The translations under genes were made by a program, and so were the position numbers. Below, piece by piece: positions 1-41,135 of a stretch of DNA of 41,135 nucleotides (the stretch's first letter is position 1; the number at the start of each line of letters is the position of its first letter). Location of the stretch: the NCBI GenBank assembly GCA_024681295.1, contig JAILBC010000085.1, positions 1 through 41,135 of the forward strand. The letters run 5' to 3'. The stretch comes from Bacteroidales bacterium. Lineage in GTDB: Bacteria > Bacteroidota > Bacteroidia > Bacteroidales > F082. Below the pieces are notes generated by a model. That model saw nothing but the letters and a program-made list of their open reading frames with translations, searched no databases and was not told the origin of the DNA.

Positions 1-155
1 ATATCTTATTGTAATTTATATATATTCTAAATAAATAAACAAAAACAATAAACTAAGATTAAACTCAAATATCGGTTTTTGCCGATGAAAAACTAATTAT
101 TATATTGAAAATCAATTATTTATAAATTATTTAACGAAATATTGAATGTAAAAAA
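1..155. other. AT-rich intergenic leader
   Basis: This stretch is strongly AT-rich and I see no gene in it. A short hairpin (ATCGG, loop, CCGAT, around 71-86) lies in it but has no T-tract, so it is a poor terminator. It presumably holds the promoter of the lipoprotein starting at 156; I could not pick out a convincing TAnnTTTG box. Confidence 0.5.
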
Positions 156-563
156 ATGAATAAAAAAACAATAATTTTCCTATTTTGTTTGGTTTTGGGG
201 GCTTGTTTACCTTGGTCGGAGGGGGAGCTTGGCAAGGGGTATTATTATCTCCCTAATTATGAAGCCAAAGATGTTGGTTATGATGGAGGATCAACAGTTT
301 ATAAATCGACTCAAAAAAACTATTTCCAAATAGTATTGATTCAAGGCGGTATCTTAGAAGTTAATAAGAACATGGATTTTATTCTTATCGGACAAAACAA
401 ACAGCAACTCGATTTGAAACAAAAAACAAAGGTTTATTACTATTGGATTATTGATAAAAATAATTCAAAAGTTTATGGTCCGTATATTCTCAACGAATAT
501 TTGGAAAAGAAAAACGAACTCGGAGTTCCAGAAAAACTCAAGTTAAAATGTGAAAGGGAATAA
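156..563 (+). CDS. Small lipoprotein of unknown function (possibly DUF3997-like)
   Basis: A 135-residue protein with a lipoprotein signal peptide: MNKK, a hydrophobic stretch and a lipobox LGAC with Cys17 as the predicted lipidation site, so it should sit in the cell envelope. The mature part is rich in Tyr and beta-forming residues, with YYYLPNYEAK near residue 29 and YYYWIIDKNN near residue 94. That pattern loosely recalls the DUF3997 lipoprotein family, but I am not sure of the match. An upstream ATG at 145 is followed immediately by a stop, so 156 is the start. The gene is visibly more AT-rich than its downstream neighbours, which may mean separate ancestry. Confidence 0.7.
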   Translation: MNKKTIIFLFCLVLGACLPWSEGELGKGYYYLPNYEAKDVGYDGGSTVYKSTQKNYFQIVLIQGGILEVNKNMDFILIGQNKQQLDLKQKTKVYYYWIIDKNNSKVYGPYILNEYLEKKNELGVPEKLKLKCERE

Positions 564-658
564 GATGAAGCTAAAAGCCGTGACGGCTTCGAACGGTATC
601 AAAATAAATTCGGTAATTTAGCCTCCAGAAAGAACAATCGTTAAAAAAACATACAACT

Positions 659-1261
659 ATGAAAAAAACATTCACCATCCTTACTTTGGCAATCCTTTTG
701 CCGCTATTCGCTTCTGCCCAATATGGCAGAAAACCTGTTTCCATTGTTTCACACCTTAGCGGCGGCTATGGCGGTTTTATGGGCAAGTCGTCGGCTACCC
801 GTATTGACCATTGGATGGGAGCCGTTGGTGCTGAAGCAAAAATAGGATGGACCAGCGATTATTCGCTGCTCATCGGTTTGGATTACCAGTTCCGCTACAT
901 GAACACCGGCTACACGAGCCACCACGGAAACTATGGATCAAGCATCCATAATGCCATCCTTCGGGGGCATTACCTTCGTGTGCCCGTACGCCTGGAATAC
1001 GACCGCAACTGGTTCTATGCAGCCTTTGGACCGTATCTTGAAAAAGGGTTTGGCAATATGCCCGACAAAGATGAACTATTTGGATTCGGAGTCGACCTTG
1101 AACTGGGTGGACGCCTGAAACTCAACCGTGTCGACCACCTCCGCATAGGATTGATTACCTCTGCCGGACGTGTCCTCGTCTATGAGCCGTCGTATAGCTT
1201 TAGCCGGAGTCACGGGGAACTGAATTTCATGCTCCGGGTCGGCTATGAGCACCGTCTTTAA
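659..1261 (+). CDS. Outer-membrane beta-barrel protein, PorT-like size
   Basis: A 200-residue exported protein. The signal peptide ends in FASA with Gln as predicted residue +1. The rest alternates hydrophobic and polar residues with many Gly and aromatic residues (for example YSLLIGLDYQFRY near 71-83) and ends in LNFMLRVGYEHRL, the usual look of the small barrels (outer-membrane beta-barrel family) common in Bacteroidota. Function is unknown. Only 24 bases separate it from the surface lipoprotein that follows, so the two are probably co-transcribed. Confidence 0.72.
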   Translation: MKKTFTILTLAILLPLFASAQYGRKPVSIVSHLSGGYGGFMGKSSATRIDHWMGAVGAEAKIGWTSDYSLLIGLDYQFRYMNTGYTSHHGNYGSSIHNAILRGHYLRVPVRLEYDRNWFYAAFGPYLEKGFGNMPDKDELFGFGVDLELGGRLKLNRVDHLRIGLITSAGRVLVYEPSYSFSRSHGELNFMLRVGYEHRL

Positions 1262-1285
1262 GAGTAATAACAAAACTAATAAACC

Positions 1286-2524
1286 ATGAACAAACTATCA
1301 AAACTCGGCCTTCTGGCCATTATGCTAGCCACAGCACTCACGGGCTGCAAAGACCCCGACCCTGTTATCATCGACCCTACGGTTGAAATCACCGTCACCA
1401 CCGATGCGCCTACCGACATCACCGCCACCACGGCACAATGCGGTGGCCGTGTCACCGTCATCGGAGAGGCACAAATCACCGAACTCGGAGTGTGCTGGAG
1501 CACGGAAAACAACCCCACCGCTACCGGCAACCATCTTTTCACCACTACGGTCAGCGAGCCTTTCTCCTGTACCCTCACTGAACTTCAACCCGAAATCGAA
1601 TACCATGTGCGTGCCTACGCCCTCTGTGAATCGGAGTACCACTATGGACAAGACCTCATCTTCACCACCCTGGCCGACAATGGCGGAGGTGGTGGCGACA
1701 CCCCCACACTACTCGAGGGCGAACTGGAAGGCCTCTTCTCAGTAAGCGAAAACCTGCAGGTGCACTTCAGCCAAGGCAACCTTCAGTACCAAGCCTCGAC
1801 AAACACCTGGCGCTTCGCCGAAAACCAAACCGATTATGTCGGCGAGGGCAACGCCAACATCGGTGAGACCTACGACGGATGGATCGACCTCTTCGGATGG
1901 GGCACCAGCGGCTACAACCACGGCGCCAATGCCTATCAGCCCTGGAGCAACAGCACGCATTATAACGACTATTTCGCCTATGGAAACGTCCACAAAAGCC
2001 TATTCGACGAAAACGGACAGGCCGACTGGGGCTACAACACCATCAGCAACGGGGGCAACACGGAGAATAGTGGCTGGCGGACGCTTAGCCGTGAAGAATG
2101 GGAGTACCTGATGGAAAGCCGGACTACGGTTTCCGGAATCCACTTTGCCAACGCCTGTGTCGACGGCGTCAACGGCATGCTCCTCTTCCCCGACAACTGG
2201 GACGGCTCCTTCAGCATCGCCAACCCCGACCACTATTCTGCCGACTTTAACAACAACATCATCTCCGCCGAAGACTGGACAAGCCTCCAATCCGCTGAGG
2301 TTGTGTTCCTACCTGCTGCTGGCGCACGCGCCGAAGGCACTCAGACAGCCTACATCCAGACATGTGGCGCGTACTGGTCTTCCACGGCCTATTCGAACGA
2401 ATTCGCCTATTCCATGTACTTCATCGTTGGCGAAAAACAACGCGACGTGGATGTCAACAACCGTGAGCTTGGCGCTTCGGTGCGACTGGTAAAAGACGAA
2501 TCCAGTAGCGTTGTTAAGAATTAA
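1286..2524 (+). CDS. Surface lipoprotein: Fn3-like domain plus C-terminal FISUMP/lectin-fold-like domain
   Basis: A 412-residue lipoprotein with lipobox LTGC (Cys21) followed by KDPD, which resembles the Bacteroidota lipoprotein surface-export signal. Residues about 33-130 look like an Fn3-type beta-sandwich (ITELGVCWST, YHVRAYA). A Gly-rich linker (about 132-137) leads to a domain beginning FSVSENLQVHFSQGNLQY and ending LGASVRLVKD. It contains repeated Trp/Gly motifs (WIDLFGWGTSGYNHGANAYQ) and AYWSST, typical of the FISUMP-like, C-type-lectin-fold repeats found in many Bacteroidales lipoproteins. A surface binding or adhesion role is inference; no catalytic residues are apparent. Probably in an operon with the barrel gene upstream. 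Confidence 0.75.
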   Translation: MNKLSKLGLLAIMLATALTGCKDPDPVIIDPTVEITVTTDAPTDITATTAQCGGRVTVIGEAQITELGVCWSTENNPTATGNHLFTTTVSEPFSCTLTELQPEIEYHVRAYALCESEYHYGQDLIFTTLADNGGGGGDTPTLLEGELEGLFSVSENLQVHFSQGNLQYQASTNTWRFAENQTDYVGEGNANIGETYDGWIDLFGWGTSGYNHGANAYQPWSNSTHYNDYFAYGNVHKSLFDENGQADWGYNTISNGGNTENSGWRTLSREEWEYLMESRTTVSGIHFANACVDGVNGMLLFPDNWDGSFSIANPDHYSADFNNNIISAEDWTSLQSAEVVFLPAAGARAEGTQTAYIQTCGAYWSSTAYSNEFAYSMYFIVGEKQRDVDVNNRELGASVRLVKDESSSVVKN

Positions 2525-2580
2525 TTTTATTCATTGATGATAATTAATTAAGAATTTATTAATTATTAATACAATACTGT

Positions 2581-2588
2581 TATCTTTG
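2581..2588 (+). promoter_or_regulatory. -7 promoter box for the AAA-ATPase-like gene
   Basis: TATCTTTG matches the Bacteroidota TAnnTTTG -7 consensus and lies 32 bases before the start codon at 2621, in an AT-rich gap. No clear TTTG -33 element is visible. Confidence 0.55.
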
Positions 2589-2620
2589 CAGGCTGAAAAG
2601 ATTTAAAACGATAGCCTGCG

Positions 2621-4207
2621 ATGAAAAAAACGATTAAATTTGCTGGTGAAAAACCAGACGACATGAACTACCCCATTGGTATTCAGACCTTTGAGAAAAT
2701 CAGAACGAACGACTTCGCCTATGTCGACAAGACCGCCTTTGTCTATAAGTTGGCATTACAAGGGTCATGCTACTTCTTAAGCCGCCCACGGAGGTTCGGT
2801 AAGAGCCTGTTGCTTTCCACGTTGAACGCCTACTTCCAAGGGAAGAAAGAACTTTTCGAAGGATTGGCCATCTCGAAACTGGAAAAGGAGTGGAAACAGT
2901 ATCCCGTGCTGCATCTGGATTTGAACGTAAAGAAATACGAAAACAAGGAATCCTTGATTGCCGTTTTGTCGAGGCACCTAGCCTCATGGGAAACAGCGTA
3001 TGGCGTTAGCAACAATTTCGAGAGTGTGGAGGACCGCTTCTACAATTGTATTGTCAATGCCGCCCAACAATCATCCGAAGGCAAGGTGGTGATTCTCATC
3101 GACGAATACGACAAGCCGCTACTGGAAGCCATCGGCAAGCCCGAGCTTCAAGAGGAATACCGACAAACACTGAAAGCTTTCTATTCCAACATCAAGAGTT
3201 GCGACGAATACATCCGCTTCGCCATGCTCACCGGCGTCACCAAGTTCTCGCACCTGAGCATCTTCAGCGGACTCAACAACCTCATCGACATCTCCATGTT
3301 ACCACAGTATGCAGAAATCTGCGGCATCACCGAGGCTGAACTCCATGAGAACTTCGACGAGAGCGTGGGTGAAGTAGCTGCTGCCAACCAGATTACCAAG
3401 GAGCAATGCTATGAGCGTCTGAAACAAGAATATGATGGATACCATTTCTGCCCTAACACGGTAGGCTTGTACAATCCTTTCAGCTTGCTCAACGTCCTCA
3501 GCTTCGGGGTGTTCAAACACTACTGGTTCGCCACCGGTACGCCCAACTTCCTCGTTGAGGTGATCAAACACTGCGACTACCCGCTGGACCGGCTTACCTC
3601 CGAACTAAAGACCGCTGAGGACCTCGACGCCATCGATGCCATGTACAGCGACCCCATCCCCTTGTTCTTCCAAAGCGGATACCTCACCATCAAGGATTTC
3701 GACCCGGAGTTCCTATGCTATCGCCTCGACTTCCCCAACAAGGAAGTGGAACAGGGGTTCGCTCGGTTCATGGCGGTCTATTACCATAATGGGAACCGTA
3801 ACGGAGGCTTCAATATCGCCCATTTTGTGGAAGCCCTCCGCAATGGCGACGCCGAACACTTCATGACCCTGCTTCAAGCGTTCTATGCCGACAACGACTA
3901 CCAGCTCTCCGGCAAACTAGAGGTCTACTTCCAGAACTCATTGCTGACCATCTTCAAGCTGATGGGCTATTACGTCCAGGCGGAACGCCACACCAGCAAG
4001 GGCCGCATGGACGTCACCCTACAGACCAAGGACTACATCTACATCCTCGAACTGAAGGTGGACAAGAGCGCCGACGAGGCCCTGCAACAGATTGAGGACA
4101 AGCAATATGCCGCACCTTTCAAAGCCGACTCACGAAAACTTTTCAAGATTGGTGTGTGCTTCAGCAGCGAGGAAAGAGGCATCAAGGATTGGAAGGTAAT
4201 GATTTGA
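2621..4207 (+). CDS. AAA-ATPase-like protein with C-terminal PD-(D/E)XK nuclease domain
   Basis: A 528-residue protein of the family that pairs an N-terminal AAA-ATPase-like domain with a C-terminal PDDEXK_9 nuclease-like domain, much expanded in Bacteroidales. It opens with the family signature (YPIGIQTFEKIR and YVDKT). The P-loop is SRPRRFGKS (54-62, Lys61). A Walker B-like VVILIDEYDKP lies at 156-166 with Asp161/Glu162. The C-terminal core has Asp464, then Glu477-Leu-Lys479, fitting D...ExK. Length is normal for the family. Cellular role is not established for this family; mobile or defence roles are only suggestions. The stop codon overlaps the remnant that follows, which contains a second, broken copy of the same family. 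Confidence 0.88.
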   Translation: MKKTIKFAGEKPDDMNYPIGIQTFEKIRTNDFAYVDKTAFVYKLALQGSCYFLSRPRRFGKSLLLSTLNAYFQGKKELFEGLAISKLEKEWKQYPVLHLDLNVKKYENKESLIAVLSRHLASWETAYGVSNNFESVEDRFYNCIVNAAQQSSEGKVVILIDEYDKPLLEAIGKPELQEEYRQTLKAFYSNIKSCDEYIRFAMLTGVTKFSHLSIFSGLNNLIDISMLPQYAEICGITEAELHENFDESVGEVAAANQITKEQCYERLKQEYDGYHFCPNTVGLYNPFSLLNVLSFGVFKHYWFATGTPNFLVEVIKHCDYPLDRLTSELKTAEDLDAIDAMYSDPIPLFFQSGYLTIKDFDPEFLCYRLDFPNKEVEQGFARFMAVYYHNGNRNGGFNIAHFVEALRNGDAEHFMTLLQAFYADNDYQLSGKLEVYFQNSLLTIFKLMGYYVQAERHTSKGRMDVTLQTKDYIYILELKVDKSADEALQQIEDKQYAAPFKADSRKLFKIGVCFSSEERGIKDWKVMI

Positions 4208-4396
4208 GACATCGGAGTATCATCGGCTTTGTATTTTTTGCTGTTTTCTTGGCGGCTTGTCATCGTCATGCCGCCGTAGAGACGCGGCGCGCCACGTCTC
4301 TACAATCATCGTCGGAATTGTCGGTCGTTGACAGTTTGGTGTGGACCCAGCCCGACAGCGCCCTGACACGGCTGATCCAATGTTACGACACGGTGA
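4204..4396 (+). pseudogene. 5' remnant of a lipoprotein gene
   Basis: In the frame starting with TTG at 4204 (overlapping the stop of the upstream gene) the translation begins LRHRSIIGFVFFAVFLAACH, a lipoprotein signal peptide with lipobox LAAC. It continues with DSLVWTQPDSALTRLIQ, which resembles the start of Bacteroidales TPR-type lipoproteins. The frame ends at a TGA at 4417-4419, and near 4395 it runs into sequence belonging to another gene. A palindrome (4276-4303) sits just after the signal peptide and is read in frame. I interpret this as a truncated lipoprotein gene. Confidence 0.6.
4276..4303. repeat. Palindromic element inside the lipoprotein remnant
   Basis: GTAGAGACG (4276-4284) and CGTCTCTAC (4295-4303) are perfect 9-bp inverted arms around a 10-base GC-rich centre. 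Similar GTAGAGACG...CGTCTCTAC palindromes are scattered through various bacterial genomes as small dispersed repeats. It is read through in frame within the remnant. Confidence 0.7.
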
Positions 4397-4615
4397 GCGA
4401 CCGCTTTGGGCAAGGCTGATGTGGTGGTGTTTATGAACGACGCCACCTATGTGATGGAACTCAAGATCAACGGTACCGCCCAGGAGGCCCTTGAGCAGAT
4501 CGACACGAAGAACTACGCCATACCCTATCAGGGGACAGGCCTTCCTGTAGTAAAAATCGGCATCGCCTTCTCGAAAGAAACTAGAACGGTGAACGATTGG
4601 ATCATCGAAAAATAA
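4397..4615 (+). pseudogene. 3' remnant of a second AAA-ATPase-like/PD-(D/E)XK gene
   Basis: From about 4397 the frame reads TALGKADVVVFMNDATYVMEL and ends DWIIEK. It aligns along its whole length with the last ~70 residues of the intact neighbour (TSKGRMDV..., ILELKVDKS, ...DWKVMI), keeping Asp then Glu-Leu-Lys of the nuclease core. The ATPase domain and everything upstream are missing, and a TGA at 4394-4396 closes the frame. The nearest possible start is TTG at 4406, giving 69 residues. It is most likely a dead fragment; expression as a free nuclease-domain peptide is possible but unsupported. Confidence 0.75.
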
Positions 4616-4640
4616 AAAAGATGTGCCTTAAAGTTATCAA

Positions 4641-4674
4641 CAATCCCGCCTTATCGGAGCGGGATTGTTTTTTT
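4641..4674 (+). terminator. Rho-independent terminator after the ATPase remnant
   Basis: A 9-bp perfect stem (CAATCCCGC 4641-4649 with GCGGGATTG 4659-4667) is followed by seven T residues. It ends transcription from the ATPase region just before the promoter of the envelope operon. Confidence 0.85.
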
Positions 4675-4679
4675 ATTCC

Positions 4680-4687
4680 TACTTTTG
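4680..4687 (+). promoter_or_regulatory. -7 promoter box of the four-gene envelope operon
   Basis: TACTTTTG fits TAnnTTTG and lies directly after the terminator, 48 bases before the ATG at 4736. An in-frame ATG at 4685 overlaps this box and is therefore not a credible start. Confidence 0.6.
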
Positions 4688-4735
4688 CAATTAAATAACC
4701 GAAATAGAGTTATAACAAAGCAAAACGATACCATT

Positions 4736-5380
4736 ATGAAAAACAAAATCACAACCGTAATGCTGGTCTTCCTGGTCGCCCTCATCACCCTAGGCGGCAA
4801 CACCAGCTGCAAGAGCAAGAAGAGACTCGCCAAAGAAGCCGCAGAGGCTGAGTACAAAGCCCGCGTCGACGAAGCCGTGAGAGACCTCACCGCCATCCTC
4901 GACGACGAAACCACCTGGACCCTCGAAGAAAAAGAAAACCGCGTCCAAACCATCAAAGACTGGAACCTTCAAAACCAACAAGTCGACGACCTGCTCTTCC
5001 AAGTAGAAAAGAAACTCGCACGCGAACGCGCACAAGCCGAGAAGAAAGCCGAAGAAGAACGGAAAGCCGCCGAAGAGGCCGCCAAAGCCAAAGAGCCTAA
5101 AAACGTGCTGGAGAAAAACTTCAACAGCATCGCCTCCGCCTCTAGCGTGACCCAGGCCAACCGCATCATCAGCGAAACCCTCCAACTGTTCGAGTCGAAC
5201 AACGTGCCCGTGCTTATCATCATCAGCCAAGCCGGAGGATTCAACGACTACGACCGACCCACCACCATCGAGGACTATCTCAACTACCTCAAAGACCAAA
5301 AAGTCAACCGCAACCGCGTGTCAGACCTGAAATTTAACAACAACGGCAAAATCAACGAAGTAGAACTCATTAAACGATAA
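4736..5380 (+). CDS. Coiled-coil lipoprotein, first gene of the envelope operon
   Basis: A 214-residue lipoprotein; Cys25 in GGNTSC is the likely lipidation site. The start at 4736 is chosen because it gives a clean signal peptide and the upstream in-frame ATG overlaps the promoter box. Residues about 28-125 are rich in Lys, Glu and Ala (RERAQAEKKAEEERKAAEEA), a probable long helix or coiled coil. The C-terminal ~85 residues contain ANRIISETLQLFESN, then DYLNYLKDQKVNRNRV. The pattern matches ANRVIDRAEELFMSN...YLEHL in the next gene product, suggesting a shared domain. Function is unknown. Six bases separate it from the next gene. Confidence 0.7.
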   Translation: MKNKITTVMLVFLVALITLGGNTSCKSKKRLAKEAAEAEYKARVDEAVRDLTAILDDETTWTLEEKENRVQTIKDWNLQNQQVDDLLFQVEKKLARERAQAEKKAEEERKAAEEAAKAKEPKNVLEKNFNSIASASSVTQANRIISETLQLFESNNVPVLIIISQAGGFNDYDRPTTIEDYLNYLKDQKVNRNRVSDLKFNNNGKINEVELIKR

Positions 5381-5386
5381 GAAACC

Positions 5387-5965
5387 ATGAAAAGAATCAT
5401 AGCCGTCATGGCCCTCGCCCTCTTTGTGGCCGGAACCGCCATGGCACAACAAGAAGAACTGAGCTTCGAACGCAAACAAGCCATCGACAGCCTCGCCCTA
5501 GAAAAAGTACGCGACCTCAGCAAATACATCAAGATCGTAGGCTCCAAAGAGACCGCCTGGAGCGAAGCCAACCGCGTCATCGACCGCGCCGAGGAACTCT
5601 TCATGAGCAATGCCGAAATCGGCGTCTCCTCTGTGGCCTCCAACAAAGTGAAATACTACAAGGTGCGCCCCTACCTCGAGCATCTCATGCGCCTCAACTA
5701 CGACCGCGTGGAAATCGAATGGTATAACATCGAATATGTGTCCGACCTGCAACGCCAACCCGATGGCACCTACGTAGGCGTCATCACCATCTTCCAAACC
5801 TTCCGCGGCTACGACAAAGAAGGCCACCTGGCTTACAAGGACACCACCAAGAAAGACATCACCGTGTACGTGAAACGCAAAGAGACGCAAATCGGTGGCC
5901 GCATCATCGGCTTCTGGGATGTGCTCCTCGGCGACATGCGCGTGAAGGAAACCGTGAATAAATAA
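5387..5965 (+). CDS. Exported protein of unknown function, second gene of the envelope operon
   Basis: A 192-residue protein with signal peptide ending GTAMA and Gln at predicted position +1. The core starts with a helix (EANRVIDRAEELFMSN), followed by YLEHLMRLNYDRVEIEW and beta-rich segments (YVGVITIFQTFRGY, KKDITVYVKRKE), which looks like an alpha+beta NTF2/SnoaL-type layout. The same helix-strand pattern is seen in the preceding lipoprotein and in the N-terminal region of the LRR protein two genes downstream. Its stop overlaps the start of the next gene by one base (TAATG), so translation is probably coupled. Confidence 0.68.
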   Translation: MKRIIAVMALALFVAGTAMAQQEELSFERKQAIDSLALEKVRDLSKYIKIVGSKETAWSEANRVIDRAEELFMSNAEIGVSSVASNKVKYYKVRPYLEHLMRLNYDRVEIEWYNIEYVSDLQRQPDGTYVGVITIFQTFRGYDKEGHLAYKDTTKKDITVYVKRKETQIGGRIIGFWDVLLGDMRVKETVNK

Positions 5966-6816
5966 TGAAACGGAAAGTGGAAAGTGGAAAGTGGAAAGTT
6001 TTCTTCGTCGCTCTACTGTTGAGCGTCGATGCTTTTCCACTGATGGCTCAAAGTCTTGGCGACGTCCAATTCGACGAAGCCAACCTCTACGCCATGACCA
6101 AGCAGATGGGCCAATTCATCCGCCGCTTCAACTACGAAGAGGACCAGTTCGGCTATAAAATCAACCCGAAAGACCCTTCGTACCGTAACAAGGATAAACG
6201 ACAACAGTCGCTCGCCATCCTCTTCGACCAAGAGACCTACGGCAACCAACCCGACCTGCAACGCTTCTTCATCGAAGACGTCACCACCACCGACTCCACC
6301 TTTATGACCTTCCTCGGCGGACGATGGTATTCCGAAGTGTCAGCCACCTTTAAATACAAAGGCAAAGACGCCAATGTCATCATGATCCTCGGCGTTGAAC
6401 AAGAAGGACTCGGCTCTAAATGGGTGCTCAACAACATCTACTTCTCCGAGTTCAACAAACTCTTCCCCACCGGAGAGATGGCCGAAAAAGAGAAACACTT
6501 CCTCCATCCCATGAGCCATGAACTCGACTTCATGAACATCTACAAGATCTTCAAAGAACCCGAAGTCATAGAATACTACGCCTCCAAATCGTTCGAACCC
6601 GACTATCTTACCCTATTCTTCTACGAAATCAAACGCGGCAACCTCATCTTCCAAAACGTGGAAACTGTCAAATTCCACGTGTTCCAAATCAAAGACTGGT
6701 ACTTCGAGGTGTCGTGGTTCAACCGCAGCGGAAGTAACGCGGGATGGCTCATATCCAACCTGATTTATATCCCCGAAAAGGATAAAAAAGACTTGATTAA
6801 ATTCTACGAACCATGA
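5965..6816 (+). CDS. Exported protein of unknown function with a heptamer repeat after its start codon
   Basis: A 283-residue protein with an unusual charged N-region (MKRKVESGKWKV) before the hydrophobic core, ending PLMA with Gln at +1. The N-region is encoded by four exact copies of GGAAAGT (5972-5999), so gain or loss of one unit would shift the frame right after the start. The mature part has aromatic-rich alternating segments (GGRWYSEVSATFKYKG, GSKWVLNNIYFSEF, FQIKDWYFEVSWFNRSG) and may be a two-lobe beta-rich protein. No known family is recognised. It overlaps both neighbours (1 base upstream, 4 bases downstream), so it belongs to the operon. Confidence 0.68.
   Translation: MKRKVESGKWKVFFVALLLSVDAFPLMAQSLGDVQFDEANLYAMTKQMGQFIRRFNYEEDQFGYKINPKDPSYRNKDKRQQSLAILFDQETYGNQPDLQRFFIEDVTTTDSTFMTFLGGRWYSEVSATFKYKGKDANVIMILGVEQEGLGSKWVLNNIYFSEFNKLFPTGEMAEKEKHFLHPMSHELDFMNIYKIFKEPEVIEYYASKSFEPDYLTLFFYEIKRGNLIFQNVETVKFHVFQIKDWYFEVSWFNRSGSNAGWLISNLIYIPEKDKKDLIKFYEP
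5972..5999. repeat. Heptamer tandem repeat (GGAAAGT)4 within a signal-peptide coding region
   Basis: Four exact copies of GGAAAGT start five bases after the ATG codon of the exported protein at 5965. Because 7 is not a multiple of 3, slippage would switch the gene off or on. Confidence 0.9.
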
Positions 6817-9416
6817 AAAATAAGTTAAAAGTTAAAAGTGGAAAGTGGAAAGTAATTCTTCTCCTGTTGTGTCTTATTACGATTACCGCAACAGCACAGA
6901 AGAAAAAACAAAATACCGGCCTCTCCAAAGAGGAACTCGCCGTCTATGAGACCGAAATCAACAAGATGGTGAACTACCTACAAGAGACCCTGAACTTCAT
7001 CGGCGACCCCGAACAAACCGCCCAGGAAAAAGAAATCGTCTTCTCTCAGACCTATTCCAAGATCTTCCAAAACGACAAGGTCCAAATCGAAGATGACCTC
7101 GACACCAAACGCAACACCAACCTCACCAAGGACGTGCAGGCCTATCTGAAGGATATCGACTTCTTCTTCCAATACGCAACCTTCACTTTCGACGTTCAAA
7201 GCATCGCAAGCCTTACCAAAGAAGACGGTTCGCCTTATTTTAAAGTCACGATGAACCGCAAACTGGTGGGCAAAACCGTCACCAACGACTCCATCAACGA
7301 GGTGAAGAAACGCTTCATCGAAATCAACCTCGACAAGGTGAAAAACGACCTCAAGATCGCCAGCATCTACACCACCCAGGTGAACGAACGTGAGACGTTG
7401 CGCTACTGGTGGAACGCCATGCCCAGCCCCTGGAAGACCTACTTCGGCAAGGAACTACGCATCAACGACACCATTCCAATGCAGTCCATCATCCAAGTCA
7501 ACGAGACCGACTTCATCTATTCCTATCCCATCCTCTCCGTCATCGATGGCGACACCATCGCTACCGACTGGAAAGAAGTGATGGTGCGCAACGGACTGGA
7601 CGAGTTCTACGCCAAAATGAAAGGACTCGTAATGATGCAAAATGTCGACGTATCGGGCATCAAGACCATCACTACCCTGGACCCCCTAAGCGAACTTTCC
7701 GAACTCCAAACACTGAACATCTCAGGTACCAACGTAGGCGACCTCACCCCGTTACGTAACAGCAACAAACTCAAGACTTTGAAGGCTAGCAACACGCGTA
7801 TCGATGACCTCAGCCCCCTGAAATACGACATCATGCTGGAAGAACTCGATATCGCCCATACCGACGTGAGTAACCTCGCCGTCCTCGAAATCCTCAGTAA
7901 ACTCGAGAAACTCAACATCTCCTTTACTCAGGTCAACACGCTCGAGGACGTTAAGCAATGTCCTAACATGACCCATCTCGCCACCGAAGGCTGCAAAATC
8001 AACACCCTGCAACCCATCGCCGAGCTCAACAACATCGTCTCACTCAACATCAGCAGCACACCCATCAGAGACTTAAGTCCAGTCAGCCACTTCACTGAAC
8101 TTCAAAGCCTTAAGATTTCCCAAACCCCCATCAACAACCTGAACGCCCTTCAGGAAATGGAGAACCTGAAAGAACTTTTCTGCAGCAACACCAATATCAG
8201 TGATCTTAATCCGCTGAAAAATCACCGTCGGTTAAGTAAGGTTTATTGCGACAATACCCGTATCGACGGTAAACAGGCCAGCGAATTCACCAAAAGCAAT
8301 CCCTTCACCCTGGTCATCTACGATACCAACGCCCTTGAGCAATGGTGGGAAGAACTCCCCATCTATTGGAAAGCCGTGTTCTCCAAACAGACTTCCATCG
8401 ACGGCAATCCCACCACGGAACAACTGCATGAGGTGATCAACATGACCGATCTCGACCTCTCAGGCAATGCCTACATCCAGAACCTCATGCCCGTGAGCCG
8501 TCTCACCAACCTGGTCAACCTCAACATCGCCAACACCGAGATCACCCGTCTTAACGCGCTGACAGGCATGACTAACCTCGAAAACATCAACCTCGAGAAC
8601 ACCCATATCGATGATCTGAGTCCCCTCGCAGGCGCCAACAGCCTCAAAACCCTCAATATCAACAACACCCCCGTCACCAACCTGTCACCCCTGATGACCG
8701 CTGATCATCTGGAAACCGTGTGGGCTAACAATACCGGAGTGACTCAAACCGAAGTGTACCGCCTGAAAGAAAACCTGCGCAACGTCACGGTGGTCTACCA
8801 AACCGAGACCCTCAACGCTTGGTGGGAGGGCTTGGATAACAACTGGCAGCAGATTTTGAAAGACCATGTGGGCTGCAAGGACTACATGCCTTCTGCACTG
8901 GAACTCCAAAAAATCATCGACCTCCAGAGCCTTGTCATCGAAGGCGAAAACGCCATCCAAACCATTGAGCCCATCACGAGTTTCCATTGGCTGGAAAAGG
9001 TGAACCTCATTGGCCAGGGCATCCGCGACATCAAGCCGCTGGCCAACAAAATCCTCCTAACGGAACTCCTCCTCCAGAACAACCCCATCAGCGACCTCTC
9101 TCCGCTCATGTCGGATACCCTCATCAGCGTTCTCAATATCGAAAATACCCAGGTTTCTGACCTGTCAGGACTCGAGAATATGAAACACCTCCGCATCCTC
9201 AACGCAGGAGGCACGGGAATCAAATCACTCAAGCCCCTGGCCAAGATGACGGAACTGGAAGAATTGCTGATTAACAACACCGGCGTGAAAAAAATCTCAC
9301 CCATCGAAGACCTTCCCTCGCTGAAACTGCTCAAGATTTACAACACCAAGGTGAAAAACAAAACCGTCACCGCTCTACAACAAAAACGTTTTGATTTAAA
9401 CATCGTTTATTATTAA
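6813..9416 (+). CDS. Exported leucine-rich-repeat protein with three WW-capped LRR blocks
   Basis: An 867-residue protein with signal peptide ending TATA and Gln at +1. Residues about 30-190 form an alpha/beta region resembling the small domain in the two upstream operon proteins. Three segments with L..WW..L...W (YWWNAMPSPW near 197, QWWEELPIYW near 509, AWWEGLDNNW near 670) follow. Blocks of ~22-residue repeats of internalin type (LxxLNIxxTxIxDLSPL) fill about 280-490, 545-645 and 705-855. LRR blocks end in a VIYDT, VVYQT or terminal IVYY strand, so the protein is built of repeated modules. No enzymatic motif is seen; a protein-binding role in the periplasm or at the surface is likely. No T9SS sorting domain or lipobox is present. 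It overlaps the upstream gene by 4 bases and closes the operon. Confidence 0.85.
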   Translation: MKNKLKVKSGKWKVILLLLCLITITATAQKKKQNTGLSKEELAVYETEINKMVNYLQETLNFIGDPEQTAQEKEIVFSQTYSKIFQNDKVQIEDDLDTKRNTNLTKDVQAYLKDIDFFFQYATFTFDVQSIASLTKEDGSPYFKVTMNRKLVGKTVTNDSINEVKKRFIEINLDKVKNDLKIASIYTTQVNERETLRYWWNAMPSPWKTYFGKELRINDTIPMQSIIQVNETDFIYSYPILSVIDGDTIATDWKEVMVRNGLDEFYAKMKGLVMMQNVDVSGIKTITTLDPLSELSELQTLNISGTNVGDLTPLRNSNKLKTLKASNTRIDDLSPLKYDIMLEELDIAHTDVSNLAVLEILSKLEKLNISFTQVNTLEDVKQCPNMTHLATEGCKINTLQPIAELNNIVSLNISSTPIRDLSPVSHFTELQSLKISQTPINNLNALQEMENLKELFCSNTNISDLNPLKNHRRLSKVYCDNTRIDGKQASEFTKSNPFTLVIYDTNALEQWWEELPIYWKAVFSKQTSIDGNPTTEQLHEVINMTDLDLSGNAYIQNLMPVSRLTNLVNLNIANTEITRLNALTGMTNLENINLENTHIDDLSPLAGANSLKTLNINNTPVTNLSPLMTADHLETVWANNTGVTQTEVYRLKENLRNVTVVYQTETLNAWWEGLDNNWQQILKDHVGCKDYMPSALELQKIIDLQSLVIEGENAIQTIEPITSFHWLEKVNLIGQGIRDIKPLANKILLTELLLQNNPISDLSPLMSDTLISVLNIENTQVSDLSGLENMKHLRILNAGGTGIKSLKPLAKMTELEELLINNTGVKKISPIEDLPSLKLLKIYNTKVKNKTVTALQQKRFDLNIVYY
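6823..6853. repeat. Degenerate heptamer repeat after the LRR start codon
   Basis: Two copies of AGTTAAA, then two of AGTGGAA and a final AGT form a 7-bp-period tract starting 7 bases after the ATG codon at 6813-6815. It encodes KLKVKSGKWKV, nearly the same peptide as in the gene before, and belongs to the same heptamer family. Confidence 0.88.
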
Positions 9417-9497
9417 AAAAAGACAGAACGGTGAACCCTAAAAGGCTCACCGACCGGAGGGAGGTAACTCAACCCTCAATAAAGTTCACTCAGAATA
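9417..9497 (+). other. Intergenic with two weak hairpins
   Basis: CGGTGA...TCACCG and GAGGG...CCCTC can pair locally between the LRR gene and the cyclase-like gene. There is no T-tract and no recognisable riboswitch core. It may attenuate or process the transcript, but nothing firm can be said. Confidence 0.3.
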
Positions 9498-10496
9498 ATG
9501 AAGAAGCTTTTCCCGTTGATATTAATCCTCTTGGTTTGCGCCTGCAACCACAAACCCACTGAGCCCATTAAACCCACCCAACCCATTAAACCCATCGAAA
9601 CCCCCACCTTCAACCCCGACTCCGCCTACGCCTTCGTCAAAGCCCAAACCGACTTCGGCCCACGTGTACCCAACACCGAAGCCCATGAACTGTGCGCACA
9701 ATGGCTAGTCGATAAGCTCACAGCCTATGCCGACACGGTCATCGTACAGGAGTTCCGCACACGCATCTACAACAGCAAAGGCATCGACGGAAAGAACATC
9801 ATCGCCTCGTTCAATCCCAAAGCCAGCAAGCGCATCATCCTCTGCGCCCACTGGGACTCACGTCCCTTCGCCGACCACGATCCCGATGACGCCAACTGGA
9901 ACACCCCCATCGATGGGGCCAACGACGGTGCCAGTGGGGTAGGGGTGCTCATCGAGAACGCCCGCTGCTTCCATAATCAGCCACTGCCAGAGAAAACCGG
10001 CGTCGACATCATCCTGTTCGACCTGGAAGACTACGGTCCGCCCTACTATCAAGCCGAGCAATACTACGACGACAGCCGCAACCACTGGGCCCTGGGCTCA
10101 CAGTTCTGGGCTGCCCAACCCCACATCAGAGGCTATCAAGCCAACTTCGGCATCCTGCTGGATATGGTAGGCGGTTCCAACCCTAACTTCATGAAAGAAT
10201 ACTACTCCCAGGGCTATGCCGCCTGGCTGAGCAACAAAGTGTGGCGCACAGCCCAAGATCTGGGTTACCGCGACGCCTTCTCCAATGAACTGGGCGAACC
10301 CATCAGCGATGACCATCTGCCACTGAACGAAATCGCCGGCATCCCCACCATCGACATCATCGACCTGCAACCCAACAGCATCAACGAAACCTTCCCCGAC
10401 GTGTGGCATACCCTCAACGACAACATCGAAAACATCGACAAAAACACGCTGGGAATGGTCGGAAATGTGCTGAATCATACTGTTTATCAAGAATAG
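9498..10496 (+). CDS. Glutaminyl-peptide cyclotransferase-like M28 lipoprotein
   Basis: A 332-residue lipoprotein of the M28 zinc-peptidase/glutaminyl cyclase (QC) superfamily. Signal peptide and lipobox VCAC place the lipid on Cys16. A proline-rich linker (about 20-34, PxxPxx tripeptides) follows, encoded by a 9-bp tandem repeat. The catalytic domain shows the QC-type segments LCAHWDSRPFAD (115-126), GANDGASG with Asp143, FDLEDYG with the Glu177-Asp178 pair and VWHTLND with His304, consistent with a single-zinc cyclase site. Bacteroidota QCs convert N-terminal Gln of exported proteins to pyroglutamate in the periplasm. Many exported proteins in this window would be substrates. An aminopeptidase activity cannot be excluded from sequence alone. 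Confidence 0.85.
   Translation: MKKLFPLILILLVCACNHKPTEPIKPTQPIKPIETPTFNPDSAYAFVKAQTDFGPRVPNTEAHELCAQWLVDKLTAYADTVIVQEFRTRIYNSKGIDGKNIIASFNPKASKRIILCAHWDSRPFADHDPDDANWNTPIDGANDGASGVGVLIENARCFHNQPLPEKTGVDIILFDLEDYGPPYYQAEQYYDDSRNHWALGSQFWAAQPHIRGYQANFGILLDMVGGSNPNFMKEYYSQGYAAWLSNKVWRTAQDLGYRDAFSNELGEPISDDHLPLNEIAGIPTIDIIDLQPNSINETFPDVWHTLNDNIENIDKNTLGMVGNVLNHTVYQE
9555..9599. repeat. Nonamer tandem repeat encoding a Pro-rich linker
   Basis: Five 9-bp units (CCCACTGAG, CCCATTAAA, CCCACCCAA, CCCATTAAA, CCCATCGAA) encode PTE-PIK-PTQ-PIK-PIE. The same DNA repeat family occurs at 23387-23425 inside the susD signal peptide, where the opposite strand is translated. Confidence 0.88.
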
Positions 10497-10509
10497 TTGA
10501 TAACTATTT

Positions 10510-10540
10510 TTTGGTTTTTTGAATAAAACGTATAATTTTG
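10510..10540 (+). promoter_or_regulatory. Promoter of the small barrel gene (TTTG-N19-TAATTTTG)
   Basis: TTTG (10510-10513) and TAATTTTG (10533-10540) are separated by 19 bases, a good match to the Bacteroidota -33/-7 promoter. The start codon is 62 bases downstream, leaving a moderate leader. Confidence 0.7.
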
Positions 10541-10602
10541 CCCTATTGAAAACGAAATAACAGACATTTTTTAACCTCATTATTCACTAAAATCAAACTA
10601 CA

Positions 10603-11073
10603 ATGAAAAAATTATTACTCGTTTTGGTTGCTGTGATGGGCTTGACCTTTGCAACCAATGCTCAAAATGCAATTGGTCTCCGTCTAGGTTACGGCAATGA
10701 AATCTCCTATCAAACCGCAATGGGTGCCAATCGTCTTGAACTCGATCTTGGCAGCCTTGACGCTTTGCTTTATCACTACAATTGGAATTTCCTGTCATTA
10801 ACCGGTACCTATCAATGGACTTTCGAACTTCCTGTTCCTGGTCTTGGTTGGTATGTTGGTCCTGGCGTGATGGCTGGTTACTACATCAGCGACGATACAA
10901 CGGTCGGAGGTTTAAACCTAGGTATTGGTGGTATTATCGGCTTGGATTATAAATTCAATGGTATCCCGCTTCAGATGTCTCTTGATGCCAGACCGATGTA
11001 TGCCGTTGTTCACCCTCAGTATTTTAATGGCATCGGCTATTCAGCTGCTTTAGGTGTCCGTTACACATTCTAA
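10603..11073 (+). CDS. Small outer-membrane beta-barrel protein
   Basis: A 156-residue protein with signal peptide ending FATNA and Gln at +1. The mature part is a chain of short amphipathic strands rich in Gly, Tyr and Trp (GLRLGYGNEISYQ, YVGPGVMAGYYI, LNLGIGGIIGLDYKF), and ends in ALGVRYTF with the C-terminal Phe typical of barrels. Predicted as an eight-stranded-type barrel of unknown function. It has its own promoter and is followed by a strong terminator, so it is monocistronic. Confidence 0.75.
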   Translation: MKKLLLVLVAVMGLTFATNAQNAIGLRLGYGNEISYQTAMGANRLELDLGSLDALLYHYNWNFLSLTGTYQWTFELPVPGLGWYVGPGVMAGYYISDDTTVGGLNLGIGGIIGLDYKFNGIPLQMSLDARPMYAVVHPQYFNGIGYSAALGVRYTF

Positions 11074-11094
11074 CGAAAACCTTTCATAAAACAA

Positions 11095-11124
11095 AAAGCC
11101 CGTCAAAATTGACGGGCTTTTTTT
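11095..11124. terminator. Bidirectional rho-independent terminator
   Basis: AAAGCCCGTCAA (11095-11106) pairs perfectly with TTGACGGGCTTT (11109-11120) around a 2-base loop, with T-rich tails on both strands. It can end the barrel gene on the plus strand and the long minus-strand SusCD/PNGase-like operon. Confidence 0.85.
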
Positions 11125-11149
11125 ATATCCCTGGGGTCGTCCTTAAAAT

Positions 11150-11194
11150 CCCAGGGCGTTGCCCTGGGCTATATGGTTATTGCCCCTGCGGGGC
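11150..11194 (-). repeat. Bipartite REP-like palindrome, copy 1
   Basis: CCCAGGGC-GTT-GCCCTGGG (11150-11168) and GCCCC-TGC-GGGGC (11182-11194) form two hairpins. Reverse-complemented, the element aligns with the copy at 31742-31786, including the linker AATAA..C.T.TAG between hairpins. It lies just downstream of the last PNGase-like gene. Confidence 0.8.
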
Positions 11195-11200
11195 GATTAT

Positions 11201-13804
11201 TTATTGTATTATTACCTTCTTGGTAACCACCTTGCCTCCAATCACATTCACAAAATAAATCCCAGGCGCCCAGTCCGAAACATCAATCGTGGCTTGGCTG
11301 TCCATCACAAAACCACGCACCTCCACGCCATAAGCGTTGTGGATGTGGACACAGAGTTTGCCCTTCTCGTAGTCGGTTTTGATGGTCATCTGATGACTTA
11401 CCGGATTCGGGGTGATGTCCACCGTAAACGGGTCTTTTTCCACGTCGGGATATTCATGAATCTCCACCAAAGTGCCATGGTTGTTGGACTGGCTCACCAC
11501 CATACCGGAGACGCGTAAAATCGGGTTGTCGGGGTTGGAGCACTGGATACAACCATTCGCGCCGTCCTGACAGCCAGGATAGTTGGGATGGCACTGGTCA
11601 AAATAAGTCGGATCGAACTGATAGAAAAGATGGGCGCCGCCTTGTGACAAGTATTCGGTAAGGTCGTAATTCCATACCAAACCCATGCTTCCCGGGCACC
11701 ATCCGCTGCGGGGATAACCCCATGTGCCGTTCTGTGGCTGGCAACTTGCAGGGTTAGGGGTACACTCACGCCATAGGTGTTGCTCGAACTTGTTTTCACC
11801 GTTGACGAAGACGTGATGGGTGGCTTCATAGAACTCAGCGGCATTACCCGTGTTGTAAGCTCCACCTGAGCTGTTGCTCCAGTTGTGACCCGTGGTAATG
11901 AGCTTCAGATGCGCCGCCTCTGTGTTCTCGGCAAACTCAAAGTCCACCTCAGGAACCGGTTGCTGGTTGGCATAGTCGCCAAAGTCATACTTGCCAAACC
12001 AGATTGGCTGAACATCGGAGTAGAGGTATTCTGGGGTTCCCTTCTGCATGTTAAAGGTCAAAATGGGATTGAAACTCCAGCTTTGCCAGATCTCATAATA
12101 GACCTCAAACTCTACCAGACCTTGCAAAATGGAAGTGTAATCCGTGACATCCATGTCATCGTCACACTCCACGCCGAACGGCGAGCAGTATCGGAACAAT
12201 TCCACCCACTCACCACGGTGGTTTTTCACCCTGACATAACCGATATGGTCGTAAGGATCGCAACTGCCGTTAAGGCAGTTGTGGTCATAATGGGCATTGA
12301 TGGCCGAAAAAGCGCCAACATGGGAAGGCAAAGCGTATTCGCCGTGTACCGTCTGGCTGGACGAAGTCACTACTAAGTCACCATTCATGGCCACCGCATC
12401 AACATTATTGAAAGTGTTGGTCACGGTGAAATGGTTATTCATCGTGGTGGTCTTGCCGCCCGACTGGGTGATGGAGGCGACCATGTCGTAATCACCGAAC
12501 GAGGTGGGCTCCCAGGTGCCAAACCAATAGCCGTTGTCGGGGTTGTTGGGATAGGCGGTCTGCAGTTGTACCGTCTGACCTCCTACCTCACAATGCACAT
12601 CCTCAAACTTGATCACGTCGCCATGCTCGATATGGGCGCTCAGCACCAGCAACATCGGCTCCAACTGGGTCATATACACATTCAGGTCATCATAAGGCCG
12701 GCGAATGGTGATCTGAGGGTTGTAGTTGCTTGGGTTGACTACCTCGAAGGTACGGTTTACCGAAGGAGCGGCTTGCCATTGGGTGCCGTCGCCAGGCTGC
12801 AAGGCACGTACCTTCACCATGCCTGTCTGACCGGTAAGGGTAACGGTGTTGCCGCTCAACGTGGCCACATCGGTGCCTTCCACAATCTCAAACTGCACGG
12901 GAAGACCTGAAGAGGCGGTGGCGTTCAAGGCAAAGGGCGCATCAAAATTGAGTTTATCTGGAATAGCCTCAAAATCAATAAATTGTGAAGCCAATCCCGC
13001 AGGAGTGTGACGAACCGTGATGTTGTCGAATCCGCCGTGAGAAGAGCTCAGAAAGAAAATGCCGTCCCACATGGCAGGATCGAAACGATCGCCGCTGCCG
13101 GGAGTGAGACCGGCGTTCAAGCCCTGGATCTCAGGCACGGGTTCAAACTCACCCGTGCAGCCGTGGTCGGCAAACAGCGACACGGCTCCGGCACCGTTAT
13201 TTGACTCCAAGTCTATCATGATCTTCCAACGGGTCCAAGCAGCCTCTGGAGTATCATACTCGAACGAAGCGGCAATTTCGTTGTTGGGCAGCACGATACC
13301 GGTGACGAAACTCGGACGGGGATCGACACCAGTGGTCACAAAATAAATACCGCCGTCTTGGGTGGGCAGAGCAGGATTGGGATGAGTGGCCTCATAACTC
13401 ATCGGAGGCAGCACCGAGCCGTCACCGTCGGCATCATAACCCACGCCGAAGCAGGTGCCCCACCAGTTGCGCATCATGTCAATCTCCACCTCGATGGTAC
13501 CTCCCGTGGAAAAGTCGAACTCAAACTCGGATGTCGACTTGTGGGTAGCTACTTCGCCATAGTTGGTGTTGGCATTGTCAAAAAACACTCCCATACTCTC
13601 GTCGGGGGTGGTGTGACCACCCCCACCAAGGTATTCGGTCTTCAGCTGTCCGCCGCCAGCACTATGGGCGCGAGCCACCCAGCCGTGCTGATCGTTCAAC
13701 GGGGCATTCTCCGTGAAGTTGTTGAAGTCGAAACTGGCCGTGGTCTGGGCATAACCCCATAACCCACAAACCATCAGGATAATAATAATTGAGATCTTTT
13801 TCAT
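11201..13804 (-). CDS. T9SS-secreted PNGase F-like protein, paralogue 1 (last in operon)
   Basis: An 867-residue exported protein; signal peptide ends WGYA with Gln20 at +1. Order of parts: an N-terminal domain of ~250 residues (FNNFTENAPLNDQHGWV start, GGFDNITVRH end) like ConA-type sandwiches; an Ig-like module (about 275-357); a second beta module (about 362-462); a PNGase F-type pair of jelly rolls (about 480-775); and a T9SS type A sorting domain (ITPNPVSHQMTIKT to VVTKKVIIQ). Residues aligning with the PNGase F active site are all present: Asp519 (CDPYD, Asp60), Glu571 (YYEIW, Glu118) and Glu657 (NAAEF, Glu206). The RSGWCPGS loop matches RAGWCPGM. Release of Asn-linked glycans is likely but unproven; R61 is replaced by His520. 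Confidence 0.87.
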   Translation of the reverse strand: MKKISIIIILMVCGLWGYAQTTASFDFNNFTENAPLNDQHGWVARAHSAGGGQLKTEYLGGGGHTTPDESMGVFFDNANTNYGEVATHKSTSEFEFDFSTGGTIEVEIDMMRNWWGTCFGVGYDADGDGSVLPPMSYEATHPNPALPTQDGGIYFVTTGVDPRPSFVTGIVLPNNEIAASFEYDTPEAAWTRWKIMIDLESNNGAGAVSLFADHGCTGEFEPVPEIQGLNAGLTPGSGDRFDPAMWDGIFFLSSSHGGFDNITVRHTPAGLASQFIDFEAIPDKLNFDAPFALNATASSGLPVQFEIVEGTDVATLSGNTVTLTGQTGMVKVRALQPGDGTQWQAAPSVNRTFEVVNPSNYNPQITIRRPYDDLNVYMTQLEPMLLVLSAHIEHGDVIKFEDVHCEVGGQTVQLQTAYPNNPDNGYWFGTWEPTSFGDYDMVASITQSGGKTTTMNNHFTVTNTFNNVDAVAMNGDLVVTSSSQTVHGEYALPSHVGAFSAINAHYDHNCLNGSCDPYDHIGYVRVKNHRGEWVELFRYCSPFGVECDDDMDVTDYTSILQGLVEFEVYYEIWQSWSFNPILTFNMQKGTPEYLYSDVQPIWFGKYDFGDYANQQPVPEVDFEFAENTEAAHLKLITTGHNWSNSSGGAYNTGNAAEFYEATHHVFVNGENKFEQHLWRECTPNPASCQPQNGTWGYPRSGWCPGSMGLVWNYDLTEYLSQGGAHLFYQFDPTYFDQCHPNYPGCQDGANGCIQCSNPDNPILRVSGMVVSQSNNHGTLVEIHEYPDVEKDPFTVDITPNPVSHQMTIKTDYEKGKLCVHIHNAYGVEVRGFVMDSQATIDVSDWAPGIYFVNVIGGKVVTKKVIIQ

Positions 13805-13826
13805 ACTCTTATATATTAATTAATTA

Positions 13827-13861
13827 CTCCTCACTCCAAACTCCTCACTCCTCACTCTTTA
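13827..13861. repeat. Heptamer repeat between PNGase-like paralogues 1 and 2
   Basis: CTCCTCA, CTCCAAA, CTCCTCA, CTCCTCA, CTCTTTA: five 7-bp units. The tract covers the stop codon of the upstream gene (13852-13854) and its last codons, so the C-terminal residues KE of that protein lie in the repeat. Confidence 0.88.
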
Positions 13862-16473
13862 ATGATTTTCTTCGTAACCATTTGTCCGCCCAGAATCTGG
13901 ACGAAATAAACACCTGCCGGAAGGTCGCTCATATCAATGGTGACCGTACCTTGCATATTGAAGCCTCTCACCTTGACGCCTTGGGCGTTGAGGATATGTA
14001 CGCCAGTGCGTCCCTTGTCATAATCCGTCGTGATGGTCAGATGGTCTTCCACCGGGTTGGGGGAGAGGGTCACATGGAACGGCTCAGCATCGACATCGGG
14101 GCGTTCGGTAACCGCTGTTACCACCACCTCGCTATTGTGGCTATAGGTCACCACCTTGCCCGAAACAATCAAGATGGGGTTGCTTGAGTCCTGACAACTG
14201 GGGCAGCTGTTCTGTCCGCTCACACAATCGGGATAGTTCGGGTGACACTCGTCAACATAATCAGGGTCGAACTCATAAAGCAGTTCCTCGATGCCGCTAG
14301 TGAGGTAATTGTCGAGGCTATAGTCCCATACCATCGGTATGCTTCCCGGGCACCATCCAGCGCGAGGATAACTCCAAGTGCCGTTTTGGGGTTGGCATCC
14401 GGCGGGATTGGGCGAACAGGTGCGCCATAAATGCTGGGTGTCGAACAAGGCGCCGTTGATCTTGATGTTGTGCGTAGCATCATAGAACTCGGCGGCATTG
14501 CCTGTGTTGTAGTTGCCGTTGGTGCCGCTACTCCAGTGGTGGCCTGAGGTCACTAAGTTGAGCTTGGCTTTCTCCACACAAGGGTCAAACTCGATGTGGC
14601 GTACTGGCACGGGACAAGGATTCGCATAATCGCCGAAATCATAGGTGCCAAACCAAATCTCGTTGAGGTCGACATAAGGATAGTCGGGGGTGCCTTTGGT
14701 GTATTCGAAGACGGCAGTGGGGCTGTAGCCTTGGCCAGTTTGGTCCCACATTTCACAATGCAATTCAAATTCAACCAGACCTTGCAGCAGGGTGGTGAAA
14801 TCGGTCACGTTAAGGTCGTCGACGCATTCCACGCCGAAGGGGGTGGTATAGCGGCACAGCTCCACCCACTCGCCTCGGTAGTTCTTCACGCGGCAGCGGC
14901 TCACATGGTCATAGGGAGGACAGCTGCCGTTCACACAGTTGTGCAGATAATGCAAGTTGATGTCGTTGAAAGCGTTGACGTGGGTGGGGAAAGCAAATTC
15001 ACCATAACTGGTGAACACTTCTTTGCTTACCACCACTTCGCCATTGAGTGCGGTAACGACCATGTCGTCATAGTTGGTGCTCACTTCAAAGGTGTTCGAT
15101 GCCGTGGTGACCTTGCCGCCTGTCTGGGTGATGCTGGCGGTCATATTGTAGGTTCCAGGACCCGAAGGTGTCCAGGTGGTGTGCCAATAGCCATTTGTGG
15201 GGTCATCGGGATAATCGGTCATCAGGATCAGTTCTTGACCATCGACAGTGCATTTCACTTCTTCAAATTTCAACACGTTGCCGTGCTCAATATAGGCACT
15301 CAACACCACTAATACGGGATTCTCAAAGTCAGGCATGTAAACTTTGGTGCCTTCGTAGGGTCGACGGATGGTGATTTCAGGGGTATAGTTCTCGGGGTCA
15401 ACCACATAGAATAAACGAGTCACCGCAGGGGCCGATTGCCATGTGGTGCCGTCGCCGGGTTGCACGGCACGGACCTTCACGCTACCTTCCTCGCCGGTAA
15501 GGGTAAGGATGTTGCCTTCCACCGTGGCGGGACCTTGGATCACCTCAAAGGTCACAGGAAGACCCGAAGTAGCAGTGGCTTGAAGGGTGATGGGAGCAGC
15601 ATAGGCCAATTGGTCGCCAATGGCTGTAAAGTTGATGAACTGCGATGCCAAGCCGCCGGGCATGTGACGTATGGTGAAGTTGTCGAAACCGCCATAACCG
15701 CTGTTGAACAGGAAGATTTTGTCCCACATGGCCGGGTCGTACTTGTTACCGCTGCCGGGAGTAAGACCTGCGTAGACACCTTGTATCTCGGGTACCGGTT
15801 CGTATTCACCGGAGTTGGGATCGTCCATTTTAAAAAGGGTCACGGCACCTGCTCCGTTATTGGCATCGAGGTCGATGCTTACCTTCCAGCGATACCAATG
15901 CTGATGGGGCTCAAACTCCAACGTGTTGGCAAAGGTGTTGTTCGGTAGCACCACACCGTTCTTAAAGTTGGTGTTGTCGGGACTCACACCAGTGGTCAGC
16001 ATGTAAATGCCGCCATCAGGCGAAGTGCTGTTGGGATCGGGAAGCGTGGGCTCGTTGTTGCCTTGAGTAGGGGGCAGTACATAGCCGTCACCATCGCCAT
16101 CGTAACCGATCCCGAAAAAGTCGCCCCACCATTCACGCCACATATCGCATTCGATCTCGATGACACCACCCGTGGAGAAGTCGAATCCGTACTCTGTCAG
16201 GCTGTGTGTGGCAATGTCGCCGAAGTTGGTTCCGGAACATTTGCTGTAAACAGCGATGGTCTCGTCGGGCGAAGTCATGTCGCGTGGCCCCAGGTAATCG
16301 GTGTAAAGGGGTTTACCGCCGTTATGGCCGTGATGGGGATGTGACACCCAGCCGTGTTGGCCGTTCAAATCTTGGTTTTCACCGTAATCGTTGAAGTCGA
16401 TGGTGACTTCGGTCTGGCCCATCGCCCAAAGGCCCACCGTCACCAATAATAAAGTGAATAGTATCTTTTTCAT
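13852..16473 (-). CDS. T9SS-secreted PNGase F-like protein, paralogue 2
   Basis: An 873-residue protein with the same architecture as its three neighbours: signal peptide ending WAMG (Gln20 at +1), N-terminal ConA-like domain, two Ig-like modules, PNGase F-type double jelly roll and T9SS type A sorting domain (LSPNPVEDHLTITT to QMVTKKIIKE). The catalytic set is complete: Asp522 (PPYD), Glu574 (LHCEMW) and Glu662 (NAAEF). It is closest to paralogue 3, sharing RRPYEGTKVYMPDFENPV and long near-identical DNA blocks, so the two come from a late duplication. CPPYDHVSRCRVKN carries an extra Cys compared with the others. 47 bases separate it from paralogue 1. Confidence 0.87.
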   Translation of the reverse strand: MKKILFTLLLVTVGLWAMGQTEVTIDFNDYGENQDLNGQHGWVSHPHHGHNGGKPLYTDYLGPRDMTSPDETIAVYSKCSGTNFGDIATHSLTEYGFDFSTGGVIEIECDMWREWWGDFFGIGYDGDGDGYVLPPTQGNNEPTLPDPNSTSPDGGIYMLTTGVSPDNTNFKNGVVLPNNTFANTLEFEPHQHWYRWKVSIDLDANNGAGAVTLFKMDDPNSGEYEPVPEIQGVYAGLTPGSGNKYDPAMWDKIFLFNSGYGGFDNFTIRHMPGGLASQFINFTAIGDQLAYAAPITLQATATSGLPVTFEVIQGPATVEGNILTLTGEEGSVKVRAVQPGDGTTWQSAPAVTRLFYVVDPENYTPEITIRRPYEGTKVYMPDFENPVLVVLSAYIEHGNVLKFEEVKCTVDGQELILMTDYPDDPTNGYWHTTWTPSGPGTYNMTASITQTGGKVTTASNTFEVSTNYDDMVVTALNGEVVVSKEVFTSYGEFAFPTHVNAFNDINLHYLHNCVNGSCPPYDHVSRCRVKNYRGEWVELCRYTTPFGVECVDDLNVTDFTTLLQGLVEFELHCEMWDQTGQGYSPTAVFEYTKGTPDYPYVDLNEIWFGTYDFGDYANPCPVPVRHIEFDPCVEKAKLNLVTSGHHWSSGTNGNYNTGNAAEFYDATHNIKINGALFDTQHLWRTCSPNPAGCQPQNGTWSYPRAGWCPGSIPMVWDYSLDNYLTSGIEELLYEFDPDYVDECHPNYPDCVSGQNSCPSCQDSSNPILIVSGKVVTYSHNSEVVVTAVTERPDVDAEPFHVTLSPNPVEDHLTITTDYDKGRTGVHILNAQGVKVRGFNMQGTVTIDMSDLPAGVYFVQILGGQMVTKKIIKE

Positions 16474-16476
16474 AAC

Positions 16477-16497
16477 TTTTATCTTTTATCTCTTATC
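16477..16497. repeat. Heptamer repeat between PNGase-like paralogues 2 and 3
   Basis: TTTTATC, TTTTATC, TCTTATC: three 7-bp units that fill nearly the whole gap and overlap the stop codon of paralogue 3 (16493-16495). Confidence 0.8.
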
Positions 16498-19144
16498 TAA
16501 TAACGACCTTCCTGCTCACCATTTCTCCACCCATCACACGAACAAAATACAATCCTGAAGGCAAGTCGCTCACATCAAGCGTAGCCGAACCATTCATGCT
16601 GAAATTGCGAACTGCCACACCTTGGGCATTCAACATAAGTACTCTCATGCTGCCTTTTTCATAATTAGTGCTGATATGCATCGTATTGCTGATGGGATTT
16701 GGGGTGATGGTCAACTCGAATGGTTCCTCATCGACATCGGGACGTTCAGTGACATCAGTCAGCAAAACATCGGTCTGATGGCTGTAGGTCACCACCTTGC
16801 CCGACACCATCAGGATGGGGTTGTTCGAATCCAAGCAGTTGATGCAGCCGTTTTGTCCAGTCACGCAGTCGGGATAGTTGGGGTGGCACTCGTCCACATA
16901 GCTGGGGTCGAACTCATACAACAGCTCAGAAATGCCACTGTTGAGGTAGTTGTCGAGGCTGTAGTTCCACACCATGCCCATGCTGCCCGGACACCAACCA
17001 GCACGAGCATAAGACCAGGTGCCATTTTGAGGCTGGCAACCCGCTGGATTGGGACTGCAGCCTCGCCACAGATGCTGGGTGTCGAACAAAGTACCGTCGA
17101 TTTTGATGTTGTGGGTGGCTTCGTAGAACTCAGCAGCATTGCCTGTGTTGTAAGCACCATTTTCAGTATCACTCCAGTGGTGGCCTGTGGTCACCAAACG
17201 GAGGTTGGCCTTCTCAACGCTGGGATCGAAGGTGATGGCATGCGGCGGGATGGGGCAGAGGTTCTCGTAGTCGCCAAAACTATAGGTGCCAAACCATATC
17301 TCGTTTACATCCACGTAAGGATAGTCGGGAGTGCCTTTGGTGTATTCGAAGATGGCCGTGGGACTATAGCCAGCACCGGTGCTTTCGTACATCTCACAAT
17401 AGAGCTCAAATTCAACAAGACCTTGAAGCACCGTGGTGAAGTCGGTCACATCGAGGTCGTCCTCGCATTCCACGCCGAACGGGGTGCAATAGCGATAAAG
17501 CTCCACCCACTCGCCACGATAGTTCTTCACACGGCCGTAACCCACATGGTCGTAAGGCTTGCAGCTGCCGTTCAAGCAATTGTGAAGGTAATGCATGTTG
17601 ATGGCATTGAAGGCATTCACATGGGTGGGAAAGGGGTATTCGCCATAGGCGGTAAACTGATCGTTGGTCATCACCACCTCGCCGTTGAGGGCTGACACGG
17701 TGATGTCGTTATAGTTGGTCGTCACCTCAAAGGTATTCGAAGCCGAAGTCACCTTGCCGCCTGTCTGCGTGATGCTGACGGTCATGTCGTAGTTGCCTTC
17801 ACCCGAAGGGGTCCAGGTGGTATACCAATAGCCATTCGTGGGGTCATTGGGATAGTCGGTTTTCAAAGTCAGTTCTTGACCGTCGACGTTACATTTCACC
17901 TCTTCGAACTTCAGCACGTCGCCATGCTCAATGTAGGCGCTCAACACAATCATCACGGGATTCTCGAAGTCAGGCATATACACCTTGGTGCCTTCGTAGG
18001 GACGGCGAATGGTGATTTCAGGCAAATAATTATCAGGATCGACCACATAGAACGAGCGTGTTACCGTAGGTGCAGCTTGCCACTGTGTACCGTCTCCAGA
18101 CTGTAAGGCGCGTATTTTCACGGTGCCTTCCTCGCCAGTAAGGGTAAGGACGTTGCCTTCGATGGTGGCAGGTCCCTGGGCCACCTCAAATGTCACGGGA
18201 AGACCCGAAGAGGCTGTCGCTTGCAGCGTGATGGGGGCAGCAGAAACCAGTTGGTCGCCGATGTCGGTAAAGTCGATGAACTGCGATGCCAGTCCGCCAG
18301 GCATGTGGCGCACAGTAAAGTTGTCAAAACCGCCCATGCCGTTGTTAAGCATGAACATGCTGTTCCACATGACAGGGTCTGACTTGTCGCCACTTCCTGG
18401 GGTAAGACCGGCATTCACGCCTTGGCACTCGGGAACAGGTTCCCATTCACCATTGTTGGGATCTTCCATCCCGTAAAGGGTAACAGCACCTGCACCACCA
18501 TTGGCATCCAAATCGATGGAGATCTTCCAACGGAACCAGCAATCCATGGTAGTGGCAGGCTGAAAATTGCATGCCATTGTATTATTGGGCAACACCGGAC
18601 CATATTGGAAATAAGGATCGGTGGGACGGTATCCCGTGGACAGCAAATAGATGCCGCCTTCGGGAGAGGTGCTGTTTGGATCTGGTATCAAGGGCTCGGT
18701 GAGGTTATGACCTGGTGCAGTGTAAAAAGGAGGAACAACAAAACCATCGCCATCGGCATCGTAGCCAATGCCAAAAAGATGGCCCCAAAGACCACGATAG
18801 ATGTCGCACTCTATCTCGATGACGCCACCTGTGGAGAAATCGAAGCCGTATTCACTGAGGCTGTGGGTGGCCACATCGCCATGAGCAGTGCCCGAAGCAT
18901 GGGAAAACACACCCATGGTTTCGTCCATAGTCGGGGATGGATCTCCTTTCCAGAAGTGGCCTATATAACCCGTGTACATAGGAATGCCACCATTGCTCGA
19001 GGTGTGCGGACGGGTAATCCATCCACCCTGTCCGTTAAGAGGTTCTTCCTCGAGATAATCATTGAAACTGAAAGCGGCCTCCGTCTGGGCACTCAATCCG
19101 ATGGCAAAAGCCATCAAAAAAAACATTAAAGAGAATCTTTTCAT
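16493..19144 (-). CDS. T9SS-secreted PNGase F-like protein, paralogue 3
   Basis: An 883-residue protein, the longest of the four. Signal peptide ends GLSA with Gln20 at +1. The N-terminal ConA-like domain has small insertions relative to the others (HFWKGDPSPTMDET near 63-76). Two Ig-like modules, the PNGase F-type core and a T9SS type A sorting domain (ITPNPISNTMHIST to EMVSRKVVIR) follow. Active-site equivalents are Asp532 (CKPYD), Glu584 (LYCEMY) and Glu672 (NAAEF). The Trp after the second acidic residue is Tyr here. Only 19 bases separate it from paralogue 2 and 15 from paralogue 4, so the genes are co-transcribed. Confidence 0.87.
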   Translation of the reverse strand: MKRFSLMFFLMAFAIGLSAQTEAAFSFNDYLEEEPLNGQGGWITRPHTSSNGGIPMYTGYIGHFWKGDPSPTMDETMGVFSHASGTAHGDVATHSLSEYGFDFSTGGVIEIECDIYRGLWGHLFGIGYDADGDGFVVPPFYTAPGHNLTEPLIPDPNSTSPEGGIYLLSTGYRPTDPYFQYGPVLPNNTMACNFQPATTMDCWFRWKISIDLDANGGAGAVTLYGMEDPNNGEWEPVPECQGVNAGLTPGSGDKSDPVMWNSMFMLNNGMGGFDNFTVRHMPGGLASQFIDFTDIGDQLVSAAPITLQATASSGLPVTFEVAQGPATIEGNVLTLTGEEGTVKIRALQSGDGTQWQAAPTVTRSFYVVDPDNYLPEITIRRPYEGTKVYMPDFENPVMIVLSAYIEHGDVLKFEEVKCNVDGQELTLKTDYPNDPTNGYWYTTWTPSGEGNYDMTVSITQTGGKVTSASNTFEVTTNYNDITVSALNGEVVMTNDQFTAYGEYPFPTHVNAFNAINMHYLHNCLNGSCKPYDHVGYGRVKNYRGEWVELYRYCTPFGVECEDDLDVTDFTTVLQGLVEFELYCEMYESTGAGYSPTAIFEYTKGTPDYPYVDVNEIWFGTYSFGDYENLCPIPPHAITFDPSVEKANLRLVTTGHHWSDTENGAYNTGNAAEFYEATHNIKIDGTLFDTQHLWRGCSPNPAGCQPQNGTWSYARAGWCPGSMGMVWNYSLDNYLNSGISELLYEFDPSYVDECHPNYPDCVTGQNGCINCLDSNNPILMVSGKVVTYSHQTDVLLTDVTERPDVDEEPFELTITPNPISNTMHISTNYEKGSMRVLMLNAQGVAVRNFSMNGSATLDVSDLPSGLYFVRVMGGEMVSRKVVIR

Positions 19145-19159
19145 ATAGATATGTATTTA

Positions 19160-21700
19160 TTAATTGATTATCAATTTTTTGGTGACCACGCTACCGCCTA
19201 GCATCTGCAATGTGTAAATACCCGGTGAAAGATGGCTTATATCAATGCTGCGTTCTCCCTCCACGGTGAAATACATCACGATTTGACCCCAAGCATTGAG
19301 CATCATCACGCTGACTGCACCCTTATCATAATCGGTACGAAGCGTGACCTGATGCTTGGCGGGGTTGGGATACAATTCAACTTGGAATGCAGGCTCCGCC
19401 ACCGTCTGATGAACACCTGTGAACACTTCTTCGTTGTTACTGTAAGTGACCACCTTGCCGGATACCCTCAATATCGGATTGTCAGGAGCGGCACACTCGG
19501 TGCAGGTCACGCCGTCCTCACAATCGGGATGGTTGGGGTGACAGAGATCCAAATAGGTGGGATCGAACTGGTAAAACAGCTCTGCATGACCGGCATTGAG
19601 ATAGGATGAAAGGTCAAAGTCCCACACCATCCCTATCGAGCCGGGACACCAGCCACTGCGAGAGTAACTCCAGGTACCATTTTGTGGCTGACATCCTGCT
19701 GGATTAGGCGCACAAGAACGCCATAGATCCTGGTCGTATTGGCTTTGGCCATTCACCAGAATATGATGGGTGGCTTCGTAAAATTCAGCGGCATTGCCAG
19801 TGTTATAGGTGTTGTTGGTACCACTGCTCCAATTATGGCCCGTGGTGGTGAGTTGCAACTTGACCCTAGAGGCTTGCTCATCGAAATGATAGTCCACCAC
19901 AGGTACAGGTTGCTGGTTGGCATAATCGCCAAAACTATAGTCGCCATACCAGATTTCATCAAGATCTACATAGAGATATTCTGGCGTCCCTTTGGTGAAC
20001 GTGAACGATAAGTTGGGATTCGACCCACTGCCGTTCCAAAGCACCATGTAGTACTCCATCTCCACCAAGCCCTGAAGCAACGAGGTGAAGTCGCTCACGT
20101 CTACATCATCGTTACATTGCTTCCCAAAAGGCGTGATGTAACGGAACAACTCCACCCACTCACCACGGTAGTTGCGAATCCGCACACCGCCGATACGGTC
20201 GTAGGTGTCGCAGTTGCCATTGACGCAGTTGTAGTCAAAATAGGCTTGGATATGGTTAAAAGCACCTACGTGTGAAGGGAAGATATATTCACCTCGGGCA
20301 CTGTGCTGGCTCGGCGTACAAACCAAGTCGCCGTGCATGGTCGCCACCTCTAAAGTGTTGTCAATCTGGTCGGTCACCTCGAATTGGGTGTTGTACGTGG
20401 TAGTCTTGCCGCCGCTTTGTGTCACGCTGACACTCAGTCCATAGTTGGTATAGCCCAAAGGCGTGAAGAAACCATAGTAATAACCGTTTTCCGGATCCTC
20501 GGGGTAGTCAGTGTGCAAGGGGATGTCCATTCCATCGACAGAAGCGGTAATCTCGGTAAACTTGATCACCTCGGGATGCTCGATGTAGGCGGAGACCACA
20601 ATCATCACAGGATGTATATCTTGCAGATAGATTTTGGTTCCCGTATAGGGCCGACGGATGGTCACTTCAGGGTCGTACAGGTCGGGATCCACCACCTCAA
20701 AAGTTTTCACCACATCGGGAGCGGGCAACCACGAGGCGTTGCCCGACTGGGTGGCTTTGAACCGCACCACACCTTCTTCACCAGTCAAAGTAAGCGTATT
20801 TCCATTGATGGTGGCAGGACCTTCTATCATCTCAAACGATACTGGAAGTCCCGATGAGGCCGTTGCCGTCAAGGTAATGGGCGCATTAAAAACCAACTGG
20901 TTCGGAATGTCCTCCATCTCGATAAGTTGGGCGTTACCGTCGGGCTGTTGGCGCACCAACAGATTGTCGAATCCTCCCGTCCCGCCTTGTGAATGGAAGA
21001 AGAGGCCGTCCCATACCTGATAATCGTTCTTGTCACCCGAACCAGGGGTCAGATGCATGTTCACATTGGTGGCTGCGGCTTGCTGAATCCACTCACCTTG
21101 ACAACCGGACTTGACAAACACCGTGACAGCACCTTCGCCATCGTAGGCCGTGAAGTCGAACGACATCTTATAGCGATTCCAGCCGCCTTCGTCGAAAGCG
21201 AACTCCACCGAGGTGCCGTTGGGCAAATGCAACCGGGCATGGCCACTGTCGCCTTGCCCCTTGCAGAACAGGTACACGCCACCATCCACGTCGTTCATGC
21301 CAGGCAAGATGTAACCATCACCGTCGCCATCAAAGCCTACCCCGAAGAAGTTGCCCCACCAGGTGCGGAGCATGTCCATCTCCAAGTCCATGATACCGCC
21401 TTCCTGGAAGCTGAAGTTGAAGTTGGCTGAGGCCTTGCGAGTGGCGGTACGACCCACGCCAGATCCTCCGTAGGGATACCAAACAGCCATACTCTCGTCA
21501 GGGGCCATATCAGAACCACAAACGTAGTCCACATCGAAATCCTGCGACGAACTGGCCGTCTGATAATGCGTCATCCAACCATCCTGACCATTGAGGTTCT
21601 GCGACCCCACCGTCAAATTGTTAAAATCATAAAGATATTCCACCTGAGCTCTCGCCCCTAGCGAAATCATTAATCCAATTATCAATAGTATCTTCTTCAT
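19160..21700 (-). CDS. T9SS-secreted PNGase F-like protein, paralogue 4, missing one active-site Glu
   Basis: An 846-residue protein and the first enzyme-like gene after susD. Signal peptide ends GARA with Gln19 at +1. The domain order equals the other three, but the N-terminal domain is shorter and more diverged. Asp501 (CDTYDR) and Glu639 (NAAEF) match the PNGase F Asp60 and Glu206, and Arg502 keeps the Arg61 equivalent that the other three have as His. The position of Glu118 is Val553 (EYYMVLW against VYYEIW). The protein may therefore have changed specificity, low activity or a binding role. A T9SS type A sorting domain (LYPNPAKHQVTLRT to VVTKKLIIN) ends it. Confidence 0.85.
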   Translation of the reverse strand: MKKILLIIGLMISLGARAQVEYLYDFNNLTVGSQNLNGQDGWMTHYQTASSSQDFDVDYVCGSDMAPDESMAVWYPYGGSGVGRTATRKASANFNFSFQEGGIMDLEMDMLRTWWGNFFGVGFDGDGDGYILPGMNDVDGGVYLFCKGQGDSGHARLHLPNGTSVEFAFDEGGWNRYKMSFDFTAYDGEGAVTVFVKSGCQGEWIQQAAATNVNMHLTPGSGDKNDYQVWDGLFFHSQGGTGGFDNLLVRQQPDGNAQLIEMEDIPNQLVFNAPITLTATASSGLPVSFEMIEGPATINGNTLTLTGEEGVVRFKATQSGNASWLPAPDVVKTFEVVDPDLYDPEVTIRRPYTGTKIYLQDIHPVMIVVSAYIEHPEVIKFTEITASVDGMDIPLHTDYPEDPENGYYYGFFTPLGYTNYGLSVSVTQSGGKTTTYNTQFEVTDQIDNTLEVATMHGDLVCTPSQHSARGEYIFPSHVGAFNHIQAYFDYNCVNGNCDTYDRIGGVRIRNYRGEWVELFRYITPFGKQCNDDVDVSDFTSLLQGLVEMEYYMVLWNGSGSNPNLSFTFTKGTPEYLYVDLDEIWYGDYSFGDYANQQPVPVVDYHFDEQASRVKLQLTTTGHNWSSGTNNTYNTGNAAEFYEATHHILVNGQSQYDQDLWRSCAPNPAGCQPQNGTWSYSRSGWCPGSIGMVWDFDLSSYLNAGHAELFYQFDPTYLDLCHPNHPDCEDGVTCTECAAPDNPILRVSGKVVTYSNNEEVFTGVHQTVAEPAFQVELYPNPAKHQVTLRTDYDKGAVSVMMLNAWGQIVMYFTVEGERSIDISHLSPGIYTLQMLGGSVVTKKLIIN

Positions 21701-21712
21701 TTGCTCTATAGT

Positions 21713-21740
21713 TTTTCACTTTTCACTTTTCACTTTCCAC
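21713..21740. repeat. Heptamer repeat between susD and PNGase-like paralogue 4
   Basis: TTTTCAC three times, then TTTCCAC. On the minus strand this is GTGGAAA/GTGAAAA, the same family as the repeats at 5972 and 6823. The last base of the tract is part of the susD stop codon (21740-21742). Confidence 0.88.
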
Positions 21741-23443
21741 TAATTTGTCATCCACCACATCGGCGTCTGCCTCGTATCCCCATGCGGCATTCTTCCTAAT
21801 TGTGTGACGTAATTTTCATAATTATATTCTACTTCTTTCTGCGGATACTCCATCCTATAGGAAGTCAACTTCTCATGGTTGGTAGTCGTAGGCGTGGCCA
21901 TGGTTCTACGTGCCAATGCCCAAGCCTCCCAAGGCTGACGGAAGAGGTTTAACCACCGTTGCTGATAGAGCATCTTCAGATAAAACTCCTGACTGCCATC
22001 GTATTCGGGATTCATCCATACGGCATAGTTCATCACATTGGCCGCCATGTTGTTGCAGCAAGCCCAAATATCCAAATTGGCAACATAATTACTGTATTGC
22101 GGATAGAAATAGGTCCAACGGCTGGTCTGATAAGGTATATGTACCCAGAAAAGGAACGACTGGTAGATGCCGGAACGGATGCTCTCGTCGGCATTCAAAG
22201 GCGGCGTGATGCCGCCTATATTCCTAATCTCAATCTCAGCCTTCATAAACAACACATCGGCGTAGGTCACCAGAATTTGCGGGACATATTTTTCATCACG
22301 AGTCAGATAATAGTTGAACGGGGAAAACAAACACGATGGTCCCTTAAAGGTATAACTGCCATCGCGCGACTGGGCGTAGGGCGACCCGCCTTCAACAGGA
22401 GTCTCGACGGTACGAATCTGGGGATAGGCCCTCCAAGCACCATCAGGGAAACTGTCGGTCTTATGGTTGGTGTCGAAAAACAGGAAGGTACGATAGTCGT
22501 AAATGCCGCTTCCATCCATGTCATCCGTCAAGGAGAGGCAGCTCCAGATGGTTTCACCCATACGGAGATGCTTATGTTCACGGAACGACCAGTTGACATC
22601 CCAGTTGGTGCCCAACGCACTCGGCCATAGACAGATACCACCGCCCTGGGCAGAACCGCCAGAGGAACTCATCGCCGTATAGATGAAACTGTAGGCATCC
22701 ACCAACAAAGGCGTCGCATAGTCTGGTTCTTTGTCGTACATGCGCAGGCCATGGCGCAAAATCAACGAGTTGGCAAACTCGGCCCAAAGCGTGTAGTTGT
22801 TGTTGAGCAGCACATCGTAAGGAAGCTTGTAATAATCATTACCGCTGGGGGTGGTCAGGGAGTCGGCATGCAAAATGTCACGCGACCAGACCAGCTCTTC
22901 GAGCAACGACTTGTAGATGCTTTCCTGGGTGTCCCACTCGGGTTTCATGGTAGCCTGCGAAGAGGCGTTCTCCCAGATACGACCAGCCTGGGTATAAGGC
23001 ATGTCTCCAAAGACGTCGGTCACCTTGAAGGTCTGGTAGGCCTTCAGCACATTCAGCTGGGCGCGCACCTTGTCGCTAATCGCTGGGTCGCCATGTTCTT
23101 CATCGTAAGCATCAAATCGCCGCTCCAGCTCTCTGATGTTGGACAGCATCAGATAGTATTCCGACCATAATTGTGAAGTACCTATTTGCGAGTTGCCCCA
23201 AGCATCGGATGTCAATGCACCAAGTTCAGTCTCAGGGTACCAAATCTCATTCTGCAAGTAGAACTGCTCGTTCATGCTCTGCTGCAACGACTTCACCACA
23301 CCGTTAAAAAGCGCTTCCGTCGTCGTTCCCGTCGGCGAGAACGGATTCTGGTTCATCTCCTCAAAATCCTTCGTACAAGAATTCATCATCAACCCCATTA
23401 AACCCATCAACCCCATTAAACCCATTTTAAATCTCTTTCTCAT
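21740..23443 (-). CDS. susD-like: SusD/RagB-like glycan- or peptide-binding lipoprotein
   Basis: A 567-residue SusD-family lipoprotein, the surface lid of a SusC transporter. The signal peptide is unusual: after MRKRFK its core is four GLM units, encoded by a 9-bp tandem repeat. The lipobox is MNSC (Cys23), followed by TKDFEE, an acidic surface-export-like signal. FEEMNQNPFSPT and VTDVFGDMPYTQAG are typical of the SusD-like family, closer to the SusD-like_2 type. It starts 18 bases after the susC stop and has a rare, good Shine-Dalgarno site (AGGAGG, 7 bases before ATG). Ligand is unknown; the PNGase-like neighbours suggest N-glycan or glycopeptide. Confidence 0.9.
   Translation of the reverse strand: MRKRFKMGLMGLMGLMGLMMNSCTKDFEEMNQNPFSPTGTTTEALFNGVVKSLQQSMNEQFYLQNEIWYPETELGALTSDAWGNSQIGTSQLWSEYYLMLSNIRELERRFDAYDEEHGDPAISDKVRAQLNVLKAYQTFKVTDVFGDMPYTQAGRIWENASSQATMKPEWDTQESIYKSLLEELVWSRDILHADSLTTPSGNDYYKLPYDVLLNNNYTLWAEFANSLILRHGLRMYDKEPDYATPLLVDAYSFIYTAMSSSGGSAQGGGICLWPSALGTNWDVNWSFREHKHLRMGETIWSCLSLTDDMDGSGIYDYRTFLFFDTNHKTDSFPDGAWRAYPQIRTVETPVEGGSPYAQSRDGSYTFKGPSCLFSPFNYYLTRDEKYVPQILVTYADVLFMKAEIEIRNIGGITPPLNADESIRSGIYQSFLFWVHIPYQTSRWTYFYPQYSNYVANLDIWACCNNMAANVMNYAVWMNPEYDGSQEFYLKMLYQQRWLNLFRQPWEAWALARRTMATPTTTNHEKLTSYRMEYPQKEVEYNYENYVTQLGRMPHGDTRQTPMWWMTN
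23387..23425. repeat. Nonamer tandem repeat inside the susD signal peptide
   Basis: Alternating CATCAACCC and CATTAAACC units, 4.3 copies. Read on the minus strand they encode GLM-GLM-GLM-GLM. The unit length of 9 keeps the frame, so copy-number change would only alter signal-peptide length. Confidence 0.9.
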
Positions 23444-23450
23444 CTTAAAT

Positions 23451-23456
23451 CCTCCT
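23451..23456 (-). promoter_or_regulatory. Shine-Dalgarno site for susD
   Basis: AGGAGG on the minus strand, 7 bases from the susD ATG. Most genes in this window have no such site, so this one may raise SusD translation relative to SusC. Confidence 0.65.
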
Positions 23457-23461
23457 AATTT

Positions 23462-26400
23462 TTACAAATTCACCTTCAACGAAACCATCACCGACCTCGT
23501 CCCTGGATATGACCCATACTCCAATCCCTGGGCGTTACCCGATCCTTGGGTGCCCTCCGGATTGATGTTGTCAGGCAAGGTCTTGTAGAAGTAGAACAGG
23601 TCGCGCCCCACCAAGGAGACGGAAGCCTGTTTAAAGAAGTTCTGCTTGTCGAGCAGCTTGCGTGGAAAGTCGTAAGTCAACGAGAGCTCACGCATCTTGA
23701 TCCAAGTATTGTCAACGATACCCGGCGTAGAGATAATCTTGCCCCATCCACCGTAGTTGGGCATGTACTTGTAAAGATAATGCACCACATGCTCGTTCTC
23801 ATAGGCCTCGCCGGTCTCGGTGTTGATGCAGTAACCTGGCAAAATCACACCGTAGTTGCCAAGCAATTCTTCGTTTTCGTAATAGGGCAGGCCGTTGCCT
23901 TCGCGCTCATAAAGCGTCTCGGGACTCTGACCGGTCTGCATGCCTACCACGTAGGAAGCGCAATAAATCTGACCGCCTAACTTGGCATCGACCAAAGCAT
24001 AGAGCGACCAGTTCTTGTAGGATGCCCGCAGATTGACACCTCCCGTGACCCAAGGCGCGCAGTTGCCCACGGGCACACGGTTATCGGTAATCAGATACTC
24101 GGTGCCGGATTCATTCAACAGGGGCATGGGGTTGCCGTCGGCATCGTAGAAAGGACCGACCACCGTGCCGTCCGACATGGTGTATTCATACAGGTAATCC
24201 CAACCGTAGATGGTACCGTACTCCTCTCCTTCTTCCACCGCAATGGCGGGACCGTTGGAACCCCAAATCTCGGAGAGGGTGTACATATTGGCACCTGACA
24301 AGTCAACAATTTTGTTCTTGTTGCGGGCGAAGTTCAAACCTACCTGAACGCCGTGATCCTTGCCGTTGGTAATGTCGTAGGTCATAATGGCCTCGATACC
24401 TTTGTTGGTGACCACACCAGTGTTGATGGTCACATTGGAGGCTCCTGAAGACGGTGCCAGCGGCGATGAGAGGATCTGGTCCCACGAGTAGATGTCGTAA
24501 TAGGTGAAGTCCATGTTGAACCGGGCACCCAACCCCAAGTCGAAACCGGCCTCAAAGGCACGCTGGCGCTGGGGTTTCAACTCCAAAGGCGGCACCGTGG
24601 TGGGCAGCGACGAGGAGAGTTGATGACCAAATGAACCCGTGGTGTAGGTGTAGTTCAACTGGTAAGGCTCGGTGTCGCTAGCCGTCTGGGCCCAGGAGCC
24701 GCGCAACTTCAGGTAGTTGACAGGACCCCAGTTCCAGTTCTTGAAAGCTGAGGTCGGCACGAAACTCAAGGTGGCAGAAGGATAGAAATAACTGTTGTTG
24801 GTGATGGGCAAGGTCGACGACCAGTCGTTGCGGCCGGTGATATCCAAGAAGGCCCAATCGCTGTAACTCAGGTTCAAGAAGGCGTACAGCGAGTTCACCT
24901 GTTTCTCCCATTTCGACTCGCCGAAGACACGCTCAGTGGCCGAGGAATAGTTGTAAATGGTGTAGAGGTTGGCGTAGGCCCAGGTACCCGACGAACCGTT
25001 GATGCCGTCGCGATAGCCGTAGTATTGCTCACCACCAACCGAGAAACGGAAGTTCAGTTTCGAGCCAAACACCTTGTCTTTATAGGCGGTCAACAGGAAG
25101 TCCATGTCGCGAGTCAAGGAACTCGACTTGCTCTTATAGTAGTAGCCGCCCGCCATGCCATCGAGGGTGGTGGGCTTGTTCTTGGTGATATAGTTGTCGT
25201 TGGTCCAGTCCAAGGCAACCTTTCCCGTGGCAGTAAGCCAAGGGGTTACATCATAAAGCAGGCGTACCGAACCGAACATCTTGTCGCGGTCGAGCGTGGT
25301 GTTGTGGTTGTAAAACGTCCAGAAAGTGCTGCTGTAGATGTACATGTAGGGATAGCCCTCGAACTGGTTCATGGTGCCATCGGGGTTCTCGTACGAATTC
25401 ACCTCAAGGCCTTTCCAGCTACGGGGCCAGCTGTAGAGCAGACCCTTGTTGAAGTTGCTGTTCGACTCACCAATCTCAGGGGAGTTCAAGCGATAATAAT
25501 CCAGATAGGTGAAAGCCACATCGACCTTGATCTTCTCTGAGACGTTGATCAACGAACCCACGTTGACGGTAGTCTGCCGCAGGTTGCAGTTGTCAATGAT
25601 GGCGTCGGTCCTCGAGTCGGTGAACGATACACGGATACTGCCGAAGTCACCGGCATTCTGTAACGAGATGTTGTTGTTCAAGGTATGGCCGTTATGGTAC
25701 AGCAGGCTGAGGTTGTCGGGCTGGGGCGAATAGTCGCGAACCACGCCGTCCCACCATAACACGCTCTCGCCATTCATCGCGGGACCCCAGCTCTGGGCAC
25801 CACCGTAATAACCGAAGGTGGTGTTGGTGGGCTCACCTGCTGGACCGTTATCCACACTGTAGATGCCAGGATATTCGTACACCTGGTTGCCGTTCTCGTC
25901 GAACATCCCGTCGATAGGGGTGAGGGTCGGCGTATGGAAGGTGATGGGTCCGCCGGCGCCGTATTTGTTTTGCACGGAACGGTAGAGGTAAGGCTGCGTA
26001 ATCTTGTAAGTGGCGGAATAGCTGATGCCCAAACCACGCTGTTTGCTACCTTTCTTGGTGGTGATGAGCACCACGCCGTTACCGCCGCGTGAGCCGTACA
26101 GAGCTGCTGCGGTGGGTCCTTTCAAGATGTCGATGTTCTCGATATCTTCCTGGTTGATGTTGTTCAGCGCAGTACCCCAGTCGCGTCCGCCGCTCCATTC
26201 GGTCACACCGCCTTCGTTGGTCATCGGCACACCGTCCACCACAATCAGAGGCTGATTGTCGCCAAAAATGCTGTTGTTACCACGGATGGTGATACGCGAC
26301 GAGCCGCCGTCGACGCCAGTAGGATTGATGATCTGCACACCCGCTGAGCGACCACTGAGAGAACTGATCACACTGCCTGAACCTGATTTGGCAATAAGGT

Positions 26401-26785
26401 CGCCGTCAATCTCTTCAGTGGCGTAACCCAACTCTCGTTTCTGACGTTTGATGCCCAAGGCGGTTACGACGACGTCATCAAGCATCTGGGCGTCCTGATC
26501 CAAAGTGACATTGATTTTGTTGCGACCGTTCACTTTGATTTCTTGGGAGACGAAGCCCACAAAACGGAACACTAGCGTTCCTTTAGAATCCACATCGATC
26601 ACATAATTGCCGTCGATGTCGGTGACAGTACCTTCACTGCTGCCTTTGATGGTGACGGTGACACCGGGCATTCCAAGCCCGTCATCACTCGAAATCACCT
26701 TTCCGGTTACTGTGATGTTCTGGGCCAACAAACCCAATGGAAACATCAATACAGTAAAGAAAAATAGTAAAATTCTTTTATTCAT
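23462..26785 (-). CDS. susC-like: SusC/RagA-like TonB-dependent outer-membrane transporter
   Basis: An 1107-residue SusC-family TonB-dependent transporter and first gene of the operon. Signal peptide ends GLLA with Gln at +1. A carboxypeptidase-regulatory-like beta domain (about 24-100, VTGKVISSDDGLGMPGVTV) is followed by the linker DDVVVTALGIKRQKRELGYA and the plug (VSSLSGRSAGVQI-like region, RGNNSI, PLIVVDGVPM, GPTAAALYGSRGGNGVVLITT). The rest is the 22-strand barrel, ending GTRSVMVSLKVNL. With SusD it would import the product of the surface PNGase-like enzymes, energised by TonB. No regulator such as a hybrid two-component system or ECF sigma/anti-sigma pair lies next to it. Confidence 0.93.
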   Translation of the reverse strand: MNKRILLFFFTVLMFPLGLLAQNITVTGKVISSDDGLGMPGVTVTIKGSSEGTVTDIDGNYVIDVDSKGTLVFRFVGFVSQEIKVNGRNKINVTLDQDAQMLDDVVVTALGIKRQKRELGYATEEIDGDLIAKSGSGSVISSLSGRSAGVQIINPTGVDGGSSRITIRGNNSIFGDNQPLIVVDGVPMTNEGGVTEWSGGRDWGTALNNINQEDIENIDILKGPTAAALYGSRGGNGVVLITTKKGSKQRGLGISYSATYKITQPYLYRSVQNKYGAGGPITFHTPTLTPIDGMFDENGNQVYEYPGIYSVDNGPAGEPTNTTFGYYGGAQSWGPAMNGESVLWWDGVVRDYSPQPDNLSLLYHNGHTLNNNISLQNAGDFGSIRVSFTDSRTDAIIDNCNLRQTTVNVGSLINVSEKIKVDVAFTYLDYYRLNSPEIGESNSNFNKGLLYSWPRSWKGLEVNSYENPDGTMNQFEGYPYMYIYSSTFWTFYNHNTTLDRDKMFGSVRLLYDVTPWLTATGKVALDWTNDNYITKNKPTTLDGMAGGYYYKSKSSSLTRDMDFLLTAYKDKVFGSKLNFRFSVGGEQYYGYRDGINGSSGTWAYANLYTIYNYSSATERVFGESKWEKQVNSLYAFLNLSYSDWAFLDITGRNDWSSTLPITNNSYFYPSATLSFVPTSAFKNWNWGPVNYLKLRGSWAQTASDTEPYQLNYTYTTGSFGHQLSSSLPTTVPPLELKPQRQRAFEAGFDLGLGARFNMDFTYYDIYSWDQILSSPLAPSSGASNVTINTGVVTNKGIEAIMTYDITNGKDHGVQVGLNFARNKNKIVDLSGANMYTLSEIWGSNGPAIAVEEGEEYGTIYGWDYLYEYTMSDGTVVGPFYDADGNPMPLLNESGTEYLITDNRVPVGNCAPWVTGGVNLRASYKNWSLYALVDAKLGGQIYCASYVVGMQTGQSPETLYEREGNGLPYYENEELLGNYGVILPGYCINTETGEAYENEHVVHYLYKYMPNYGGWGKIISTPGIVDNTWIKMRELSLTYDFPRKLLDKQNFFKQASVSLVGRDLFYFYKTLPDNINPEGTQGSGNAQGLEYGSYPGTRSVMVSLKVNL

Positions 26786-26837
26786 AAATATAATATTAAT
26801 TCCTTAAAAATGGGTTAGATTTCATTTTTTTACGATA

Positions 26838-26845
26838 CAAATATA
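26838..26845 (-). promoter_or_regulatory. -7 promoter box of the susC operon
   Basis: On the minus strand this reads TATATTTG, matching TAnnTTTG, 52 bases before the susC start. No good -33 TTTG is present, which might mean an activator is needed. It lies back to back with the promoter of the zinc-ribbon gene. Confidence 0.55.
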
Positions 26846-26864
26846 AGAAAAATGAGATTTTTAG

Positions 26865-26872
26865 TAAATTTG
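26865..26872 (+). promoter_or_regulatory. -7 promoter box of the zinc-ribbon membrane protein gene
   Basis: TAAATTTG, 22 bases before the ATG at 26895, divergent from the susC promoter in a 109-base intergenic gap. Confidence 0.6.
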
Positions 26873-26894
26873 CCATCATTTAAATTTCACTATT

Positions 26895-27989
26895 ATGACA
26901 GAAGAAGAAATCTATACCAAGCAAGAAGTCACTGAAAAAGAAACCGATAAAAAATGCCCGAATTGCGGTGCCACCGTTACTTTCGATCCAGGCTCAGGAA
27001 AGATGCATTGCGACTATTGCGGCTACAGCTGCGATCTGCCAGCACCCGAAAACGGCCAGGAAGTCTGCGAAATGGACTTCGACTCGGCGGTGAACACTGA
27101 GAGTTGCGAATGGGGCGTCGAAAAGAAGTCGGTGGAATGTAAGAGTTGCGGCGCAGTGAGCATCTACGATGCCTTGGAGACCGCCGCCGTCTGTCCCTTC
27201 TGCGGCTCCACCCAGGTGATGCCAGCCGCTACCGACAAGACCATTGCCCCTGGCGGCGTGTGTCCCTTCACCGTCACCAAAGAGACTGCGGGCGAAAAAT
27301 TCACCAAATGGCTTAAACGCAAATGGTTCACCCCGAAGAAAGCCAAACAAAACGCCAATCCCGAAGCCTTCAAGGGCGTGTATCTGCCTTATTGGACCTA
27401 CGACGCACAGACTACCAACAACTTCACCGCTAGGGCAGGCTACGATCGCAAGGTGAGGAAAAAGGATGGTTCCTACGAGACAGAAACCACTTGGCGCTAT
27501 GTCAGCGGCGTGTATCAAGAATTCATCGACGACCAGACCGTGATGGCTTCCAAACGCCACGAGAAGTCGGGAGTGCAAGAGTGCGGACCTTTCAAACTCT
27601 CCAAACTCATCCCTTACGACCCCAAGGTACTCGCTGGCTTTGTGGCTGAACGCTACTCCATAGGACTTAAAGACGGTTGGGAGATTGCCAAGACCTCCAT
27701 CCAGTCGAAACTCAGATCCAGCATCGAAACCCACGTGAAGGCCCACTGGAGCGCTGACCGCGTGAGCAGTGTCTCATTCTCCACACTCTATAGCAACATC
27801 ACCTATAAGTATATCCTGGTACCCGTTTGGATTTCTTCCTTTAAATACAAGGAGAAGACCTATCAGTTTGCTGTCAACGGACAAACCGGCAAGGTGGGCG
27901 GCAAAGCACCTGTCTCTGCACTCCGCGTGATCCTGGCCGTCCTAATCGGCATCGGAATCCTCGTAGGACTCTATTTCTTGTTAAGATAA
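26895..27989 (+). CDS. Zinc-ribbon protein with C-terminal membrane anchor
   Basis: A 364-residue protein with no signal peptide. Two zinc ribbons are formed by four CxxC pairs: Cys21/24 with Cys39/42, and Cys82/85 with Cys100/103. The central region (about 125-335) is a soluble domain of unknown fold with PYWTYDAQTT and YKYILVPVWI. A hydrophobic segment at about 342-363 (LRVILAVLIGIGILVGLYFL) anchors the C-terminus, so the ribbons should be cytoplasmic. Such proteins are often annotated as TFIIB-type zinc-ribbon or primosomal-like membrane proteins; the function is unknown. It converges on the LutB-like gene with no base between the two stop codons. Confidence 0.72.
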   Translation: MTEEEIYTKQEVTEKETDKKCPNCGATVTFDPGSGKMHCDYCGYSCDLPAPENGQEVCEMDFDSAVNTESCEWGVEKKSVECKSCGAVSIYDALETAAVCPFCGSTQVMPAATDKTIAPGGVCPFTVTKETAGEKFTKWLKRKWFTPKKAKQNANPEAFKGVYLPYWTYDAQTTNNFTARAGYDRKVRKKDGSYETETTWRYVSGVYQEFIDDQTVMASKRHEKSGVQECGPFKLSKLIPYDPKVLAGFVAERYSIGLKDGWEIAKTSIQSKLRSSIETHVKAHWSADRVSSVSFSTLYSNITYKYILVPVWISSFKYKEKTYQFAVNGQTGKVGGKAPVSALRVILAVLIGIGILVGLYFLLR

Positions 27990-29345
27990 CTACTCTTTAG
28001 TCTTCTGGTTAAATGACTTCGGAGCAAACTCAGGCATGAAGCGCTTAGTAAATGCGCTCTTGTTCACCAATTGCTTGTATTCCAACTTCTTGAGCCACTG
28101 CGGACAGTCCATCTTTTTGCGCGACTTGCAGTGACCAATCATCGACTTCATCAAAGCCTCGTATTTGGCATCGCCAATACGCTTCTCGGCAATGATGCGC
28201 CGATTCTCTATCATCAAGTCCTGAATCGGAATCTTCACCGGACACACCTCTGAACAACGTCCACAAAGCGAACATAAAGTGGTGAAATGTTGAAACTCCT
28301 TCAGTCCGTACATCAAGGGAGCCATCACCGTGCCGATGGGTCCGATATAAGGCGTCCCATACGTAATGCCTCCAATATTCTTGTAAATAGGACAAACACT
28401 CACGCAGGCACCACATTGGATGCACGACAGCGACTGGCGGATGACTTCATTCCCCAACAAATCTGTACGCCCATTGTCCAATAAAATGACTACTGTCTGA
28501 CACTTACCGTCACTGTTTTTGGCAGGTCCGCTAATGATGGTGTTCACCGCAGTCATCTCTTTGCCTGTGGCATGGGCCGAGGTCAGCGGAAGCAGGATGC
28601 TCAAGTCCTCCATCGACGAAATCACCTTGTCGATGCCAGCCACCACAATGTGGATCCTGGCCTCAGCACATGATTTCACAATGTTGCCTTCGTTTTCGGT
28701 AAGTACCACGCCGCCAACATCTGACAATAGGAAACTGGCACCAGTGAGGCATACCTGGGCCTTTTTGATATCCTGGTTGATCTGATGACGGATAAAGTTC
28801 ACCATCTGCTTGGAAGTGCTGCCCAACTTCAGTTTGTAACGCTCGTTCAAAATCCCGTTGATTTCCTCTTTCGAAAGGTTTATTGTAGGAAACACCGGAT
28901 GATACGAACTTTGGTCTGCGGCTTTGAGGATAAACCTCGCCACCGAAGTTTCATATAAGGGAACTCTCTTGAGCTTCAGATAATCGTTTATCTCAATCTC
29001 ATCGAGGGCAGTGGAGTTGGTACGGGCTACACCATGGATATCGCGCTTGTTGACAAGTTCCCAGATCATATCACGGGCATCCTCGGCATCCCGGGCCCAT
29101 AACACGGTGCCTCCGTTTTCTTTGAAACGAGTCTCAAAGTCCACCAGCAGCTTTTCCAAGTTCATCAGCGATTTGTTTCTCAACAGATAAGCCCGCTGAC
29201 GCTCCAGTTCAGCATCACGATAGTTGTTCTTGCTGCTCAAGAAACGCTTCTCGTAACAGCCAGTATTGTAATTCATTTTCTGCCAATGCTCTTCGTTGAA
29301 GGCAATGAGACTGTCACTCTTGAATTTGAGACTACGGTCACTCAT
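27990..29345 (-). CDS. LutB-like iron-sulfur protein with LUD domain
   Basis: A 451-residue cytoplasmic protein of the LutB/YkgF type, part of the LutABC route that oxidises L-lactate to pyruvate in other bacteria. A LUD domain spans about 75-300. Two 4Fe-4S motifs follow, Cys308/311/314/318 (SCIQCGACVSVCPIY) and Cys358/361/364/368 (LCSLCGRCSEVCPV). The segment IGGITYGTPYIGPIGTVMAP is the usual LutB connector. The N-terminal KSKSM-type motif of canonical LutB is ARTNST here, a divergence. No lutA or lutC is in the window, so it may act alone or with partners elsewhere. It follows rpiB by two bases. Confidence 0.82.
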   Translation of the reverse strand: MSDRSLKFKSDSLIAFNEEHWQKMNYNTGCYEKRFLSSKNNYRDAELERQRAYLLRNKSLMNLEKLLVDFETRFKENGGTVLWARDAEDARDMIWELVNKRDIHGVARTNSTALDEIEINDYLKLKRVPLYETSVARFILKAADQSSYHPVFPTINLSKEEINGILNERYKLKLGSTSKQMVNFIRHQINQDIKKAQVCLTGASFLLSDVGGVVLTENEGNIVKSCAEARIHIVVAGIDKVISSMEDLSILLPLTSAHATGKEMTAVNTIISGPAKNSDGKCQTVVILLDNGRTDLLGNEVIRQSLSCIQCGACVSVCPIYKNIGGITYGTPYIGPIGTVMAPLMYGLKEFQHFTTLCSLCGRCSEVCPVKIPIQDLMIENRRIIAEKRIGDAKYEALMKSMIGHCKSRKKMDCPQWLKKLEYKQLVNKSAFTKRFMPEFAPKSFNQKTKE

Positions 29346-29347
29346 AA

Positions 29348-29788
29348 TTAATCAATCTGTTCAATTTTCTCCACCCGTTTGGCGTGGCGGCCACCTTCAA
29401 ACGGAGTGCTTAAAAAGATCTGAACCATACGCCAAGCCTGGTCGAAAGGAATGAAACGACCCGGCAACGACATGATGTTGGCATCGTTATGCTGACGGGC
29501 TAGTTTAGCCAACTCCTCGTTCCAACATAAAGCAGCCCTCACATGGGGATGCTTGTTGGCTGTCATCTGGGCTCCGTTGCCACTGCCACACAAGATGATC
29601 CCTATGGGATATTCTCCTTTCTCAATGGCCTTGGCCAAGGGATGAATCATGTCGGGATAATCCACACTATCGGTTCCGTAGGTGCCATAATCCTTCACTT
29701 CATAACCTGACTCCTGCAGTTTCTCAATCAAAAACTGTTTCATTTCGTAGCCTCCATGATCGGACGCTATAGGAATTATTTGGTTCAT
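29348..29788 (-). CDS. rpiB: Ribose-5-phosphate isomerase B
   Basis: A 146-residue RpiB/LacAB-family sugar-phosphate isomerase interconverting ribose-5-phosphate and ribulose-5-phosphate in the non-oxidative pentose phosphate pathway. Motifs: IASDHGGYEMK at the N-terminus, LCGSGNGAQMTANK with the active-site Cys, the WNEELAKLARQHNDANIMSLPGR segment and GGRHAKRV near the end. The start at 29788 is preferred over ATGs at 29803 and 29842: the -7 box TACCTTTG sits at 29814-29821, so 29842 is upstream of transcription and 29803 would be almost leaderless, while 29788 follows an AGAGG site. Transcribed with the LutB-like gene two bases downstream. Confidence 0.93.
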   Translation of the reverse strand: MNQIIPIASDHGGYEMKQFLIEKLQESGYEVKDYGTYGTDSVDYPDMIHPLAKAIEKGEYPIGIILCGSGNGAQMTANKHPHVRAALCWNEELAKLARQHNDANIMSLPGRFIPFDQAWRMVQIFLSTPFEGGRHAKRVEKIEQID

Positions 29789-29813
29789 TTTACCTCTGTT
29801 CATAAATATTTGG

Positions 29814-29821
29814 CAAAGGTA
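29814..29821 (-). promoter_or_regulatory. -7 promoter box of rpiB
   Basis: TACCTTTG on the minus strand, with a TTG about 20 bases upstream. It decides the rpiB start, since longer in-frame starts would lie before or at the transcription start. Confidence 0.65.
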
Positions 29822-30228
29822 AATCTTTATCTCAAAATCCACAATAATAACCCTTTATTTATGAATGAATTAACTTTTTCTAACAATCACTCTATAAATT
29901 CTAAATTATTAATTATCAATTACTTATAAACTTATCAACAGTTTATTTGTTGATAAATTCTTATAAATCTCTGAAGGTGGGGATTGGGGTGTTCATTTCT
30001 TTTTTTTCCTCTTTTTTCAAACCCGTTTTGATGAGTTATCAACAAATTTTGCTGACCAGTGAAAAATACTAAAAGGCTCAAAAACAAATCCTAAACTAAT
30101 CCAAAAAAAAGTTTTGCAACAATCAACAACCTTCATTAATAATTCATCCAATTTTTCTTTAAAAATTTTGATGAACATTGTATGGTGAGCGGTTGAAAAC
30201 CGATGGGGCTTGCTTCGAACTTTTTTAC
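29822..30228. other. Long AT-rich intergenic region with three TTATCAACA sites
   Basis: About 400 bases without a gene between the divergent rpiB and MORN genes. TTATCAACA occurs at 29932-29940, inverted at 29948-29956 (7-base spacing), and again at 30036-30044, next to a pyrimidine-rich run at about 29999-30019. The motif differs by one base from the DnaA box TTATCCACA. It could be an operator or a replication-initiation-type site, or simply AT-rich coincidence; the same nonamer also occurs at 4634-4642. Confidence 0.4.
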
Positions 30229-30236
30229 TAGTTTTG
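30229..30236 (+). promoter_or_regulatory. -7 promoter box of the MORN-repeat gene
   Basis: TAGTTTTG with a TTG 16 bases upstream. It lies 22 bases before the ATG at 30258 and downstream of the longer in-frame start at 30210, which is therefore rejected. Confidence 0.6.
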
Positions 30237-30257
30237 CATTCTGAATCAAACGGAAAT

Positions 30258-31736
30258 ATGAAGTTCAAAAAATACCTTATTATATTCATTTTCATTGGCT
30301 TAAGTATGATGCTTGAAGGTCAGACTGAATACAAAGTATTCAGGTATCCCAACGATAGCATCTCCAGCGAAGGTACCATGCGTGATGGCAAACCTGATGG
30401 CTACTGGAAGACCTATTACGAGAACGGTCTCCTAAAATCGGAAGGCAACCGCAAGGACTTTCTCTTGGACGGACTCTGGGTGTTTTATTCTGAAGAAGGC
30501 GACACTACTTTGGCGGTCCATTACCAACGTGACCTGAAAAATGGCCAGCGCAAGGTTTACCTCTCCGATGAAATCCAGGAAGACGAATTCAAGAATGACC
30601 TCCGTGTAGGTCAAAGTAAGCGTTACGACCGTCGCTATCATCTCTTGCAGGTCATCCCCATCAAAGACGGTTACGAACATGGCATCTCACCCGTGTATGA
30701 CACTACGGGTTGTCTCATCGAAATCATCACTTACAAAAAAGGATTTCTCAATACTCGTGAGGTGCTTAACCGTTATGACGCACAGGGTCGCAAACACGGT
30801 TACTGGAAGGAATTTTACGATAATTTTGAGTTGAAATGGGAGCAGTATTATAAGCATGGCCTCCGCGAAGGCTATTATAAAGAGTATGACGAAAAGGGTA
30901 ACTTGAAAAAGATCACCAAATATGTGAACGACGTGGAGCAGATAGTGGAGAGTGAGACCAAGCCTCTCCAAATGCAGCATGAATATTATCCCAATGGTCG
31001 CATCAAGCGTGAGGCCTCGTTCCGTGGCGGTAAACGTGAAGGTACCTGGCGTGAGTTCGATGAGGACGGCAATGTAATCAGCTCGCAGATTTATCAAAAT
31101 GGTCGTCTGGTTCAATCCGGAGTGATGGATACCGATGGTACCCGTCGTGGTGAATGGGTGGAATTGTACCCCGACAGTACCTTGCGTGCCAAAGGACTAT
31201 TCATTAACGGGAAACGCTCTGGAGAATGGAAGTTCTATTTTCCCGGTGAGGTATTGGAACAAGTGGGAGAATACAAGGAAGGCATGCTCGATGGTACCTG
31301 GACTTGGTATTTCCCTGATGGTAAGGTGCAAAAACAGGAAGACTTCTTTGAGAACCTGCCGGAAGGCAAATATGTGGAGTATGACGAAAAAGGCAACCTC
31401 ATCGCTTCTGGATCTTACTTCGAGGGCATGAAATCAGGGAAATGGAAAGAAGTCTCCGGCGATGTAACCTCCGAAGGAGAGTACCGTAACGACCGTCAGG
31501 TAGGGGAGTGGGTGAGTTATTATGCCAACGGCAAAACCGCTTTTAAAGGATCTTTCAAAGGCGGTTACCCCGATGGGGAGCATTATTACTATTACCCCAA
31601 CGGTCGTATTCGCGAGATTCAGTCCTACTCTGGCGGCATCCGCAACGGTATTTGGAAGAAGTTCCTCGACACCGGCGAGCTCTTCCTCGAAGAGAAATAC
31701 GAACAAGACAAAGACGAAATATTATTAGATAATTAA
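30258..31736 (+). CDS. Exported MORN_2-repeat protein
   Basis: A 492-residue protein with signal peptide ending MMLEG and Gln at +1. Nearly all of the mature part consists of ~23-residue MORN-variant repeats of the type (Y/F)xNGxxxxxGxYxxGxxxGxW (GKPDGYWKTYYENG, GKREGTWREFDEDG, GKRSGEWKFYFPGE, GIRNGIWKKFLDTG), about a dozen or more units. Such repeats form extended beta-hairpin stacks. Databases often label them YwqK-family antitoxins, but no toxin partner is adjacent and the export signal argues against that name. A role in the envelope is inferred only from the signal peptide. Confidence 0.8.
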   Translation: MKFKKYLIIFIFIGLSMMLEGQTEYKVFRYPNDSISSEGTMRDGKPDGYWKTYYENGLLKSEGNRKDFLLDGLWVFYSEEGDTTLAVHYQRDLKNGQRKVYLSDEIQEDEFKNDLRVGQSKRYDRRYHLLQVIPIKDGYEHGISPVYDTTGCLIEIITYKKGFLNTREVLNRYDAQGRKHGYWKEFYDNFELKWEQYYKHGLREGYYKEYDEKGNLKKITKYVNDVEQIVESETKPLQMQHEYYPNGRIKREASFRGGKREGTWREFDEDGNVISSQIYQNGRLVQSGVMDTDGTRRGEWVELYPDSTLRAKGLFINGKRSGEWKFYFPGEVLEQVGEYKEGMLDGTWTWYFPDGKVQKQEDFFENLPEGKYVEYDEKGNLIASGSYFEGMKSGKWKEVSGDVTSEGEYRNDRQVGEWVSYYANGKTAFKGSFKGGYPDGEHYYYYPNGRIREIQSYSGGIRNGIWKKFLDTGELFLEEKYEQDKDEILLDN

Positions 31737-31741
31737 TTTAC

Positions 31742-31786
31742 GGCCCGAAGGGCCAATAATCTTCTAGCCCAGGGCAACGTCCTGGG
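31742..31786 (+). repeat. Bipartite REP-like palindrome, copy 2
   Basis: GGCCC-GAA-GGGCC (31742-31754), then AATAATCTTCTAG and CCCAGG...CCTGGG (31768-31786). It is in the opposite orientation to the copy at 11150-11194 and sits between the MORN gene and the LD-carboxypeptidase gene. Confidence 0.8.
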
Positions 31787-31808
31787 TAAACGATAACCCC
31801 ACCCTCCC

Positions 31809-32690
31809 ATGAACATCGCCATCGCAGCCCCAGCCCGTAAAGTATCCCCCGACGAAATGGAATATGCCATCCGTTGGCTCCATGACCATGGTTTCGAATC
31901 CGTTTTCGACAACCGTCTCTATGCTGTCGACAATATCGCCGCCGGCAGCGACGCACTTCGTGCCTCCATTATCCAAGAGTACATGGATCGTGATGACATC
32001 GACGCCATCTGGATGGCCCGTGGCGGCTACGGCAGCATTCGTATCATCGACAAACTCGACTTCACCCGATTTGTGCAGCATCCCAAACCTATTGTCGGCT
32101 TCAGCGACGTCACCGTGTTTCACAGCAAGTTGAGTCGCTTGGGCATTCCCTCCATTCATGCCTCCATGCCTCACATCCTAGCAAACAAAACCCCCGAAGC
32201 CCAACAATCCTTGATTGACGCCCTCACCGGGAAACCCCTTCACTACGAATGGCCCATTAACCCAATGGGAGGTAATCCAACTTGCACTATACAAGGCGTT
32301 ATCGTAGGAGGTAATTTATCAGTCCTTTGCGGCATGCTTGGTTCCAACTCCTTCCCCGACACCGACAACAGAATCCTCTTCATCGAAGAAGTCGACGAAT
32401 ACATCTACCACGTGGAGCGCATGATGTATGCTTTGAAACGTGCCGGCAAACTTGCTCACCTCAAAGCCTTGGTCGTAGGCGGCTTGACGGAAATCCACGA
32501 CAATCCCGATCCCTTTGGCAAATCCGTCGAACAAGCCATCTTCGATGTGGTGAAAGACTACGATTACCCAGTTGTCTTCGGTTTCCCCGCTGGTCACCAA
32601 CCCGAAAACCGCGCCATCGTATTCGGAAAAGAAATACATTTGACTGTTGGAAATGGGAAAAACATATCTTTGCAAAACCAAAACAAATAA
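31809..32690 (+). CDS. ldcA: LD-carboxypeptidase (peptidase family S66)
   Basis: A 293-residue serine peptidase of the S66 family that trims the terminal D-Ala from murein tetrapeptides during peptidoglycan recycling. The Ser-Glu-His triad is visible: Ser99 in VGFSDVT, Glu193 in FIEEVDE and His263 in AGHQPENRA. WMARGGYGSIRII (68-80) and IQGVIVGGNLSVL (161-173) are family motifs. There is no signal peptide, fitting a cytoplasmic recycling enzyme. Length is normal. A REP-like element lies immediately upstream. The 3' end of the gene appears to contain the promoter of the next gene. Confidence 0.92.
   Translation: MNIAIAAPARKVSPDEMEYAIRWLHDHGFESVFDNRLYAVDNIAAGSDALRASIIQEYMDRDDIDAIWMARGGYGSIRIIDKLDFTRFVQHPKPIVGFSDVTVFHSKLSRLGIPSIHASMPHILANKTPEAQQSLIDALTGKPLHYEWPINPMGGNPTCTIQGVIVGGNLSVLCGMLGSNSFPDTDNRILFIEEVDEYIYHVERMMYALKRAGKLAHLKALVVGGLTEIHDNPDPFGKSVEQAIFDVVKDYDYPVVFGFPAGHQPENRAIVFGKEIHLTVGNGKNISLQNQNK
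32639..32672 (+). promoter_or_regulatory. Promoter embedded in the 3' end of ldcA
   Basis: TTTG (32639-32642), 22-base spacer, TATCTTTG (32665-32672). It lies wholly inside the ldcA coding region and 20 bases before the ATG at 32693, giving the next gene independent expression. Confidence 0.6.
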
Positions 32691-32692
32691 TT

Positions 32693-33871
32693 ATGAAAAA
32701 CGTCTTACTATTTTTATTTACCATCTGTTGCTCGATGGTAGCCTCATCACAACAAGCCAACAACTACACTCTCAAGTTGGATAGCATTTGTTATGGCGAT
32801 GACGCAATTGATTTGTTCACTTACGATGACCTGTGGAATTGTATACATATTAGAACAATATTTGCTCAAGCACCCGATGAATTGTACTCTGAAAAAATAT
32901 TCTTATACAATGATGACAACCTTCTTGTAAAAACAGATTATTCATACGGCTTTGGTATGAATAAGGAAATCCATGAATACACTTATAATGATGAGGGCTG
33001 GGTAATAGAAGATATTACTATAAATGAATACGCTGATGATTTAAAAGATACATTTAAATATATGTATGAATACGATGAAGAACACCATAAAACCCAATCA
33101 AAGTATCTTTGGTTACAAAGCAACGGAACCTGGGATGAACTTTTTCGAGTACTTTTTGAATATGAAGACAACTTGTTAATCAAAGCAGAAAAATTCAACG
33201 ATGAAAACAGTACTCCAGACGTAATCACGAATTATACTTATAATTCCCTAGGTCTTTGTTTGGAAATAGTCAAAAGCCAGCGATATTATGGAGAAATTGA
33301 AAAAACGCTTTACACCTACGACGAATTCGGAAATCGCACATCGATAACCGTTTTCACAAAAGAGGATCCGTGGGAAGATGAATGGATAGAGTCATCAAGG
33401 AGCGAATTCATCTATGATGAAAACGGTAATTGCACAACAAGGTCCTATGACAACAACACATCGTACAATTTTACTTACGACATGACGGTTTCTGTAAATG
33501 AAACTACAGGCTTTATGGAATGGTTAGGCTATTATATCGACTTTGGTTTCGTTCCACAGAACATAACCTCTTATTATTATAGAACCAATTTTGATGGAAC
33601 AGTTTCCGGTCCAATAACATTCCATTATTCGGGTTGCAATGGAGTAGCCGAAACCACGGATGATCCAATGCATATCTGGCCCAACCCGGTTTCAGAAACG
33701 CTTTATCTAGACAAAGAAGGATTTATTGAGGTTTACAATATGGAAGGACGACTCGTGTTGTCTTTCCAGGCATCCGAATCCATCAACCTCAGTGAATTGC
33801 CCAAAGGCTGCTATTTGTTGAAAACCACCCAATCAGGTCACGGCGGGGCAACCAAATTTATAAAGAAGTAA
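32693..33871 (+). CDS. AT-rich T9SS-secreted protein with YD-type repeats
   Basis: A 392-residue exported protein. Start 32693 gives a clean signal peptide (MKNVLLFLFTICCSMVASS, Gln at +1); longer frames run back through ldcA. The mature region carries repeated short motifs such as YTYNDEGW, YMYEYDEE, YTYNSLGL, YTYDEFGN and FIYDENGN, resembling degenerate YD repeats that form beta strips. The C-terminus is a T9SS type A sorting domain (IWPNPVSETLYL to GGATKFIKK). The coding sequence is clearly more AT-rich than ldcA before it and pgk after it, so it may be a recent arrival. Function is unknown. Confidence 0.78.
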   Translation: MKNVLLFLFTICCSMVASSQQANNYTLKLDSICYGDDAIDLFTYDDLWNCIHIRTIFAQAPDELYSEKIFLYNDDNLLVKTDYSYGFGMNKEIHEYTYNDEGWVIEDITINEYADDLKDTFKYMYEYDEEHHKTQSKYLWLQSNGTWDELFRVLFEYEDNLLIKAEKFNDENSTPDVITNYTYNSLGLCLEIVKSQRYYGEIEKTLYTYDEFGNRTSITVFTKEDPWEDEWIESSRSEFIYDENGNCTTRSYDNNTSYNFTYDMTVSVNETTGFMEWLGYYIDFGFVPQNITSYYYRTNFDGTVSGPITFHYSGCNGVAETTDDPMHIWPNPVSETLYLDKEGFIEVYNMEGRLVLSFQASESINLSELPKGCYLLKTTQSGHGGATKFIKK

Positions 33872-33893
33872 ATAAATATTTGAATATAGCTAA

Positions 33894-35063
33894 TCAAGGA
33901 TTGGAAATCGACCTCATCCGCTTCAATACCTTGTTGAGCTTGTCCTCCCGAGTCAATGTATCGAAATCACAGAAAGTAATCCCCATATACCTGGCAATCT
34001 TCTTCAAATCGCCCGTGGGGTCTTTCTTTAAAGAGAAAATATAGGAATTGCAATCGAGACCCAATAGCACCTCCTTCAACGAACTGACCTTGTAGACAAT
34101 CTCGTTGAACATGCTCTCCGAGTTGATGCCACTCTTGCACTCAATCACATAAAGTTGGTTGTTCTTGATGAAACTTACATCCAACTCGTTGTTGTGACGA
34201 ATTTCCGTGCAACCATCAATACGCACCCCCATGGCCATGTCATCAGGTTGCACATTTTGCTGTATCAGACGATACACATACTCCTCAAACCAACCGCCTG
34301 TGAGGTAGTCCAACTCATCATGCTGCAAAATGCCCTTCTCGGCAGGCTCAAACTTGATGTACTTCAAAAACCGACTCAAATTAGGAATCGGAACCATGGT
34401 ATCATTGATGGTAGTCTCTACCTCATTAATATCGATGTATTTCCAATTGCGATACTTTTCACGAAGCACATCTAACACCTTGTAGTCGCTGCTGCTTAAC
34501 TTCCGCTGCGAAAACAGCTCAAACAAATGTTCTGGAGTGCAAGCTGTCAAATGTTCCGATACCAAAGGCTTCGGCGTGTCGAGATCATGCGTCAAACCAT
34601 AAACCTCAAAATATTCACCGAGTTTCATCTTGTACTTGATCGGCAAAATCTCGTCATCATCGTCATAGATGCTGTTGTCGAAAATGGTCTTGACGATGAG
34701 GTTTTCGTGGGTTTGGACGTAGAAGAAAGTGGAGTTGAAAGTAGAGAACACATGCTGCACCGAAAGCGCCATGTAACGGGTGCCTCCGGCCAAGTTCACA
34801 TAATACTCGCCGTGCTTGTCGACCGCACTGTGAATAATACGACAGATGCGCTCGTAGGTGTATTTGTCGGAGTCGCGACGCAACACCACACGCTGCACCA
34901 ACTCCTTGTCGATCTTAAGCGTTTTGACCAACGGCGTGATGCAGTCGAAATCCTCGTTAGCTGCCACAAACAACAGCTTGTCGCCTGCCTCATAGTATTC
35001 TTTGATGAAAAGGTAGGCGGCAAGCGGATGTTCGCGGCTGATGATGTTGACCAGTGTCTTCAT
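33894..35063 (-). CDS. Card1/VC1899-like CARF-domain PD-(D/E)XK nuclease (DUF1887)
   Basis: A 389-residue protein. The N-terminal ~150 residues are a CARF-type Rossmann domain with the conserved NLAGGTRYMAL (90-100); CARF domains bind cyclic oligoadenylates made by type III CRISPR complexes. A linker or winged-helix-like region (about 185-245) follows. The C-terminal nuclease has GGWFEEYVY (256-264), NELDV (Asp295) and IECKSG (Glu308, Lys310), the PD-(D/E)XK set seen in Card1/Can2-like enzymes and VC1899. All key residues are intact, so an activator-switched DNase/RNase is plausible. No cas gene, cyclase or CRISPR array is in the window. Its ATG overlaps the pgk stop by one base, which predicts co-expression with pgk. 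Confidence 0.85.
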   Translation of the reverse strand: MKTLVNIISREHPLAAYLFIKEYYEAGDKLLFVAANEDFDCITPLVKTLKIDKELVQRVVLRRDSDKYTYERICRIIHSAVDKHGEYYVNLAGGTRYMALSVQHVFSTFNSTFFYVQTHENLIVKTIFDNSIYDDDDEILPIKYKMKLGEYFEVYGLTHDLDTPKPLVSEHLTACTPEHLFELFSQRKLSSSDYKVLDVLREKYRNWKYIDINEVETTINDTMVPIPNLSRFLKYIKFEPAEKGILQHDELDYLTGGWFEEYVYRLIQQNVQPDDMAMGVRIDGCTEIRHNNELDVSFIKNNQLYVIECKSGINSESMFNEIVYKVSSLKEVLLGLDCNSYIFSLKKDPTGDLKKIARYMGITFCDFDTLTREDKLNKVLKRMRSISNP

Positions 35064-36316
35064 TACTTCTTAATGGCTGCGATGCCGGGCAGTTCTTTGC
35101 CTTCGATGGCTTCAAGCAAGGCGCCGCCACCAGTGCTGACATAACTCACACGGTCGGCCAGACCAAACTTGTTGATGCAGCTCACGCTGTCGCCACCGCC
35201 AATGAGCGAATAAGCGCCATTCTTCTCAGTGGCCTCCACGATAGCTTCGGCCAAGGCACGCGAGCCATGAGCAAAGTTGTCGAATTCAAACACACCGCAG
35301 GGACCGTTCCAGAGTATGGTTTTCGACTTCTTGATGATCTCGGCGTAGAACTTGCGGCTCTCGGGACCGCAGTCGAGACCTTCCCAGCCGTCGGGCACGT
35401 TCATCGGGTCGACCACCATGGTGTTGGCATCGTTGGCAAAACGGTCAGCCACCACTACATCGAACGAGAGGTAGAGGTTCACGCCTTTCTGCTTGGCTTT
35501 CTCGATGATCTCCAAGGCCAAGTCGAGCTTGTCCTCTTCGCAGATGGAGTTACCTGTCTTGCCACCCAAAGCACGCTTGAAGGTGTAGGTCATGCCGCCG
35601 CAGAGAATCAAGTTGTCCACCTTGGTAAGCAGGTTCTCGATGATCTCAATCTTGGTGGAGACCTTCGAACCTCCCATGATGGCGGTGAAAGGATGCTGAA
35701 TCTCGTTCATCACCTTGTTCACGGCAGCCACTTCTTTGCCCATCAGGTAGCCGAACATCTTGTGCTCACTGTCGAAATAATCGGCAATCAATGCGGTTGA
35801 AGCATGGGCACGATGTGCTGTACCAAAGGCGTCATTAATATAGTATTCACCATAACTAGCCAAAGTCTTGGTGAACTCTTTTTGGGAAGCCTTGATGGCT
35901 TTCTTGGCTTCGTCGTAGCCTTCTTCGCCCTTCTCGATGCCACGAGGTTTGCCCTCTTCCTCAGCATAAAAACGGAGGTTTTCGAGCACCAACACCTCAC
36001 CGGGCTTCAAGGCAGCCACTTGATCAGCTGCTTTCATGCAGTCCTCGGCAAAGAGCACGGGACGGCCCAACAGTTCTGCAAGATGAGCAATGATGGGTTT
36101 GATGGAGAACTTCGGATCGGGGTTCTTCTTCGGGCGACCGAGGTGCGACATCAGCACCACCATGCCTTTGTCGTTCAGGACCTTGTTGATAGTGGGCAAA
36201 GCGGCACGCATACGGGTGTCGTCGGTAATGTTGAAGTTGTCGTCCAAAGGAACGTTGAAGTCGACGCGGATCACCACGCGCTTGTTTTCAAAATTTACTT
36301 GATCAATGTTTACCAT
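35063..36316 (-). CDS. pgk: Phosphoglycerate kinase
   Basis: A 417-residue glycolytic kinase that makes ATP and 3-phosphoglycerate from 1,3-bisphosphoglycerate in the cytoplasm. Motifs: RVDFNVPL (17-24), the SHLGRPK segment (near 58), [30 protein letters not shown], the nucleotide-site WNGPCGVFE and [12 protein letters not shown] near the C-terminus. The length is normal. The leader is dominated by an 8-bp tandem repeat that begins at the stop of the lipid kinase gene upstream, so expression may depend on that spacer. A CARF nuclease gene follows with a TAATG overlap. Confidence 0.96.
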
Positions 36317-36325
36317 GTTGTTGAA

Positions 36326-36360
36326 TTGTTTATTTGTTTATTTGTTTATTTGTTTATTTG
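36326..36360. repeat. Octamer tandem repeat in the pgk leader
   Basis: TTGTTTAT repeated 4.4 times. It fills the gap between the stop codon of the lipid kinase gene (which it overlaps) and the pgk start, leaving only 9 bases between the tract and the pgk ATG. Confidence 0.92.
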
Positions 36361-37343
36361 ATGTTTTCTACTTTCCGTTTTCCGTTTTCCACTTCCTCCG
36401 GCACCACCATATTGATGGCTTTCGGCAGCATCTCAAATTCGAACGGCGAATTGGTCAAAGTCTCGCCCTCGGTCTCCAACAGCAGTTGATGTGCTGGAAT
36501 TGACGTGATACGGATTTTCTTTCCCCTGTAGAGGGAGACCTCCTTGAGTTTGTCGACAAAGGTGCCGTCGTAGATATTGCTGATATTGGCGGCGAACTTC
36601 AACATGCCGACTTTTTTGACCACCGTGATGTCGAACAGGCCATCGTCTGGGAAGGCGTGGGGCATCATCATCATTCCGCCACCGTTGAAGCGGCAGTTGC
36701 CTACGGAGATGCTCAAGATCTCATCTTCCAACACTTCCTGGTCGTCGATCTCAAGCTTAATGCGCACGCATTTGAACTGGAACAAGCAACTGGCAGTGTT
36801 GAGCATATAACGTACCGAGCCTCCCTTGCCCTCCGATTTCAGCTTGTTGGTGCGGTTGCAAACCATTTCGTTCAATCCTGTGCCAGCAGCATTTAGGAAA
36901 TACCGTACCTTGGCATCGCCATCATTGTAATAAGCCACCTTTCCTACATCATGCGGAAAGACATGCCCGTTCTTGATGATCTCAACCAGCTGTGGATACC
37001 CCTCTGGAAAATTGAAGGTTCGCCTCCAGTCATTGCCCGTCCCCACAGGGATGGTACCCATGGTAATCTCTGTGGTTGGAAAGCGCACCTGAGTGAAGAT
37101 CCCGTTGATGACCTCGTTGTTGGTGCCGTCACCCCCAACCGAGATGATATTTTTATAACCTTTTTCGGTGATGGAATCTCTGACTAGCGAAATGGCATGA
37201 CCTTGATACGCTGTCATAACAAAATCAAAATCAACACCTTCCGAAGTCAATAGTTGTTGAATCTCAGGCCAATCTTTCTCGCTCTTTCCGATGGACGCCT
37301 TAGGGTTCACCACAACCAGCCATTTGTTGTTTTCTTCATTCAT
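36354..37343 (-). CDS. Diacylglycerol/lipid kinase family protein (DagK/YegS type)
   Basis: A 329-residue soluble lipid kinase of the DAGK catalytic family. VVVNPKASIGKS is at the N-terminus, ISVGGDGTNNEVINGI carries the GGDGT nucleotide motif (near 89-93) and IPVGTGNDWRRTF follows. The C-terminal half is a beta-sandwich with FNGGGMMMMPHAFPDDGLFDI. It would phosphorylate diacylglycerol or a related lipid at the membrane; the exact substrate is not predictable. The last residues (EEVENGKRKVENIK) are encoded by a degenerate heptamer tract and look like a repeat-derived tail. A -7 box TACCTTTG lies 26 bases upstream of the start. Confidence 0.88.
   Translation of the reverse strand: MNEENNKWLVVVNPKASIGKSEKDWPEIQQLLTSEGVDFDFVMTAYQGHAISLVRDSITEKGYKNIISVGGDGTNNEVINGIFTQVRFPTTEITMGTIPVGTGNDWRRTFNFPEGYPQLVEIIKNGHVFPHDVGKVAYYNDGDAKVRYFLNAAGTGLNEMVCNRTNKLKSEGKGGSVRYMLNTASCLFQFKCVRIKLEIDDQEVLEDEILSISVGNCRFNGGGMMMMPHAFPDDGLFDITVVKKVGMLKFAANISNIYDGTFVDKLKEVSLYRGKKIRITSIPAHQLLLETEGETLTNSPFEFEMLPKAINMVVPEEVENGKRKVENIK
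36363..36394. repeat. Degenerate heptamer tract at the lipid kinase C-terminus
   Basis: On the minus strand GGAAAAC, GGAAAAC, GGAAAGT, AGAAAAC units form a 7-bp-period tract within the last codons of the kinase gene. It is of the same family as the tracts at 5972, 6823 and 21713. Confidence 0.7.
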
Positions 37344-37361
37344 CGGCTCGTTTTCAAAAAT

Positions 37362-37397
37362 TTTGCTCCAAAGGTAAGAATAAATGTTGTATCTTTG
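37362..37397. promoter_or_regulatory. Overlapping divergent promoters for the lipid kinase and the lipoprotein gene
   Basis: Plus strand: TATCTTTG at 37390-37397, with TTTG at 37362-37365. Minus strand: TACCTTTG at 37369-37376. The minus-strand -7 box lies inside the plus-strand spacer, so the two promoters probably compete. Confidence 0.6.
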
Positions 37398-37421
37398 ACG
37401 GCTTTTTATAATAATCGTGAA

Positions 37422-38444
37422 ATGAAAAAAATCATATTACCGCTTTTTGCTGCTTTCGCATTGCTGTTTGTGTTCAACGCTTGCAGCACCGATGTGGATC
37501 TTTATAATGATTACAAGGACATTACAGTCGTTTATGGTCTTCTGGATCCCGGCAAGGACACCAACTATGTCAAAATCAACAAAGCCTTCCTGGGACCAGG
37601 CAACGCTTTCGACATCGCGCTGATCGCCGATTCGTGCAACTATCCCAACAAACTGGATGCAAAAATCATAGAATTCCGCTCGCCTGTCAACCAAAACAAT
37701 TTTCAGGAACACAAAACCATGGTTTTGGACACCATCACCATTCACGACAAAGAACCAGGTATCTTCTACGCCCCCGACCAACTGGTGTATTATACAAAAG
37801 AAAAAATCCATAGCAACGGAGACTATTTTAAATACAAATACCGCCTCGAAATTGACCGAGGAGACACTGTTTTGACCTCCGAGACCAATATCGTCGGCGG
37901 CGAACTTTTCATGCCCGAATCCAAACCACTTGGTTTCAAAGCTGAGACAGGTACCATTAAATGGTATCCCTGCCCAAATGCCGCCGTGTATGAAGTGGTG
38001 ATTAAACTCTACTTCACCGAAGTAGGTCCCGGCGCCGACTCAGTGCAACGCTGCATGAATTGGTCATTGGGCACCCACCCAGTTTCAGATCTGACCGAAG
38101 ACCACGGAAAATTCGTGATAAACTATCAATCCTCCGTGTTCTACGCCAACTTGGCCAGTTTCCTGGGAAGTGACACCGTAGGCGGTGCCACGGAGAAAAA
38201 TGTGGAACGACTTATCTACGACTACTGCCTCGGCATCTCCATATCAGCAGGAGGCGAGGAACTCTACAATTTCATCTCCGTCAACGCACCCTCCAGTAGC
38301 CTCGTGCAAAACATCCCCGAATACACTAACGTAAATGGAGGCTACGGCGTGTTCTCATCACGTGCCGCCGTAGAAAGAAGAGTCAAACTGTCCTCCATCC
38401 CTGAACTCACCGCCCTCGCAAACTGGAGATTCAGGCAAGGTTAG
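37422..38444 (+). CDS. Lipoprotein of unknown function (about 340 residues)
   Basis: A 340-residue lipoprotein with lipobox FNAC (Cys21) followed by STDVD. The start at 37422 is chosen because the -7 box is at 37390-37397 and longer frames run back into the lipid kinase gene. Near the N-terminus DITVVYGLLDPGKDTNYVKINKAFLG looks like the opening strands of a beta-sandwich. The general layout recalls DUF4249-type lipoproteins of Bacteroidota, but I cannot confirm that. No catalytic motif is visible. It precedes mutA by 47 bases in the same direction, so the mut genes may be read from this promoter. Confidence 0.68.
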   Translation: MKKIILPLFAAFALLFVFNACSTDVDLYNDYKDITVVYGLLDPGKDTNYVKINKAFLGPGNAFDIALIADSCNYPNKLDAKIIEFRSPVNQNNFQEHKTMVLDTITIHDKEPGIFYAPDQLVYYTKEKIHSNGDYFKYKYRLEIDRGDTVLTSETNIVGGELFMPESKPLGFKAETGTIKWYPCPNAAVYEVVIKLYFTEVGPGADSVQRCMNWSLGTHPVSDLTEDHGKFVINYQSSVFYANLASFLGSDTVGGATEKNVERLIYDYCLGISISAGGEELYNFISVNAPSSSLVQNIPEYTNVNGGYGVFSSRAAVERRVKLSSIPELTALANWRFRQG

Positions 38445-38491
38445 TAATAGTATCGACAATATAAATATCACATAAATAACCACTAAAAACT

Positions 38492-40342
38492 ATGGAAGAC
38501 GAAAAAAGACTCTTTGAGGAATTTCCACCAGTGAGCACCCAGGAATGGGAAGCTGTCATTGAGAAAGACCTGAAAGGAGCAGATTACAACAAAAAGCTGG
38601 TTTGGCGCACCGCCGAAGGCTTCCAAGTGAGGCCCTACTACCGTGCCGAGAACCTGGCTGACATCCCGTGGACGGGCATGAACCCCAACGAGTTCCCCTA
38701 CGTCCGCGGCAACAAACCCGAAGGCAACGAATGGCTCGTCCGCCAAGACACTACCGTCAAAGACGTCGCCGAAGCCAATAAGATTGCCCTCAACGCCTTG
38801 AACCGCGGCGCTAACAGCATCGGCTTCAAGCTGGAGTACGACAAGGCCTACACCGCCATCGAAATCTCCACCCTACTCAACGGCATCGACCAAAAAGCCG
38901 TGGAAATCAACTTCTACAACAACAAGTACCACCTTCCACTTCTCGAGATGCTCTCAAGAATCCCTGAGGTGAAAGGCTCACTGAACTACGACCCGTTGAC
39001 ACGCTACCTCCGTCGCGGCACCTGGTTTGTCACCGAGACTACCGACATGGAGCTGGCCTATATCATGGTCAAAGCCGAGATGCCGAAGTTCCAGACCATC
39101 GGCGTCAACGGCCATGTGTTCACCAACGCCGGCGCCACCATCGTCCAGGAGATGGCCTTCAGCCTCGCCGTGGGTGCCGAGTACCTCGACAAACTCACCG
39201 AACGGAATCTCACTATCGACGAGATTGCTCCCAAGATGCGCTTCAACCTCGCCGTGGGACAGAACTACTTCATGGAACTGGCCAAGATGCGTGCCTATCG
39301 CCTCTTATGGGCCAATATCGTGAAGGCTTACGGTGGAAAGGAAGAGAATGCCAAGATGCATATCCACGCCACCAACGCCGAACTGGGCATGAGTCTCTAC
39401 GACGCTTACGTAAACATGCTGCGCACCACTACGGGCACGATGTCAGCCGTCCTCGGTGGCGTCGACTCGTTTACCGTGATGCCGTTCGACACACCATTCG
39501 AAATCCCCACCGACTTCGCCGACCGTATCGCACGTAATCAGCAGCTCATCCTTAAGGAAGAGGCCCACTTCGACAAGGTGGCCGACCCCGCTGCCGGTTC
39601 CTACTACATCGAGAACCTCACCGAGAGCCTCGCCGCTGCCGCTTGGGATCTTTTCAACAAGATTCAAGATGAAGGCGGTTACCTCGAAGCCGTCCGCAAG
39701 GGCATGATCCAAGGCCTGGTCAAAGAAAGCGCCGCCAAGAAGTTCAGTAATGTGGCCACCCGCCGCGAGACCATCCTGGGTACCAACCAGTTCCCGAACT
39801 TCACCGAGACGATGAAGTTCACGCCCGAGGCTTGGGTCTTCGAGGCCGACGACCGTCGCGATGCCAACGCCGAGGTCGAGACCATCGTCACCTTCCGCGC
39901 TGCCCAGCAGTTCGAGAAGCTGCGCTTCGCCACCGACGTCTATGCCCAAGACCACAAGCGTCCCGTGGCTTGGATGTTCACCTACGGCAACCTCGCCATG
40001 CGCAAGGCCCGTGCCAACTTCGCCTCCAACTTCTTCGCCTGCGCCGGCTTCCAAGTCGTCGACAACCCGGGCTTCAAGACCTTGGACGAAGGTATCGCCG
40101 CTGCCCGCGAGGTGAAGCCCGAGATTCTGGTCATCTGCTCGTCAGACGAGGAATACGGTGAAGGCAACGCCCTCAAGATCTACGAGGAGCTGAAGAACGA
40201 CACCATCGTGGTGCTGGCCGGTAACCCCGAAGGCACCGCCGACATCCTCAAAGAGGCAGGCCTGAAGTATTTCATCCACGTCAAGAGCAATGTGCTTGAG
40301 ACCTTAACGGAGTTCCAAAAGCAATTAGGTATAACAAAATGA
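38492..40342 (+). CDS. mutA: Methylmalonyl-CoA mutase small subunit
   Basis: A 616-residue small (beta) subunit of the adenosylcobalamin-dependent mutase that interconverts succinyl-CoA and methylmalonyl-CoA in the propionate pathway. The barrel region shows FPYVRGNKPEGNEWLVRQD, GVNGHVFTNAGATIVQEMAF, YRLLWANIVKAYGG and VLGGVDSFTVMPFDTPFE. The C-terminal cobalamin-fold domain reads ILVICSSDEEYGEGNAL in place of the DxHxxG cobalamin-ligand motif, as expected for the non-catalytic small subunit. Length is typical. No TAnnTTTG box is seen in the 47-base gap upstream. mutB follows after 111 bases filled with heptamer repeats. Confidence 0.95.
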   Translation: MEDEKRLFEEFPPVSTQEWEAVIEKDLKGADYNKKLVWRTAEGFQVRPYYRAENLADIPWTGMNPNEFPYVRGNKPEGNEWLVRQDTTVKDVAEANKIALNALNRGANSIGFKLEYDKAYTAIEISTLLNGIDQKAVEINFYNNKYHLPLLEMLSRIPEVKGSLNYDPLTRYLRRGTWFVTETTDMELAYIMVKAEMPKFQTIGVNGHVFTNAGATIVQEMAFSLAVGAEYLDKLTERNLTIDEIAPKMRFNLAVGQNYFMELAKMRAYRLLWANIVKAYGGKEENAKMHIHATNAELGMSLYDAYVNMLRTTTGTMSAVLGGVDSFTVMPFDTPFEIPTDFADRIARNQQLILKEEAHFDKVADPAAGSYYIENLTESLAAAAWDLFNKIQDEGGYLEAVRKGMIQGLVKESAAKKFSNVATRRETILGTNQFPNFTETMKFTPEAWVFEADDRRDANAEVETIVTFRAAQQFEKLRFATDVYAQDHKRPVAWMFTYGNLAMRKARANFASNFFACAGFQVVDNPGFKTLDEGIAAAREVKPEILVICSSDEEYGEGNALKIYEELKNDTIVVLAGNPEGTADILKEAGLKYFIHVKSNVLETLTEFQKQLGITK

Positions 40343-40428
40343 ATGCGGAATTATGAATGCTGAATGCTGAATGTCGCGATGCGACGCTGGGCTTTGCCCC
40401 CATTCCGCATTCCGCATTCCACATTCCG
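40341..40428. repeat. Inverted heptamer arrays between mutA and mutB
   Basis: Five GAATnnn heptamers (40341-40375) and four CATTCCR heptamers (40401-40428) flank a short GC-rich core containing GTCGC-GAT-GCGAC. GAATGCGGAAT (40341-40351) is the exact reverse complement of 40402-40412, so the mutA-mutB transcript can form a long hairpin here. The first heptamer overlaps the mutA stop codon. Confidence 0.85.
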
Positions 40429-40453
40429 AATTAACAATGAAAGGATTAAACGA

Positions 40454-41135
40454 TGAAACCCAACTATAAAGACATCAACATCAACGCTATACCTAATCAC
40501 AGCGGCCTCATCCTGCCCAATGGCGAGCCTTGGGAGACCGCTGAGCACATCATGGTGAAGCCCGCCTACACCGAGAAAGACCTCGAAGGCATGGAGCACC
40601 TCAACTACGCCGCTGGCATCGCCCCCTTCCTCCGTGGACCTTACTCGACCATGTACGTGATGCGTCCCTGGACCATCCGTCAGTACGCCGGTTTCTCCAC
40701 CGCCGAAGAGTCCAACGCCTTCTACCGCCGTAACATCGCGGCCGGCCAGAAGGGTCTGTCAGTGGCCTTCGACCTGGCCACCCACCGTGGCTACGACGCC
40801 GACCACGAGCGCGTCATGGGCGACGTGGGTAAGGCTGGCGTGAGCATCTGCTCCGTCGAGGACATGAAGGTCCTGTTCGACCAGATCCCACTGAATAAAA
40901 TGTCCGTCTCCATGACCATGAACGGCGCCGTGCTGCCGATCCTGGCCTTCTACATCGTCGCCGCCTTGGAGCAGGGAGCCAAATACGAAGAGTTGCAAGG
41001 CACCATCCAGAACGACATCCTGAAGGAGTTCATGGTGCGTAACACCTATATCTATCCGCCTGAGTTCTCGATGCGCATCATCGCCGACATCTTCGAGTTC
41101 ACCTCGCAGAACATGCCGAAGTTCAACAGCATCTC
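40454..41135 (+). CDS. mutB: Methylmalonyl-CoA mutase large subunit, 5' part (runs off the window)
   Basis: The first ~227 residues of the catalytic large (alpha) subunit, open at the window edge. [17 protein letters not shown] starts it. The CoA and substrate region [60 protein letters not shown] and [19 protein letters not shown] are highly characteristic of MutB. An ATG at 40437 in another frame encodes only [10 protein letters not shown] and its stop overlaps the mutB start region, so it might act as a small leader peptide, though this is speculative. It would form the heterodimer with the product of mutA. Confidence 0.95.

What the first reader, a model, noticed from the sequence alone, without database searches (positions are those of the whole stretch)
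11201..26785. SusC/SusD operon carrying four tandem T9SS-secreted PNGase F-like proteins: a candidate N-glycoprotein foraging system
Seen: six minus-strand genes with gaps of 15-47 bases, a promoter box before susC and a terminator after the last gene. All four downstream proteins carry the PNGase F double jelly-roll signature (YDH/R near Asp60, NAAEF near Glu206, GWCPG loop) and a T9SS type A sorting domain. Known: PNGase F cleaves the glycan-Asn amide bond; SusCD imports oligosaccharides or peptides. Inference: the four proteins split the work over glycan or protein types, and SusCD imports freed N-glycans or peptides. It is unusual that there are four copies and no glycoside hydrolase, sulfatase or regulator in the operon.
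Basis: partly seen in the sequence, partly recalled or inferred. Interest (0 to 1): 0.82.

Follow-up and report, generated by a model that had tools for sequence, protein, structure and literature searches.

The report
Four-enzyme N-glycan release operon
A bacterium whose relatives live in the guts of plant-eating animals carries one operon that codes for four related exported enzymes, predicted to cut sugar chains off glycoproteins, next to what appears to be its only SusC/SusD import pair, which suggests a lineage specialised in feeding on glycoproteins.

Summary
Window 11201-26785 (minus strand) is a six-gene operon: susC, susD and four tandem proteins of 846-883 aa, gaps 15-47 bases. All four pass Pfam's cut-offs for the PNGase F C-terminal domain and the T9SS sorting domain. 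Models of two of them match PNGase F best among solved structures; Asp60 and Glu206 are kept in all four.

Already known: PNGase F-family enzymes with T9SS tails and accessory modules are published (PNGaseDo, PNGaseL), and PNGase genes beside susC/susD have been noted in Bacteroides.

Added here: (1) the SusC-SusD-PNGase cassette is widespread (17 of 20 order-level loci fetched); (2) position 118, Glu in PNGase F where it blocks core alpha1,3-fucose, varies through the family and is Val in P4, the copy next to susD; (3) the window SusC is the only one over cut-off in its genome, and in 39 genomes of the genus a strong SusC signature occurs in 27 of 28 with long PNGases and 0 of 11 without.

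Best reading: surface N-glycan release coupled to SusCD import in an N-glycoprotein specialist. Activity, cargo and division of labour are untested. New variant of a known kind.

The parts
23462..26785 (-). susC: TonB-dependent outer-membrane transporter, 1107 aa; the only SusC over cut-off in the genome assembly
   Evidence: TIGR04056 555.9 bits, TIGR04057 60 bits; single match over cut-off in own genome
21740..23443 (-). susD: substrate-capture lipoprotein, 567 aa; lipobox-like LMMNSC near the N-terminus (by eye)
   Evidence: PF12771 111.6 bits, PF12741 85.1 bits; the only PF12771 protein found in the genome
19160..21700 (-). P4: PNGase F-like protein with T9SS tail, 846 aa, first after susD; pocket residues Y500 D501 R502 V553 W555 W624 E639 R681 (PNGase F 59, 60, 61, 118, 120, 191, 206, 248)
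   Evidence: PF09113 53.4 bits; model pLDDT 81.1, best match 1pnf E 2.7e-19; residues
16493..19144 (-). P3: same domain order, 883 aa; pocket Y531 D532 H533 E584 Y586 W657 E672 R714; not modelled
   Evidence: PF09113 39.7 bits; residues
13852..16473 (-). P2: same domain order, 873 aa; pocket Y521 D522 H523 E574 W576 W647 E662 R704; not modelled
   Evidence: PF09113 32.9 bits; residues
11201..13804 (-). P1: PNGase F-like protein, 867 aa: signal peptide, lectin-like beta-sandwich about 20-270 (inferred), Ig-like stretch about 275-465 (inferred), PNGase F module about 470-775, T9SS type A sorting domain about 797-867; pocket Y518 D519 H520 E571 W573 W642 E657 R699
   Evidence: PF09113 57.8 bits; model pLDDT 86.7, best match 1pnf E 2.6e-18, TM 0.79 by target length; limits read from the strands and; residues
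26838..26845 (-). candidate promoter -7 box TATATTTG, 52 bases before the susC ATG
11093..11122 (-). terminator-like hairpin, 13 pairs, then a T run

Best explanation
A glycoprotein-feeding operon. Four PNGase F-type amidases are exported by the type IX system and probably held on the cell surface. Each has N-terminal beta-sandwich modules, the first of them probably lectin-like, that may bring glycoprotein to the active site. The PNGase module cuts the bond between the innermost GlcNAc and asparagine with the residues equal to Asp60 and Glu206. The freed N-glycan (or a small glycopeptide) is caught by SusD and taken in by SusC with TonB energy, then trimmed by enzymes coded elsewhere, such as the three GH92 proteins. 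Shown by computation: operon anatomy, fold of two of the four, conserved catalytic residues, sorting domain, a T9SS SprA gene, recurring linkage of SusCD to such enzymes. Inferred: enzyme activity, surface location, role of the accessory modules, cargo of SusCD, order of steps, division of labour.
For: Homology: profile E 1.9e-42 to PNGase F and 5.5e-6 to zebrafish Ngly2, a proven acid PNGase in which the residues equal to Asp60 and Glu206 are essential (PMC12753239, passages). Fold: PNGase F is the first solved match of both models. Only 22 of 256 compared PNGase F positions are identical in at least 99% of both family sets; they include Asp60, Glu206, Arg248 and the cysteines 51, 56, 231, 252. 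Asp60, Glu206, Arg248: 115 of 115 members of the genus and near kin and 26 of 26 more distant ones. Linkage: SusC and SusD beside the enzyme on the same strand in 17 of 20 order-level loci fetched. Co-occurrence in the genus: strong SusC signature in 27 of 28 genomes with long PNGases and 0 of 11 without (Fisher p 7e-9, not corrected for kinship). Own genome: SprA, three GH92, no PF00704 GH18 match. All four copies: dN/dS 0.064-0.081 against G023 orthologs. Lectin-like module: legume-lectin matches of the P1 model (TM about 0.5 by target length) and Laminin_G_3 at the N-terminus of 5 of 10 other members scanned.
Against: No activity data. Of 94 distinct arrays only 34 hold both SusC and SusD within 250 bases; 58 hold PNGases alone (some at contig ends). 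Glu118, conserved in PNGase F type I, is Val in P4. The PF09112 half-domain model fails. The stretch with Trp191 and the loop before Glu206 is predicted with pLDDT under 50 in both models, and no coordinates were at hand to superpose active sites. The P4 model shows no legume lectin among its 50 listed matches. No GH130; two of the three GH92 genes lie among housekeeping genes, none in the operon. SusD's sequence does not tell glycan from peptide binding.
Confidence: 0.72

Rival explanations
1. Protein feeding: the enzymes strip N-glycans to open protein to peptidases, and SusCD imports peptides or glycopeptides. The glycans are a by-product.
For: M28 peptidases lie by PNGases: one directly upstream, same strand, of the Q118-type PNGases in 10 loci (L041 and L076 are by length the same contig; the T9SS tail was tested in L041 only); the genome's type II PNGase lies near a T9SS-tailed M28 and a GH27; an M28 gene also lies beside the window operon on the other strand. 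The operon holds no glycosidase.
Against: The window M28 is not in the operon; three GH92 proteins (a family of alpha-mannosidases) suggest use of N-glycan mannose; sequence kinship of SusD does not decide.
Confidence: 0.35
2. Four copies are dosage or history, not specialisation: tandem duplicates with the same specificity.
For: P1 and P2 are identical at the eight pocket positions compared and P2 and P3 are 80% identical in the PNGase module; copy number per array varies from 1 to 4.
Against: P4, P1 and P2/P3 fall in separate clades, each with members in several genomes; 21 positions of the PNGase module differ between the P4, P3 and P1 clades while each is at least 85% uniform, among them 63, 120, 213 and 249; all four are under purifying selection.
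Confidence: 0.4
3. Some copies, P4 above all, are binding or scaffold proteins with little catalysis.
For: Val replaces Glu118 in P4, while its nearest orthologs keep Glu.
Against: Asp60, Glu206 and Arg248 are kept in P4; position 118 takes many residues in the wider family and is Gly in type II and group 2 PNGases, which are active (PMC9522356, section and passages).
Confidence: 0.15

Closest known systems
PNGaseDo and PNGaseL (PMC12381499; sections 3.2, 3.3 and 3.4 read; passages)
   Same: Bacteroidota PNGase F-superfamily enzymes with C-terminal T9SS signal; PNGaseDo is said to have three accessory beta-sheet modules, which resembles the layout of P1; the paper's aromatic-Asp-positive/aromatic motif fits Y-D-H/R. 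All six enzymes of that study were expressed and assayed; PNGaseL cut every substrate, the other five were narrower.
   Different: Most of those genes were called orphans; in what I read no SusCD cassette or tandem array is described. PNGaseDo's own assay result is in a figure that I did not see, and I could not compare its sequence with P1-P4.
PNGase F, type I (1pnf, 3pms)
   Same: Fold; Asp60, Glu206, Arg248, Trp191; cysteines 51/56 and 231/252 (pairing recalled).
   Different: 24-25% identity; Trp59 is Tyr, Arg61 is His in P1-P3, Cys204 and Cys208 are lost, large N-terminal modules and a T9SS tail are added.
Bacteroides group 1 and 2 PNGases (PMC9522356; section 5 read; passages)
   Same: Same superfamily; some lie in loci with susC/D, and the B. 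sartorii group 2 gene has only a susC/D pair as neighbour.
   Different: One or two PNGase genes per species; the two enzymes tested there were predicted periplasmic; T9SS is not mentioned; group 1 has Asp and group 2 Gly at position 118.
Capnocytophaga canimorsus Gpd complex (PMC3128124; abstract)
   Same: TonB-dependent uptake coupled to removal of N-glycans from glycoproteins at the surface.
   Different: The enzyme is an endo-beta-N-acetylglucosaminidase lipoprotein (GH18 class recalled), not a PNGase.
Zebrafish Ngly2 (9lwg; PMC12753239, passages)
   Same: Distant PNGase module; His next to the catalytic Asp, as in P1-P3.
   Different: Animal lysosomal enzyme with other accessory domains, active under acid conditions only.

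Membership tests
PNGase F superfamily (PF09112/PF09113) | C-terminal domain over the curated cut-off | tested here: met
   All four, 32.9-57.8 bits, cut-off 25
PNGase F superfamily (PF09112/PF09113) | N-terminal domain over the curated cut-off | tested here: not met
   Seen only in P4, 12.2 bits against 22.4. Alignments with PNGase F cover this half and the fold matches, so I keep the superfamily call, and read this as divergence from the half-domain model.
PNGase F superfamily (PF09112/PF09113) | Double jelly-roll fold like 1pnf | tested here: met
   P1 E 2.6e-18, TM 0.79; P4 E 2.7e-19, TM 0.80, by target length; P2 and P3 not modelled
PNGase F superfamily (PF09112/PF09113) | Catalytic Asp60 and Glu206 | tested here: met
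   By alignment: 4 of 4 window copies, 115 of 115 near members, 26 of 26 distant members; geometry not superposed
PNGase F superfamily (PF09112/PF09113) | N-glycan release activity | not testable with these tools
   needs an assay
Type I PNGase (does not accept core alpha1,3-fucose) | Glu (or Asp) at position 118 | tested here: inconclusive
   Met by P1-P3, not by P4 (Val); openness of the loop not modelled
T9SS type A cargo | C-terminal sorting domain, and a T9SS in the genome | tested here: met
   TIGR04183 38.8-43.1 bits, cut-off 23; SprA in a 2489-aa frame; other T9SS parts not searched
SusCD polysaccharide utilisation locus | susC/susD pair | tested here: met
SusCD polysaccharide utilisation locus | Local glycoside hydrolases and regulator | tested here: not met
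   None in the operon; flanking genes match M28, LRR, LUD, RpiB and MORN families or none over cut-off
Endoglycosidase (GH18) deglycosylation complex of Gpd type | GH18 endoglycosidase | tested here: not met
   No PF00704 match in own genome; GH85 and divergent GH18 not searched

The most novel reading that the evidence does not exclude
This uncultured Bacteroidales genus keeps as a rule a single SusCD pair per genome and uses it only for N-glycoprotein: SusCD and the T9SS PNGases are gained and lost as one unit, which makes these bacteria N-glycoprotein specialists in a phylum known for many polysaccharide loci, with paralog pockets (positions 61, 118, 120) tuned to different N-glycan cores or pH.
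Probability: 0.45. Interest if true: 0.72.

Novelty: new variant of a known kind. Interest (0 to 1): 0.52.

Why it matters
Bacteroidota are usually described as carrying many SusCD pairs for many glycans (recalled). A lineage that appears to hold one pair, tied to up to four exported PNGases, is a clean case for asking what SusCD carries when N-glycans are cut off by an amidase rather than an endoglycosidase, and why the two tested Bacteroides PNGases were predicted periplasmic while these carry an export tail. The family also offers 141 sequences (115, 26) in which position 118, the core-fucose gate of PNGase F, varies: a ready set for finding PNGases with new specificity or pH range.

Tried and rejected
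Compensation of the Glu118-to-Val change in P4 by a second acidic residue, as proposed in print for type II (Glu418): P4 alone has Asp587 near that place, by a rough alignment of mine, and across the 115 members acidic residues there do not go with loss of Glu118. Dropped.

SusD sequence as a guide to cargo: solved relatives are a mixture at E 1.1e-12 or weaker. Not informative. A paper search for PF12771 and peptides gave nothing direct (listing only).

Sigma-70-type promoter scan: no better than shuffles. Viral fold library with the P4 model: low-TM matches to modular and tail-like proteins. No use.

Literature: the listings (5 to 15 titles shown of up to 8,747 papers each) showed no title on a SusCD-T9SS PNGase tandem array. 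The library lacks most subscription papers and all bioRxiv preprints, so this is weak evidence of absence.
Full report
What is there. The six minus-strand genes are as described. susC is a full-length SusC (TIGR04056 555.9 bits). susD belongs to PF12771/PF12741. The four downstream proteins share one domain order. The PNGase F module and the T9SS type A tail rest on profile matches. The modules before them are inferred: the P1 model is all beta-strands there, its fold matches include legume lectins (eight of the 50 rows listed, TM 0.46-0.56 by target length), whose place in the model the output does not give, and a Laminin_G_3 (concanavalin A-like) domain lies at the N-terminus of 5 of 10 other family members scanned. 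The P4 model lists no legume lectin among its 50 rows. Pairwise identity of the window copies in the PNGase module is 59-62%, except P2/P3 at 80%.

Are they PNGases? Sequence: P1 against PNGase F E 2.1e-28; seven-row profile E 1.9e-42. Fold: both models, P1 (pLDDT 86.7) and P4 (81.1), find PNGase F first among 350,542 chains. P2 and P3 were not modelled. The stretch from the Trp191 equivalent towards Glu206 is poorly predicted (P1 642-648 and 650-652, P4 625-637, pLDDT under 50), and I had no coordinates to superpose active sites, so the active-site claim rests on alignment. In one search, 150 hits over 400 bits gave 115 distinct members of the genus and near kin, after dropping the window fragments L002-L005, one short open frame, and copies identical over the last 600 residues; Asp60, Glu206, Trp191 and Arg248 are kept in 115 of 115. 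Many of these loci were found by patterns that hold the NAAEF or LQG-VE motif, and only the best 80 of 448 were returned, so Glu206 is there partly by choice of sample; Asp60 is in neither pattern. The 26 distant members (one cut by a contig start) lie in 20 loci that I chose from the stronger hits of a profile search: Asp60, Glu206 and Arg248 in 26 of 26; Trp191 is not aligned in three of them. That both catalytic residues are essential in Ngly2 and PNGase F is from PMC12753239 (passages).

Pocket variation. Position 118 (Glu in PNGase F, where it blocks core alpha1,3-fucose; Gly in type II and group 2; Asp in Bacteroides group 1; PMC9522356, section 5) is E 75, Q 30, D 6, V 3, T 1 in the 115 and scattered in the 26. 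It follows the tree: 8 changes, shuffled mean 36.1 (quick tree). Position 61 is R 67, H 48; Ngly2 has His there. In the window, P1 and P2 are H61/E118/W120, P3 H61/E118/Y120, P4 R61/V118/W120. V118 of P4 is not shared by its nearest orthologs, which have E. Between the P4, P3 and P1 clades 21 positions of the module are set differently.

Cassette. In the genus and near kin, 94 distinct arrays: 34 hold SusC and SusD with one to four PNGases, 2 SusD only, 58 PNGases alone; 16 hold two or more PNGases in tandem; four in tandem are seen only in the window and in G023 (neighbours are on one strand with gaps under 250 bases; some arrays lie at contig ends). Of the 20 order-level loci, 17 have SusC and SusD on the same strand beside the enzyme (gaps up to 314 bases): 15 with the order SusC-SusD-PNGase and two (L157, L171) with the enzyme upstream. 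L153 (a short contig), L154 and L170 have none. These SusCs are 41-62% and SusDs 35-51% identical to the window's.

One SusCD pair. In the own genome (2.7 Mb, 174 contigs, 91% complete) TIGR04057 has one match and TIGR04056 one match over cut-off, the window gene; twelve further TIGR04056 matches reach at most 82 bits against a cut-off of 368. PF12771 finds only the window SusD; other SusD families were not searched genome-wide. For the genus I put together 36 genomes and G136, G236, G321 (one search scored two candidates per genome). Of 28 with long PNGases, 27 have a SusC signature at E 1e-15 or better, 24 of them with exactly one match and three (G025, G027, G033) with two; the exception, G014, is 85% complete in 460 contigs. 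Of 11 without long PNGases none has such a match; five have weak ones at 2.7e-6 to 7.9e-4 (G001, G006, G032, G136, G321) and six none. With genomes of at least 90% completeness: 14 of 14 and 0 of 7 (tables). Related species are not independent, so the p-values (7e-9 and 9e-6) overstate the case. Genomes of other families with the long PNGase carry 2-18 SusC matches, so the near-single pair is a trait of this genus; in G038, of another family, the SusC genes seen in L049 and L180 lie in runs with long PNGases.

Rest of the pathway. The genome has SprA of the T9SS and three GH92 proteins, two among housekeeping genes and one of these with an F5/8-type C domain; no PF00704 GH18 and no GH130 match. 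A fifth PNGase is of type II by kinship: first matches are the B. massiliensis enzyme 7zgn and PNGF-II at E 1e-129, with the PNGase_F-II N-terminal domain. Near it lie a GH27-like melibiase, a T9SS-tailed M28 peptidase and a protein with a T9SS-like tail by eye. So the cell has a type II PNGase besides the four long ones.

Source. Named relatives are Bacteroidales assemblies; many titles name rumen or other gut sites or faeces of cattle, water buffalo, roe deer, goat, yak and horse, and some Candidatus Limimorpha or Lentimicrobiaceae. Plant, protozoal or salivary glycoproteins are possible foods; this is inference.

Selection. Window against G023 orthologs (L056): dN/dS 0.064, 0.081, 0.074 and 0.067 for P1-P4 and 0.057 for SusD, with dS 1.35-2.05, near saturation, so rough.

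Verdict. An N-glycan release and uptake operon, well supported by anatomy and conservation, of a kind whose enzymes are already known in print. New here are the widespread SusCD link, the fourfold exported array, the free variation at the fucose gate, and the apparent single SusCD pair per genome.

Noticed in passing
window 33894-35063 (-): Card1-like protein with CARF and endonuclease domains (PF09002 73.1 bits, PF23400 46.9 bits), a type III CRISPR ancillary effector family (recalled), next to metabolic genes.
   Followed up: no
window 6813-9416 (+): 867-aa leucine-rich repeat protein with a match to the EndoS LRR domain (PF23952, 46 bits).
   Followed up: no
window 9498-10496 (+): M28 peptidase on the strand facing the operon; kin at 59-80% identity lie near PNGase genes in many loci of the genus.
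   Followed up: partly
L041 10991-12517, and L072, L073, L074, L075, L076, L077, L081, L117, L120: M28 peptidase (T9SS-tailed in L041, the one scanned) directly upstream of Q118-type PNGases: a second recurring pair for glycoprotein breakdown.
   Followed up: partly
L133 6393-12296: Own genome: type II PNGase near a GH27-like melibiase and a T9SS-tailed M28 peptidase.
   Followed up: partly
window 26895-27989 (+): 364-aa zinc-ribbon-like protein divergent from susC, no family over its cut-off.
   Followed up: no
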